64,000 bases of DNA from Cellulomonas shaoxiangyii (GTDB lineage: Bacteria; Actinomycetota; Actinomycetes; Actinomycetales; Cellulomonadaceae), in assembly GCF_004798685.1 (NCBI RefSeq), contig NZ_CP039291.1:2728001-2792000 (forward strand), written 5' to 3'. The translations under genes and the position numbers were made by a program. Under the pieces are notes generated by a model. That model was not told the DNA's origin and made no database searches. It worked only from the letters and a program-made list of their open reading frames with translations. Of the stretch, positions 1-64,000 are shown in pieces (within the stretch, counting starts at the first letter, position 1; the number at the start of each line of letters is the position of its first letter).

Positions 1-269
1 CGCGTCGGCAGCCACACCGCGGCGGTGACGAGCGCGAGCGCGAGGACGTCGATCGTGAAGGACGCCAGGCGCGCGCCGACGCCGGCCGCACGGCCCGCGA
101 GGTGCTCGCCGAGGTCGCCGTCGGTGTGGCGCCGGCCCGCGCGGCTGCCGGCGTCGGCCGCGGGCTCTCCCCCGCTGCCGCGAGGCAGCGCGCCGCAGCT
201 CGGGCACGGCCCGTCCGCCGGTGCGGGTGCACCGCAGCACCAGCACGCCGTCGTGGTCACAGTCGTCAT
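1..269 (-). CDS. RDD-family membrane protein with N-terminal zinc ribbon (partial, runs off the window)
   Basis: The gene starts at ATG 269 and is cut by the window edge; about 89 codons are visible. The N-terminus has paired Cys motifs (CWCCGAP about residues 9-15 and CPSCGA about 22-27), which is a zinc-ribbon pattern. After a polar linker comes a segment that begins an RDD-like membrane domain (AGVGARLASFTIDVLALAL). Its ATG overlaps the eccD stop as ATGA, so it is translationally coupled as the last visible gene of the secretion operon. Function is unknown; proteins of this build are common next to actinobacterial ESX-like loci. The RDD call rests on a short stretch and is moderate. Confidence 0.6.
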   Translation of the reverse strand, partial: MTTVTTTACWCCGAPAPADGPCPSCGALPRGSGGEPAADAGSRAGRRHTDGDLGEHLAGRAAGVGARLASFTIDVLALALVTAAVWLPT

Positions 270-1624
270 CCCGACACCGCCGTCCGCACGAGCTCCAGGC
301 CACCCGCCGCGAGGAGCGCGGCGGGCAGCGCGAGGACCGTCGCCATGCCCTGCAGCACGTCGCCGGTCCGGGACAGTCCGAGCGACCGGGCGCCGCGCCC
401 CAGGGGCACGGCCACGACGGCCGCGCCGACGCCCACGAGCGCCAGCAGGCCCGCCACCAGCAGCTCGGTGCCCGGGCCGGCGGTCGCAGCGAGCGCGCGC
501 AGCCCGACGACGGCCGCCACGACGGTCGACGCCCGCACGACCCAGCGCAGCGCCGGCATGCTCTCGGTGCGCTGCAGCAGCAGCAGGCCCAGCAGGTAGC
601 ACAGGACGAGGGCGACCGTGCCGCCCACCACGAAGCCGCCCGCCGGGTGCACCGGGACGGCCGCCGGCAGCGCCAGGGCACCGACGAGCGCGAGCGCGAC
701 CGTCGCGGTGACCCGCGCGGCGGACGCCGCCGCGACGTGCGCGCGGATGTCGGCACCGTCGATCGGGCCGGGGTCCGCGGGCACCGTGCCGCGCACCGAC
801 CAGCGGTTGCGCAGGTAGCGCGCGTAGTCCATGAAGTACCCCTCGTCGATCTGCAGGAGCGCCGCCGGTACGGCACGCAGCGCCACCGGGACCGCGCCCG
901 CCGTGATCGCCGCGGCCGCCTGCACGGGCCAACCGAGCAGCAGCGTGAGCCCCCACACCGCGGCCACGCCGGCCGCGATCGCCGCGACCGCGCCGAACGC
1001 GGCGCGCCACGGGCCCGCGTCGGCGAGCGCGACGCCCGCGACGCCGAGCACCCCGACGGTCATGGCGGCGGTCAGCACGTCGAGGACGCTCGCGCCGTAC
1101 CAGGCGTCCGGGACGAGGGTCAGGGCCGCACCCACGACGAGGGCGACGGGCGTGGCCACGCGCAGGGGCGCGGGCAGGTCGTCGCTGCGGCGGGCGGCGA
1201 GGGCGGCGGTGCCGAGCGCGGCCACACCCAGGAGCGCCGCGACCAGCAGGGACGTGCGGTGGTCGAGGAGGCCCGGGGCCGCGACGTCGAGCGCCGCAGC
1301 GACGGCGGCGAGCGCGAGCAGCGCCCACCACGCGGCGGTGTCGGCACCACGGCCGGCGACCCGGCGGGCGCGCGCCGCGCGGCGCGGGTCCGGGACCGAC
1401 GCGACCGGGTCGACGACCGTCAGCAGGACGCCGTCCTCGAGGTCGGTGACCGGCGTCGCCCGGTCGGCGGGGCGGTCCCCCACGAGGACCGTCAGGCGCG
1501 GGTCGTCGAGCAGGACGCCGGCCGCGCCGAGCGCGTCGCCGAGCGTTCCCGTCGCGGGGAGCGCGACGTCGAGGCGCCGGTCGCCGTCGAGCACGGCGAA
1601 CCGGCGCGGAGGTGCGGTGCTCAC
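266..1624 (-). CDS. eccD: EccD-type type VII secretion membrane protein (first copy)
   Basis: 452 residues from GTG 1624. Residues 1-80 look like the ubiquitin/YukD-like domain of EccD (short beta-rich stretch ending LEDGVLLTVVDP). From about residue 95 to the end there are about eleven hydrophobic segments with a charged cytoplasmic patch near the middle (LQIDEGYFMDYARYLRNRW), a typical EccD feature. EccD forms the bulk of the inner-membrane pore of ESX systems. It lies downstream of the WXG100/mycosin genes after a 239-base gap holding a hairpin, and overlaps the next gene by ATGA. A second EccD is encoded divergently at 6312-7646, so the two may form a heteromer; that is inference. Confidence 0.85.
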   Translation of the reverse strand: MSTAPPRRFAVLDGDRRLDVALPATGTLGDALGAAGVLLDDPRLTVLVGDRPADRATPVTDLEDGVLLTVVDPVASVPDPRRAARARRVAGRGADTAAWWALLALAAVAAALDVAAPGLLDHRTSLLVAALLGVAALGTAALAARRSDDLPAPLRVATPVALVVGAALTLVPDAWYGASVLDVLTAAMTVGVLGVAGVALADAGPWRAAFGAVAAIAAGVAAVWGLTLLLGWPVQAAAAITAGAVPVALRAVPAALLQIDEGYFMDYARYLRNRWSVRGTVPADPGPIDGADIRAHVAAASAARVTATVALALVGALALPAAVPVHPAGGFVVGGTVALVLCYLLGLLLLQRTESMPALRWVVRASTVVAAVVGLRALAATAGPGTELLVAGLLALVGVGAAVVAVPLGRGARSLGLSRTGDVLQGMATVLALPAALLAAGGLELVRTAVSG

Positions 1625-1827
1625 GGGCGGGGCGACCGTCCCCCGGCCGGGCGGAGGGGACGCGGATGCCGACGGGCCGGCTCTGTCCAGCTCACGTGCA
1701 CACCTCCGTCGTCACCACTTCCGTCGCCGCGCGACCGTCCCGCGGGTGGGCACGCGCCGCACGTCCGCGTCACCGCGGGCCGTGCGGACGCGCACACCGT
1801 ACGCCTTGCACGTATCGGCAGACGTGG

Positions 1828-1856
1828 CCGCCCACTGGAGCACCTCCGGTGGGCGG
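1828..1856 (-). terminator. stem-loop after the Gly-rich ESX protein gene
   Basis: A 13-bp stem (1828-1840 with 1844-1856, one G-T pair) around a 3-base loop lies just past the stop of the minus-strand gene that ends at 1864. There is no T-tract. It could be a terminator or attenuator before eccD. Confidence 0.5.
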
Positions 1857-1863
1857 CCCGCCG

Positions 1864-3366
1864 TCACCGCTTGCCCGGACCCGCCGACTCCGGGCGCGGG
1901 GCGATCTCGTCCTCGTCCTCCAGCCGGGGGGCCAGCGGACCGCCGAGGCCCGAGCGCCGCTCGCGCTTGGACCCGCCGGCACCACCGGCGCCACCGCCGC
2001 CGGCCATCATCCCCGTGCCGCCACCGGTGCCGCCCGCGCCACGCGCGCCCGCACCCGCGGTTCCGCCGTCGGCGAGACCGGCCGCCCCGCGCACACCGGC
2101 CGCGCCCGTACCCGACGCGCCCGTGCCACCGGCGCCGGCGCCGGCGCCCGACAGCCCCGCACCGAGGCCGCGCCCGCCGGCGCCGCCCGCGCCCGTCGCG
2201 CCGGCGTAGCCGCCGGACGCACCGCCGTAGCCGCCCATGCCGGCGCTCGCGCCGAGGCCGGCCATGCCGCCGCGCGCACCGGTGAGCCGTGAGCCGGCAC
2301 CGAGTGCCGCCGCACCGGCGGCACCGCCGACGAGGCCGGCGGAGCCGCCCGTCCAGCCGCCGGCACCGGCGCCACCGCCCACGCCGCCCGCACCGCCGGC
2401 GCCGCCCGGGCCGCCGTGGCCGGGCAGCCCGCCGTCGAGGTCGCCGTCGACGTCGACCCACCCGGGCGGGTCGACCACGACCGGCGGGTTCGTCGGCGGC
2501 AGGACCGGGGGCAGGGGCGGGCCGACGACGACCGGCGGCTGCTCCGTCACCGGAGGCTGCGGGAAGGTGGGCGGGGTGGGCTCCCAGGCGCCCGGGCCCG
2601 GGACCTGCTCCCAGCCGCCCGGGCCCCCGCCGGGCACGGGCTGCAGGCCGCCGCCGGGCGTCCCGCCGCCCGGGCTCCCCGGGTTGCCGCCGCCGCCCGG
2701 GTAGGACGGGGTCATGGGACCGCTCGGGACCCCCGGCCCGACGGGCGGCTGCTCCCCCGGCCCCTGCGGTCCCTCGCCACCGGTGCCCTTGTCCCTCAGA
2801 GCGTTGCGGATCTCCGCGGCCGGCGGCTGCATCTCGCCCCGCAGCTGGACCACCGACTGCTCCGCCTCCTGCTTGCGCGCCGCCACGAGCGCGGCCTCGG
2901 CCTCCTCGATGCGGCGCTCGGCCTTGCGTGCGGCCGCCGAGGCGACCAGACCGGTCACGACGACGCCCGCGGGCAGCGCCAGCAGCGCCGTCTTCTCCTC
3001 GTCGGCGTAGATCATGGCCTTCTGGGCGAAGGTGAGCTCGACCGGCATCGCCTGGACGCGCTCGAAGTGCGCGCGCGCGGCCGTCTGGCGGGTCGAGTCC
3101 GCGGACTCCACGGCCGTGTTGACGGCGACGAGCCTCTGGTCGTACGCCTCGATCTTGCCGCGGATGTCCTGGAGGCGGGCGCGCGCGGCGTCCGCCGCGG
3201 CGCCGGACGCCTCGGAGCCGAGCATCTCGTCGACGTCGGCGATGGCGGACTCCACCACCGCGTACGCCTCGCGCAGCCGCTCGGCACCGGGAAGCTTCCA
3301 CGGCGAGGCCGTCGACAGCTCGCCGAGCTGGGCCTCGGCGTCGGAGTACGTCGATGCGTCGGTCAT
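1864..3366 (-). CDS. Helical/Gly-rich ESX-associated protein of 500 residues
   Basis: Start ATG 3366 is chosen because GAAGG lies about 7 bases upstream. Residues 1-200 are mostly amphipathic helix with heptad-like charge patterns, interrupted by one hydrophobic stretch near residues 130-150 (LLALPAGVVVTGLVASAA). Residues 205-480 are Gly/Pro/Ala-rich low complexity (GGAGG-type repeats). The tail is acidic (LEDEDEIAPRP). The layout of a helical head plus long Gly-rich tail recalls PPE or EspB-like ESX substrates, but I see no clear PPE motif. It sits directly after the mycosin in the WXG100 operon, so a secreted or membrane-held partner of the apparatus is likely. Function not known. Confidence 0.75.
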   Translation of the reverse strand: MTDASTYSDAEAQLGELSTASPWKLPGAERLREAYAVVESAIADVDEMLGSEASGAAADAARARLQDIRGKIEAYDQRLVAVNTAVESADSTRQTAARAHFERVQAMPVELTFAQKAMIYADEEKTALLALPAGVVVTGLVASAAARKAERRIEEAEAALVAARKQEAEQSVVQLRGEMQPPAAEIRNALRDKGTGGEGPQGPGEQPPVGPGVPSGPMTPSYPGGGGNPGSPGGGTPGGGLQPVPGGGPGGWEQVPGPGAWEPTPPTFPQPPVTEQPPVVVGPPLPPVLPPTNPPVVVDPPGWVDVDGDLDGGLPGHGGPGGAGGAGGVGGGAGAGGWTGGSAGLVGGAAGAAALGAGSRLTGARGGMAGLGASAGMGGYGGASGGYAGATGAGGAGGRGLGAGLSGAGAGAGGTGASGTGAAGVRGAAGLADGGTAGAGARGAGGTGGGTGMMAGGGGAGGAGGSKRERRSGLGGPLAPRLEDEDEIAPRPESAGPGKR

Positions 3367-3434
3367 GCGTGCACCTTCTTCGTCGTCGTCGGGGACCGGC
3401 GTCCACCGCTCGGGGAGGCGTGGGGATGGGTCAT
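3363..3434 (-). CDS. possible 23-residue coupling ORF between mycosin and the Gly-rich protein
   Basis: ATG 3434 overlaps the mycosin stop as TGATG, and its own stop overlaps the next ATG as ATGA, so the ORF bridges the two genes exactly. The peptide is basic and Ser/Thr/Pro-rich (MTHPHASPSGGRRS, then TTTKKVHA). It may be a translational-coupling leader rather than a functional peptide; chance is also possible. The downstream gene has its own GAAGG ribosome site inside this ORF. Confidence 0.3.
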   Translation of the reverse strand: MTHPHASPSGGRRSPTTTKKVHA

Positions 3435-4858
3435 CACGGGGCCGTCGTCGGGGCGCCGGAGGACCGGCGCCGGGCCAGCAGGACCGCCACCACCGCGAGG
3501 GTGGCGACGGCTGCGCCGCCCGCGGCGACCGCGCCGGCGGGGACGCCGCTGCCCGTGCCGTCGCCGGCGTCCGTGTCGGGCGGCGCGGCGCCGGCGGTGG
3601 GCGCGTCGGTGGGCGCGTCGGTGGCCGGCTGCTCCGCGTCGTCGGCGGGTGCGTCCGGGTCGCCGGGCCAGACCGGACGGGTGGCCTCGGCGACCTCCCC
3701 CGGCGTGATGGGGTCCGAGCGTCCGCCGTCGTTCTCGGCCACGTCGAGCAGCAGGGGGTTCTCGTCGGGGAACGTCGTCGGGTCCTCGCGCAGCATGTGC
3801 CGCAGGCCGACGACCCCGTAGCCGTAGACGGGGTCGTAGTCGAGCTCGTGCTCCTCCGCCCCGGTGTTGTGGACGAGGCTCTGCAGCATCTGGTTGCCCG
3901 TCGCCTGCGGGTGGGCGGACCAGACGGCGGCGAGCGCGCCGGCCGTGATCGGCGCCGCGAACGAGGTCCCCCAGCCGAGGCCGGTCGACGTCGCGTCCCC
4001 GTCGCGCGACCCCTGCACCAGCAGGTCGACACCGGGTGCGCACACCGTCACGCGGTCGTGCTCCATGGGCGCGCCCGAGCCGGGTTCGCCCTCCATCGGC
4101 TCGAGCTCGGCGTCGCAGGCCTCGACGGCCACGACGCCGTTGGCCAGCGCCAGGTCGTCCCCGACCGGGACGACGTCTCCCGGCTGGTACTCGCCGAGCG
4201 CGGCGACGACGACCACTCCCTCGCGCAGGGCCCAGGTGAGCGCCTCGCGCACCTCGAGGTTGTAGACGAACGCGTTGCCCACGCTGATGGTGATGATCTG
4301 CGCCCCGTCGTCGACGGCCTGCCGCAGCGCCTGCGCCACGTAGTGCGCGTCCACGGCGTCCTGGGCGAGGGACTGCTGGCAGGTGAACCCGCTGACCGCG
4401 CCCGGCGCCCGCGTCCCGTCGCTCACGGCGTAGAACAGCACGCGCGCATCCGGTGCGACGCCGGCGATCGACTGGCCACCGTCGGCGCCCCGGCCGTTGC
4501 CGACGAGGAAGCCGGTGACGGTCGTGCCGTGCCAGGCGACCTGCTCGAGCGGGCGGGCGGCGGGGATGGGTGTGTCGGTGTCGTCGGCGCAGAACGAGGG
4601 CTCGTGCACCTGCACGTCCGCGTCGGCGAGGTACGACATCCCGGGGAAGATGCCGTCGTCGATGACCGCGACCGTCACCCCGGCGCCCGTGGCGCCCTGG
4701 GCGTGCACCTCGGCGACGCCCATGCCGGAGTACCACCACGTGCCGTCCTGCGTCGCCGCGGCGGCCGGCGCTGCCAGTCCCGTGCCGAGCAGGGCAGCCG
4801 CGGCCAGGGCGGCGCCCGTGCGCCGGACGGACGGACGGCGGGGACGGCGAGCCGTCAT
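3434..4858 (-). CDS. mycP: Mycosin-type subtilisin-like protease of the ESX locus (first copy)
   Basis: 474 residues. A twin-Arg-like basic start and a signal peptide end near AAPAAA (about residue 34). The S8 triad is present: Asp67 (VIDDG), His110 (WHGTT) and Ser299 (GTSFAAP). The C-terminus has a Pro/Asp/Ala-rich linker and a TM segment (about 440-462) followed by RRR, so the protease is anchored facing outward. Odd point: the oxyanion Asn, normally in an AAxGN motif, is Glu223 here (AALGEY), which may lower or abolish activity. Mycosins stabilise the ESX complex even when inactive, so a structural role is possible. ATG 4858 overlaps the stop of the upstream ESX-type gene. Confidence 0.88.
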   Translation of the reverse strand: MTARRPRRPSVRRTGAALAAAALLGTGLAAPAAAATQDGTWWYSGMGVAEVHAQGATGAGVTVAVIDDGIFPGMSYLADADVQVHEPSFCADDTDTPIPAARPLEQVAWHGTTVTGFLVGNGRGADGGQSIAGVAPDARVLFYAVSDGTRAPGAVSGFTCQQSLAQDAVDAHYVAQALRQAVDDGAQIITISVGNAFVYNLEVREALTWALREGVVVVAALGEYQPGDVVPVGDDLALANGVVAVEACDAELEPMEGEPGSGAPMEHDRVTVCAPGVDLLVQGSRDGDATSTGLGWGTSFAAPITAGALAAVWSAHPQATGNQMLQSLVHNTGAEEHELDYDPVYGYGVVGLRHMLREDPTTFPDENPLLLDVAENDGGRSDPITPGEVAEATRPVWPGDPDAPADDAEQPATDAPTDAPTAGAAPPDTDAGDGTGSGVPAGAVAAGGAAVATLAVVAVLLARRRSSGAPTTAP

Positions 4859-5274
4859 CACATCCCGCTCGTCTTGGCGGAACGGCCCGCATCCGTGGTC
4901 GGTGCCGGGGACGGCGTCGTCGGGGAGGGGGTGCCGGGCGTCGTCGCGTCCTCGGTCGCGGCGGCCTCGACCTCGGCGGTCAGCGAGGTCAGCTGCGTGA
5001 CCGAGGCCTGGTCCGCGCCCTCGAGGATCGCCGCCGCCTCCGTGAAGGCGGTCGCGCACTCGTTGAGCAGGTCGCGCAGGTCGTTGCGGAGCTTGACGAA
5101 CACCTCGGGCGCCTTCTCCAGCACCTGCGTCACCGGCGCCACCGCGTCGTACTGCGTGGCGCGCGGGCCGTAGAAGCCCTCGAGGCGGCCCTCGGCGGGG
5201 AGCATGTCGGCCTCGGCCGTGAGGCGGGTCGAGTAGCCGCGCATGGCGTCGGGGATCATGTGGATCGCGGGCAT
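4858..5274 (-). CDS. ESX-type helical secretion-associated protein
   Basis: 138 residues from ATG 5274, supported by AGGAG six bases upstream. Residues 1-105 are predicted helical and resemble a WXG100-type helix-turn-helix, with GFYGPRATQYD near residues 32-42 in place of a plain WxG turn. The last 30 residues are Thr/Pro/Ser-rich and disordered. It lies between a WXG100 gene and the mycosin, and its stop overlaps the mycosin start. A role as a secreted substrate or partner is likely from context; it could also be an EspC-like helper. No exact family is recognised. Confidence 0.65.
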   Translation of the reverse strand: MPAIHMIPDAMRGYSTRLTAEADMLPAEGRLEGFYGPRATQYDAVAPVTQVLEKAPEVFVKLRNDLRDLLNECATAFTEAAAILEGADQASVTQLTSLTAEVEAAATEDATTPGTPSPTTPSPAPTTDAGRSAKTSGM

Positions 5275-5391
5275 CGTGCGCTCCTGGTGCGGGGTCGTGC
5301 GGGACGGTGCGGGGTGGGGCGTGACGTCGTGCGGTCGCGAGTGTGGCGGGGGCCGTCGGCCCCCGCCACCCTCACGTGCGACCCGGTCGGG

Positions 5392-5688
5392 TCAGGCGCC
5401 GAAGCGGCCCGCCGACTGGCGGTCGGCCGACGTGTAGTTCTGCGCGATCTCGTTCGTGCTGGTGGCGATGCGGTCCAGCAGCTGCTGCAGCTCCGTCAGC
5501 GACTGCGTCCACTGGCGCTGCGCGAGCGAGTAGGACTCCTGCGCCTGGCCGGACCAGCTGGCGCGGAGCGACGAGACCTTGTTGTCGAGCTCGTCGAGCT
5601 CGGACCGGATGCCGGAGGCACCCGAACGGATGTTGCCCGACAGCGCGATGACCTGCTCGGGGGTGACGGAGAACGAACCCAGCGACAT
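5392..5688 (-). CDS. WXG100 family ESX secretion target
   Basis: 98 residues in the start used here (MSLGSF). ATG 5688 has AGGGAG seven bases upstream; the alternative ATG 5694 would leave only one base of spacing. The WxG turn is WSG (LRASWSGQAQ) between two helices. A YxxxD secretion signal follows the second helix (YTSAD), as in ESX substrates recognised by EccC. Length fits the family (about 100). It is separated from the next WXG100 gene by only 28 bases, and the two probably form a heterodimer. It is the best substrate candidate in the locus. Confidence 0.9.
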   Translation of the reverse strand: MSLGSFSVTPEQVIALSGNIRSGASGIRSELDELDNKVSSLRASWSGQAQESYSLAQRQWTQSLTELQQLLDRIATSTNEIAQNYTSADRQSAGRFGA

Positions 5689-5716
5689 CTGCATGCTCCC
5701 TGTTCCGGGTGCGCCC

Positions 5717-6031
5717 TCAGGCGCCCATCATCGAGTTGAGACCGGAGATGGTCTGCTGCGTCTGCTCGTCCGTGGCCTGCTGGTCGCGGGCCGTGCCGGT
5801 GAGCGAGGTCTCCAGCTGGTCGAGGACACCGTTCAGCTTCTTCGTCTTGGTGTCCCACTCGGCCATGAGCTGCGTGAAGCGGCTCGCGGCGGGGCCGGTC
5901 CACATGCCGCCGACCGTCTCGATCTCGCGACGGACCTGGGCGACACGCTGGTCGATGCCCTGACGGGCGTCGGCCACGGCCTGCGCACCGCGGGCGAGGG
6001 CCCCCTCTTCGGCGGAGATGTTCTCTGCCAC
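5717..6031 (-). CDS. WXG100 family ESX secretion target
   Basis: 104 residues from GTG 6031, chosen because AAGGAG lies six bases upstream; the longer frame upstream has a non-family basic leader. The WxG turn is WTG (GGMWTGPAASRF). The C-terminus is Gln/Thr-rich and ends SMMGA with no YxxxD motif, unlike its neighbour, so the adjacent protein probably carries the secretion signal for the pair. First gene of the minus-strand ESX operon; the promoter must lie in 6032-6311, shared with the divergent eccD operon. Confidence 0.9.
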   Translation of the reverse strand: MAENISAEEGALARGAQAVADARQGIDQRVAQVRREIETVGGMWTGPAASRFTQLMAEWDTKTKKLNGVLDQLETSLTGTARDQQATDEQTQQTISGLNSMMGA

Positions 6032-6311
6032 GTCACACTCCTTCACTCGACGCCGTCTGGCGACCGCCCGTGTGACGGGCGGCACGTGCGGGTCACAGTA
6101 GCGTGGCGCACGTCATCGCTCTCGGGGCAGTCCGGCACCGTGGGGCGATACCGGAGAGATCACCCGCACCGGTGCGGCCGATCGGGTGATGCGGCACCCG
6201 ACCGGGCCAGCACGGGGGTCCACGGACCGCCCGCGTCCCGGCCCGGCACGCCGCGCGCGCTAACCTCACCTGCGTTCCGCGCGCCGCAGGCGCGCCCTCC
6301 CGGGGGACCCG

Positions 6312-7646
6312 ATGCCTCAGACCACGACCGCCGCACGCGCCCTGCTGCACCTGACGATCACGAGCGAGGACCGTCGGCTGGACCTCGGCGTGCCCGCCCA
6401 GCTGCCGCTCGTCGAGCTCATGCCCGGCGTCGTGCGCAGCCTCGGCGTCCTCGACCCGACGCTCGTGCACGCCGGCTACGGGCTGCGCCGCTCCGACGGC
6501 GGCCTCCTCGACCCCGCCCAGAGCTGCGCCGCCCAGGGGGTGCAGGACGGCGAGCTCCTGACGCTCGTGCGGGGCGCCCTCGTCGCCGAGCACCGCCGGT
6601 ACGACGACGTCGTGGAGGCGGTCGTCGACGCCACGCGCGACCGCGCCGCGTGGACGGCCGCCGACCAGGCGCGGACGGCGCTCGCCGTCAGCCTCGTGCT
6701 GCTCGCCCTCGGCGCGGGCCTGCTGCTGTCCTCGCCGCACGGGCTCGGCACCGGCGCGATCGTCGCGCTGGGTGCCGCCGTCGTCCTCGTCACGACCGGT
6801 GCGGTGCTCACGCGCACGGGTGCGGCGGAGGCCGGGCACGGGCTCGGGCTCGCGGCGGCCGTGTGGGCGGCCGTCGGCGCCTACCTGCTGGTGCCGCAGG
6901 GCGACCTGTGGGGATGGCCGCTGGCCGCCGCCGGGATGGCGGCCATGGTCGTCGGCGGGCTCGCGCTCGCCACGGTCGCGTCGGCACCGCAGGTGCACGT
7001 CGTGCCCGTCGCGGCCGGCGGCGCCGTCGGCCTCACGGGGATGGCCGCAGCGCTCCTCGCCCCGGGGGACGTCGCGCCGTGGGCCGTGCTCGTCGCGGTC
7101 GCCGCGACGCTGTCGAACCTCGCGCCGTGGCTCGCGCTGTCCTCCACGCGCCTCGACGTGGTCTCGCCGCACAGCGACGCGGAGGTGCTGGCCGCACCCC
7201 CCGCCGTCGACGGCACCGACGTGGCGCGGCGCGCGCTCGAGGGTCAGCGCCTGCTGCTGTCCGCCCGCGTCGCGGCCGCGGTCTGCGTCGCGGTGGCGAC
7301 TCCGCTCGTGGCGTCCTCGGGTGCGACCGGTGCGGCACTGTGCGCGCTCGCGTTCGTCGGCCTGCTGTTCCAGTCGCGCCAGGTGCACGCCCGCAGCGGC
7401 GTGCTCACGCTCATGGCCTGCGGCGCCGTCGGGATCACGCTGACCGGCACCGTCGTCGCCGTCTCGGGCTCCGTCCCGCCCGCGGTCCTCACGATCGTGC
7501 TGCTCGGCTCCGTCGCCGCGCTGGTCGCGCTGACGATGCTGCGCCCCCGCGCCCGCATGCGCATGGTCCGGCTCGCCGACACCGCCGAGCTGGCCGTCCT
7601 GACCCTCCTGCTGCCCCTCGGCGCCCTCACGGCAGGGCTCGTCTGA
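6312..7646 (+). CDS. eccD: EccD-type type VII secretion membrane protein (second copy)
   Basis: 444 residues from ATG 6312, with GGGGGA upstream. Residues 1-95 form the EccD ubiquitin-like domain (ends DGELLTLVRGALV), then about eleven TM helices with the conserved short cytoplasmic region in the middle. It has the same architecture as the copy at 266-1624 but only modest sequence similarity by eye. It begins the plus-strand operon eccD-eccB-mycP, three bases ahead of eccB. A TAACCT at 6261-6266 could be its -10 box, though no -35 is evident. Confidence 0.87.
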   Translation: MPQTTTAARALLHLTITSEDRRLDLGVPAQLPLVELMPGVVRSLGVLDPTLVHAGYGLRRSDGGLLDPAQSCAAQGVQDGELLTLVRGALVAEHRRYDDVVEAVVDATRDRAAWTAADQARTALAVSLVLLALGAGLLLSSPHGLGTGAIVALGAAVVLVTTGAVLTRTGAAEAGHGLGLAAAVWAAVGAYLLVPQGDLWGWPLAAAGMAAMVVGGLALATVASAPQVHVVPVAAGGAVGLTGMAAALLAPGDVAPWAVLVAVAATLSNLAPWLALSSTRLDVVSPHSDAEVLAAPPAVDGTDVARRALEGQRLLLSARVAAAVCVAVATPLVASSGATGAALCALAFVGLLFQSRQVHARSGVLTLMACGAVGITLTGTVVAVSGSVPPAVLTIVLLGSVAALVALTMLRPRARMRMVRLADTAELAVLTLLLPLGALTAGLV

Positions 7647-7649
7647 CCC

Positions 7650-9032
7650 GTGGCCAGCAAGAAGGACCTCATCGAGGCGCAGACGTTCAGCCGTCGCCGC
7701 CTGCTCACCGCCTTCACGTCCGGCGCGCCCGGCGGCAAGGAGCTCGAGCCGACCAAGCCCATGCGCGGCGTCGTCGCGGGGCTGGCCCTCACGGCGCTCG
7801 TCGTCGTGGGCGGGCTCTTCTACGGCTTCCTGCGGCCCGGCCTGCCCGCGGGGTGGGACAACAACCGGCTCGTGGTGGCCGAGGACACGGGCGCCCGGTA
7901 CGTCAGCGTCGGCGGCACCCTGCACCCCGTCGCGAACACCACGTCGGCACGGCTGATCGTCCCGGCCGGTGAGTTCGACGTCGTGACGACGAGCGCGGGG
8001 CGCCTCGCCGACGCCCCGCTCGGCCAGCCCGTCGGCATCGTCGGCGCGCCCGACCAGCTGCCGCCGACCGACCGGCTGCTCGGGACGGGCTGGGCCGCGT
8101 GCCTCGTCCTCGAGGGCACGGAGGGGGCCGCCGGGGTCGCCGGGGTCGCCACGACGCTGTCCGCCACGGCGCCCGCGGTGGCGACCGACGGGGCCGCCGT
8201 CGTGCGGACCGAGGCCGGCACCGCCGTGCTCGTCGGCGGCACGTCCTTCCCGGTCGACGCGGACGGCACGGACGCGGTGCTGCGTGCCGTCGGGCTCGGC
8301 GACGCCGACGTGCGCGACGTGACGGCGGCGTGGCTGCGCCTGTTCACCCCGGGCACGGAGCTGTCCGCCATCGTCGTGCGCGACGCGGGCGGAACCGTGG
8401 AGGGCACCGAGCTGCGCGTCGGGCAGGTCGTGCACCCGCAGGGCTCCCCCGCCACGACGCGCTTCCTCGTGCGGGAGGACGGCTCGCTCGCCCCGCTCAG
8501 CCCCCTCGCCTACCAGCTCTACCTGCTCGGCACCGGCGCACAGCTCGGGGAGGCGCTCGACGTCCCGTCCGCCGCCATCGCCGCCCTGAAGACGTCTCCC
8601 ACCCCCGCGGGCGCGGCCGACTGGCCCACCCGCGAGATCGCGCCCGTCCCCGACGCGGACGCACCGTGCGCGCTCGCGACCGACGCCGACGGCGAGCCGG
8701 GCACCGTGCTCGGTGTCGCGTCGGACGACGCCGCGGTCCGGACCGTCGGGCAGCGCGTCGACCACGGCGCCGGCGCCCTGGTCCGCGCCGGTGGGCGCGG
8801 CGCGCAGTCCAGCGGCGGCCTCTACCTGGTCGACGCGACCGGCACGGCCTTCCCCGTCGTCGGCGGCGCCGACACCCTCACGCGCCTGGGGTACGCGACC
8901 GAGGACGTCGGCGGGGTCACGGACGCCTGGATCGCCCTCCTGCCCACCGGCCCCGTCCTCTCGACCGAGGTCGCGACGCGCGGGGTCACGGTCGCTGACG
9001 CCGGGGCGACCGCGGAGGCGGGCACGGGGTGA
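7650..9032 (+). CDS. eccB: Type VII secretion protein EccB
   Basis: 460 residues from GTG 7650, three bases after the eccD stop. The short cytoplasmic N-terminus has the family pattern KKDLIEAQTFSRRRL, then one TM helix (about residues 40-62) and a large extracytoplasmic domain with repeated beta-rich units and Cys pairs. EccB is the mainly periplasmic/cell-wall subunit of the ESX core complex and has been proposed to bind ATP. Its stop overlaps the mycosin start as GTGA. Confidence 0.92.
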   Translation: MASKKDLIEAQTFSRRRLLTAFTSGAPGGKELEPTKPMRGVVAGLALTALVVVGGLFYGFLRPGLPAGWDNNRLVVAEDTGARYVSVGGTLHPVANTTSARLIVPAGEFDVVTTSAGRLADAPLGQPVGIVGAPDQLPPTDRLLGTGWAACLVLEGTEGAAGVAGVATTLSATAPAVATDGAAVVRTEAGTAVLVGGTSFPVDADGTDAVLRAVGLGDADVRDVTAAWLRLFTPGTELSAIVVRDAGGTVEGTELRVGQVVHPQGSPATTRFLVREDGSLAPLSPLAYQLYLLGTGAQLGEALDVPSAAIAALKTSPTPAGAADWPTREIAPVPDADAPCALATDADGEPGTVLGVASDDAAVRTVGQRVDHGAGALVRAGGRGAQSSGGLYLVDATGTAFPVVGGADTLTRLGYATEDVGGVTDAWIALLPTGPVLSTEVATRGVTVADAGATAEAGTG

Positions 9033-10402
9033 GGCGCGTCCCCGTCGCCGCCACGCTCGCCACCGCCGCCGCGGCGGGGCTGCTCGCGGTGGTCCCCGCG
9101 GCCGCCGCCGCCGGGACGCCCGTCACCACCGGCGCCGTCACGGCCGGTCCGGTCACGGCCGGTCCGGTCACGGCCGGCCCCCTCGCGGCCGGTCCCCGCA
9201 CGGCGGCCGCCGCCACGGGCTGCGAGCCCGGCAACGTGCAGTGGACGCCCCAGACGCCGCCCGCGCTCGACATGCTGCAGGCACGGCTGGCCTGGACCGT
9301 CACGCGCGGCGCGGGCGTGCTCGTCGCCGTCGTGGACTCCGGGGTCGACGCGGCGAACGCGCACCTGACGGACGCGCTGACGGGCGGTGTCGACCTGGTC
9401 GGCGACGGGCTCGGTGCCAACGGCTACGCCGACCTGCACGGGCACGGCACGGCCGTGGCCGGCACGATCGCCGCCCGCGAGCACCCCGGCTCGGGCGTCG
9501 TGGGGCTCGCGCCCGAGGCGCGGCTGTTCTCCGTGCGCGTGTTCGCGTCCGACGACCAGAAGGCGCGCGAGGCCGGCGTCGGACCCGACGCGACGCGGCT
9601 GGCGGACGGCATCCGCGCCGCCGCCGACGCCGGGGCCCAGGTGGTCGCCGTCGCGATGTCCAGCCCCGACGACACGCCCGCGCTGGCCGAGGCCGTCGCC
9701 TACGCCGCGGGGCGGGGCGCGCTCGTCGTCGCGTCCGGGGGGAACGCGAGCACCGAGGAGGGCACGCGCTACCCCGCCGCCGCGCCCGGTGCGCTCGGCG
9801 TTACCGCCGTCGACGCCGCGGGCAGCCCCTCGCTCGCCACCCACCACGGGCCGCACGTGCGCGTCGCGGCGCCCGGGCAGCAGGTGCTCACGAGCGCCGT
9901 CGCCGCCGGGGACTGCATGTACGCGCAGCAGGAGCCGCGCGCGAGCTTCGCGACCGGCTACGCGGCCGGCGCCGCCGCGCTGGTGGCGGCGGCGCACCCG
10001 GACGAGACGCCCGCGCAGTGGGCGCACCGGCTCGAGGCCACCGCCGTGCGCCCGGACCCGGACCACCGGGACGACGCGATCGGGTGGGGCGTCGTCCAGC
10101 CGTACGAGGCGATCGTGCTCGTGCCCGACGGGTCGATCCGCGGCCCGGCGGACCCCGTCACGGGTGCCGCCCCCGCGCCGCTGCGCCCGGAGGTCGCCGC
10201 GCCCCGGGTGCACCGCTCGCAGGACCCGTGGGGGCCCGTGCGTGGCATGGGGACGGTCGTCACCGTGCTGGCGCTCAGCGCCGTGGGCGTGCTCGGTGCC
10301 GTCGCGGTGCTCCGCACGCGCCGGCACGCTCCGGCCGTCGACCCGGTGGGCGAGCCGGGCGACGCGGCGCGCGACGAGGACGCCGACGACGCAGCGCGCT
10401 GA
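9029..10402 (+). CDS. mycP: Mycosin-type subtilisin-like protease (second copy)
   Basis: 457 residues from GTG 9029, overlapping the eccB stop. Signal peptide about 1-28. A low-complexity stretch of TAGPV repeats (about 34-56) precedes the catalytic domain. Triad: Asp103 (VVDSGVD), His139 (GHGTAVAG) and Ser306 (ASFATGY, where the usual Thr before Ser is Ala). The oxyanion Asn is present (ASGGNAS). A C-terminal TM lies about residues 410-432, followed by a cytoplasmic Asp-rich tail. This copy looks enzymatically complete, unlike the one at 3434-4858. It completes the eccD-eccB-mycP operon. Confidence 0.9.
   Translation: MRRVPVAATLATAAAAGLLAVVPAAAAAGTPVTTGAVTAGPVTAGPVTAGPLAAGPRTAAAATGCEPGNVQWTPQTPPALDMLQARLAWTVTRGAGVLVAVVDSGVDAANAHLTDALTGGVDLVGDGLGANGYADLHGHGTAVAGTIAAREHPGSGVVGLAPEARLFSVRVFASDDQKAREAGVGPDATRLADGIRAAADAGAQVVAVAMSSPDDTPALAEAVAYAAGRGALVVASGGNASTEEGTRYPAAAPGALGVTAVDAAGSPSLATHHGPHVRVAAPGQQVLTSAVAAGDCMYAQQEPRASFATGYAAGAAALVAAAHPDETPAQWAHRLEATAVRPDPDHRDDAIGWGVVQPYEAIVLVPDGSIRGPADPVTGAAPAPLRPEVAAPRVHRSQDPWGPVRGMGTVVTVLALSAVGVLGAVAVLRTRRHAPAVDPVGEPGDAARDEDADDAAR
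9137..9181 (+). repeat. 15-base tandem repeat inside mycP
   Basis: Three copies of GTCACGGCCGGTCCG (9137-9151 and 9152-9166 identical; 9167-9181 diverges at its end). They encode the TAGPV repeats between signal peptide and protease domain. Copy number probably varies between strains. Confidence 0.8.
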
Positions 10403-10421
10403 CCGCCCCACCGGGCGGTCA
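10400..10421. terminator. bidirectional hairpin between convergent operons
   Basis: TGACCGCCC (10400-10408) pairs with GGGCGGTCA (10413-10421) around a 4-base loop. It lies at the stop of mycP and 24 bases past the stop of the convergent gene at 10445, so it can serve both operons. No T-tract. Confidence 0.55.
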
Positions 10422-10444
10422 CCGGCCGCCCCGCGCGCCGGTGC

Positions 10445-11200
10445 TCAGCCGAGCAGGGTGCGGACCACCAGCACGAGGCCGCCGACGCACGCGACGGACA
10501 CCACCACCACCGCGGCGACGGCGCCGCGCGCCCACGAGCGGGCGGCCAGGTCGACCGACCGCATCGCGGCCGCCTCCCCGCGCAGCGCCGCGGTGCCCTC
10601 GAGGGGTGCGGCGTCGGCCGGCGGCGGCGGCACCGGACGGGGCCGGTAGCGCTCGCGCTGAGGCGTGGGGGCGTCGGCCGGTGCCGCCCACGCGCGCGAC
10701 GCCGACGGCTGCGGCGCCGGCGACGCGTCCGTGCGGGGCGCGCGCACCACGGTGCGCTCGTCGGGCAGGTCGTCCGGCCGGTCGCCGCCGGGGCGCGGCG
10801 CTCGGACGGAGGTGCGGTCGTCGAGCGGCTCGGCGGGCGCGGCGGCGCGGCGCACCACCGTCCGGTCGTCGGGGGCGCCGTCCCCCGCGGGTGCCGGCGA
10901 CGCGGGCGTCGCGCGCACCACGGTGCGGTCGTCGAGGCCGTCGCCGGCCCCGGTCCCCGCGCCGGCCCCGGTGACGGCGCCGCGCACGACCGTGCGCTCG
11001 GCCGCCGGCGGGCCGTCCGGTGCGGTGGGCGCCGCGGCGGGCCGCACGACGGTGCGGTCGTCGAGCGGCTCGTCCTCGACGGTGGCGGCCGGGGACGGCG
11101 CGGGCGTCGGCGGCGGGCCCTCCGGGGCGGTCGACGGCGGCCCCCCGGCCTGCTGGTCGGGTGCGGGCGTCGTGCGCCGCGTGCGGCGGAACAGGCTCAT
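10445..11200 (-). CDS. Tail-anchored protein with six (D/E)RTVVR repeats
   Basis: 251 residues from ATG 11200, overlapping the PP2C-like gene stop as ATGA. Residues 40-155 hold six copies of a motif (D/E)RT(V/S)VR with Thr at 50, 70, 93, 114, 130 and 150, spaced 16-23 residues in Pro/Ala-rich linkers. A TM segment lies at the extreme C-terminus (about 225-248), so the repeats should face the cytoplasm. The regular Thr in an acidic/hydrophobic setting looks like a kinase substrate array for FHA docking; kinase, FHA and phosphatase genes are in the same operon. Family not recognised; the phospho-site idea is inference. Confidence 0.75.
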   Translation of the reverse strand: MSLFRRTRRTTPAPDQQAGGPPSTAPEGPPPTPAPSPAATVEDEPLDDRTVVRPAAAPTAPDGPPAAERTVVRGAVTGAGAGTGAGDGLDDRTVVRATPASPAPAGDGAPDDRTVVRRAAAPAEPLDDRTSVRAPRPGGDRPDDLPDERTVVRAPRTDASPAPQPSASRAWAAPADAPTPQRERYRPRPVPPPPADAAPLEGTAALRGEAAAMRSVDLAARSWARGAVAAVVVVSVACVGGLVLVVRTLLG

Positions 11201-12018
11201 CGGCGGACCACCCGGGTGTCGTCGTCCACGGTGTCGGTGCGGGTGCCGGTCCCCCGCGAGGTGTCGTCGAGGCCCGGCGACCGCCCGCCCGACAGGACGT
11301 CGACGACCACGACGGTCACGTCCTCCCCGGTACCGGCCCGGGCGGCGTGGCCGACGAGCGCCGACGCGGCCGTGGCGGGGGCCCCGCTCAGCGCGAGGAC
11401 CGCCTGGACGGTCTCGTCGGCGAGGTTGCGCGCGAGACCGGCCGAGCACAGCAGCAGCCGCTCCCCGTCGACGACCGGCAGGAGCCACGAGTCGGCGGTG
11501 GCGTCGGGCGCCCCGACGGCCCGCGTGAGCGCGGCTCGTCCGCCCGGGCGGCGCGCGCCCGGCCGCTCGGACCGGGCCTCGTCGGGTGCCTGCGTGTGGT
11601 CGACCGTCAGCAGGTGCAGCTCCCCGCGCAGCAGCCGGTACACGCGTGAGTCGCCGACGTTGAGGACGAGCCAGTGCGGCCGCCCCTCGTGCAGGGTGAG
11701 CACCGCACCGGTGACCGTGCTGCCGGTGCGCCCGCCGGTGTCGCGGGCCAGCGCCCCGACCTCGACGTGCGCGCGCTCGAGCGCGCGGCGGACCTGGTCG
11801 AGCGTCGCCGGTGCGCCGGCGGGGACCTCGGCGGTGAAGGCCGCGACGACGGCCGCGCTGGCGGCGGCACCCGTGGCGTCGGCGCCGGTGCCGTCGGCGA
11901 CGACGAACACCGGTGGGGCGACCCGGCACGCGTCCGCGTTGCCCGCGGCGAGCCGCCCGGTCTCCGTCGCGGCCGCCGTGACGAGCACGACGCCGCCGAC
12001 CTCGTGGCGGCCGGTCAC
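11197..12018 (-). CDS. PP2C-like protein phosphatase with altered metal-site residues
   Basis: 273 residues from GTG 12018 (GTGA overlap with the FHA gene stop). PP2C motifs in order: GNADAC, VADGTGAD, GSTVTGAV, LNVGDSRVY, LLCSAGLA, GTGEDVTVVVVD. The first two metal Asp positions are kept, but the usual SDG is SAG and the usual DN is ED, so two later metal positions look changed. It may be a weak or dead phosphatase, or may use neighbouring acids. The C-terminal tail ends DDDTRVVRR, a shuffled form of the RTVVR motif of the next gene. Expected to reverse or buffer the kinase at 24282-25418. Soluble, with no TM seen. Confidence 0.82.
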   Translation of the reverse strand: MTGRHEVGGVVLVTAAATETGRLAAGNADACRVAPPVFVVADGTGADATGAAASAAVVAAFTAEVPAGAPATLDQVRRALERAHVEVGALARDTGGRTGSTVTGAVLTLHEGRPHWLVLNVGDSRVYRLLRGELHLLTVDHTQAPDEARSERPGARRPGGRAALTRAVGAPDATADSWLLPVVDGERLLLCSAGLARNLADETVQAVLALSGAPATAASALVGHAARAGTGEDVTVVVVDVLSGGRSPGLDDTSRGTGTRTDTVDDDTRVVRR

Positions 12019-13286
12019 CGGGCCCGCCCCGTGCGCTGCTCCAGCACCATGCCGACGTCGCCGAGCCGCACGCGTGCGGGGACCCGCGCCGGCTCCCCGC
12101 GCGGGAGCAGGCGCTGCGCGCCGTCCGCGTCCGCGACGACGACGCCGTTGGTCGAGCCGAGGTCGGTGACCCACCACGTGCCGTCGCGCAGCTCGAGGCG
12201 CGCGTGGGTCTTCGACAGCGTGCGGGTCGTGTCCGGCAGCGCGACGACCTGCGTCGTGCCGTCCGTCTCGGGCGGACGACGACCGATCACCACGAGGGGC
12301 CGCTCGAGCGGCACGACGCGCCCGTCGTCGAGGCGCAGGCGCCAGCGGACGGCACGTGGGCGGACCACGGTGCGCTCGGCGTCGGCCTCGGCGTCGTCCG
12401 TCGCGGGGAGCCGCGGCGCGCCGAGCGTCGTCGGGACGTCCGCCGCCGGCGGCTCCGCGACCGTGGCGAGCGGGTCCGGCACGGGGAGAGCCGCGTCGAC
12501 GCCCGCGCGGGGCGGCGTCGCCGGCACGGTGGCCGCGGGCGCCGGGTGCTGCGGCGGCAGCGGGAGCGCGCCGGGCGCCGCGAGTGCGGGCTGCGCGGGC
12601 ACCGCGGGTGCCGGCTGCGCGACCGCGGGCGCCGCGGGTGCGGGCTGCGCAGGCGCCGTGGGCGCGGGGGCGGGCCGCGCGGCGGCGGGCGGCGCAGTGG
12701 CGGGCGGCAGCGGCGCGGGCGGCCGCGCAGCCGTCGCGTCGGCCGCCGCCGCTCGGGTGCCCGGCGCGGGCCCGGTGTGCCCCGCTCCGTCCCCGAGCGT
12801 GTCGCCCCGCACTCCGCCGGGCGTGCCCGCGGGGGACGCCTCCGGCGCGGTGGCGTCCCGCGGTGCCCGCGCCCAGCCCACCACGCTCGCCCACACGGGC
12901 GGCAGCAGGACCGCGAGCACGGTGCTGCCCGCACCGCGGCCGAGGTCGCGCCCGATCCGGTGCGCCGCGACGCCGCGCAGCGCGACGCCCCACAGCTGCA
13001 CGACGGGCACGAAGAGGTACACGACGGACCAGCCCGGCACGCCGCCGCGCTCGTACAGCTCGGCCTCCTGCACGACGGGCGTCCACGCCTTCCACGTCGG
13101 TGCGCCGAGGCGCCGGAACAGCGCCGCGAGGGCCGCGCTGTACCAGACCCAGCACGCGAGGGCGACGAGCAGGCCGACGCCGCCGAGCACGACGAGGGTC
13201 GCGCGGGCGGCCTCGGCGGCCGCCGCCTCCTCGGCCGGGGTGGCGGTCGGCAGCATCAGCACGAGCGACGCGAGCGGCACGCTCAC
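12015..13286 (-). CDS. Membrane protein with C-terminal FHA domain
   Basis: 423 residues from GTG 13286 (GTGA overlap with the transglutaminase-like gene; a second GTG two codons on is possible). Three to four hydrophobic segments (about 30-140) contain a DUF5684-like pattern (APTWKAWTPVV, then PGWSVVYLFVPVV). A long Pro/Ala linker follows (about 150-310), then DAERTVVRP, then an FHA domain (about 335-420) with IGRRP, SKTH and LGSTNG, the residues that hold phospho-Thr. It is therefore a membrane-bound phospho-Thr reader carrying one copy of the RTVVR motif itself. It sits between the transglutaminase-like and PP2C genes. Confidence 0.88.
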   Translation of the reverse strand: MSVPLASLVLMLPTATPAEEAAAAEAARATLVVLGGVGLLVALACWVWYSAALAALFRRLGAPTWKAWTPVVQEAELYERGGVPGWSVVYLFVPVVQLWGVALRGVAAHRIGRDLGRGAGSTVLAVLLPPVWASVVGWARAPRDATAPEASPAGTPGGVRGDTLGDGAGHTGPAPGTRAAAADATAARPPAPLPPATAPPAAARPAPAPTAPAQPAPAAPAVAQPAPAVPAQPALAAPGALPLPPQHPAPAATVPATPPRAGVDAALPVPDPLATVAEPPAADVPTTLGAPRLPATDDAEADAERTVVRPRAVRWRLRLDDGRVVPLERPLVVIGRRPPETDGTTQVVALPDTTRTLSKTHARLELRDGTWWVTDLGSTNGVVVADADGAQRLLPRGEPARVPARVRLGDVGMVLEQRTGRAR

Positions 13287-15844
13287 TCCTCCTCCGCGTC
13301 GGGCGCCTGCGCGCCGGTCCGGTGACGTCCGGGGGCGAGGGCCCGGCCGAGCGACGCACCGCTCAGCGCGGCGCCGACGCGCCGCCACGGCGGGTGCTCC
13401 TGCGCGAGGGCCGCCACCTCGGCGTCGGTCGCCGCCCACGCGGCGGCGGCGTCGTCGGGGCCGGGCGGCACGGCCGCGAACACGGCACGGTCCACGATCC
13501 TCGCGAGCTCCACGGCTCCGGGGCGCCCGGACGCGGCCGCGGCGGCGGCCCGGGTGGGCCCGGCGAGGGGACGCCCGAGGTCGGTCGAGCGGTCGACGAG
13601 CTCGGCCCACGCGCCGACGACCGCGACCTCGGGCACGGCGGCGCGCCGGCGCCGGCGGCGCCGGACGGCCTTCGCGACGGGAAGCACGAGCAGGGGCGCC
13701 ACCAGCAGGGCGAGCCCGCCGGCGACGAGGCCGACCGTGCGCAGGACGGCGAGCCAGGGGCTGTCGCCGAAGCGCGCCTCGTCGTCGCCGTCGCTCTCGT
13801 CGGTGCCGGACCCGTCCCGGCTGAGCACGGGCGGGTCGACGACGGGCAGCTCGGGCGGCTCCACCGTGGTCGGGTTCTGCGGCGCCTGCGTACCCTGCTC
13901 GACGCGCACGGGCGAGTGCGCCACCTGCGGGTCGACGTCGAAGGTGACCCAGTCGCCGCCGGCGCTGCGGACCTCCACCCAGGCGGCGAGGTGCGCGCCC
14001 GTGCAGACCTCGGTGCACGCGGGCACGGTCGCGCCCGGGACGTCGTCGAGGCGCACGCCCATGACGACGCGGGACTCGTACCCCAGGTAGCGCGCGACGA
14101 GCGCCGCCGCCGCGGCGAGCTGCTCGGCGTCCGCCACCGCGGCCACGAGGGCGGCGTCGTCGGCGCCGGCCCCGAGCGCCTCCTCCTGCTCGATGAGCTC
14201 GGTGAAGACCTCCTCGACGCGGGCCCGGGAGTGCCCGGCGTAGCTGGTCTGGAACACGTAGGGAGCCTGCGCCTGCAGCGCGGAGATCCACGCGTCGGCA
14301 GCGGCGTCGTCCGCGACGGCGTGGCTCAGGTAGCTGCGTGCGCGCAGGCGGTCGACGAGGGTCACGAGGCCGTCGGCGTCGCGGGCGACCTGCTGGGCGT
14401 CGACCCAGGCAGCGAGCTGCGGGTGCTGCTCGGCGAGCGCCTCGGTGTCGACCTGGCCGGGCGCCGCGAGCACGTCGGCGTCCGCGCGGGCCGTCGGGGC
14501 GGCGGCCACCCGGTAGGAGTCGCCCGGGGCGAGCCCGCGCCCGGCGGGCCCGCCGTCGGCCACCGTCACCGCGGAGCCGTCGTCGGGACCGAGGTAGAAG
14601 GCCGCCGCGAGCGCGTCGGCGCGCAGCCCGGCGAACCGGGGCGCCGCCACGACGCCCGACGGCACCGGCACCCAGATGCCGGACCACGCGTCGCCCACGA
14701 CGACCTCGACCTGCGCGGTCGCGCCCGCGGTGGACGAGCGCGGCAGGCGCAGGAACCGGCCGGACGCACCGTCGGTGCCGACGCGGAACGACGCGCCGTC
14801 GTACGCGTCGAGGACGGCCGTGCGCAGGCGGTCCACGCCCGTGCCGTCGACGTCGACGCGGAACAGCTCGGTGTCGTACGCGTCGGTGCGGAACGACGCG
14901 CGGTACGACGTCAGGGGGCTGGGCTGGCGCTGCACGGCGAGGACCGGCTCGACGTCCTCGCGCAGCACGTGCCGCTGCGCCCAGCCGGGCGTGCCCGGCG
15001 CGGCCCACGCGGCCGCCCCGGCCGCGAGGCCGACGAGCACGAGCCCGGCGACGACCCGGCCGGCGGTCGTGGCCACGCCCCGCCGGCGGCGGCGCGCCTG
15101 GGCGCCGCTGCCGACCCGCACGGCCTGCCGCCGGGCGAGGGCCGCGCGCAGCACGGCCCACAGGACGGACCACACGACGAGGCCCACCAGGCCGAGGGTG
15201 GTCCGCGCGTCGGGCACGCGGACGGGGCCGAGGTCGAGCGCGGGCTCCGGCGCGACCGGGCCGAACGCGGGGCCGAGCAGCGCGAGCACGGCCAGGACGG
15301 GGACGGCGAGGACCGCCCGGGCGTCGCGGCGCACGGCCAGCGGCGCGGCGACGGCGGTCGTCACGACGACCGCGACGAGGAACGGCACGAGGACGGCCTG
15401 GTACTCCTCGACGGGGAGCTCGAGCGTCAGCAGCTGCTTCCAGCCCACGACGACCCCGGCGAGCGCCTCGACCACACCGACCGGCAGGCCGCGCACGTCG
15501 GCGCGCCACGGCACCGCGACGGGCACGGACACGACGACGAACCCCGCCGCCACGACGAGCACGCGGCGCAGCACGCTCCACCGGCGCGCGCGGCCCAGCA
15601 GCACGACGCCGGCCCCGACGAGAGTCCCCGCCGCCGCGACGACGGCCAGCCGCCACGTCCCCCACACGGGCCATGCGAGGACGACGGCGATCGCGACCGC
15701 GCCGACCAGCCACAGGACGCCGAGCAGCCGGTCGGCGCGCCCGCTCCCCCGGCCGGCGGCCGGGGGCCGCCCGGGACGGCGCGCCGCGGCGGGCGCGGGC
15801 GCGGCGGGGCGCTCGCGCACGGGGGCGTCGAGGAGGGCGCTCAT
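13283..15844 (-). CDS. TgpA-like membrane protein with transglutaminase fold lacking the catalytic Cys
   Basis: 853 residues from ATG 15844 (ATGA overlap with the DUF58 gene). About six to seven TM helices in residues 40-290 are followed by an extracytoplasmic region, a transglutaminase-like core (about 560-660), another TM (about 705-730) and a cytoplasmic C-terminal domain. The core keeps the His strand (GAHLAAWVEV) and the Asp (WVTFDVDP), but the Cys motif CEQFA reads DAEQLAA with Ala573 at the Cys position. It is probably a non-catalytic member. MoxR-DUF58-transglutaminase neighbours are a known set. Confidence 0.87.
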   Translation of the reverse strand: MSALLDAPVRERPAAPAPAAARRPGRPPAAGRGSGRADRLLGVLWLVGAVAIAVVLAWPVWGTWRLAVVAAAGTLVGAGVVLLGRARRWSVLRRVLVVAAGFVVVSVPVAVPWRADVRGLPVGVVEALAGVVVGWKQLLTLELPVEEYQAVLVPFLVAVVVTTAVAAPLAVRRDARAVLAVPVLAVLALLGPAFGPVAPEPALDLGPVRVPDARTTLGLVGLVVWSVLWAVLRAALARRQAVRVGSGAQARRRRRGVATTAGRVVAGLVLVGLAAGAAAWAAPGTPGWAQRHVLREDVEPVLAVQRQPSPLTSYRASFRTDAYDTELFRVDVDGTGVDRLRTAVLDAYDGASFRVGTDGASGRFLRLPRSSTAGATAQVEVVVGDAWSGIWVPVPSGVVAAPRFAGLRADALAAAFYLGPDDGSAVTVADGGPAGRGLAPGDSYRVAAAPTARADADVLAAPGQVDTEALAEQHPQLAAWVDAQQVARDADGLVTLVDRLRARSYLSHAVADDAAADAWISALQAQAPYVFQTSYAGHSRARVEEVFTELIEQEEALGAGADDAALVAAVADAEQLAAAAALVARYLGYESRVVMGVRLDDVPGATVPACTEVCTGAHLAAWVEVRSAGGDWVTFDVDPQVAHSPVRVEQGTQAPQNPTTVEPPELPVVDPPVLSRDGSGTDESDGDDEARFGDSPWLAVLRTVGLVAGGLALLVAPLLVLPVAKAVRRRRRRRAAVPEVAVVGAWAELVDRSTDLGRPLAGPTRAAAAAASGRPGAVELARIVDRAVFAAVPPGPDDAAAAWAATDAEVAALAQEHPPWRRVGAALSGASLGRALAPGRHRTGAQAPDAEEE

Positions 15845-17223
15845 GCGCGGGCCGTCCGGTGGATCAGCGGGCCGAGGTCGCCCAGCGCGCCGATGGTCAC
15901 GACCGTCACCTCGCGCAGCGTCCGCGCGGACGGGTCCGCGTCGCGCTCGCAGCGCAGCGCGATGACGGTGGTGCCGGCCGGCAGCGCGTGCGCGGCCGCG
16001 CGCAGCCGGTCGGCGCCCGGGACCGAGCCGACGACGAGGAACGCGACCGACATCTCCGGGCACGTCCCCGCCGCGAGGGACGCGACGTCCTCCAGCGGCG
16101 TCGCGCGCTCACCCGCCGCGAGCGTGCAGGTCGCGTCGAGCAGCGCCCGCGGCGTGGCCGTGGGCAGCGTGCGGAGGGACACGACCGCGCCGCGCGTGAC
16201 CCGGGGGGCCTCCTCGCTCGTGGCGACGTACGCGTCCTGGCCGTCGCGCAGCGCCTGCACGCCGAGCGACGCGAACACGCTCACCGCGAGCTCGAGCTCC
16301 TCCTCGTCGGCGAAGTCGTCGGTGGCGAGCCCCAGCAGCAGCGCGAGCCGCGAGCGCCGGGTCTCCTCGAACTCGCGGACCATGAGCCGGCCGACCTTCG
16401 CCGTCGACTTCCAGTGCACGTTGCGGCGCGAGTCGCCGGGCTGGTACTCGCGGATCGCGTGGAACGCGAGGTCGGACGCGACGATCTGCGCCGACGGCAT
16501 GCCCTCGAGGTCGCGCACCACGCCCGCGCTCGTCGACGGCACCACGGTCGTCACGGGGTGCACGTGGATCGTGCGCATGACCGGCCAGCGCTGCTCACGG
16601 CGCAGCAGGCCGACCGGGTCCGAGCGGGTGAGCGTGAGGGGCCCGACGTCGATGACGCCACGGCGGTAGGCGGCGACGTGCAGCGGCTCGTCGTGCGCGC
16701 GGCCCGGGCCGAGGAGCGGCACCTGCACCTCGACGAGGCCCTCGCCGACGGGCACGTCGACCAGCACGGGCAGCGCGGGCCGCCCGCCGGTGTTGACCAG
16801 CCGCACGGAGCCCGTGACCTCCCGGCCCGCGACCGCGCGGTCCTTGTCGAGCACGAGGTCGACGTCGTAGTCGTGCCCGCCGAGCAGGAACGGCGCCGAC
16901 AGCGCGAGCAGGACGGCACCCCCGACGGCGAGCACCCAACCGGCGGTCCACCCCGCGAGCGGCCCGAGCACGAGGCCGAGCAGGACGGCGCCGAGCACCG
17001 TCCAGCCGGCCGGCGTCAGCGTGCGCGTGACGGCGCCCCACGTGCGCGCGAGGGCCCGGCGCACCCGCTCGGCGGCGCGGCGCAGCACGAACCACGCGGT
17101 CGCCCAGGGGCCGCGCCGCGTCTCGACGACGCGGGTGATCGTCACCCCGCGCGTGCGGGTCGCGGCCCAGGTGCCGGTGCTCTCGAGCGTGCGCCGCTCG
17201 TGCGGGGAGTCCTGCGGAGCCAC
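15841..17223 (-). CDS. DUF58 domain protein
   Basis: 460 residues from GTG 17223, one base after the MoxR stop. Two TM helices near residues 70-108. The DUF58 signature IREYQPGDSRRNVHWK is followed by STAKVGRLMVREFEE near residues 255-295. The C-terminal half is vWA-like in fold in this family. DUF58 proteins occur as partners of MoxR ATPases and transglutaminase-like proteins; their exact activity is not settled. Its stop overlaps the next start as ATGA, so expression is coupled. Confidence 0.9.
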   Translation of the reverse strand: MAPQDSPHERRTLESTGTWAATRTRGVTITRVVETRRGPWATAWFVLRRAAERVRRALARTWGAVTRTLTPAGWTVLGAVLLGLVLGPLAGWTAGWVLAVGGAVLLALSAPFLLGGHDYDVDLVLDKDRAVAGREVTGSVRLVNTGGRPALPVLVDVPVGEGLVEVQVPLLGPGRAHDEPLHVAAYRRGVIDVGPLTLTRSDPVGLLRREQRWPVMRTIHVHPVTTVVPSTSAGVVRDLEGMPSAQIVASDLAFHAIREYQPGDSRRNVHWKSTAKVGRLMVREFEETRRSRLALLLGLATDDFADEEELELAVSVFASLGVQALRDGQDAYVATSEEAPRVTRGAVVSLRTLPTATPRALLDATCTLAAGERATPLEDVASLAAGTCPEMSVAFLVVGSVPGADRLRAAAHALPAGTTVIALRCERDADPSARTLREVTVVTIGALGDLGPLIHRTARA

Positions 17224-17224
17224 G

Positions 17225-18190
17225 TCAGGCCGTGCCGTTCTCCGCCGGTGCCGGGACGTCGAGCAGGATCTGGCCCATGACGGCGCTGGCCGTGACGCCG
17301 TCGAACTCGGCCTCCGGCTCGAGCATCAGGCGGTGGGCCAGCACCGGCTCGGCGAGCGTGCGCACGTCGTCCGGCGTGACGAAGTCGCGGCCGTGGACGG
17401 CCGCCCACGCGGTGACCATCCGGGACAGCGCGATCGCCCCGCGGACGCTGACCCCGAGGCGCACCTCGGCCGCGTGCCGCGTCGCGTTGACGAGCCGCAG
17501 CACGTAGTCGTGCACGATCGGGTTGACGTACACCTGCCCGGCCAGCTCGCCCATCTGCACGAGCGCCGAGGCGTCGGCGATGCCCTGCACGTCGCGCCGC
17601 GGGTGCGCCGAGCCCTGCAGGATCCGCATGGTCGACGCGTCGTCGGGGTAGCCCAGCGACGTCTTGATCATGAAGCGGTCCAGCTGCGCCTCGGGCAGGC
17701 GGTAGGTGCCGGCCGTCTCCACCGGGTTCTGCGTCGCGAGGACGACGAACGGCAGGCCGACCGACCGCGTGACGCCGTCGACCGTCACGTTGCCCTCCTC
17801 CATGACCTCGAGGAGCGCCGCCTGCGTCTTCGGGCTCGCGCGGTTGATCTCGTCGGCGAGCACGACGTTGGCGAACACCGGGCCGGCGTGGAACTCGAAC
17901 TCGCCGGCCTTCTGGTCGAACACCGTGATGCCCGTGACGTCGCCGGGCAGCAGGTCGGGGGTGAACTGGATGCGCGTCGAGGTCCCGCGGATCGTCTGCG
18001 ACACCGCGCGGGCCAGGGCGGTCTTGCCCGTGCCGGGGAAGTCCTCGAGCAGCACGTGGCCGCCGCTGACGGCGGCGGCGAGCACCAGCTCGACCACGTG
18101 GCGCTTGCCGAGGACGGCGTGCTCGACGTTGTCGACCAGGGCGCGGAAGGAGTTCGCGAACCAGGTCGTCTGCTCGGGCGTCAGGGGCAT
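17225..18190 (-). CDS. MoxR-family AAA+ ATPase
   Basis: 321 residues from ATG 18190. Walker A is EDFPGTGKTALA (about residues 49-60), Walker B VLADEINRA, then sensor 1 VVLATQNPVE and the MoxR motif RLPEAQLDRF. The C-terminal lid domain is complete. MoxR proteins are chaperone-like ATPases acting on vWA/DUF58 partners, and the DUF58 gene follows after one base. The upstream giant envelope protein is a plausible client; that is inference. No clear Shine-Dalgarno in the 32-base gap, so translation may depend on coupling. Confidence 0.95.
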   Translation of the reverse strand: MPLTPEQTTWFANSFRALVDNVEHAVLGKRHVVELVLAAAVSGGHVLLEDFPGTGKTALARAVSQTIRGTSTRIQFTPDLLPGDVTGITVFDQKAGEFEFHAGPVFANVVLADEINRASPKTQAALLEVMEEGNVTVDGVTRSVGLPFVVLATQNPVETAGTYRLPEAQLDRFMIKTSLGYPDDASTMRILQGSAHPRRDVQGIADASALVQMGELAGQVYVNPIVHDYVLRLVNATRHAAEVRLGVSVRGAIALSRMVTAWAAVHGRDFVTPDDVRTLAEPVLAHRLMLEPEAEFDGVTASAVMGQILLDVPAPAENGTA

Positions 18191-18222
18191 GGGGGGGCGT
18201 CCAGCTCTCGTCGCAGGGGCGC

Positions 18223-21200
18223 TCAGGGCGCGGGGGGCGGGGTCGGGGTGGGAGTGGGGGTGGGGGTGGGTGTCGGCTCGGCCGGCGGGGAGCAGCGCGC
18301 CCCGGCGTTGTCGCGCGTGACGTCCTCGAGGCCGTCGAGCGCGCCGGTCCACCTCAGCGCCCACGTCGTGACGAGGGCGCCGCGGCGCTGCTCCTGCGTC
18401 ACGGTGACCTGTGCGGCTCCGCGCGCCCACTCCGGCAGCTCGACGTCGCGCGCCGACGGCTCGGCCACGCAGGCGTCGACCGGGAAGCGTGCGGTGAGCG
18501 TGCCCGGCACCGAGCCCTCGCGGGGGACGGCCACGGCCGGCGAGCAGTTCGCGGGGCGGAACCTGCTGCACTGGCGGGCCTCGACGGACGGGTTCGCGGC
18601 GTTGCGGGGCAGCTCGAAGCGCGCCGGGTCCGTCCAGTCGCCGCCGGCGACGCGCACCTGCGCGACGGTGTTCCACAGCGTGGCGTCGACGCGGGGGGCC
18701 CGCGCGTCGAGCCAGCCGACCTCGCCACCGCGCAGGTCGGACGCCCGGTCGCCGACCGACCAGCCGTCGCCGACCGTGGGCGGCTCGAAGCCCGTGAAGA
18801 CGAGGACGCGGCCCAGGTCGACGCGCGCGGCGCCGAAGCCGTTGGAGCCGCACACGACGACCGAGTACTCCTCGTCGTTCTCGAGCCCGCCGATCGTCGC
18901 CGACTCCGAGACGACCCCGCGCCCGCCGAGCTGGGCCCGGCCGTCGCGGCCCATCGTGCAGGACGCCTGGTTCGCGTCGAGGAACGCGCCGTAGCGCAGG
19001 GACGTCGGCGCGGCGCTGCCGTTCGCGTTCACGGAGGCGCCGTCGACCGTGATCGAGCGGTCCCCCGGGCGGGCGGCACCGCCGGCGACCACGGGCGCGC
19101 CGGCGACCGTGACCTGCGCCTGCGACGGGCTCCCCGACGCGTCCGTGCCGCCGTTGGGCGGCGCGAACCGGCTCAGCGGCGTGACGGTGACCGTCTGCGC
19201 GCCGACGGGCAGGACGACCTCGACGGTCGTGTCGGCACCGCGCCGCGGGACCTCGCCCTCGACGCCGGTGACGACGAACGCACGGGCGTCGTCGGCCGCG
19301 GCGATGGTGACGCGCGCGACGCCCGCGGACGTCGTGGTCCGGGCCGGGTCGTAGATCGTCTCGGCGCTGACGCGGCTCACGGCGGGCGACGCGTACGCCC
19401 ACGCCTGCACGGGCGTGCTGTCGGGCGACTCGCCGACCGCGTTGCGCACGCGGGCGGTGTAGGCGTGCGGCTCGCCGTTGCGCAGCCCGCCGACCGTGCA
19501 GCGGTAGGTGCTCGCGCCGGCGGCGGAGCACGAGGCCCCGACGGGCGCGCCGTCCTGGTAGACGGTCACGCCGCTCACGGCGGGGTGCGCCCGCGCGGCC
19601 TCGCCGAGCTGCAGGTCGAGCACCACCGACGACGCCGCGTACGACGACATCGTCAGCGAGCCGGGCTGAGCCGGGAAGCCGAGCACGTCGAGGTCGACGC
19701 GGCCGGAGCCGAGGCGGCCCTGCGCGTCGCGCACGGTGAACGGCACGGCGCACGTGCCGCCCGAGGGCCGGCTGCCGGCCGGCCACGAGACGCGCACCGT
19801 GCCGCGGTCGCCCGCGCTCACGGTCGCCACGGCGCACGCGACGGTCCCGCCCGCGCCGACCTGCGCCAGCTCGAGGCCGGACCCGGGCTTGCCCGCGAAC
19901 GGGTCGTACTCCCCCGCGACGCCGACGACGGGGATCGTGCACCCGGCGCCGTCGGCGACGTTGCAGGTGGCGGCGATCGTCGCGCCACGGGGTGCGTCCG
20001 TCGGCGCCGCGCCGACGAGCAGGTCGACGGTCGACTGCAGGCCGCCGTACTGGGCCACGCGGACCGTGACGGTCGCGCGGGTGCCGGGCACCGCGCCCGC
20101 CCGGGCCGTGACCGCCAGCGTGCGGCCGTCCTGGCTGGACTCCAGCGTGCCCGCGGCGCCGGACAGGGTCGTGGCGTAGACGATCGACGCCTCGTCGCCG
20201 ACGCGCCCGCCCTCCCAGGACAGCATCTCGCCGAGGTCGATCGTCTCGGTCGCGCCCGGGGCCACCGTGCGGCTCACCGGCGCGAGCACGGCCTGCGGTG
20301 CCGCCGGGCGGATCTCGACGGGCACGAGCACGTCGGTCCACGTCTCCTGGCCGACGACCCGCACGCCCGCCGTGCACGTGTCCTGCCAGGGCGAGCCCGC
20401 GCCGGCGGCGTACCGGAGGGTGCCGTCGCCGGTGACCGTGCACCGCGCGGCCGCGCGCTGCACGACGGGCGTCGCGTCGGTGCGCACCTCGAGGCGGTCG
20501 CCCGGGCCCGCGTCGACGACGTCCGACAGCCGCGTCTCGGCGGTCGCGTCCTCGTCCACGGCGAGCGGCTCGAGGCCGTCGAACGTGGTCAGACGCATGT
20601 CGTCGAACGCGGGCACCCGGAGCAGGCCGTAGGCCCGCACGTCGGTGTCGCGCGCGTCCGTGCCCTCGAGGACGAACGGCACGACGGCACCCGCGCGCGG
20701 CAGCGGCCCGCCGATCCGCGTCCCGTCGACCGTCCACGTGTCCGCGGCGTCGCCCCAGACGGACAGCGTCAGGTCCCCCGGCCGGCCGTTGGCCCACCGG
20801 ACCTTCCCCTCGACGACGTCCACGCCGCCGGCGGCGAGCTGGTCGCGGTCGCGCAGCGTCACGACGGTGTCCGCCACGAGCGGCTGCTCGCCGGTCGCGT
20901 CGGCCACGACCTCGACGACGACGAGGCCCTCCGCGGTGCTCACGCCGTCGGCGGCCGTCACGGTGTAGACGTACGCGTGCACGCCGAGCACGTCGCCCGC
21001 GCCGAGCACGACCACGCCGTCCTCGAGGGACGTCTCCCGCTCGTCGACGAGCCCGTCGAGCCGCTCGGCCTCGGCGGTGCCGGGCAGCGCGTCGGAGCGC
21101 ATCGCCGTCAGGGTCAGCGCGCCGCCGTTCGGCTCGCGGTCGTTCGCGAGCGGCTCGAGCGTCACGGGCTCGGCCTGCCCGGCGGTGACGCGCACGTAGT

Positions 21201-24200
21201 CGACGTACGCGACGGGGGCGCCGCTGCGCGCGCCGGCGGGCAGCACGCCGACCCGGACCGTGCCGGTCGACGACGCGCCCCGGCTGTCGCGCACGACGTA
21301 CGTGAAGGCCACCTGCTGGCCGGGGGTCAGCGTGGGCGGCGCGACGAAGCGGACGCCGTCGCCGGTCTCCTCGACGGTCGCGGAACCCTGCCCCGGCTCC
21401 GGCCGCCCCACGCCCACGAGCGTCACGGCGTCGCCGTCCGGGTCGGTCCCCGCGGCCTCGAAGGGGATGCGCACGGTGCTCCCCGCGACCACCCGCCCCT
21501 CGAGGACCGGCGCGACGGGCGGCCGGTTCGCGGTCGCGTCGACGACCGTGACGGTGACCGTCGCGGACGACGTGCGCGAGGTGTCCTGGCTCCAGGCGAC
21601 GTCGTAGCCGACGGTGTACGTGCCCGGCGCCTCGGGCGCGACGTAGCGCACGGTGCCGCCCGAGACGAACGCGAGCTCGCCCGCGGTGCCCGACGTGACG
21701 AGGTCCGGCAGCAGCGTCGTGCGCCCGCCCATGGGGGCCACGTCGTTGTCGGTGACGGGGATGTCGACGGTCCCGCCGGCGCGCACGGTGGCGACGTCCG
21801 GCTGCGCGACGACGCCCTGCCCCGTGACGGCGCCGACGAGGAAGACCGCGACGCGGCCCTCGGTGCGCACCTCGGCGCCGTCCGTGACCGTCACCGTGAC
21901 GGTGCCGAGCAGGCCGGGTGCGGCGTCGGCGCTCGTGGCGCGCAGGCGCAGCGCGGTGGCGTCGATGACGTCCACGCCGAGCCCCGGCGAGTCGGAGGTC
22001 GCGAACGACACCATGAGGACGTGGCGCGCGGCGCCCTGCACGGCGGACACGACGTCGACCGTCGTGTCCTCGTGCGCCCAGACGTACGCGGTCGTGGGTG
22101 GCAGCACGACCGCGCGGTCGTCCGCCGGCACGCGCACGCGCAGCAGCGCCGCGCGCTCGACGCCCGTGACGTCGTCGTGGACCGTGAACGTCACCGGGTG
22201 CTCGCCGGCGGTGTTCGCGGTCACCTGCACGCGCATCCCCGCGCCCGTCGCGGCCACCGTGACACCCGCACCGCCGTCGACGCCCACCGGGACGACGTCC
22301 CGCAGGCGGTAGCGGCCCGAGCCCGCGGCGACCTGCGGCGCGAGGTCGACCGTGGTGGTGCGGGCCTCGCCCAGCACGAGCGCGGTGCCGTCGACGACCA
22401 GGTCGGGCGCCTGCTGGACGGCCACGTCGAGCGTCCGCTCGGTCGTGCCGCCCCGCGCGTCGGCGACGACGACGGTCAGCGCGGTCGACGTCGCGGCGGC
22501 GTTCGCATCGGTGTGCCGCACGGTCAGGGACCCGTCAGGTCCGGCGGCGACCTGCAGCGGCGCCGTGGGGTCGCCGACCTGCACCGACTGCAGCACGAAC
22601 GGGTCGCCCTGCGGGTCGACCCAGGCGTCGAGGATCCCGGTGCGCGCGGTGCCGCCCGGGGCGAGCACCACGGTCGGCCACGTCTGCGTGCAGCCCTCCA
22701 CGTCGCACCACGCGGGCGGCCCCTGCGCCTCGTCGGGGACCACCGTGAGCGTCACGGTGACGGGCTCGGAGCGGTCGGTGCCGTCCGTCACCGCGTACGT
22801 GAAGGTCGCGGACCCCTCCAGCGCCCCGATCGACGCGACGACCACCTGGTCGTCGTGGGCGAGCCGCAGCGACGCGAAGGCGGGGTCCGACGTGGGGCTG
22901 AGCGACTCGGCGTCGACCGTCAGCACGTCGCCCGTGTTCGGGTCGTGGTCGTTGAGCAGGACGGGCAGCCGGACGTCGGCCCCCGGGCGCACGCCGAACG
23001 CGTCGGGTGCGGCCACCGGTGGCATCTGCTGCGTGACCTCCTCGACCGCGTTCGTGCCGGTCGTGCGGTCGTCCTCCTGCGTGGCCGTCCACTGCGACAG
23101 CGGGACCGCGCGACCGTCGGGCACGGTCCACAGCGCACCGGACCCGGTCTCCTCCAGCACGGCACGGCCGCCGTTCGTGCGGACCACGGGGTGCAGGTCG
23201 GGCAGCGCCTCGAGCGCCTCGGCGTCGACCTCGAGCGCGACGGGCTCGGCGCCCGACGTCCACAGGGTGCCGGCCGTCCCGCTGAGCCAGGCGGCGACGC
23301 GCGTGCCGTCGGAGAGCCGCACGGGGGGCGCCGGCGAGCCGTCGGCGCTCTGCGTCCGCCGGGCGGCGCCCTCGGTCAGCGGCACCTCGACGAGGCCCTC
23401 GCGGTCGGCGACCAGCACGGACGTGCCGGTGGCCGTCGGCTCCTGCAGCACCGCGCCGGCGCCCGCCTCGGTGGGGACGGGCTCGTCCCGCGCACCGGTC
23501 CACAGCCGGCCGTCGGAGGCGTCCAGCAGCACCCAGTGGCCGCCCACGAGCGTCAGGCGCACGTCGACGACCTCGGCGGGGCCGTCGGCCACCTCGACGG
23601 GCCCCTCGAGCAGCTCGCCGTCGGCGGCGTCGAGCACGCGCAGCGTGCGGTCGGACGCGGCGTAGAGCGCGACGCGCCCGCGGTCGTCGACCGTCGCGGC
23701 GTCGGCGGCCCACGGCTCCTCGGGCTCGTCGTCCTCGGCGTCCGGCGTGGCCGACGCGGCCTGCACGCCCTCGGGGTCGAGCGGCGTCGCGGGCGTCGTG
23801 GGATCGGCGTCGAGGCGCCGCACGGAGGCGGTGCCGGTGTCGTCGAGGAACACGACCCACTCGCCGGACGCCGCGACCTGCTGCGTCCCGCCCGGCGTGG
23901 CGAGCGCCTCGGCACCCTCCTCGCCGTCGCCGGCGTCCTGGCGCAGGTCGGCGGGCACCGCCGGGTCGACGGTCCACAGCTGCTGCATGCCCTGCGCGAC
24001 GACCGCGGCGCGCGCACCGTGCTGCAGGACGGTCGTCGGGTCGTCGACCGAGCGCACCGTGTCGATCTCGCCGAGCTCGGTGTCGAAGCGCGCGTACTGG
24101 CCGGCGTCGCGCGTGACCCACACGGCCGTCTCGACCGCCGGCGTGCGCTGCGCGTCGTAGCCCTGCGCGAGCACGGCGCCCGTGACCACGAGCGCGCCGA

Positions 24201-24285
24201 CGACGACCACGGCGGCGGCACGCAGGCGCGCGGGGAGCCGGCGGGCACCGGGGGCCGGGGCGGGCGGCGCGGCGGGGCGGTTCAC
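18223..24285 (-). CDS. 2020-residue anchored envelope protein: propeller-like region, Ig-like repeats, Fn3
   Basis: Starts at GTG 24285, overlapping the kinase stop as GTGA. A short basic N-terminus and one TM (about residues 22-41) leave the rest outside. Residues about 45-420 have repeated W/D/G beta patterns like a propeller (LWTVDPAV, RLWTGARDE, ALWTVPDG). From about 425 come repeated bacterial Ig-like domains with the signature PDAFGVRPGADVRLPVLLND, recurring as PDVATVRAGGTVDIPV and others. Near the C-terminus are Fn3-like units (NGEPHAYTARVRNAVGES), Cys pairs and a PTPTPTP tail. Likely a surface sensor, adhesin or wall-spanning scaffold tied to the kinase. Length makes it one of the largest genes here; the single open frame supports the call. 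Confidence 0.85.
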   Translation of the reverse strand: MNRPAAPPAPAPGARRLPARLRAAAVVVVGALVVTGAVLAQGYDAQRTPAVETAVWVTRDAGQYARFDTELGEIDTVRSVDDPTTVLQHGARAAVVAQGMQQLWTVDPAVPADLRQDAGDGEEGAEALATPGGTQQVAASGEWVVFLDDTGTASVRRLDADPTTPATPLDPEGVQAASATPDAEDDEPEEPWAADAATVDDRGRVALYAASDRTLRVLDAADGELLEGPVEVADGPAEVVDVRLTLVGGHWVLLDASDGRLWTGARDEPVPTEAGAGAVLQEPTATGTSVLVADREGLVEVPLTEGAARRTQSADGSPAPPVRLSDGTRVAAWLSGTAGTLWTSGAEPVALEVDAEALEALPDLHPVVRTNGGRAVLEETGSGALWTVPDGRAVPLSQWTATQEDDRTTGTNAVEEVTQQMPPVAAPDAFGVRPGADVRLPVLLNDHDPNTGDVLTVDAESLSPTSDPAFASLRLAHDDQVVVASIGALEGSATFTYAVTDGTDRSEPVTVTLTVVPDEAQGPPAWCDVEGCTQTWPTVVLAPGGTARTGILDAWVDPQGDPFVLQSVQVGDPTAPLQVAAGPDGSLTVRHTDANAAATSTALTVVVADARGGTTERTLDVAVQQAPDLVVDGTALVLGEARTTTVDLAPQVAAGSGRYRLRDVVPVGVDGGAGVTVAATGAGMRVQVTANTAGEHPVTFTVHDDVTGVERAALLRVRVPADDRAVVLPPTTAYVWAHEDTTVDVVSAVQGAARHVLMVSFATSDSPGLGVDVIDATALRLRATSADAAPGLLGTVTVTVTDGAEVRTEGRVAVFLVGAVTGQGVVAQPDVATVRAGGTVDIPVTDNDVAPMGGRTTLLPDLVTSGTAGELAFVSGGTVRYVAPEAPGTYTVGYDVAWSQDTSRTSSATVTVTVVDATANRPPVAPVLEGRVVAGSTVRIPFEAAGTDPDGDAVTLVGVGRPEPGQGSATVEETGDGVRFVAPPTLTPGQQVAFTYVVRDSRGASSTGTVRVGVLPAGARSGAPVAYVDYVRVTAGQAEPVTLEPLANDREPNGGALTLTAMRSDALPGTAEAERLDGLVDERETSLEDGVVVLGAGDVLGVHAYVYTVTAADGVSTAEGLVVVEVVADATGEQPLVADTVVTLRDRDQLAAGGVDVVEGKVRWANGRPGDLTLSVWGDAADTWTVDGTRIGGPLPRAGAVVPFVLEGTDARDTDVRAYGLLRVPAFDDMRLTTFDGLEPLAVDEDATAETRLSDVVDAGPGDRLEVRTDATPVVQRAAARCTVTGDGTLRYAAGAGSPWQDTCTAGVRVVGQETWTDVLVPVEIRPAAPQAVLAPVSRTVAPGATETIDLGEMLSWEGGRVGDEASIVYATTLSGAAGTLESSQDGRTLAVTARAGAVPGTRATVTVRVAQYGGLQSTVDLLVGAAPTDAPRGATIAATCNVADGAGCTIPVVGVAGEYDPFAGKPGSGLELAQVGAGGTVACAVATVSAGDRGTVRVSWPAGSRPSGGTCAVPFTVRDAQGRLGSGRVDLDVLGFPAQPGSLTMSSYAASSVVLDLQLGEAARAHPAVSGVTVYQDGAPVGASCSAAGASTYRCTVGGLRNGEPHAYTARVRNAVGESPDSTPVQAWAYASPAVSRVSAETIYDPARTTTSAGVARVTIAAADDARAFVVTGVEGEVPRRGADTTVEVVLPVGAQTVTVTPLSRFAPPNGGTDASGSPSQAQVTVAGAPVVAGGAARPGDRSITVDGASVNANGSAAPTSLRYGAFLDANQASCTMGRDGRAQLGGRGVVSESATIGGLENDEEYSVVVCGSNGFGAARVDLGRVLVFTGFEPPTVGDGWSVGDRASDLRGGEVGWLDARAPRVDATLWNTVAQVRVAGGDWTDPARFELPRNAANPSVEARQCSRFRPANCSPAVAVPREGSVPGTLTARFPVDACVAEPSARDVELPEWARGAAQVTVTQEQRRGALVTTWALRWTGALDGLEDVTRDNAGARCSPPAEPTPTPTPTPTPTPPPAP
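18238..18275. repeat. G-rich simple repeat encoding the PT tail
   Basis: The plus strand carries repeated GTGGGGGTGGGGGTGGG-like runs that encode the C-terminal PTPTPTP tail of the giant envelope protein on the minus strand. The G-runs on the template strand could form a quadruplex near the end of the gene. Likely length-variable. Confidence 0.6.
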
Positions 24286-25418
24286 CCGAGGACCCCGGAG
24301 ACGACCAGCAGCAGCACCACGGCCGCGACGGCCGCGGCGCCGACGAGGGCGCCCACGACGCCCGCCTGCCACGCGGCGCGCCGCGCCGGCCCGTGCACGA
24401 CGAGCCCGTCGCGGTCCACGGCGAGCTCGGCGGACACCCGCTCGGCCCGCGCCTCGGCACGGCTGCGGGCGCGCACGCGCGAGACCACGGGCCCGCGGGC
24501 GCCGTGGTCGGCGACCTCCACGGGGCTGGCGCCGGCGGCCCACTCGGCCGACGGGACCTCGAGCGCCGTGGGCGGCTGGCCCAGGTCGTACTGCGCCCAG
24601 CGCAGCTCCTCGGCGAGGGCGAGCATCGACGGGTGCCGGTGGGACGGGTCCTTCGACATGGCGCGGGCGAGGATCTGCTCGACGCGCTCGGGCACGTCGG
24701 CGCGGCCCAGGGGCGCCAGCTTCGCGCGCACGATGCGGCCGGCCATCGCCTCGCGCCCGTCGCGCGCGCGCTCACCGACCTCGAACGGCGCGCGGCCCGT
24801 CAGCAGCGTCCACAGCGTCGCCCCGAGGCTCCAGACCTCGGCCGCCACGGACCCGGCGACGCGCTCCTCGAGCACCTCGGGCGCGCTCCACGGCACCGAC
24901 ATGGCGATCGCGGGGATGCCCGTGGAGCCCGAGACCGCGGCGGCGATGCCGAAGTCCGCGAGCGCGGGCGTCCCGAGCGACGTGCGCAGCACGTTCGACG
25001 GCTTGATGTCGCGGTGCAGGACGCCCGAGCGGTGCGCGGTCTCCAGCGCGGAGGCGAGCCGCACGCCGACGTCGAGCACCTCGGGCACGGCCAGCGGCCC
25101 GCGGCGCGCCCGGGCGCCGTACGTGTCGAGGCAGTACTCCATGACGATGTAGGGCCGGCCGTCCGCCGAGACGCTCGCCTGGTGCACCGTCACGACCGCG
25201 GGGTGCACGGACAGGCGCGCGAGCACGTCGGCCTCCGCCTCGAACGCCCGCTGCGCCACGGGGTCGTGCAGCCCCTCCGCGAGGACCTTCACCGCGACGA
25301 CGCGGCGGGGCATGTCCTGCTCGTAGCAGAAGACGTCGGCGAACCCGCCCACGCCGAGCGGGCGCACGTAGGTGTAGCCCGGCAGCACCGGGGGGGTCCC
25401 CGCCACACGACGTGCCAC
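24282..25418 (-). CDS. Membrane Ser/Thr protein kinase
   Basis: 378 residues from GTG 25418, with GGGAG six bases upstream. Kinase motifs: Gly loop GVGGFADVF, Lys in VVAVKVL, LHRDIKPSNVL catalytic loop, ADFGIA metal loop, SAPEVL. Domain about 10-275, then a basic juxtamembrane stretch and a single C-terminal TM (about 350-375) with only two to three residues outside. It has no PASTA or other sensor domain of its own; the giant envelope protein encoded next (GTGA overlap) could supply sensing. Head of the eight-gene operon. Probable substrates are the RTVVR-repeat protein and FHA partners. Confidence 0.93.
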   Translation of the reverse strand: MARRVAGTPPVLPGYTYVRPLGVGGFADVFCYEQDMPRRVVAVKVLAEGLHDPVAQRAFEAEADVLARLSVHPAVVTVHQASVSADGRPYIVMEYCLDTYGARARRGPLAVPEVLDVGVRLASALETAHRSGVLHRDIKPSNVLRTSLGTPALADFGIAAAVSGSTGIPAIAMSVPWSAPEVLEERVAGSVAAEVWSLGATLWTLLTGRAPFEVGERARDGREAMAGRIVRAKLAPLGRADVPERVEQILARAMSKDPSHRHPSMLALAEELRWAQYDLGQPPTALEVPSAEWAAGASPVEVADHGARGPVVSRVRARSRAEARAERVSAELAVDRDGLVVHGPARRAAWQAGVVGALVGAAAVAAVVLLLVVSGVLG

Positions 25419-25601
25419 AGCTGGCTCCCCCAGGGTTCGATCGGCCGACCTCGCGCCCGCCGGTCGTGCGTGCGCGCGCGCACGGCCGGACCGACGCGGA
25501 AGCGTACCTGTTCGCGCCCCCGCCCCGGCGGGACGCCCACCGGCACGGCGCCACGTGCACCCCGGTGACCTGCGCGGGCGCGCGTGGCCAGCCGGCCGTG
25601 G

Positions 25602-26006
25602 TCATCCGTTCGGACGAGCGCCGCCCGCGGCGCGGGCGCCGGCCACGAGGGTCCCCGCGACGCCGGCCACCCCGAGGAGGGCGAGCGACCAGGCGCCGAG
25701 GGCGAGCGCCGTCGGTGCGGACGCCACGACGACCTCCTCCCGGCTGCCGCCGACGTCCCAGGTGCAGACGCCCCGCGGGGGCAGCACCGTGTAGTGCACG
25801 CGAACGGACGCGTCGTCCTCGTACGCGACGAGGCACGGCTCGTCGCCCGCGACGGACGCGCGCATGGTGGTGACCCCGATGCCCGCGTACACGACGCCGA
25901 GCGTGACGAGGCCGACGAGGGCCAGCCCCGACGTGAGCAGGAGCGCGAGCGCCCGGCGGCGGCTGGGCGCGCGGCGCCGGCGCGGCGCGACCGCCGGGCC
26001 GCTCAC
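25602..26006 (-). CDS. Small membrane protein of unknown function
   Basis: 134 residues from GTG 26006, overlapping the MetE-like gene stop as GTGA. An Arg-rich N-terminus, TM about 19-42, an outside loop of about 55 residues with two Cys (EPCLVAY and RGVCTWD) that could form a disulfide, then TM about 97-120. Last gene of the desulfurase-mnmA operon. No family recognised. Confidence 0.7.
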   Translation of the reverse strand: MSGPAVAPRRRRAPSRRRALALLLTSGLALVGLVTLGVVYAGIGVTTMRASVAGDEPCLVAYEDDASVRVHYTVLPPRGVCTWDVGGSREEVVVASAPTALALGAWSLALLGVAGVAGTLVAGARAAGGARPNG

Positions 26007-27022
26007 GCGTCGCCCCGCTCGGCCACGACGCCGGCGGCCCGCACGAGTCCCGCGAGCGCGCCGCGGGCGTCGTCGGGCGTGGCACCGGCGTCGGGCGGAG
26101 CCGCGACGAGGACCAGGTCGCGCAGGCCGGCCGCGGGGAGGCCCACCGTGCGCCACGGCCGGGTCACGGCGTCGGCCTGGCCGACGACGTCCGGCCCCGC
26201 GCACTGCGACGTCGCCTGCGGCGGCGGCTCCGGCCAGAACGTGCGGCCGTCCTCGACGAGGCCGGCGACCTCCTCCCACCCCCGCTCGCCCAGGCCGGCG
26301 ACCGCGAGCGCGGCGCCGTCGGCGGACGAGGCGCGCACGGCCGGCAGCGCGGCCCACGCCGTGCCACCGTGCACGACCAGCGCCTCGGCCCCGGCCGCGC
26401 GGGCGGCGTCGGCGACCGCGCCGAGCCCCTCGGCCGCGGTCGGCCCGGGCACGCGGCGCAGCCGGTCCCGCCCGGAGAAGCTGGGGACGACGCCGGCCAG
26501 GACCGCGGCGAGCATCGGCTCGTGCAGCAGCACGCGCACCGTCGCGCCCGGGACGGTGCGGCGCACGTCGGCGAGCCGGGCCGCGAGCCCCGCCGCGAGC
26601 GAGGCCACGACGTCGCGCAGCGCGCCGGGGTCGGACAGGACGCGGTCGCCGCGGGCGAGGTACACCTCGGCGGCGAGCGTGTGGGGCCCGAGCACGGGCA
26701 GCACGAGCGGGCCGGCGTACCCGTGCGCCGCGACCGCGAGCGCGTCGAGGTCCTCCCGGGCGCCTGCGCGGGCCCGGGTGAGGTCCCCACCGGGCCGGTC
26801 GGTGAGCTTCCAGCCGTGCGGCCCGAGCTCGGCGGGCAGGTCCTCGAGCAGCGCGAGGGCGGCGCCCGCACGGTCGCCCCACGGTCCGCGTGCCGGCAGC
26901 AGGGGCGCGAACGGCAGGCCGTCGACCTCGGACGGCGTGGACGTGAGGTCCCCGACGACGGTCGTCGCGGCCTCGAGCGCGTCGGTGCCCGGCCAGGTGC
27001 CGGAGCCGGTGACGGCGGTCAT
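26003..27022 (-). CDS. MetE-like (cobalamin-independent methionine synthase family) protein
   Basis: 339 residues from ATG 27022 (ATGA overlap with mnmA stop). It aligns by eye with the C-terminal barrel of Met[14 protein letters not shown] at the start, [11 protein letters not shown], and [11 protein letters not shown] where MetE has DEPAL. The zinc ligand motif HxC is not seen ([11 protein letters not shown] at the likely place), so true methionine synthase activity is doubtful. Length is about that of the one-domain archaeal-type MetE. Placement after mnmA is common in Actinobacteria and usually annotated methionine synthase; the real role may differ. Confidence 0.7.
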
Positions 27023-28158
27023 GCGGTCACCCGCGCACCGTCGACCGCGCGGGGCCCCGCGGGCGCCACCGTCGCGCGCACGGTGCCCTGGCCGACCACC
27101 CGCGTGCCGTCGTAGAGGACCAGCGACTGGCCGGCGGCGACGCCGCGCAGGCCCGCCCCCGTGCCGTCCCCGGCCACGTCGACCGTCACGGTCCCGTCGT
27201 CGGCCGCCAGCACGCGCGCGCCCACCGGCGCGCCGTGCGCACGCACCTGCACCGTGCAGGACGTGCCGGGCGGTGGCACGGGCCCGTACCAGACGGCCTC
27301 GTCCGCCTGGACGTGCGCGACGGCCAGCCGCTCGGCCGGCCCGACCACGACGCGCCGCTGCACGGGCTCCACCGCCAGCACGTACCGCGGACGCCCGTCC
27401 GGCGCCGGGCGCCCGAGGGCCAGACCCCGCCGCTGCCCGACGGTGTACGCGTACGCGCCGTCGTGCGCCCCGACGACCGCGCCCGTCTCGTCGACCACGT
27501 CCCCCGGCTGCGGTCCGAGGCGGTCCCGCAGGAAGCCCTGGGTGTCCCCGTCCGCGACGAAGCAGATGTCGTAGGAGTCGGGCTTCGCGGACACCGACAG
27601 CCCGCGGGCGGCCGCCTCGGCGCGCACCTGCGCCTTCGACGCCGCGTCCCCGAGCGGGAACAGCGAGCGCGCGAGCCGGTCGGGTCCCATGACGGCGAGC
27701 ACGTAGGACTGGTCCTTGGCGACGTCGGCGGCGCGGTGCAGCTCGCGCCGGCCGTCCGGGTGCGTCACGACGCGCGCGTAGTGCCCGGTGCACACCGCGT
27801 CGAAACCGAGCGCGAGGGCCTTGTCCAGCAGCGCGGCGAACTTCACGTGCTCGTTGCAGCGCACGCAGGGGTTGGGCGTGCGGCCCGCGGCGTACTCGGC
27901 GAGGAAGTCCGCGACGACCGTCCGCTCGAACCGCTCCGACATGTCCCACACGTAGTAGGGGATGCCCAGCACGTCGGCCGCGCGCCGCGCGTCACCGGCG
28001 TCCTCGATCGAGCAGCACCCGCGCGACCCGGTGCGCTCCTGCGCGGGCGTGCGCGACAGCGCCATGTGCACGCCGACGACGTCGTGCCCCGCGTCCACGG
28101 CCCGCGCCGCGGCGACGGCCGAGTCCACGCCCCCGGACAGGGCGGCGAGCACGCGCAT
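27019..28158 (-). CDS. mnmA: tRNA 2-thiouridine(34) synthase MnmA
   Basis: 379 residues from ATG 28158, overlapping the desulfurase stop (TGATG). PP-loop [12 protein letters not shown] at residues 5-16; catalytic Cys in [12 protein letters not shown] (about 100-111) and the partner Cys in DICFVADGD (about 190-198). A C-terminal beta-barrel follows. MnmA adds sulfur to U34 of Lys, Glu and Gln tRNAs using ATP and sulfur from a cysteine desulfurase, and the desulfurase gene is directly upstream. Full length for the family. Confidence 0.97.
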
Positions 28159-29366
28159 CAGACCCCCACCCCCGCGGACGCGAGGCCGGCCGCCCGGGCG
28201 CGCTCGACCGCGCCGGGCAGCACGTCGAGCACCGCGTCGACGTCCGCGGCGGTCGACGTGCGCCCCAGGCTGAACCGCAGCGCACCGCGCGCGTCGTCCT
28301 CGCCGACACCCATCGCGAGCAGCACGTGCGAGGGGCGCGGCACGCCGGCCTGGCACGCCGAGCCGGTCGACGCCTCGACGCCCGCGGCGTCCAGCAGGTA
28401 GAGCAGCGAGTCGCCCTCGCAGCCGCTGAACGTCAGGTGCGCGTTGGCGGGCAGCCGGCGGGCGGTGTCCGCCGGGCCGCGCAGCACGGCGTCCGGCACC
28501 GCGTCGAGGACCCGGCGCACGAGGTCGTCCCGCAGCCCGCCCACCCGGGCCGCGTGCTCCGCGCGGTCCGCCACCGCCGCCTCCACCGCGACCGCGAACG
28601 ACGCGAGCAGCGGCGCGTCGAGCGTCCCCGAGCGCACCCCGCGCTCCTGCCCGCCGCCGTGCAGCACGGGCGTCAGGTCGAGCCCCCGGCGCACGAGCAG
28701 CGCCCCCGTCGACCCGGGGCCGCCGACCTTGTGCGCGCTCACCGTGAGGGCGTCGACGCCCGACGCGGCGAGGTCCACCGGCACCTGCCCGACCGCCTGC
28801 ACCGCGTCGACGTGCACGGGCACGCCGTGCCGGTGCGCGAGCGCGACGACCTCCGCGACCGGCTGCAGGGCGCCGACCTCGTTGTTCGCCCACATCATCG
28901 AGACGAGCGCCGCCTGGTCGGGGTGCCGCTCGAGCTCCTCGCGCAGCGCCTCGACCTCGACGACCCCGTCGCCGTCCACCGGCAGCAGCACCAGCTCGGC
29001 ACCGGCGTGCGCGGCCATCCAGAACGCGGGGTCGAGGACGGCGTGGTGCTCGACCGCGGACACCAGCAGGCGCCGCCGCGCGGGGTCGGCCGTCCGCCGG
29101 GCCCAGAACAGGCCCTTGACCGCGAGGTTGTCCGCCTCGGTGCCGCCCGCCGTCCAGACGACCTCGCTCGGCCGTGCGCCCAGCGCGGCGGCGAGCCGCT
29201 CGCGCGCCTCCTCGACGGTGCGCCGGGCGGCGCGGCCCGCCGTGTGCAGGGACGACGGGTTGCCGACGTGCGCCAGAGCGGCCGTGAGCGCGTCGACGGC
29301 CGCGGGCAGCATCGGTGTGGTGGACGCGTGGTCCAGGTAGGCCGCGCGCGGGCGGGGAGCGCTCAC
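28158..29366 (-). CDS. Cysteine desulfurase
   Basis: 402 residues from GTG 29366. PLP Lys in [14 protein letters not shown]; substrate-binding [10 protein letters not shown]; active Cys in [17 protein letters not shown] on the mobile loop. IscS/NifS class, group I by the loop. It takes sulfur from L-cysteine, here most likely to MnmA given the TGATG coupling, and possibly also to Fe-S assembly. First gene of the four-gene operon running to 25602. Confidence 0.95.
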
Positions 29367-29526
29367 GCGGCCAGTCTACGAACGCCGCCGCGTCCCGCCG
29401 CCCGCGCGACGTCCGCGACCGCCGCGCGCACCCACCGACGCGGACGTCGTGCGAAGGACGTGCGCAGAGCCCGTGGCCCCGGACGTTCACCCGGACCCCG
29501 CGGCTCGTTGCTGACAAGATGTGCGG

Positions 29527-30516
29527 GTGAGTGCCGACGATGTCATCGCGCTACCGCTCGCCTTCGGCGGCCAGCGGCTCGACTGGCGCGACCTCCCGCG
29601 CCACGTGCGGGAGCGCATCCAGGTGCTCGCCGGCGCGCGCGTGACGGCGGAGTCGACCCTCACGAGCGGCTTCTCCCCGGGTTTCGTGGCCGTGCTCGAG
29701 CTCACCGACGGCCGGGCCGTCTTCGTCAAGGCCGTCTCGCCGGACCAGAACCCCCAGTCGCCCGACCTCGCGCGCGCCGAGATCCGCGCCGCCCGCGCCC
29801 TGCCGCCCGAGGTGCCGGCGCCGCGGCTGCGCTGGTGGGATGACGACGGCGAGTGGGTGATCCTCGGCTTCGACGCCGTGCACGGCCGCCAGCCCGAGCT
29901 GCCGTGGCGCACCGACGACCTGCAGCTCGTGCTCGCGGCGGTGGACGCGCTCGCGGACGCCGAGCCGCTGCCGGGCCACGACCTGCCGCGCACCGACGAC
30001 CGGCTCGCGGACGACTTCACCGGCTGGCGCTCGCTGCACCGCCTGGCGCCGCAGGACCGCGCCGAGGTCGTCGCGGGCGTCGGCGAGCCGGGCCGCTGGG
30101 CGCTCGAGCACCTCGACGACCTCGTGCGGTTCGAGCAGGACGCGCTGCGCGTGTGCGCCGGCGACAGCCTCGTGCACGGCGACCTGCGCGCGGACAACGT
30201 CATGGTCGAGGACGGGCACAGCCGCGTGTGGCTGATCGACTGGCCGCACGCCTCGGTCGGCGCGCCGTGGCTGGACCTGGCGTTCATGCTGCCGAGCGTC
30301 TCGCTGCAGGGCGGCGGCGACCCGGCGCGGATCTTCGCGGGACGGCCCGTCTCGGACGGCGTCCCCCGAGAGGACCTGCGGGCGGGCCTGACCGGGCTGG
30401 CCGGCTACTTCGCGTGGGCGTCGGGCCAGCCGGCGCCCCCGGGGATCCCGAACCTGCGCGCGTTCCAGGCGGCGCAGGCGGCCGCGACCCTGCGCTGGCT
30501 GCGCGACCTCACCTGA
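29527..30516 (+). CDS. Aminoglycoside-phosphotransferase-fold protein
   Basis: 329 residues from GTG 29527. An in-frame GTG at 29521 is also possible, but a CAAGAT box at 29515-29520 ends 6 bases before 29527, which suits a leaderless start. Kinase-like motifs: VFVKAVS (Lys), [13 protein letters not shown] (catalytic loop), LIDWPHAS (metal site). The substrate is unknown; such proteins phosphorylate small molecules and few are true resistance enzymes. It stands alone, divergent from the desulfurase operon. Confidence 0.8.
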
Positions 30517-30552
30517 TCCGACCCGCCGGGCTCCGCCCCGCGGCGGCCGGGC

Positions 30553-31533
30553 TCAGGCCTGCAGCCGGCGCAGCTCCGCGGCGGCCTGCGGCAGCACCGT
30601 GAACAGGTCCCCCACGACGCCGAAGTCGGCGATCTCGAAGATCGGTGCGTCCGGGTCGGAGTTGACCGCGACGATCGTGCCCGACGCCTGCATGCCGCCC
30701 CGGTGGTGCACGGCGCCGGAGACGCCCGCCCCGATGTAGAGGCGCGGCGAGATGGTGACGCCCGTCTGGCCGATCTGCGCGTCGTGCCCGATCCAGCCCT
30801 CGTCGGTGGCCACGCGCGTCGCCCCGACCGCTCCGCCGAGCACGTCGGCGAGCTCCTCCACGGGCGCGAAGTCGCCCTCGGTGCCGCGGCCGCCCACGAC
30901 GACGACGTGCGCCGAGCCGAGGTCCGGGCGGCCGGAGTCGGCGCGCTCGGTCCGCTCGACGAGGCGCACGCGGCGCGCCGCGTCCGACACCGGCACCACG
31001 TGCTCGACGACCGCGGGCAGGGTCGGCGTCGCGACGTCCTCGGCGGTGACCGAGTTCGCCTTGACCGTCACCAGGGCGACCGGCGTGGTCACGGCGCAGC
31101 GGGTCGTCCACGAGCCGGCCAGCACGGTCTTGCGGGTCACGACGCGGCCGTCCTCCACCGCCACGCCGTCCGCGTCGGTGACGACCCCGGCACCCGTACG
31201 GACCGCGACGCGCGCCACGGCCTCCTTGTTCTCGAACGAGGACACCGCGAGCAGCAGCCGCGCACCGGTCGCGGACAGGACCGCGACCAGCCCGTCGGCG
31301 AGCACCGCCGACAGGTGCAGGTCCGCGTCGGCGACGAGCCGGTGCACCGTGCTCACCCCCTGCGCGGCGAGCACGGGCAGCGCGGCCGTCGGCTCCTGCG
31401 CGCCGGCCCACACGCCCTCCACCGGGGCCTCCCCGGCGAGCGTGCGGGCGAGCGTCAGCAGCTCCCGGACCGGCGGGCGCAGCGTGCCGTCGGCGGCGTG
31501 GTCGAGCAGGACGAGCACGGGGGTGGCGGTCAC
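30553..31533 (-). CDS. etfA: Electron transfer flavoprotein alpha subunit
   Basis: 326 residues from GTG 31533, with GAGGA seven bases upstream. The C-terminal FAD domain has GGRGTEGDF, then SPRLYIGAGVSGAVHHRGG and NSDPDAPIFEIADFGVVGD, the family signature. EtfAB passes electrons from acyl-CoA and other dehydrogenases to the quinone pool. It follows etfB after 118 bases of short GC repeats. Confidence 0.97.
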   Translation of the reverse strand: MTATPVLVLLDHAADGTLRPPVRELLTLARTLAGEAPVEGVWAGAQEPTAALPVLAAQGVSTVHRLVADADLHLSAVLADGLVAVLSATGARLLLAVSSFENKEAVARVAVRTGAGVVTDADGVAVEDGRVVTRKTVLAGSWTTRCAVTTPVALVTVKANSVTAEDVATPTLPAVVEHVVPVSDAARRVRLVERTERADSGRPDLGSAHVVVVGGRGTEGDFAPVEELADVLGGAVGATRVATDEGWIGHDAQIGQTGVTISPRLYIGAGVSGAVHHRGGMQASGTIVAVNSDPDAPIFEIADFGVVGDLFTVLPQAAAELRRLQA

Positions 31534-31550
31534 GTCGGTGTCCTCGGGGT

Positions 31551-31602
31551 CTGTGCGGCGGCGGCTGTGCGGCGGTGACTGTGCGGCGGTGACGGTGCGG
31601 CG
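31551..31602. repeat. short direct repeats in the etfB-etfA gap
   Basis: Units of about GTGCGGCGG(TGAC) recur four times (tgtgcggcggcggc, tgtgcggcggtgac, tgtgcggcggtgac, ggtgcggcgggtg). Two are identical over 14 bases. Probably slippage-prone; no regulatory role can be shown. Confidence 0.6.
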
Positions 31603-31651
31603 GGTGTCGTGCAGCGGGTGGCTGTCGGGCGGGCGGCGGGCGGGCGCCCGG

Positions 31652-32446
31652 TCAGACCAGCCGGCGGTCGACGAGCCAGGCGGCGAGGCGCGTGCCGGCG
31701 TCGCCCGTGTCGGTCAGCAGCACCCGGTCCTCGCGCGGCGGGCGCGGTGCGGCCTCGAGGACCTGCGTGCGGGCGCCGGCGGCACCCACGGTCGCGGGGT
31801 CCACACCGAGGTCGGCGAGCGAGAGCGTCGTGACGGGCTTCTTGCGGGCGGCCATGATGCCCTTGAAGTTGGGGTACCGCGGCTCGTTGCTCTGGTCCGT
31901 GACCGAGACGAGCGCGGGCAGCGACGCGGTGAGCACCTCGGACGCGTGGTCGAGGTTGCGCGTGACGGTCACGGTGCCGGCGTCGGGGTCGACCGTCAGC
32001 TCCGCGGCGAGCGGGAGCGCGGGGAGACCGAGGTCCTCCGCGAGCGCGGTCGGGAGCAGCGACGTCAGCCCGTCGAGGCCGGCCATGCCGGTGAGCACGA
32101 GGTCCACGGGCGACGCCGCGGACAGGTGGCGCACGGCGGCGGCGAGGATCGCAGCGGTGCCCAGGGCGTCCGACCCGGCGGCCGCGTCGTCGAGCACGTG
32201 CACGGCCTCGTCGGCGCCCATCTGGAGCCCCTTGCGGACCGCGTCGACCGCGTCCTCGGGGCCGAGCGTCAGCACGACGACCTCGCCGCCGTGCTCCTCG
32301 ACGAGGGCCAGCGCCGCCTCGACCGCGTTCTCGTCGAGCTCGTTCAGCGTGCCGTCGCCCCCGTCCCGCACGACGTACCCGTCGGGGCCGAGCTGCCGGT
32401 CCGACTGGATGTCCGGGACGAACTTCACGCACACGACGATCCTCAC
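31652..32446 (-). CDS. etfB: Electron transfer flavoprotein beta subunit
   Basis: 264 residues from GTG 32446 (MRIVVCVKFVPD, the classic EtfB start). It has NELDENAVEAAL, LVLTGMAGLDG and SNEPRYPNFKGIMAARKK, the AMP/EtfA-contact region. TAACGT on the minus strand (32459-32454) lies 7 bases before the GTG and no Shine-Dalgarno is present, so the mRNA is probably leaderless. Operon with etfA. Confidence 0.97.
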   Translation of the reverse strand: MRIVVCVKFVPDIQSDRQLGPDGYVVRDGGDGTLNELDENAVEAALALVEEHGGEVVVLTLGPEDAVDAVRKGLQMGADEAVHVLDDAAAGSDALGTAAILAAAVRHLSAASPVDLVLTGMAGLDGLTSLLPTALAEDLGLPALPLAAELTVDPDAGTVTVTRNLDHASEVLTASLPALVSVTDQSNEPRYPNFKGIMAARKKPVTTLSLADLGVDPATVGAAGARTQVLEAAPRPPREDRVLLTDTGDAGTRLAAWLVDRRLV

Positions 32447-32453
32447 GCGCCGA

Positions 32454-32459
32454 ACGTTA
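32454..32459 (-). promoter_or_regulatory. -10 box of a leaderless promoter for etfB
   Basis: TAACGT read on the minus strand, 7 bases before the GTG at 32446. No clear -35. Confidence 0.5.
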
Positions 32460-32600
32460 CCGCTGACCCCGGCCGCAGGAGCCGGTGACCGGTCCGTGGG
32501 CAGGCCGTGGGCGGGTGGCGCGGGCCCGTCCGGGCGGTGGCGCCGTCCACCCGACGCTGCGGCGCCGCCCCCCGGACGTCCGTCCTGGCACGATGGACGC

Positions 32601-34832
32601 GTGAGCGCTCCCCCGACCCCCCGAGCGGCGTCGCGGCCGTACCGGCCGGGCGTCCACGTCACCGACCACGGCGTCGACGTGGCCGTGCTCGCCCCGCACG
32701 CCACCGCCGTGGAGCTGTGCCTGCTCGACGGGCCGCGGGACGCCCCCACCGAGCGCCGGGTCCCCCTCGGCGGTCCCCACCTCGGCATGTGGTGGGCGTC
32801 CGTGCCGGACGTACGGCCGGGGCAGCGGTACGGGTTCCGCGCGCACGGCCCGTGGGAGCCGGCGCACGGCCTGCGCTACAACCCGGCGAAGCTGCTCGTC
32901 GACCCGTACGCCCGCGGGCTCGTGGGCGACCTCGGGTACGGCCCGGAGACGTACGGGCACGTCGTCGGCGACGACCTCGCGGGCGACCCGTACGGCGCGG
33001 CCGACGGCCGCGACTCGGCGGCGCACGTGCCGCACGGCGTGGTCGTCGACACGCGCGCGCTGCCGGGGCCCGACCCGGCCGCGAACCGGCCGTGGACGCC
33101 GTGGGACCGCACGGTCGTCTACGAGGCCCACGTCAAGGGCCTCACCCACCTGCACCCCGACGTGCCGCCCGAGCTGCGCGGCACGTACGCGGCGCTCGCC
33201 CACCCCGCGGTGCTGGCCCACCTCCTGGGGCTCGGCGTCACGGCGGTCGAGCTGCTGCCCGTGCACGCGTTCGCGTCGGAGCCCCACCTCGTGGCCAGGG
33301 GCCTGACCAACTACTGGGGCTACAGCACGCTGGGGTTCTTCGCGCCGCACGCCGCCTACGCGACCGCGGCGGCCCGCGCGGGCGGACCGGCGGCCGTGCT
33401 CGACGAGGTCCGCCGCACGGTCCACGCCCTGCACGAGGCGGGCCTCGAGGTGCTCCTCGACGTCGTCTACAACCACACCTGCGAGGGCGGGCTGCCCGGT
33501 CAGCACGTGGCGTGGCGGGGCCTGGACAACGCCTACTACTACCGCCACCTCGGCGGCGTGCCCGCGGCGCTCGACGACGTCACGGGCACGGGCAACTCGC
33601 TCGACTTCGCGCGGACCGGCGTCGTCGCGACCCTGCTGGACTCGCTGCGGTACTGGGCCGGGGTCGTCGGCGTCGACGGGTTCCGGTTCGACCTCGCGGT
33701 GACGCTCGGCCGCAGCCGCGACGGCTACCGCGCCGACCACGCCGCGCTCGTGGCGGCGGCGACCGACCCGGTCCTCGCAGGGCTCAAGCTCGTCGCCGAG
33801 CCCTGGGACGTGGGACCGGGCGGCTGGCGCACGGGTCAGTTCCCGCCGCCGTTCGCGGAGTGGAACGACCGGTTCCGCAACGCCGTGCGGTCCTTCTGGC
33901 TGGCCGACCCCGGTCGGGCCGCGCACGGGCTGCCGGGGCACCGGGTGCGCGACCTCGCGACCCGCCTGTCGGGGTCGGTCGACCTGTTCGGGCACGGCAC
34001 GCCGCCGCTGCTGCGCGGCCCCGGCGCGTCGGTCAACTACGTCACCGCGCACGACGGCTTCACGATGGCGGACCTGGTCGCCTACGACCACAAGCACAAC
34101 TTCGCGAACGGCGAGCAGAACCGCGACGGCTCGGACGACAACCGGTCGTGGAACCACGGCGTCGAGGGGCCCGTCACGTCGGACTCCCCCGCCGCCAGCG
34201 TCGCCCCGCTGCGCCGCCGCTCGATCCGCAACCTCTTCGCGACGCTCGTGCTGGCGGCGGGCACGCCGATGGTCACCGCGGGCGACGAGATGGGCCGCAC
34301 GCAGCAGGGCAACAACAACGCCTACTGCCAGGACAGCGCGATCTCCTGGGTGCGCTGGGACCTGAGCGACTGGCGCGGCAACCAGCTCGCCACCGCCCGG
34401 CACCTGCTGGCGCTGCGGCGCGAGCACCCGGCCCTGCGCTCCGAGCGGTTCTACTCCGGCACCCCCGTGCACGAGGGCGGCCCGCCCGACCTCGCCTGGT
34501 ACGACGCCGAGGGCACCGAGTTCGACCACGCGCGCTGGCACGACGCGTCGATCCGCACGTTCCAGATGGTCCGGGTCGCGCGCGACCCCGACGTCGACCG
34601 GGTCCTGCTGGTCGTCAACGGCGCGCTGGACCCGGTAGAGGTCACGCTCGCGGGCGACCCGGAGCACCCGTGGTGCCTCGCGTGGGACTCCGTGTGGGAG
34701 CACCCCGCGGAGGCGCGCACCGCCGCGATCGGCGGTGCGCTGCACGCCCCGGCCGGCCAGGTGACGGGGCTCGAGCCGCTGAGCATGCGGGTGTACGTGC
34801 TGGCCGCAGCCGCCGGCCGGCACCCCGGCTGA
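32601..34832 (+). CDS. glgX: Glycogen debranching enzyme GlgX
   Basis: 743 residues from GTG 32601. An N-terminal CBM48 domain (about 12-120), then the GH13 barrel: VVYEAHVKGLT, DVVYNHTCEGG, nucleophile Asp in DGFRFDLAVTLGR, Glu in LVAEPWDVGPGGW, YVTAHDGFTMADLVAYDHKH. The isoamylase-type pattern NGEQNRDGSDDNRSWNHGVE is intact. It removes the short branches left by GlgP. CACGAT at 32589-32594 lies 6 bases before the GTG, suggesting a leaderless start. Length is usual for GlgX. Confidence 0.95.
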   Translation: MSAPPTPRAASRPYRPGVHVTDHGVDVAVLAPHATAVELCLLDGPRDAPTERRVPLGGPHLGMWWASVPDVRPGQRYGFRAHGPWEPAHGLRYNPAKLLVDPYARGLVGDLGYGPETYGHVVGDDLAGDPYGAADGRDSAAHVPHGVVVDTRALPGPDPAANRPWTPWDRTVVYEAHVKGLTHLHPDVPPELRGTYAALAHPAVLAHLLGLGVTAVELLPVHAFASEPHLVARGLTNYWGYSTLGFFAPHAAYATAAARAGGPAAVLDEVRRTVHALHEAGLEVLLDVVYNHTCEGGLPGQHVAWRGLDNAYYYRHLGGVPAALDDVTGTGNSLDFARTGVVATLLDSLRYWAGVVGVDGFRFDLAVTLGRSRDGYRADHAALVAAATDPVLAGLKLVAEPWDVGPGGWRTGQFPPPFAEWNDRFRNAVRSFWLADPGRAAHGLPGHRVRDLATRLSGSVDLFGHGTPPLLRGPGASVNYVTAHDGFTMADLVAYDHKHNFANGEQNRDGSDDNRSWNHGVEGPVTSDSPAASVAPLRRRSIRNLFATLVLAAGTPMVTAGDEMGRTQQGNNNAYCQDSAISWVRWDLSDWRGNQLATARHLLALRREHPALRSERFYSGTPVHEGGPPDLAWYDAEGTEFDHARWHDASIRTFQMVRVARDPDVDRVLLVVNGALDPVEVTLAGDPEHPWCLAWDSVWEHPAEARTAAIGGALHAPAGQVTGLEPLSMRVYVLAAAAGRHPG

Positions 34833-34834
34833 CC

Positions 34835-34840
34835 TAGGGT
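34835..34840 (+). promoter_or_regulatory. -10 box of a leaderless promoter for the flavin dehydrogenase
   Basis: TAGGGT ends 7 bases before ATG 34848, which has no Shine-Dalgarno site. Confidence 0.5.
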
Positions 34841-34847
34841 GCCGCCC

Positions 34848-36500
34848 ATGAACCGCCACGACGTCGTGGTCGTCGGTGCCGGCCTCGCGGGCCTGGTCAC
34901 CACCGCCGAGCTGCTCGCCGCGGGGCGGCGCGTGCTGGTGCTCGACGCCGAGCCCCCCGCCGGCCTGGGCGGGCAGGCGTGGTGGTCGTTCGGCGGGCTG
35001 TTCCTCGTCGACTCCCCCGAGCAGAGGCGCCTCGGCGTGCGCGACGGCGCCGACCTCGCGCTCGCGGACTGGCTGGGGTCGGCGGGCTTCGCCGACGACG
35101 GCTCGGACCGGTGGGGCCGCGCGTGGGCCGAGGGGTTCGTCGACTTCGCCGCCGGCGGGATGCGCGACTGGCTGCACCGCCTCGGCGTGCGGTGGTTCCC
35201 GCTCGTGCAGTGGGCCGAGCGCGGCGGGTACCTGGCGGACGGGCACGGCAACTCGGTCCCGCGCTTCCACGTCACGTGGGGCACCGGGCCGGGCGTGCTC
35301 GAGCCGTTCGTGCGCGCGCTGCTCGACGGGCACCGCGCCGGGCGCGTCGAGGTCCGGTTCCGGCACCGCGTCACGGGGCTGGTCGTGACCGACGGACGCG
35401 TGACCGGGGTGCGCGGCGACGTGCTGGCACCCGACCCGGCGCCGCGCGGGGCGCCGTCGGGCCGCACCGCCACGGGGACCTTCGAGGTGGCCGCGCCCGC
35501 CGTCGTCGTCGCGACGGGCGGCATCGGCGCGAACCACGACCTGGTGCGCGCGACGTGGCCGGCCGACGCGGGCCCGCTGCCGGCGCGCATGCTCTCGGGC
35601 GTACCGGACCACGTGGACGGGTCGGGCATCGCGGCGGCGCGGGCGGCCGGGGCGCACGTCGCGCACGCCGCCCGCATGTGGCACTACCCCGAGGGGATCG
35701 CGCACCACTCGCCGGTCTGGTCGCGGCACGGCATCCGGATCCTGGCCGGGCCGAGCTCGCTGTGGCTCGACGCGGACGGCAGCCGCCTGCCGGCGCCCCT
35801 CTTCCCCGGCTTCGACTCCCACGGCGCGCTGCGGCACGTCACGGGCCGCGGGGACGACCACTCGTGGTTCGTGCTCGACCGCACGGTCCTGGGCGCCGAG
35901 CTCGCCCTGTCCGGGTCGGAGCAGAACCCCGACCTCACGGGGCGCAGCGTGCCGCAGCTCCTGCAGCGCGTGCTGCCGGGCGCCGTCGGGCCGGTGGAGG
36001 AGTTCGCGCGGCGCTCGCCGGAGTTCGTGACGGCGGCCACCCCGGCGGAGCTCGCGGCCGGGATGAACGCGCTCACCGGGACCGCCCGCATCGACCCCGA
36101 CCGGCTCGCGCGGACGATCGAGGCGCGCGACGCGCAGGTCGCCACGGGGCTGGGCAAGGACCTGCAGGTGACCGCGACCGCCATGGCGCGGCGCTACGTC
36201 GTGGACCGGCTGGTGCGGGTCGCGCCGCCGCACCGGATGCTCGACCCCGCGCACGGGCCGCTCCACGCCGTGCGCCTGTCGGTCCTCACGCGCAAGACGC
36301 TCGGCGGGCTGGCGACCGACCTCGAGGGGCGCGTGCTGCGCCCCGACGGCGAGGTCCTGCCGGGGCTGTGGGCCGTCGGCGAGGCCGCGGGCTTCGGCGG
36401 CGGCGGCGTGCACGGCCACCGCGCGCTCGAGGGCACGTTCCTCGGCGGCTGCCTGTACACCGGGCGGGTCACCGGACGCGCCCTCGTCGACGCGCTCTGA
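34848..36500 (+). CDS. FAD-binding dehydrogenase (KstD-like/COG3573 type)
   Basis: 550 residues from ATG 34848. N-terminal Rossmann motif VVVGAGLAGLVTTAELL with LDAEPPAGLGGQ; second FAD site near the C-terminus (GLWAVGEAAGFGGGGVHGHR, ALEGTFLGGC). The family includes flavocytochrome c/fumarate reductase and 3-ketosteroid dehydrogenase-like proteins; the substrate is unknown. It sits between glgX and glgP, but nothing in the sequence links it to glucan metabolism. Confidence 0.88.
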   Translation: MNRHDVVVVGAGLAGLVTTAELLAAGRRVLVLDAEPPAGLGGQAWWSFGGLFLVDSPEQRRLGVRDGADLALADWLGSAGFADDGSDRWGRAWAEGFVDFAAGGMRDWLHRLGVRWFPLVQWAERGGYLADGHGNSVPRFHVTWGTGPGVLEPFVRALLDGHRAGRVEVRFRHRVTGLVVTDGRVTGVRGDVLAPDPAPRGAPSGRTATGTFEVAAPAVVVATGGIGANHDLVRATWPADAGPLPARMLSGVPDHVDGSGIAAARAAGAHVAHAARMWHYPEGIAHHSPVWSRHGIRILAGPSSLWLDADGSRLPAPLFPGFDSHGALRHVTGRGDDHSWFVLDRTVLGAELALSGSEQNPDLTGRSVPQLLQRVLPGAVGPVEEFARRSPEFVTAATPAELAAGMNALTGTARIDPDRLARTIEARDAQVATGLGKDLQVTATAMARRYVVDRLVRVAPPHRMLDPAHGPLHAVRLSVLTRKTLGGLATDLEGRVLRPDGEVLPGLWAVGEAAGFGGGGVHGHRALEGTFLGGCLYTGRVTGRALVDAL

Positions 36501-36514
36501 CCGTCGGCCGGCGG

Positions 36515-39085
36515 TCAGCCGGCCGCGGCGACCAGGCCCAGCTCCGCCGGGGAGGTCAGCGACGGGTGCCGCGGCACGACGCGCACGGTGTACCCGAAGG
36601 CGCCGGTGGCGGCCAGCTCGACCTCGCCGGCGTACGCGTACCGACCCGCCTCGAACGCGTCCGTGACCGCGAGCGCGTCGGCCGTGAACGAGGTCAGCTC
36701 GTCGTCGGCGCCCACCGGCCCGTGCACCACCTGCACCTCGACGTCGTCCGGCGTCAGGTCGCCGAGGCCCACCCACGCCTGCACGTGCAGGCGGTCGCCC
36801 ACCTGCGCCGCCCCCTCGACGCCGCCCGAGTCGACGTGGTCCACGTGCACGGCGGGCCACGCCGCCCGCACGCGGGCCTTCCACGCCGCGAGCGCGCGCG
36901 CTCCGGCGAGGTCGTCGGCCCGCAGGTCGGCGCCGGCCGACGCGGCGGGGACGTACAGGTGCGCGACGTAGTCGGCGACCATGCGCGTGGCCTGCACCTT
37001 CGGCCCCAGCGTGGCGAGCGTGTGCCGCACCATCGCCAGCCACCGCCGCGGCACGCCCCGCTCGTCGCGGTCGTAGAACCGCGGGACCACGTGGTGCTCG
37101 AGGACGTCGTAGAGGGCCGTCGCCTCGAACGCGTCGCGCGCGACGGGGTCGTCGACGCCGTCCGCCGTGGGGATCACCCACCCGTTCTCGCCGTCGTACC
37201 ACTCGTCCCACCAGCCGTCGAGGACGGACAGGTTGAGCCCGCCGTTGAGCGCGACCTTCATGCCGGACGTGCCGCAGGCCTCCAGGGGGCGCAGCGGGTT
37301 GTTGAGCCACAGGTCGCACCCGGGGTAGAGCGTCGACGCCATGCGCATGTCGTAGTCCGGCAGGAACACGATGCGGTGGCGCACGTCGTGCTGGTCGGCG
37401 AACGCGACGAGCTCGGCGATGAGCTTCTTGCCGGGCGCGTCGTCCGGGTGCGCCTTGCCGGCGACGACGACCTGCACGGGGTGGTCCGGGTGCAGGAGCA
37501 GCGACCGGAACCGGTCGGGGTCCGCGAGCATGAGCGTGAGCCGCTTGTAGGTGGGGACCCTGCGGGCGAAGCCGATCGTGAGCACGTCGGGCGACAGCAC
37601 GTCGTCGGTCCAGCCGAGCTCGACGTCGGCGGCGCCGCGGTGGCGCCACGACGCGCGGACGCGGTCGCGCGCGTCCGCGACGAGCCGGCCCCGCAGCCAC
37701 CCGCGCACGTCCCACAGCTGCTCGTCCGTGACCCCCTGCCGGCTCGTCCAGCCGGTCCCGGTCGCGAGCTCCTGCGCGCTCATCCGCCCGGCCGCGAGCT
37801 CGGTGAGCTCGGGCGCGACCCACGTCGGCGCGTGCACGCCGTTGGTGACCGACCCGATGGGCACCTCCGCCGCGTCGAACCCGGGCCACAGCGGCGCGAA
37901 CATCTCCCGCGAGACGCGCCCGTGCAGGTGCGAGACGCCGTTCGCGCGCGCCGCGAGCCGCAGGCCCATGACGGCCATGTTGAACGTCAGCGGGTCGCCG
38001 CCCTCGTGGTCCTCCGCGCCGAGCGCCAGCACGTCGGCGGTCGGCAGGTCGTCGTGCTCGACGAGCGCGTCGACGTACCGGCCCACGACCGTCGCCTCGA
38101 AGCGGTCGATCCCCGCGGGCACGGGCGTGTGCGTGGTGAACACCGTCGTCGCGCGCACCACCTCGAGCGCGGTCGGCACGTCGGCGCCGTCCGCGACGAG
38201 CTCGCGCATGCGCTCGACGCCGAGGAAGCCCGCGTGCCCCTCGTTCGTGTGGAAGACGTCGGGCGCCGGTGCCCCGGTCAGCCGCGACCACGCGCGCAGC
38301 GCGCGCACCCCGCCGACGCCCAGGAGCAGCTCCTGCTGCAGCCGGTGCTCCCCGCCGCCGCCGTACAGCCGGTCGGTCACGCGCCGGCCGGCGTCGTCGT
38401 TGGCCGGCACGTCCGAGTCGAGCATCAGCAGCGGGACGCGCCCGACCTGCGCCACCCAGACCTGCGCGTCGAGCGTGCGCGCGCCCGGCAGCGCGAGCCG
38501 CACGGCCGCGGGTGTGCCGTCGTCCTCGCGCAGCAGGGTCAGCGGCAGGTCGTCGGGGTCGAGGACCGGGTACGTCTCGGTCTGCCAGCCGTCGCGGTCC
38601 AGGGCCTGCCGGAAGTAGCCCGAGCGGTAGAGCAGGCCGACGCCGACGAGCGGCACCCCGAGGTCCGACGCGCTCTTGAGGTGGTCGCCGGCGAGGATCC
38701 CCAGCCCGCCCGAGTACTGCGGCAGCGCGGCCGCGAGCCCGAACTCCGGGGAGAAGTACGCCACCGAGCCGGGCAGGGGCCCACCCGCCTGGCGCTGGTA
38801 CCAGCGCGGCTCGTGGCGGTACGCCGCCAGGTCCGCCGCGGCCGCCCGCACGCGCGCGACGAACCGCTCGTCGGCCGCCAGGGCCTCGAGCCGCTCCCGC
38901 GTGAGCGCACCGAGGAAGGCGACGGGGTCGCCGCGGACGGCGTCCCACAGCGCCGGGTCCACGTCGGCCAGCACGGCCCGCGTCGCGGGGTGCCACGACC
39001 AGCGCAGGTTGCGAGCGAGCGTGTCCAGGGGCGCCAGCGGGGCGGGCAGCACGGTGCGGACGGTGAACCGGCGGATCGCTCTCAC
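36515..39085 (-). CDS. glgP: Alpha-glucan phosphorylase
   Basis: 856 residues from GTG 39085 (MRAIRRFTVRTVLPAPLAPL). I prefer this to ATG 39103 because TAGTGT on the minus strand ends 7 bases before it. GT35 family of the short bacterial type: FSPEFGLAAALPQYSGGLG near residues 108-126, GCDLWLNNPLRPLEACG, then PLP Lys in TSGMKVALNGG. It releases glucose 1-phosphate from alpha-glucan. Convergent with the flavin dehydrogenase and divergent from the glgE operon. Confidence 0.95.
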   Translation of the reverse strand: MRAIRRFTVRTVLPAPLAPLDTLARNLRWSWHPATRAVLADVDPALWDAVRGDPVAFLGALTRERLEALAADERFVARVRAAAADLAAYRHEPRWYQRQAGGPLPGSVAYFSPEFGLAAALPQYSGGLGILAGDHLKSASDLGVPLVGVGLLYRSGYFRQALDRDGWQTETYPVLDPDDLPLTLLREDDGTPAAVRLALPGARTLDAQVWVAQVGRVPLLMLDSDVPANDDAGRRVTDRLYGGGGEHRLQQELLLGVGGVRALRAWSRLTGAPAPDVFHTNEGHAGFLGVERMRELVADGADVPTALEVVRATTVFTTHTPVPAGIDRFEATVVGRYVDALVEHDDLPTADVLALGAEDHEGGDPLTFNMAVMGLRLAARANGVSHLHGRVSREMFAPLWPGFDAAEVPIGSVTNGVHAPTWVAPELTELAAGRMSAQELATGTGWTSRQGVTDEQLWDVRGWLRGRLVADARDRVRASWRHRGAADVELGWTDDVLSPDVLTIGFARRVPTYKRLTLMLADPDRFRSLLLHPDHPVQVVVAGKAHPDDAPGKKLIAELVAFADQHDVRHRIVFLPDYDMRMASTLYPGCDLWLNNPLRPLEACGTSGMKVALNGGLNLSVLDGWWDEWYDGENGWVIPTADGVDDPVARDAFEATALYDVLEHHVVPRFYDRDERGVPRRWLAMVRHTLATLGPKVQATRMVADYVAHLYVPAASAGADLRADDLAGARALAAWKARVRAAWPAVHVDHVDSGGVEGAAQVGDRLHVQAWVGLGDLTPDDVEVQVVHGPVGADDELTSFTADALAVTDAFEAGRYAYAGEVELAATGAFGYTVRVVPRHPSLTSPAELGLVAAAG

Positions 39086-39092
39086 CTGCCGC

Positions 39093-39098
39093 ACACTA
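39093..39098 (-). promoter_or_regulatory. -10 box of a leaderless promoter for glgP
   Basis: TAGTGT on the minus strand, 7 bases before GTG 39085. Confidence 0.55.
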
Positions 39099-39204
39099 CG
39101 CATTCACGACCATTCGCACAGCCCTCCGGACCGGTCGATCCGGACATATGTCCGAGTGCGGCGCGGCGCGCCCCCTGCGGATGCCGGGGGCCCGGAGGGA
39201 CGGA

Positions 39205-39210
39205 TAGGTT
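39205..39210 (+). promoter_or_regulatory. -10 box of a leaderless promoter for glgE-treS-mak
   Basis: TAGGTT on the plus strand, 6 bases before GTG 39217. With the glgP box it makes a compact divergent control region between synthesis and breakdown genes. Confidence 0.55.
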
Positions 39211-39216
39211 CGTGGC

Positions 39217-41555
39217 GTGAGGACTCCCCAGCGTCCGCGTCGCACGTCTGCCGCGACGCCCCCCGGTCGGCCCCGCGCCTCCGTGCCCGTCCCGTCGAGC
39301 CCCGAGACCGCTCCCGGCCCCGAGCCGGCGTCGACCCCGCCGGCCGCACCGCCCACCGCACGTGACGTCCCCGCCGACGCAACCGCGGACCGGACCCCAA
39401 CCGCGGCGCCCGCCCGCGGGCCGCAGGCGCCGGACGCCCGGCACGTCGCCCCCACCTCGTCCGCACCCACCCCGTCCGCCCCCACCGCGTCCGCACCGAC
39501 GCCGTCCGTACCGACGCCGTCCGTACCGGTCGGCGCCCAGCTCCCGCCCGCGCTGCCCATCGGCCGCATCCCCGTCGTCGAGGTGTCCCCCGTCGCGGAG
39601 GAGGGCCGCTTCCCCGCGAAGGCGGTCGTCGGCGAGGCCGTCCCGGTGCGCGCGACCGTGTTCCGCGAGGGGCACGACGCCGTCGGCGCCACCGCCGTGC
39701 TCACGCGCCCCGACGGCACGGACCACTCGTGGGCCCGCATGGTCGACGTGGCCCCGGGCCTCGACCGGTTCGAGGCCCGCCTGGTCCCGGACGCGGAGGG
39801 CGACTGGACGTTCCGCGTCGAGGGCTGGTCCGACCCGTACGGCACCTGGTCGCACGACGCCGCCATCAAGGTCGAGGCCGGCGTCGACGTCGAGCTCATG
39901 CTCACGGAGGGCACCCGCGTGCTCACGCGCGCCGCCCGCCGCACGGGCGCCGACGCGATGCCCGAGCGGGACACGCGCACGCTGCTCGACGCCGTCGCGG
40001 GGCTCCAGGACACGACCCGTCCGCCGGCCGCGCGGCTGGCCGCCGGGCTCGCCCCCGACGTGCGTACCGCGCTCGCCCGCACGCCGCTGCGCGACGTCGT
40101 GACGGCGTCCCGCTCCTACCCGCTCGTGGTGGACCGGCCCCTCGCGCTCGCCGGCGCCTGGTACGAGATGTTCCCGCGCTCGCACGGCGCCACGTACGAC
40201 GAGGCCACCGGCCGGTGGACGTCGGGGACGCTGCACACCGCGGCACGCGAGCTGCCGCGCATCGCCGCGATGGGCTTCGACGTCGTGTACCTGACCCCGA
40301 TCCACCCGATCGGCACGTCGCACCGCAAGGGGCGCAACAACGCGCTGACGGCCCAGCCGGGCGACCCGGGCTCGCCGTACGCGATCGGCTCGCCCGACGG
40401 CGGGCACGACGCGATCGAGCCCTCGCTCGGCACGTTCGACGACTTCGACGCGTTCGTGGTGCGCGCCCGCGACCTCGACCTCGAGGTGGCGCTCGACCTC
40501 GCGCTGCAGGCGTCCCCGGACCACCCGTGGGTGCACGAGCACCCGGAGTGGTTCACGACGCGTGCCGACGGGACCATCGCCTACGCCGAGAACCCGCCGA
40601 AGAAGTACCAGGACATCTACCCGCTGAACTTCGACAACGACCCCGAGGGCATCTACGCGGAGATCCGCCGCGTGGTGCAGGTGTGGATCGACCACGGCGT
40701 GACGGCGTTCCGCGTCGACAACCCGCACACCAAGCCGCTGTGGTTCTGGGAGCGTCTGCTGGCGGACGTGCGCCGCGACCACCCGGAGGTCATCTGGCTG
40801 TCCGAGGCGTTCACGCGCCCCGCCATGATGCTCACGCTCGCCAAGATCGGGTTCCACCAGTCGTACACGTACTTCACGTGGCGGAACACGAAGGCCGAGC
40901 TGGAGGAGTACCTCGCCGAGGTCGGCGGTGACCAGGGCGCGTGGATGCGCCCGAGCTTCTGGCCGACGACGCACGACATCCTGCCGCCGTACCTGCAGGC
41001 CACGGGCAGGACGGGCTTCGCCGTGCGCGCCGTGCTCGCGGCCCTCGGTGCACCGACGTGGGGCGTCTACTCGGGCTACGAGCTCGTGGAGAGCGTGCCG
41101 CGGCCGGGCGTCGACGAGCAGATCGACAACGAGAAGTACGAGTTCCGGCCCCGCGACTGGGCGCGCGCCGACGAGCTCGGCATCGCGCTGCTGATCGGCC
41201 GCCTCAACGAGATCCGCCGGGCCCACCCCGCGCTCCAGCAGCTGCGCGACGTGCGGGTGCACCCGACGACGGACGACGCCCTCGTGTGCTTCTCGCGGCA
41301 CCTCGACGCCGAGCACTCGCCCACGGGCCGTGCCGACACGGTGGTCGTGGTGGTCAACCTCGACACGACGGGCGCGCGGGACGGCGTGGTCGAGCTCGAC
41401 CTCGCGTCGTTCGGCCTGCCGACGGACCGTGCCGTCGTCGCGCACGACGTCCTGTCGCGCGAGACCTACGCGTGGACGTCCCACCCGTACGTCCGCCTCG
41501 ACCCGTCGGTCCGCGTCGCGCACGTCGTCCACCTCGAGCACCCGGGCGTGGCGGC

Positions 41556-41559
<4 letters not shown>
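39217..41559 (+). CDS. glgE: Alpha-1,4-glucan:maltose-1-phosphate maltosyltransferase GlgE with a long N-terminal extension
   Basis: 780 residues from GTG 39217. Residues 1-105 are Pro/Ala/Thr-rich and disordered with [10 protein letters not shown] repeats; the family usually starts near residue 106 ([15 protein letters not shown]). The GH13_3 core follows: [21 protein letters not shown], nucleophile Asp in [12 protein letters not shown], acid Glu in [22 protein letters not shown]. It transfers maltose from maltose 1-phosphate to a growing alpha-glucan. First gene of glgE-treS-mak; its stop overlaps treS as GTGA. Confidence 0.95.
39460..39529 (+). repeat. 15-base tandem repeats in the glgE extension
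   Basis: About five units of the form TCCGYNCCNACNSCG (39460, 39475, 39490, 39505, then partial at 39520), encoding [10 protein letters not shown]. Third-base variation shows they are not brand new. Confidence 0.75.
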
Positions 41560-43426
<1,867 letters not shown>

Positions 43427-43430
<4 letters not shown>

Positions 43431-44731
43431 TCCTCGACGCCCGGGACCCCGACGACCTGGACGCCGAGCTCGTCGGGCTCCTGCGCGCGTGGCTGCCCGA
43501 CCGCCGGTGGTTCCCCGTCAAGGGCGCGGCCGCCGAGCTGACGGCCGTCGCCTCGGTCGACCTCGCCGACGACGTGCGGGTGCTGCTCGTGCGCGCCCGC
43601 GCCGGCTCCGTGGACGTGCTGCTGCAGGTGCCCGTCGTCCTGGTGGACGGCGTGACGGGCGGGACCGCGTCGGTCGTCGGCACGGTCGGCACCCGCACCG
43701 TCCTCGACGGTGCGGGGCACGCGGCGTTCCTCGGGGCGCTGCTGGCGCACGCCGACGGGCCGGGTGCGGACGTCGACGTCACAGCGGCGCGCGTGGTGAC
43801 CGGCGAGCAGTCGAACACCTCGGTGATCCTGCCCGACCGGGCGACCGGCGCGCCGGCGGGCATCCTCAAGGTCCTGCGCACCGTCGCCGCGGGCGAGAAC
43901 CCCGACATCGACGTGCCGCGCCGGCTCACCCGGCAGGGCTGGGGCGGCGTGCCGGAGCCGTTGGCGTGGGCGCAGGTCCGCTGGACGCCGGCCGCGGGCG
44001 CGGAGCGTGCCGTCGGCTACCTCGGCGTCATGAGCACGTTCGTGCCCGGCGCCGAGGACGGCTTCGAGCTCGCCTGCCTGCACGCGCGGGAGGGCCGGGC
44101 GTTCGGCGACCTCGCGCGGGAGCTGGGCGAGGTCGTGGCGGGCATGCACGGCGCGCTCGCCGCGGCGTTCGGCACGACGGACGACGCCGCGGGCCCCGCC
44201 GCGGTCTCCGAGGCGCTGACGACGCGTCTCGCGTGGGCCACGGCCGCGGTGCCGGGGCTCGCGGACCGCGCCGAGGGCGTGCGTGCGGTGGCCGCCGAGG
44301 TCGCGGCCCTGCCGGCCACTCCCCCGCGCCAGCGCGTCCACGGCGACCTGCACCTGGGCCAGGTGCTGCGCTCGCGCGGCCGCTGGTTCGTCATCGACTT
44401 CGAGGGCGAGCCGCTCGCCCCGCTCGCCGAGCGCACCCGGCCGGACCTCGCGCTGCGCGACGTCGCCGGCGTCCTGCGCTCGTTCGACTACGCGGCGGCG
44501 GTGGGCGGGCTCACGGGCGACGCGGCGGCCGCGTGGACCGCCGACGCGCGCGAGGCGCTCCTGGCCGGGTACGCGGCGGGGGCCCCGACCGACGTCGACG
44601 ACGCCACGCGCACCCTGCTGCTGCGGGCGCTCGAGCTCGACAAGACGCTCTACGAGGTCGTCTACGAGGCGCGCAACCGCCCCACGTGGGCGCCGATCCC
44701 CGCGGCGGGTCTGGACCGGCTGCTGACCTGA
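43427..44731 (+). CDS. mak: Maltokinase
   Basis: 434 residues from GTG 43427. The N-terminal cap has [11 protein letters not shown]; then an APH-like kinase fold with [20 protein letters not shown] (catalytic) and [12 protein letters not shown] (metal). It phosphorylates maltose to maltose 1-phosphate, the donor of GlgE. Stand-alone, not fused to TreS as in some relatives. Last gene of the operon; 25 bases separate it from the convergent ROK gene. Confidence 0.95.
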
Positions 44732-44756
44732 GCCGGCGCGGGGCCCGTCGCGCGCG

Positions 44757-45998
44757 TCAGGCGCCGGTCGGCAGCTCCGTGAGCGCCTCGACCACCATGC
44801 GGGTGCCGGCCTGCCGGGGGGCGAGCTCGCTCTGCAGCACGAGCGCGGCCCCGCCGACGGCGGCCGCCTCGGACGCGTGCGTCGAGATCGTGACCCGCAC
44901 GGGGTGCGCGCCGCGCGCGAAGAAGCTGCGCGCGAGCCGTTCCTGCACGACCGGGAGGTAGAGCGAGCCCGCGAGCGCGAACGACGGCCCGGTGAGGACC
45001 ACGAGGTCGAGGTCGAGGACGTTGGCGAGGGTCTGCGCCGCGACGCCGAGGTACTCGGCGGAGGCGCGCAGCAGCCGCATCGGCTCCGCCTCGCCGCGCG
45101 CGGCCGCCCGGGCGAGCGCCGCGAAGTCCTCGGACACCCCGCGCCCGGGCAGCACGACGCCGGCCGCGCGGGCCTGCGCGACGACGGCCGCGGGGCCGGC
45201 GAACGCCTCGACGCAGCCCCGGCTGCCGCACCAGCACTCGGGCCCGTCGAGCGCGACGCACACGTGGCCGATCTCGCCGGCGTTCGAGCTGCGGCCGCGG
45301 TACACCGTGCCGTCCACGACGATCCCCGCGCCGATGCCGGTGCCCATGTAGAGCGTGGCGCACGCCGCCCCGGTGGCGACCCCGCCGGACCAGTACTCCC
45401 CCACCGCGGCGGCCGTCGCGTCGTTGTCGAGCAGGACGGGCAGCCCCGTGGCGTCGCCGATCGCCGCGGCGAGCGGGAACTCGGCCCAGTGCTGCATCAC
45501 CGGCGGGGTGAGCGTCATGCCGGTGGTCATCGAGATGGGCCCGGGCGACACGACGCCGACGCCGAGCACGAGGGCGGGGTCGATGCCGGTGCGGGTCACG
45601 GTCGTCGCGATCTCCGCGGCGATGCGGGCGACGACGTCACGGGGGTCGTCGGCACCCGCGCCGGGCCGCCGCCAGCGGGCGACGACGGCGCCGCCGAGGT
45701 TCGCGATGACGTAGGTGATGCCGGCGTGGTCGAGGTGGACCCCGACCGCGTAGCGCGCGTACGGGTCGAGCCGCAGGAGCATGCGCGGCTTGCCGCCGGT
45801 CGACTCCGCACGCCCGGCCTCGACGACCAGCCCCTCGTCGATGAGGCGGCGCACGACGGTGGACACCGTCGCGGCGGTCAGGCCCGTCGCGCGCGTGAGC
45901 TCCACCCGGCTGATCGTGCCGGCGGCGCGGATGACGTCGAGGATCGCCGCCCCGCTGCTGGCGTGGGCGGCGCCGAGTCCCGGCTGCGCACCGTTCAC
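44757..45998 (-). CDS. ROK-family sugar-responsive repressor
   Basis: 413 residues from GTG 45998, with GGAGG four bases upstream. Winged HTH at residues 25-60 (TRATGLTAATVSTVV). ROK core: DNDATAAAVGEYW, MGTGIGAG and the zinc motif CWCGSRGCVEAF. Members lacking kinase function act as repressors released by sugar or sugar phosphate. It is divergent from the sugar ABC operon and is the obvious candidate to bind the shared elements at 46104-46132 and 51740-51768. Confidence 0.92.
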   Translation of the reverse strand: MNGAQPGLGAAHASSGAAILDVIRAAGTISRVELTRATGLTAATVSTVVRRLIDEGLVVEAGRAESTGGKPRMLLRLDPYARYAVGVHLDHAGITYVIANLGGAVVARWRRPGAGADDPRDVVARIAAEIATTVTRTGIDPALVLGVGVVSPGPISMTTGMTLTPPVMQHWAEFPLAAAIGDATGLPVLLDNDATAAAVGEYWSGGVATGAACATLYMGTGIGAGIVVDGTVYRGRSSNAGEIGHVCVALDGPECWCGSRGCVEAFAGPAAVVAQARAAGVVLPGRGVSEDFAALARAAARGEAEPMRLLRASAEYLGVAAQTLANVLDLDLVVLTGPSFALAGSLYLPVVQERLARSFFARGAHPVRVTISTHASEAAAVGGAALVLQSELAPRQAGTRMVVEALTELPTGA

Positions 45999-46103
45999 GC
46001 GTCCTCCCGTCGTCCTGCTCGTCCACCTGCGTCGTCGCGCGATCCCGGCGGAGCGCGCCCCTAACGATATGGACACGGCGACGGGTCGGCGGCGACACGC
46101 CCG

Positions 46104-46132
46104 TTGACTTACTTTGTTCAGCGGCCTAAGAA
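46104..46132 (+). promoter_or_regulatory. promoter plus putative ROK operator for the sugar ABC operon
   Basis: -35 TTGACT (46104-46109), exactly 17 bases, -10 TAAGAA (46127-46132). The spacer carries ACTTTGTTCA, nearly the same as in the element at 51740-51768. An A/T-rich island in very GC-rich DNA. A repressor here would block both boxes. Confidence 0.75.
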
Positions 46133-46223
46133 TCGACTCCGGCGCGCGGACCGGGCCCCGGCCCGGCCGCCACGCACCTGCGGCCGGCACACCGAGGTGG
46201 CGGCCACGACGAGAGGACCAGGG

Positions 46224-47549
46224 ATGTTCCTTCACCAGCGACGTGCGCGCGTCGCCGCGGCGTCCGCGGCAGTCACCGTGCTCGCCCTCACCGCGGCCTG
46301 CTCGAGCGGCGGGTCGGGCGGCGAGGAGAACACGAGCGGCGAGCCGGCCGGCGAGATCACGGTCCTCACGTGGCGCACCGACCTCGTCGAGGACGGCACG
46401 TTCGACGACTACGTCGAGCAGTTCAAGGAGAAGTACCCCGACGTCACCGACGTGACGATCGAGGGCCTCACCGACTACGAGGGCGAGGTGAAGACGCGCA
46501 TGAACACCGACGAGTACGGCGACGTCCTCGCCATCCCCGGCTCGGTGACCCCCGACCAGTACGCGCAGTTCTTCGAGCCGCTGGGCTCGCAGGAGGAGAT
46601 GGCGGAGAAGTACAGCTGGATCAACGACAAGTCGTTCGAGGGCCAGTCCTACGGCATCCCGGTCGTCGGCAACGTGCAGGGCGTCGTCTACAACACCCGG
46701 GTCTGGGAGGAGGCCGGAGTCACGCAGTTCCCGACGACGCCCGAGGAGTTCCTCGCGGGCCTGCAGGCGATCAAGGACGGCGGCATCGAGGTCGCGCCGC
46801 TCTACACCAACTACAAGGACGGCTGGCCGCTGTCGCAGTGGGACGGCTGGCTGGGCGCCGTCACGGCGGACCCCGACTGGAAGAACGCGCTCGTCACGTC
46901 CGACGAGCCGTGGGCCGAGGGCACCGACTACGGGGTCGTCGACGGGCTCATCTACGACGCCGTCGCGCAGGACCTGGTCGAGGTCGACCCCACGACGACC
47001 AACTGGGAGGAGTCCAAGCGGCTCCTCGGCACGGGCGAGGTCGCGACGATGGTGCTCGGCTCGTGGGCCATCCCGCAGATGCAGGCCGCCGCGCAGGACG
47101 CGGGCGCCGGCGCCGAGGACATCGGCTACATGCCGGTCCCGGTGCAGGTCGACGGGAAGTTCCACGCGGTCGCCGGCGGCGACTACAACCTCGGCATCAA
47201 CGTGAACTCCGACAACAAGGTCACGGCGCGCGCCTGGATCGACTGGTTCAACGAGGAGTCGGGGTACTCGGAGTCGCAGGTCGGCCTGTCCCCGCTCAAG
47301 GACGGCACGGTGCCCGAGGCCCTCGCGAGCTTCATGGAGCAGGTCGAGCTCCTCACGCTGAACCCGGCCCCCGAGGGCGAGGAGTCCCTGTTCGCGGACA
47401 TCGACACCGCGTCCGGCATCGTCACGACGGACCCGAAGTTCCGCCAGGACACGATCGACGCGGCCCGGTCGGGCGCGAAGACGAAGGAGCAGATCTTCAC
47501 CGAGCTCAACACGGCGTGGGCCGAGGGCCGCGCCGAGGTCGGCGACTGA
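46224..47549 (+). CDS. Sugar-binding lipoprotein of an ABC importer
   Basis: 441 residues from ATG 46224 (GAGAGGA seven bases upstream). Lipoprotein signal with lipobox LTAAC at about residue 27. Extracellular solute-binding protein family 1 (VLTWRTDL, YGIPVVGNVQGVVYNTRVW, GEVATMVLGSWA). It should bind an oligosaccharide; the neighbourhood suggests mannose/galactose-containing. Two permeases follow, but no ATPase. Confidence 0.93.
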   Translation: MFLHQRRARVAAASAAVTVLALTAACSSGGSGGEENTSGEPAGEITVLTWRTDLVEDGTFDDYVEQFKEKYPDVTDVTIEGLTDYEGEVKTRMNTDEYGDVLAIPGSVTPDQYAQFFEPLGSQEEMAEKYSWINDKSFEGQSYGIPVVGNVQGVVYNTRVWEEAGVTQFPTTPEEFLAGLQAIKDGGIEVAPLYTNYKDGWPLSQWDGWLGAVTADPDWKNALVTSDEPWAEGTDYGVVDGLIYDAVAQDLVEVDPTTTNWEESKRLLGTGEVATMVLGSWAIPQMQAAAQDAGAGAEDIGYMPVPVQVDGKFHAVAGGDYNLGINVNSDNKVTARAWIDWFNEESGYSESQVGLSPLKDGTVPEALASFMEQVELLTLNPAPEGEESLFADIDTASGIVTTDPKFRQDTIDAARSGAKTKEQIFTELNTAWAEGRAEVGD

Positions 47550-47560
47550 GGACCCACGCC

Positions 47561-48535
47561 ATGACGACCGCTCCGTCGAGCCTGCAGGCCTCGACCACGG
47601 CGGCCACGGCGGCGGACGGCGTGGCCCGTACCGCCCGGCGCAGGCCGGGCGGTACGGGCCACGGCCCCACGTGGTCGCGTCCGCTGACGCCCTACCTCTT
47701 CCTGCTGGTCCCGCTCGCGCTGCTCGTGCTGCTGACGTACGTGCCGGTGGCGAACATGTTCTGGTACTCGGTCACCGACTGGGACGGGCTGGACAAGGTC
47801 AAGAACGTCGTCGGCACCGAGAACTACGCCGAGGTCTTCACCGACCCGGACAACGTCCGGGTCTTCTACGTGTCGCTGTACTACTTCGCCGCCTCGTTCG
47901 TGCAGATGGCGCTCGCGCTGTACTTCGCGACGATCCTGTCGTTCAAGGTGCGCGCCAAGAACCTGTGGAAGGGGATCCTGTTCTTCCCCTACCTCGTCAA
48001 CGGCGTCGCGATCGGGCTCATCTTCCTCAACTTCCTCAAGCCCGGCGGCGGCCTGGACACCGTGCTGCTCACGGCGGGGGTCGACAGCCTCGTGCAGCAG
48101 TGGACGGGCGACCCGGCCATCGCGAACTACTCGCTCGCCGCGGTCTCGGTGTGGCGGTACATGGGCCTGAACTTCGTCATGTTCCTCGGCGCGATCTCGT
48201 CGATCAACAGCGAGATCTACGAGGCCGCAGAGATCGACGGCGCGACCCGCTGGCACCAGTTCCGGCACATCATCGCGCCGTCGATCCGGCCGATCCTCGG
48301 CCTGTCGTTCATCCTCGCGATCTCGGGCGCGCTGTCGGTGTTCGAGATCCCGTACGTCATGACGAACGGCGGCAACGGCACCGAGACGTTCGTCATCCGC
48401 ACCATCTGGATGGCCTTCAACCGCAACACCGTGGGCCTGGCGTCCGCGATGGCGGTCGTGCTGCTGGTGATCGTCCTGCTGGTGACGTGGCTGCAGCGCC
48501 GGCTCGTGCCGGAGCGGGAGGTGGACCTGACATGA
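47561..48535 (+). CDS. Sugar ABC transporter permease (MalF/UgpA type)
   Basis: 324 residues from ATG 47561. A 38-residue cytoplasmic start, then six TM helices (first TPYLFLLVPLALLVLLTYV). EAA loop YEAAEIDGATRWHQFRHI for docking an ATPase. Its stop overlaps the next permease as ATGA. The ATPase is missing, so a shared MsiK-type ATPase encoded elsewhere is likely. Confidence 0.95.
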   Translation: MTTAPSSLQASTTAATAADGVARTARRRPGGTGHGPTWSRPLTPYLFLLVPLALLVLLTYVPVANMFWYSVTDWDGLDKVKNVVGTENYAEVFTDPDNVRVFYVSLYYFAASFVQMALALYFATILSFKVRAKNLWKGILFFPYLVNGVAIGLIFLNFLKPGGGLDTVLLTAGVDSLVQQWTGDPAIANYSLAAVSVWRYMGLNFVMFLGAISSINSEIYEAAEIDGATRWHQFRHIIAPSIRPILGLSFILAISGALSVFEIPYVMTNGGNGTETFVIRTIWMAFNRNTVGLASAMAVVLLVIVLLVTWLQRRLVPEREVDLT

Positions 48536-49353
48536 CGCGCGCGGTCACCGGCACGCTGAAGTACACGTCCCTCGTCGTGGCGTCCGTCGTCACGCTGCTG
48601 CCGCTGGGGCTGATCCTGTTCGGCTCGTTCAAGACCGGTCAGGAGTTCCTCGCGACGAACCCCTTCGCCCTCCCCGAGAGCTGGACGTTCGACAACTACG
48701 TCACGGCGTTCACGCGCGGCGGCATGGCGCTCGGCTTCCTCAACACCGTGATCATCTTCGCCGCCGCGATCGCCGGCACGATCCTGATCGGCGCCGCCAC
48801 GGCCTACGCGATCGACCGGTTCTCGTTCGTCGGCCGCGGCGCCGTGCTCAACCTGTTCCTGCTCGCCACCCTCGTGCCGGGCGTGACGACGCAGGTGGCC
48901 ACGTTCCAGATCGTCAACGGGCTGGGCCTGTACAACACGCGGTGGGCGCTGATCCTGCTGTTCATGGGCACCGACATCATCTCGGTGTACATCTTCCTGC
49001 AGTTCATGCGCGCGATCCCGCGCTCGCTGGACGAGGCCGCGATGATCGAGGGCGCCGGCCACCTGCGGATCTTCTTCCAGATCATCCTGCCCAACCTCAA
49101 GCCCGCGGTCGCGACCGTGGTGATCATCAAGGGCATCGGCATCTACAACGAGTTCTTCCTGCCGTTCCTGTACCTGCCGGACCCGGACCTGCGGCCGATC
49201 TCGACGTCCCTGTTCGCGTTCAAGGGCCCGTTCGGGTCGCAGTGGGAGATCATCTCGGCCGGCGTGGTCATCACGATCGTGCCGATCCTCGTGCTGTTCC
49301 TGTTCCTGCAGAAGTACATCTACAACGGGTTCACGGCGGGCGCGACGAAGTAG
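48532..49353 (+). CDS. Sugar ABC transporter permease (MalG/UgpE type)
   Basis: 273 residues from ATG 48532. Six TM helices; EAA loop LDEAAMIEGAGHLRIFFQI. Second half of the importer pore. Followed by a strong terminator hairpin. Confidence 0.95.
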   Translation: MTRAVTGTLKYTSLVVASVVTLLPLGLILFGSFKTGQEFLATNPFALPESWTFDNYVTAFTRGGMALGFLNTVIIFAAAIAGTILIGAATAYAIDRFSFVGRGAVLNLFLLATLVPGVTTQVATFQIVNGLGLYNTRWALILLFMGTDIISVYIFLQFMRAIPRSLDEAAMIEGAGHLRIFFQIILPNLKPAVATVVIIKGIGIYNEFFLPFLYLPDPDLRPISTSLFAFKGPFGSQWEIISAGVVITIVPILVLFLFLQKYIYNGFTAGATK

Positions 49354-49368
49354 CGGCGCCCACCGTGC

Positions 49369-49406
49369 GGCGAGGGCCGGTCCGCACCCGCGGACCGGCC
49401 CTCGCC
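49369..49406. terminator. bidirectional terminator between permease and alpha-galactosidase
   Basis: A perfect 16-bp GC-rich stem (49369-49384 with 49391-49406) and 6-base loop between two convergent stops. No T-tract. Confidence 0.75.
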
Positions 49407-49420
49407 CTGCCGGCGCGACG

Positions 49421-51601
49421 TCAGACGCGCGTCGCGCGCACCAGCACCAGGCGCTCGGAGGACAGCACCGGCGCGCGGACGCCCACGCGCTCGAGCACGC
49501 GCCCGGGCAGCCGGACACCCTCGGGGGTCCACCACGGGCACGCCAGGCCGTGCGTGACCACGTCGCCGGGTGCCTGCGGGCGCACGTGGTAGGTGGCGTC
49601 GGGGTCGAGCCCCGGCAGCGGGACGTGCCCGGGCGGCATCTGCGCCGACATCGCCGTCGCCGCGATCGCGAACAGCGCGTCGGACCCGTCCTGGGCGACG
49701 ACGCCGTGCACGGCGAACGCCGGGTCGGGGACGTCCGCGTGCACGCTCGCACCCGTGTGCAGCAGCCCGCGCAGGTCCTTGTAGAGCGCGACCCACGCCG
49801 CGAGCTCGGCCCGCTGGGCGTCGTCCGCCTCGCGCAGGTCCCACTCGATGCCGAGGTGACCGAACAGGGCCGTCCCCGCGCGGAAGCCGAGCTCGTGCGA
49901 CCGGCCCGTGCTGTGCGCGTGCCCGGACCCGATGTGCGCGCCGATGAGCTCGAGCGGGATGAGCAGGTTCGTCCACGGCTGGATCTGCTGCCGCTCGAGC
50001 GCGTCGATGCAGTCGGAGGCCCAGACGCGGTCCGTGCGCTGCAGGATCTCCAGGTCCACGCGCGCACCGCCCGACGAGCACGACTCGATCTCCACGCCGG
50101 GGTGCCGCCGGCGCAGCTCGTCGAGCAGCCGGTAGACCGCGAGCGTCTGCCCGTGCACCCCGGGGGTGCGGTCGGCGCCGTGCCCGGCGTCGACGAGGTC
50201 GCGGTTGTGGTCCCACTTGAGGTAGGCGATGTCGTACTCGGTGAGCAGCGCGTCGAGCCGCTCGAGCACGTGCTGCCACGCGTCGGCGTTCGCCAGGTCC
50301 AGCACCTGCTGGTGCCGCGACGGTCGCGGCAGCCGCCCCGGCACCTGGAGCATCCACTCGGGATGGGCGCGCGCGAGGTCGGAGTCCGGGTTGACCATCT
50401 CCGGCTCGACCCAGAGGCCGAACTGCAGGCCCAGGCCCGTGACGTGGTCGACGAGCGGGTGCAGACCGTCCGGCCACACCTCGTCGGAGACGTACCAGTC
50501 GCCCAGGCCGGACCTGTCGTCGCGGCGCGAGCCGAACCACCCGTCGTCGAGCACGTACCGCTCGGCACCGATGGCGGCGGCGGCGTCCGCGAGCGCGGTG
50601 AGCCGCCCGAGGTCGTGCTGGAAGTACACGGCCTCCCACGTGTTGAGCGTGACCGGGCGGGGCGTGCGCGGGTGCTGCGGGCGCGCCCGCATCCACCGGT
50701 GGAACCGGGACGCGAGGTCGTCGAGACCCGCGGCGCCGTAGGACCCGTAGACCCAGGGGCTGGCGTACTCCTCCCCGGGCGCGAGGCGGACCTCGCCCGG
50801 CTCGAGCAGCTCCCCGCCACCGAGCAGGCCCTCGTGGTAGTGGTTCCGCTCGGCGAGGCTGCGGTGGTTGCCCGACCACGCGACGTGCAGTCCCCACACC
50901 TCGCCGCGGCGGTGACCGTACCCGGGCGTGCCGGCGGCCAGCACGTACGGCGAGTCGAACCCCGTGCGGCCGCGGCGGTTCTCGCGCAGGCGCGTGCCGT
51001 GCGTGAACGCGGTGCGCAGCGGCGAGCGCTCGCGCGCCCAGTGCCCGCCGAGGTCGAGCAGCTCCGTGGCGCGCATCGGGACGGGGAGCGTCAGCAGCAG
51101 ACCGGCGACCTCGTAGGCGTCCTCGCCCGTGTTGACGACGGTCGCGCGCTGGCGCACCAGGCCCTGCGGCGTCAGCTCGACGCGCACGCGCAGGTCCAGG
51201 GCCGCGTGGGCGTCGCTGCCGCGCACCTCCACGACCCCGCCGCCCGCGACGTCGCGCTGCACGACGACGTCGTCCGGGCCGACGGCGAACGCGACGCTCC
51301 ACGCGCGCCCCGCCCGGCTCCCCGCCAGGCCGGGGCTGCCCAGCCACCCGGCGGACTGCTCCGGGACGACGCCCGGCACCACCTCCCCGTCGACCGGGAA
51401 GCCACGCCGCGCCGCGCTGCCGGCGGTGCGCAGGGCGGCGAGCGCGGCGTCGTCGAGGTCGCCGAGCGCGGCGCCCCAGTGCAGGACGCGCGGCAGCCGG
51501 CCGCCGCCGACGTCGATGACGAGCGACACGTCGCCGGCCTGCAGGTGGACGGGCGCGGCGGCGTTCGTCGCGGGGGTACGGGGGTCGACGTGCTCGGGCA
51601 C
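49421..51601 (-). CDS. GH36 alpha-galactosidase
   Basis: 726 residues from GTG 51601 (AGGAG four bases upstream). An N-terminal beta-sandwich, then the barrel with LNTWEAVYF, VLDDGWFGSR, nucleophile Asp in YLKWDHNRDL and acid/base Asp in WASDCIDALERQQIQ. No signal peptide, so it acts in the cytoplasm on imported oligosaccharides, removing alpha-1,6-galactose. Divergent from the beta-mannosidase gene, sharing the 51602-51857 control region. On its strand, TAGAGT (51735-51730) could be its -10. Confidence 0.95.
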   Translation of the reverse strand: MPEHVDPRTPATNAAAPVHLQAGDVSLVIDVGGGRLPRVLHWGAALGDLDDAALAALRTAGSAARRGFPVDGEVVPGVVPEQSAGWLGSPGLAGSRAGRAWSVAFAVGPDDVVVQRDVAGGGVVEVRGSDAHAALDLRVRVELTPQGLVRQRATVVNTGEDAYEVAGLLLTLPVPMRATELLDLGGHWARERSPLRTAFTHGTRLRENRRGRTGFDSPYVLAAGTPGYGHRRGEVWGLHVAWSGNHRSLAERNHYHEGLLGGGELLEPGEVRLAPGEEYASPWVYGSYGAAGLDDLASRFHRWMRARPQHPRTPRPVTLNTWEAVYFQHDLGRLTALADAAAAIGAERYVLDDGWFGSRRDDRSGLGDWYVSDEVWPDGLHPLVDHVTGLGLQFGLWVEPEMVNPDSDLARAHPEWMLQVPGRLPRPSRHQQVLDLANADAWQHVLERLDALLTEYDIAYLKWDHNRDLVDAGHGADRTPGVHGQTLAVYRLLDELRRRHPGVEIESCSSGGARVDLEILQRTDRVWASDCIDALERQQIQPWTNLLIPLELIGAHIGSGHAHSTGRSHELGFRAGTALFGHLGIEWDLREADDAQRAELAAWVALYKDLRGLLHTGASVHADVPDPAFAVHGVVAQDGSDALFAIAATAMSAQMPPGHVPLPGLDPDATYHVRPQAPGDVVTHGLACPWWTPEGVRLPGRVLERVGVRAPVLSSERLVLVRATRV

Positions 51602-51739
51602 GGTGCTCCTGGTGTGCGGCGCGAGGCCGCGGTCGGCGCGGGCGGCTCACGCCGGCGGCCACGCGGTGGGGTCCGCGGCACCGCGCGCGGCGATGCGCAC
51701 GGTCCGGCCGCGGGGGCGGGTCGCCGGTGACTCTACTGG

Positions 51740-51768
51740 TTGACTAACTTTGTTAATTTGCTTAAGGA
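51740..51768 (+). promoter_or_regulatory. promoter plus putative ROK operator for beta-mannosidase
   Basis: -35 TTGACT (51740-51745), 17 bases, -10 TAAGGA (51763-51768). The spacer holds AACTTTGTTAATTTGCT, a near direct repeat (TTTGTTAA, TTTGCTTAA). The same layout as at 46104-46132. Confidence 0.75.
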
Positions 51769-51857
51769 TGTTCCGGGTGCCTCGCGTGCGGCAGCGCCGC
51801 GCCGGCCTGCGCGACGGCGTGCGGTGCGACGAGGCCCGGGACTGCGAGGAGCACGCC

Positions 51858-54401
51858 GTGACCCACACCGACCTCCACGACGGCTGGACGCTGACCGCGA
51901 CCGCCGGCGACGTCCCCGTGCACCTCGCCGACCGGCTGCGCACCGGGCTGCGCGTGCACGTGCCCGGCACGTCGCACACGCACCTGCTCGACGCCGGGCT
52001 CGTCGACGACCCGTACCTCGACGACAACGAGCAGCACCTCGCGTGGATGAAGCGCGTCGACTGGGCGTACGAGCGCGAGCTCGTCCTCGACCTGCCGGCC
52101 GACGACGAGCGGGTGGACCTGGTCCTCGAGGGCGTCGACACGGTCGGCACCGTGCTGCTCGACGGCGAGGTCGTCCTGCGCACGCGCAACATGCACCGCA
52201 GCCACCGGGTGGACGTGCGCGCGCGGGTCCGTCCCACCACGCAGCGCCTGCGCATCGAGCTCGCCGCCGCGCTGACGTACGCGGAGGCGGAGGCGGAGCG
52301 CCTGGGACCGCGCCCGCTCGCCTACTCCCAGCCGTTCAACATGGTGCGCAAGATGGCGTGCTCGTTCGGCTGGGACTGGGGCCCCGACCTGCAGACGGCG
52401 GGCCTGTGGAAGCCCGTGCGCCTCGAGCGCTGGCGGGTGGCGCGGCTCGCCGGCGTCCGCCCGCTCGTGACGGTGGACCCCGCCGGCACGGGTGTCGTCG
52501 AGCTGCACGTCGACGTCGAGCGCTCGGGCCTGCCCGGCGGTGACGTGCCGCTCGTCGTGCACGCGTCGGTGGCCGGCACCGACGTCGTGGGGCGCGTCGG
52601 CACCGGCGCGAGCTCCGCCGTGCTGCGGCTCGAGGTCCCCCGCGCACCGCTGTGGTGGCCCGTCGGCCAGGGCCCCCAGCCCCTGCACACCCTGGACGTC
52701 GAGCTGCGCACCGCCGACCTCGAGGCGCCCGCCGGCGCCCGCGGCACCGGTCCGCTGCTCGGCACGTGGACCCGCCGCATCGGGTTCCGGACCGTCGAGC
52801 TCGACACGTCCGCCGACGAGCACGGCAGCGCGTTCACGCTGCGCGTCAACGGCCGGCCGCTGTTCGTGAAGGGCGCCAACTGGATCCCGGACGACCACCT
52901 GCTCACGCGGCTCACGCGCGAGCGCGTCGCGCGCCGCCTCGACCAGGCGGTCGGCGCGCACCTCAACCTCCTGCGCGTGTGGGGCGGGGGCGTCTACGAG
53001 TCGGAGGACTTCTACGACCTGTGCGACGAGCGCGGGCTGCTCGTCTGGCAGGACTTCCTGCTGGCGTGCGCCGCCTACCCCGAGGAGCAGCCCCTGCGCG
53101 ACGAGCTCGAGGCCGAGGCCCGCGAGCACGTCGCCCGCCTGACGCCGCACCCGTCGCTCGTGCTGTGGAACGGCGGGAACGAGAACCTCTGGGGCCACGA
53201 GGACTGGGGCTGGAAGGCCGAGCTCGACGGGCGCACGTGGGGTCGCGCCTACGCGGCCGAGGTGTTCCCCGCGGTCGTGGCGGAGCTCGACCCGACGCGC
53301 CCGTACGCGGCCAACAGCCCGACCTCGCCGGGCTTCGCCCCCGAGGACGTGCACCCCAACGACCCCGACCACGGCACGCACCACCAGTGGGACGTGTGGA
53401 ACCGCGTCGACTACACCGTCTACCGCGACGAGGTCCCGCGGTTCTGCTCCGAGTTCGGCTTCCAGGGGCCGCCCACGTGGGCGACGCTGCGCCGCGCCGT
53501 GCGCGACGAGCAGGGGGCGGTCGCCGGCAAGGAGCACCCCACGTTCCTGCTGCACCAGAAGGCGGACGACGGCAACGGCAAGCTCGACCGCGGCATGACC
53601 CCGCACCTCGGCGTGCCCGACGCGTTCGTCGACTGGCACTGGGCGGCCCAGCTCAACCAGGCACGCGCGGTCCGGTTCGGGGTCGCGCACTACCGGTCGT
53701 GGTGGCCGACCACCGCCGGCGCGATCGTCTGGCAGCTCAACGACTGCTGGCCCGTCACCTCGTGGGCCGCCGTCGACGGCGACGAACGGCCGAAGCCGCT
53801 GTGGTTCGCGATGCGGGCCGCGTTCGCCGAGCGTGTCGTCACGGTGCAGCCGCGCGGCGACCGGGACGCGCTCGTGGTCGTCAACGACACCCCGACGCTC
53901 TGGAAGGGCGTCGCCCGTCTCGAGCGGCAGCGGCTCGACGGTGCCGTGCTCGCGTCGGCCGACCTGCCGCTCACCGTGGGCGCGTGGTCGACCGGCACGT
54001 TCGCGCTCGCGAGCCACCTGGCCGTCCCCGACGACCCGGCGCGGGAGGCGCTCGTCGTCACGCTCGACCACGCGCGCACCGTGCACACCTGGGTGGAGGA
54101 CCGCGCGCTCGACCTCGACCCCGAGCCGCTCGCGGGCAGCGTCACGCCCACGCAGGACGGCTACGAGGTGGAGGTGGTGGCGCGGTCGCTCGCCAAGGAC
54201 GTGACGCTCCTCGTCGACCACCTGGACCCGGACGCCCGCGTCGACGACGCGCTCGTGACCCTCCCCGCCGGGGCGCGCGCCCGCTTCCGGGTCCGGACGT
54301 CGGCGCGCATCGACCCGCACGACCTGCTGCGTGTGCCCGTGCTGCGCACCGCGAACGACGTCGTGGTCCCCGCCGCGCGGGGCGCGGCGCTCGCCGGCTG
54401 A
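51858..54401 (+). CDS. GH2 beta-mannosidase
   Basis: 847 residues from GTG 51858, chosen for GAGGAG six bases upstream; earlier in-frame starts give a non-family leader. Sugar-binding domain with CSFGWDWGPDL, the beta-mannosidase mark; acid/base Glu in WNGGNENLWG; nucleophile Glu in CSEFGFQG; then SWWPTTAGAIVWQLNDCWP. No signal peptide: cytoplasmic hydrolysis of beta-mannosides. It works with the alpha-galactosidase on galactomannan fragments. Confidence 0.95.
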   Translation: MTHTDLHDGWTLTATAGDVPVHLADRLRTGLRVHVPGTSHTHLLDAGLVDDPYLDDNEQHLAWMKRVDWAYERELVLDLPADDERVDLVLEGVDTVGTVLLDGEVVLRTRNMHRSHRVDVRARVRPTTQRLRIELAAALTYAEAEAERLGPRPLAYSQPFNMVRKMACSFGWDWGPDLQTAGLWKPVRLERWRVARLAGVRPLVTVDPAGTGVVELHVDVERSGLPGGDVPLVVHASVAGTDVVGRVGTGASSAVLRLEVPRAPLWWPVGQGPQPLHTLDVELRTADLEAPAGARGTGPLLGTWTRRIGFRTVELDTSADEHGSAFTLRVNGRPLFVKGANWIPDDHLLTRLTRERVARRLDQAVGAHLNLLRVWGGGVYESEDFYDLCDERGLLVWQDFLLACAAYPEEQPLRDELEAEAREHVARLTPHPSLVLWNGGNENLWGHEDWGWKAELDGRTWGRAYAAEVFPAVVAELDPTRPYAANSPTSPGFAPEDVHPNDPDHGTHHQWDVWNRVDYTVYRDEVPRFCSEFGFQGPPTWATLRRAVRDEQGAVAGKEHPTFLLHQKADDGNGKLDRGMTPHLGVPDAFVDWHWAAQLNQARAVRFGVAHYRSWWPTTAGAIVWQLNDCWPVTSWAAVDGDERPKPLWFAMRAAFAERVVTVQPRGDRDALVVVNDTPTLWKGVARLERQRLDGAVLASADLPLTVGAWSTGTFALASHLAVPDDPAREALVVTLDHARTVHTWVEDRALDLDPEPLAGSVTPTQDGYEVEVVARSLAKDVTLLVDHLDPDARVDDALVTLPAGARARFRVRTSARIDPHDLLRVPVLRTANDVVVPAARGAALAG

Positions 54402-54451
54402 CGCGCGGCGCCCGACGTGCCGGCCGGCCGGGCACACGCAGCGGCCGGCGC

Positions 54452-54457
54452 TACGCT
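54452..54457 (+). promoter_or_regulatory. -10 box of a leaderless promoter for the LacI-like sensor
   Basis: TACGCT, 7 bases before GTG 54465. Confidence 0.5.
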
Positions 54458-54464
54458 GACGCGC

Positions 54465-55313
54465 GTGACCCAGGGCTCGGACGCGATCGGCCTGGTGCTG
54501 GCGCGGCCGGCCCGGATGCTCGGCCTCGAGCCGTTCTTCATGGAGCTCATCGCCGGCATCGAGGAGTCGCTGTCCACCGACGGACGCTCCCTGCTGCTGC
54601 ACGTCGTGCCTGACCACGAGGCCGAGATCCGCGCGTACCGCCGGTGGGGCGAGGGCGAGATGGTCGACGCGGTCGTCCTGGTGAACCTCGTGCAGGACGA
54701 CCCTCGGCTGGCGGTCCTGCGCGAGCTCGGCATCCCGACGGTCGTGGTCGGCGGCCCGCAGCGCGCGCTCGACGGGGTCGCGCACGTCTGGATTGACAAC
54801 GCCCAGGCCATGCGCGACGCCGTGGGCTACCTGGTCGGCCTGGGCCACACCACGATCGGCCGGGTCTCCGGCCCGTCGGCGCTCGCCCACACGCAGGCCC
54901 GCACCGCCGCCCTGCTCGACGAGTGCGCGGCGCTCGGGGCACGCGGTGTCGTCGTCGAGGGCGACTACGGGGAGGAGTCGGGCACCCGCGCGACCCGCGC
55001 GCTGCTCGGCCGCGGCAACGCGCCGTCCGCGGTCGTCTACGACAACGACGTCATGGCCGTCGCCGGGCTCGGCGTCGCGCACGAGCTCGGCCTGTCCGTG
55101 CCGGAGGACGTCGCGCTGCTCGCGTGGGACGACTCGGCGCTGTGCCGCCTCTCGCACCCGCCCCTGTCGGCGATGAGCCTGGACGTGCACGCCATGGGCG
55201 TGCAGGTCGCCGACTCCGTGCTCAACCTGCTCGCGTCCGGGCGTCCGACCAGCTCCATCGCGCCGCTCCCCCGGCTCGTCGCCCGCGACAGCACCGCCCG
55301 CCGGCGCCGCTGA
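54465..55313 (+). CDS. LacI-type ligand-binding domain without the DNA-binding domain
   Basis: 282 residues from GTG 54465. The first residues ([15 protein letters not shown]) already match the start of the LacI effector domain; the 55-60-residue HTH and hinge helix are absent. The in-frame region upstream gives only 16 more non-HTH codons, and the beta-mannosidase ends at 54401, so no room is left. The rest is complete ([45 protein letters not shown]). It may be a cytoplasmic sugar sensor acting through another protein, or a decayed regulator. Confidence 0.85.
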
Positions 55314-55398
55314 CGGACGCGGGCGCTGTGAGCGGCGTCCCACCCCGGGCTCTGCCCTCCCACCTGCGCGGACGTGGGTGCAGTGGTTGGGTAGGGAC

Positions 55399-57585
55399 AT
55401 GAGTGCGGCTGATCCCACACCGGTCCCCGTCGACGCCGACACGCTGCGCGCCGTCGCCGCGGGAACCCACTACGACCCGCACGGCGTGCTCGGCCCCCAC
55501 GTGGGGCACGGCGGCGTCACCGTCCGGACCGTGCGTCCCCTCGCCGACCGCGTCACCGTGGTGACGCCCGACGGCGGCGTCGACGCCCGGCACGAGATCG
55601 ACGGCGTCTGGGTCGCGGTCCTGCCCGGCACGGAGGTGCCCGACTACCGGCTCGAGGTCACCTACGACGGCTCGGTCTCGATGACCGACGACCCCTACCG
55701 CTTCCTGCCGACGATCGGCGAGCTGGACCGCCACCTCCTGCGCGAGGGCCGCCACGAGCAGCTGTGGGACGTGCTGGGGGCGAACCTCCACACGTACCCC
55801 GGCACCCTGGGCGAGGTGAGCGGCACGTCGTTCGCCGTGTGGGCGCCGAACGCGCGTGCGGTCCGCGTCGTCGGCGACTTCAACCACTGGCAGGGCGCGA
55901 CGCACGCCATGCGGTCGCTCGGGGAGAGCGGCGTCTGGGAGATCTTCATCCCCGGGGTCGCCTCGGGCGCCCGGTACAAGTTCGAGATCCTCGGCCCCGA
56001 CGGCTCGTGGCGGCAGAAGGCCGACCCGCTGGCCAAGGCCACCGAGGTGCCGCCCGCGACCGCCTCCGTCGTCGTCGAGTCCCGCTACACGTGGGAGGAC
56101 GACGACTGGCTCGCCGGGCGCGCGGCCGGCGACCCGCACTCCGGCCCCGTGAGCATCTACGAGGTGCACCTCGGCTCGTGGCGGCAGGGACTGTCCTACC
56201 GCGACCTCGCGCACCAGCTGACCGACTACGTCGTCGAGATGGGCTTCACGCACGTCGAGCTGATGCCGGTCGCAGAGCACCCGTTCGGCGGCTCCTGGGG
56301 CTACCAGGTGTCGTCCTACTACGCCCCGACGGCGCGCTTCGGCCACCCCGACGACTTCCGCTACCTCGTCGACTGCCTGCACCGCGCGGGCGTCGGCGTC
56401 CTGCTCGACTGGGTCCCCGCCCACTTCCCCAAGGACGAGTGGGCGCTCGCCCAGTTCGACGGCACGCCCCTCTACGAGCACCCGGACCCGCTGCTCGGCG
56501 AGCAGCCCGACTGGGGCACGTACGTCTTCAACTTCGGCCGCCCCGAGGTGCGCAACTTCCTCGTCGCGAACGCCACGTACTGGCTCGAGGAGTTCCACGT
56601 CGACGGCCTGCGGGTCGACGCGGTGGCCTCGATGCTCTACCTCGACTACTCCCGTCAGCCGGGCCAGTGGCGTCCCAACGTGTACGGCGGCCGCGAGAAC
56701 CTCGAGGCGATCTCGTTCCTCCAGGAGGCCAACGCGACGTCGTACCGCCGCACCCCGGGGATCATGATGATCGCCGAGGAGTCGACGGCCTGGCCGGGCG
56801 TCACGGCGCCCACGTCCGCCAACGGCCTGGGGTTCGGGCTGAAGTGGAACATGGGCTGGATGAACGACACGCTGCGCTACCTGGGCGAGGCGCCCATAAA
56901 CCGCCGCTACCACCACCACGAGATCACGTTCTCGATGGTCTACGCCTACTCCGAGCACTTCGTGCTGCCGATCAGCCACGACGAGGTCGTGCACGGCAAG
57001 GGCTCGCTGTACGAGCGCATGCCCGGTGACCACTGGCAGAAGCTCGCGGGCGTGCGCTCCCTGCTGGCCTACCAGTGGACGCACCCCGGCAAGCAGCTGC
57101 TCTTCATGGGACAGGAGTTCGCGCAGCAGCACGAGTGGGCGGAGGGCCGGTCGCTCGACTGGTACACCCTCGACGACGGTGCCCACCACGGCGTCCAGCG
57201 CGCCGTCCAGGACCTCAACGCCCTCTACCGTGCGACGCCGGCGCTGTGGCAGCTCGACCACTCGCCGGAGGGCTTCGAGTGGCTCGCGTCGGACGAGGCG
57301 GACCTGAACCTGCTCGCGTACCTCCGCAAGGGCACCGACGGCCCCCAGGTGGCCGTGGTGGTCAACTTCGCCGGCGTGCCGCACGAGGGCTACCGCCTGC
57401 CGCTCCCCCACGGGGGCCGTTGGCGGGAGGCCTTCAACTCGGACGCCACCGTGTACGGCGGCTCGGGCGTGGGCAACCTCGGCGGGGTCGACGCCGAGCC
57501 CGTCGAGCACTACAGCCGGCCGTACTCGGCGCCGGTCCGCGTGCCCCCGCTCGGCGTCGTCGTCTTCGTCGCCGACGAGGACTGA
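55399..57585 (+). CDS. glgB: 1,4-alpha-glucan branching enzyme
   Basis: 728 residues from ATG 55399. An extra N-terminal domain, then CBM48 (about 115-210) and the GH13_9 barrel: [27 protein letters not shown], nucleophile Asp in [15 protein letters not shown], Glu in [22 protein letters not shown]. It adds alpha-1,6 branches and finishes the GlgE pathway. It lies 10.7 kb from glgE-treS-mak. A strong terminator follows. Confidence 0.97.
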
Positions 57586-57612
57586 CCCGGGAGAGACTCC
57601 CCAGCCGGACGG

Positions 57613-57647
57613 AGAAGGCCCCGCACGCGTCGCGTGCGGGGCCTTCT
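57613..57647 (+). terminator. terminator after glgB
   Basis: A perfect 16-bp stem AGAAGGCCCCGCACGC with its complement, 3-base loop, 28 bases after the glgB stop. The 3' side ends CCTTCT. Confidence 0.85.
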
Positions 57648-57649
57648 GC

Positions 57650-57968
57650 ATGCGGGAAGCGGCACTGCCGCACGGGAGCGCGGCAGGCGTCGGTGGCGAA
57701 CGACGAGGGTCTGGCCCCGAGGGCAGGGCGCCGGCCGCGAGGGCTGCCCCACCGCGGAGCGCACGGAAGCGGAGGACCCGTGCACTACGCCGCACGCGAC
57801 GACTCCGGCAGCGGGACACCGGGAAGCACGACACCGGAAACGCAACACGAGACCGGGTGACGCCGCCACCACTGCGCCCCGGGCGCACATCGGTGACGGG
57901 CCCGCAGGCGGGTCTCCCGCAGGACGCCGCGTGAATGCGCGATAGCGGCCCGAAAGTGCCGTGGAATG
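57650..57968. other. gene-free spacer between glgB and the rRNA operon
   Basis: About 320 bases. I see no convincing gene or RNA; short open frames lack ribosome sites. It separates the ends of two convergent units. Confidence 0.6.
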
Positions 57969-58004
57969 CACGAAGGCCCACCCCTGGTGGGGTGGGCCTT
58001 CGTG
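57969..58004 (-). terminator. rRNA operon terminator
   Basis: A 16-bp stem (CACGAAGGCCCACCCC and complement) with TGGT loop, 8 bases past the 5S 3' end on the minus strand. Confidence 0.85.
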
Positions 58005-58012
58005 GAATGGTT

Positions 58013-58130
58013 GTCCGGCGGCGTCCTACTCTCCCACACCCTGGCGGGTGCAGTACCATCGGCGCTGAAGGGCTTAGCTTCCGGGTTCGGAATGGGACCG
58101 GGCGTTTCCCCTTCGCTATGACCGCCGTAA
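58013..58130 (-). rRNA. rrf: 5S ribosomal RNA
   Basis: About 118 bases. The minus strand starts TTACGGCGGTCATAGCG and contains CCCGGTCCCATTCCGAAC and GGGAGAGTAGGACGCCGCC, the 5S hallmarks. It lies about 100 bases after the 23S. Confidence 0.95.
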
Positions 58131-58232
58131 CGTCGTCGAGATGACGAACAGGCCCTCCCACACACGAAGGTGGGGAGGGGGCCCGTTGGTTTCTCGGGAA
58201 CCGCACAGTGGACGCGTAGCAATGAATGGTGT

Positions 58233-63346
<5,114 letters not shown>

Positions 63347-63504
63347 AAATGTCACACAGCCACCCACCAGGCGAACCCGGCAGGCAACAGACACAACAAA
63401 GAACCCCAAACCAATGGGGCCGAAACTGGTCTCTACCCCAGACCACCACCCACAGGGGCGCGGATGCGAGATCTGGGCTCGACACCAAACAAATGGCATC
63501 GACT

Positions 63505-63541
63505 ACTTGGCACACTGTTGAGTTCTCAAGGAACAGACGCT
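63505..63541 (-). promoter_or_regulatory. rRNA leader antitermination/processing element
   Basis: The minus strand reads GTTCCTTGAGAACTCAACAG then TGTGCCAAG, the conserved actinobacterial rRNA leader element; a related copy precedes 23S (61364-61383), consistent with pairing or processing at both ends of the 16S. Confidence 0.65.
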
Positions 63542-63737
63542 CATCCTCGATCAGCCTTTCGGCATCCCGCAGGAGGCTCGTTCACCATCGTAGCGGAACA
63601 TCTCCGCTTCCCTGACCACCGGAGTGGCAGTTCCGCAATTCCGCCGAGGCTGCTTTCCGATCGGAGTTTCCGCACGTCCTGCGTCGTCTTGATCGTGACG
63701 CGAACGGCGTTCCGTCCTGCCCGGAGGCAACCTCTCT

Positions 63738-63766
63738 AACTTAGCGAAGCCGTCCCTGCCCGTCAA
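63738..63766 (-). promoter_or_regulatory. rRNA promoter, proximal
   Basis: Minus strand -35 TTGACG (63766-63761), 17-base spacer, -10 TAAGTT (63743-63738), about 390 bases before 16S. Confidence 0.75.
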
Positions 63767-63962
63767 CTCCCGGTCCGTGCCTGCTCCGGAGAGCAGTCCT
63801 CGGACCGGCGAGCTGACCGCCGTGCGGTTCCGCTCCCCCGGGGCGTCGCCGTCCGCCGGCGATCAGCCGGTGGTGGTTCAGCTCGGGGGTGCCGTCCCGG
63901 GGGACCGACCACGCGTCGTTCTCGACTGCGTGTCCGTTCCTCCCTGCCGGGCGGCCTCGAGT

Positions 63963-63991
63963 AAGTTACGCAGCCCGCGCGCCGGATGCAA
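63963..63991 (-). promoter_or_regulatory. rRNA promoter, distal
   Basis: Minus strand -35 TTGCAT (63991-63986), 17-base spacer, -10 TAACTT (63968-63963). More promoters may lie beyond the window. Confidence 0.6.
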
Positions 63992-64000
63992 CTCGCGTGA

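Follow-up and report, generated by a model that had tools for sequence, protein, structure and literature searches.

The window, a 64,000-nucleotide stretch of the Cellulomonas shaoxiangyii genome, contains eight minus-strand genes in one run (Table 1). A Ser/Thr kinase stands at the head and is followed in minus-strand order by a Big_9/cadherin-like protein, a MoxR ATPase, a DUF58 protein, a TgpA-like transglutaminase, a DUF5684-FHA membrane protein, a PP2C-like phosphatase and a protein with an array of short Thr motifs. The second gene encodes 2020 amino acids; its domains are Big_9/cadherin-like, and its fn3 match falls under the Pfam cutoff. With the start codons picked by us, 4-nt overlaps join PP2C to array, FHA to PP2C, DUF58 to transglutaminase and the kinase to the gene at the fn3 position, in agreement with the original prediction of a coupled operon headed by a Ser/Thr kinase. 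On the opposite strand EccD, EccB and a subtilase gene converge on the array gene, and the subtilase sits where a mycosin would.

Table 1. Features of the operon in the window (window positions).
Feature	Position	Strand	Basis or remark
Array gene, 251-aa tail-anchored protein with six Thr motifs	10445..11200	-	translated ORF
C-terminal transmembrane segment of array protein	10463..10525	-	hydropathy
Second motif RYRPRPVPP (Y..R)	10625..10651	-	between array repeats and TM
Motif copy 6, ERTVVR (T150)	10742..10759	-	
Motif copy 5, variant DRTSVR (T130)	10802..10819	-	
Motif copy 4, DRTVVR (T114)	10850..10867	-	
Motif copy 3, DRTVVR (T93)	10913..10930	-	
Motif copy 2, ERTVVR (T70)	10982..10999	-	
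Motif copy 1, DRTVVR (T50)	11042..11059	-	
PP2C-like phosphatase gene	11197..12018	-	profile match
PP2C C-terminal motif DDDTRVVRR	11200..11226	-	
DUF5684 + FHA membrane protein gene	12015..13280	-	profile match
FHA domain, residues 330-400	12081..12293	-	Pfam FHA above cutoff; AlphaFold2 model
Motif ERTVVR (T304), context DAERTVVRP	12360..12377	-	30 residues before FHA Arg (R334)
TgpA-like transglutaminase gene	13283..15844	-	profile match
DUF58 gene	15841..17223	-	profile match
MoxR AAA+ ATPase gene	17225..18190	-	profile match
Long Big_9/cadherin-like protein gene	18223..24285	-	at place of PFNA fn3
Ser/Thr kinase gene	24282..25418	-	VAVK/HRD/DFG present; C-terminal TM; linker without motif

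The operon is of the PFNA type, a kind known from Bifidobacterium: kinase, long surface protein, MoxR, DUF58 and transglutaminase all occur in order in the window. In the portion of the PFNA description available to us (PMC8430577), the Bifidobacterium operon reads pkb2, fn3, aaa-atp, duf58, tgm, prpC, hypothetical gene 7 and fha, with the function of gene 7 unassigned. The first five genes are thus common to both in order, and PP2C and FHA genes come later in both, but after tgm the window continues with FHA, PP2C and array whereas Bifidobacterium continues with prpC, gene 7 and fha. The same portion of the description makes no mention of a motif array. The original prediction knew of no described system with this motif array. 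The operon itself is described; for the array, exact motif strings searched in the open-access literature returned nothing relevant, and the searches showed no description of it. Gene 7 of a Bifidobacterium-like operon was rejected as an array candidate for one locus (L149) with the Bifidobacterium-type order after tgm, its gene 7 encoding a leucine-rich-repeat-variant protein.

The array protein is Pro/Ala-rich and its C-terminus is one hydrophobic segment (residues 226-246). No NCBIfam match was obtained with it at E 0.01, and its one Pfam match lies under that family's cutoff. All six predicted (D/E)RTVVR positions were recovered, although five copies carry RTVVR and the one at Thr130 departs from it. 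The pattern [DE]xT[VILR][VILS]x0-2R matched five times in the array protein, whereas 300 shuffles gave 0.07 matches on average and never more than 2. A degenerate 14-base DNA pattern for RTVVR, which covers part of the motif and some of the possible codons only, had 24 matches in the 3.9 Mb genome (backward control, 4); five of the 24 lie in the array gene and one in the FHA gene. The single copy just before the FHA domain and the motif ending the PP2C-like protein were both seen as predicted.

When the window array was used as query, whole or as its C-terminal part, no homologue was found at E 0.01. A profile built on 13 relatives yielded 144 array homologues, and among the 120 of these that were listed, the named ones are only 'hypothetical' or 'uncharacterized'. 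A PP2C alignment scan gave 80 named loci. Type 1 operons were defined by a MoxR at least 66% identical to that of the window (23 loci), and three contig-edge loci (L045, L051, L054) were included through FHA and PP2C, to a total of 26; L095 was excluded by hand. Whether the repeats persist in otherwise conserved operons had been proposed as a check: an array protein stands beside PP2C in 25 of the 26, and in the 26th (L057) the contig stops shortly after PP2C, an outcome in favour of the original prediction. In L031, L032 and L033 an array gene after PP2C had been missed by tblastn with the window array. Analyses below use 28 arrays: the 25 of type 1 plus those of the window, L031 and L032; L033 comes from the same genome as L115. 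Among the variants, L079 has a weak array of one or two copies only, L058 a second FHA gene between PP2C and array, and L063 an array gene ahead of PP2C; L060 and L061 each carry a fusion of the array with a degenerate kinase domain. Two array-type candidates, L056 and L074, were dropped, MoxR being outside the fetched stretch; downstream of PP2C neither showed an array. A further sample drew 30 PP2C loci from as many genomes, of which at least four (the window, L032, L115, L052) had already appeared in the first. In it, 28 loci had an ORF with at least two copies after PP2C (raw count, unshuffled), and L142 and L147 had no ORF with two or more copies there.

Comparison with relatives shows RTVVR to be a local dialect. 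The general motif is [D/E]xT(V/I/L/R)(V/I/L)…R and its most frequent form is DxTVVVxR, so that position +3 is mostly Val in relatives compared with Arg in the window. Among 145 copies from the 28 arrays, selected with a pattern in which Thr is fixed and acidic, hydrophobic and Arg residues are required nearby, -2 is acidic in 97%, +1 is V/R/I, +2 is V/L/I, +3 is V/R/S and +5 is Arg in 86%. The 28 arrays hold 108 motif copies against 1.7 expected from shuffling, and the 120 listed homologues have 1 to 7 copies per protein. A Y..R element was found in 27 of the 28 arrays (raw count, unshuffled).

When the Thr place was left open, Thr occupied it in 57/58 and 16/16 cases in the 28 arrays, with no Ser, and, in the 120 listed homologues, in 389/389 (strict pattern) and 23/24 cases. 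With a wider pattern, the place held Thr in 108 and Ser in 2 of 132 matches in the 28 arrays, and Thr in 425 of 558 in the listed homologues, the remainder of the latter being mainly Val and Ile; the non-Thr matches were taken as frame-shifted readings of the same copies. In 2002 aligned pairs drawn from the 120 listed homologues, which are not independent of one another, 99.5% of the 9094 cells at motif Thr retained it, compared with 63.3% of 16881 at other Thr. Replacement by Ser occurred in 2 cells (0.02%) at motif sites as against 504 (3.0%) at other Thr. Since the motif Thr is kept almost always, the array would, as judged from sequence, probably be a switchable docking strip.

FHA proteins were in usable form in 26 of the 28 array operons (L058 has another form and L079 gave no match). 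GR, SK.HA and TNG are invariant across the 26, the pocket residues R40, S62, T83 and N84 (alignment numbering) are identical in all, and the Thr motif invariably precedes the FHA Arg by 30-32 residues. AlphaFold2 gave a confident FHA fold (mean pLDDT 84) with the motif disordered and outside it; the motif Thr ends the disordered first ten residues of the model, and strand 1 starts at residue 19. Its structural neighbours include ArnA, EmbR, GarA, OdhI and FhaA, as well as MDC1 and DgcB, solved with their own N-terminal phosphopeptide and own tail respectively. By modelled fold and pocket residues, the FHA domain is a candidate phospho-Thr reader. Conservation of Thr and not Ser, the fixed motif-FHA spacing and the intact pocket all fit phospho-Thr docking. 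The fixed spacing could also serve another purpose, which counts against a scaffold.

Array and FHA motifs of the same operon match better than random pairing (p 5e-5). When an FHA motif was compared with its own array and with the nearest relative's, its own was better in 13 cases, worse in 12 and tied in one (n=26). Tight array-FHA co-evolution was not shown, the match being no better than relatedness explains, and this dialect match at the level of kinship is likewise a point against a scaffold.

The PP2C of the window lacks the metal-site Asp residues (SDG to SAG, RDN to EDV) and may therefore not erase a phospho mark; the loss also tells against the scaffold. Both Asp are absent only here and in the PP2C of Cellulomonas telluris (L039), and are kept in 26/28. 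The change from CSDGL to CSAGL is the same difference as between the PDB sequences 2j82 and 2xzv. The tail motif was picked up by pattern in 23 of 28 PP2Cs, and the incomplete count is a further item on the negative side.

We consider it rather probable that the array is a multi-copy docking scaffold on which kinase-made phospho-Thr gathers FHA proteins. The array protein would be tail-anchored with its repeats probably cytosolic, and the membrane kinase of the operon, or another, would phosphorylate the (D/E)RTVVR copies on their Thr. An FHA domain of the DUF5684-FHA protein encoded alongside could then dock on each phospho-Thr, so that several FHA proteins would cluster on one array. The FHA protein's own copy might let the same switch join FHA proteins, or keep them closed, and the copy on the PP2C tail may bring the phosphatase-like protein in. 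The cluster would presumably act on the MoxR/DUF58/transglutaminase module. In the accessible part of a mycobacterial study (PMC6554272), phosphosites favour acidic residues nearby, and this preference fits the acidic motif. According to an excerpt on DgcB (PMC6733907), its FHA domain uses a hydrophobic +3, which differs from the Arg of the window; this Arg also weighs against the scaffold.

The arrangement in the FHA protein could instead be primarily autoinhibitory as in GarA and OdhI, its own phosphorylated copy filling its own pocket until array copies compete and open the protein, which would make the array a competitor and not a cluster maker. The position of the motif directly N-terminal to FHA at fixed spacing in 26/26, the profile match of the domain to the structures of GarA, OdhI and FhaA, and the binding by the DgcB FHA domain of its own tail (PMC6733907, in part) speak for this, but the approximately 8 residues from Thr to strand 1 may not span the distance to the protein's own pocket, and we regard autoinhibition as an unlikely primary role. 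It is more doubtful still that the array is a phosphorylation sink or decoy that absorbs kinase activity or delays the response by multi-site buffering, with no FHA reader. Many equivalent sites per protein would suit a sink; the same motif is, however, fixed before FHA in 26/26 and present on most PP2C tails, and Thr rather than Ser is retained, as a phospho-Thr reader would require.

The hydrophobic residues that follow Thr in most copies, and that the selection pattern partly demands, would also allow a linear motif independent of phosphorylation, in which TVV would form a strand along a partner's beta edge, with Thr retained because it favours strands. Under the strict pattern, however, Val or Ile never replaces Thr, and the FHA model places the motif in a disordered part beyond the fold, which makes this reading very improbable. 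Functionless expansion of a low-complexity repeat would agree with a Pro/Ala-rich protein of variable copy number, but it is contradicted by conservation, with motif copies far above the shuffled expectation and a motif Thr that is near-invariant while other Thr change, and its probability is close to negligible.

Docking of FHA domains on phospho-Thr is established for GarA and MDC1, and GarA carries an acidic-Thr motif N-terminal to its FHA domain. The present FHA proteins share this arrangement in 26/26, together with the profile and fold match to GarA and OdhI, but they are unlike these in being membrane DUF5684-FHA proteins, in the short distance from motif to strand 1 and in having extra copies on a separate protein. 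The tail of Rv3910/MviN has a single site. Once phosphorylated, this tail of a membrane protein recruits FhaA (PMC12599244, as excerpted; PDB 3oun); the operon is a different one and the repeat array belongs only to the present system, although the pseudokinase tail is echoed by the arrays fused to a degenerate kinase domain. In the Agrobacterium T6SS, as far as the accessible text extends (PMC3953482), a kinase marks Thr14 of the inner-membrane protein TssL and Fha reads phospho-Thr14, a case of one site in a secretion apparatus as opposed to a multi-copy array. TIFA, MDC1 and DgcB, examples of head-to-tail or self-tail FHA binding, have a Thr motif before FHA in the same protein, with trans binding possible, and no dedicated multi-copy partner protein was found in the available parts of the TIFA and DgcB accounts (PMC7083832, PMC6733907).

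New here is the dedicated multi-copy array, a family without a functional name tied to PFNA-type operons; phospho-Thr/FHA docking itself is known. The analysis gives a candidate role to this family, whose listed members have no functional name, and a candidate phospho-Thr code to PFNA-type operons that would join their kinase to the FHA protein. Multivalent phospho-signalling could be studied in a simple bacterium if a kinase and its reader shared a number of equivalent sites on one scaffold.

The fetched stretches reached 17 type 1 kinases. HRD and DFG, two marks of an active Hanks-type kinase, are present in every one, and the motif is absent from each linker (0/17). Sister (type 2) operons have the same motif class on the juxtamembrane linker of the kinase. 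They comprise the 44 PP2C-scan loci with a kinase match other than L060 and L061, with MoxR inside the fetched stretch in 34 and outside in 10. The pattern [DE]x0-2T[VILRM][VILMA]R, C-terminal to the kinase domain, was found in 41 of the 44 (shuffled mean 1.85, maximum 7), upstream of the TM in every one of the 41, and was missing in L064, L100 and L105. With its Thr place open and ten residues tabulated, Thr occurred 47 times, Gln 5, Ser 2 and Val once. A test that recovers 21/27 type 1 loci and misses 6/27 detected no array-like gene in any of the 44. The motif therefore seems to be either on the kinase or on a separate array, and the pseudokinase fusions of L060 and L061 suggest a route for its move. 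We tentatively propose, as a possibility short of even chance, that in one PFNA-type branch the FHA docking site left the kinase linker, perhaps via a fusion of this kind, and multiplied on a tail-anchored protein, assembly size being set by the phosphorylated copies. TIFA polymers follow a logic comparable to such a copy-number-sized membrane assembly. Under this proposal, species would differ in signal threshold according to the number of copies they carry. Sister-type FHA proteins contain the motif pattern in 9 of 76 FHA matches, and the others have, by eye and uncounted, an EETRIS-like reading before FHA.

Besides its Thr motifs, the tail-anchored array protein carries a second motif, Y..R, which lies between the array motifs and the TM segment in 27 of the 28 arrays compared, and in the form Y..R..P it was found in 115 of the 120 array-protein homologues listed (both are counts made without a shuffled control).

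Coordinates of the features discussed (L-numbers denote related loci in other genomes)
Feature	Position	Note
Y..R motif	10625-10651	between array motifs and TM
PP2C gene of the window	11197-12018	
Type VII secretion genes EccD and EccB, and a subtilase	6312-10402	plus strand, converging on the array gene
Degenerate kinase domain with array fused behind	L060:10821-12272	immediately after PP2C; Pfam run on L060
Gene 7, product LRV_2 protein	L149:7911-9151	operon with Bifidobacterium-like PFNA order

The metal-site Asp is retained in 26 of the 28 PP2C proteins and absent from those of the window and Cellulomonas telluris (L039), where SDG is replaced by SAG and RDN is altered; judged by sequence, these two are probably pseudophosphatases.

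In the sister type 2 operons, motifs resembling DERTLLRAP were present in the kinase juxtamembrane linkers of 41 of 44 loci (for example L062, L069 and L075). By eye, EETRIS often immediately precedes the FHA domain of their FHA proteins. In L149 the FHA domain is preceded by DWDSTVLSS, and the PP2C ends in IEDATLQTLRTIRSA. The array of L061 is likewise fused behind a degenerate kinase domain immediately after PP2C, the Pfam run covering L060 only.
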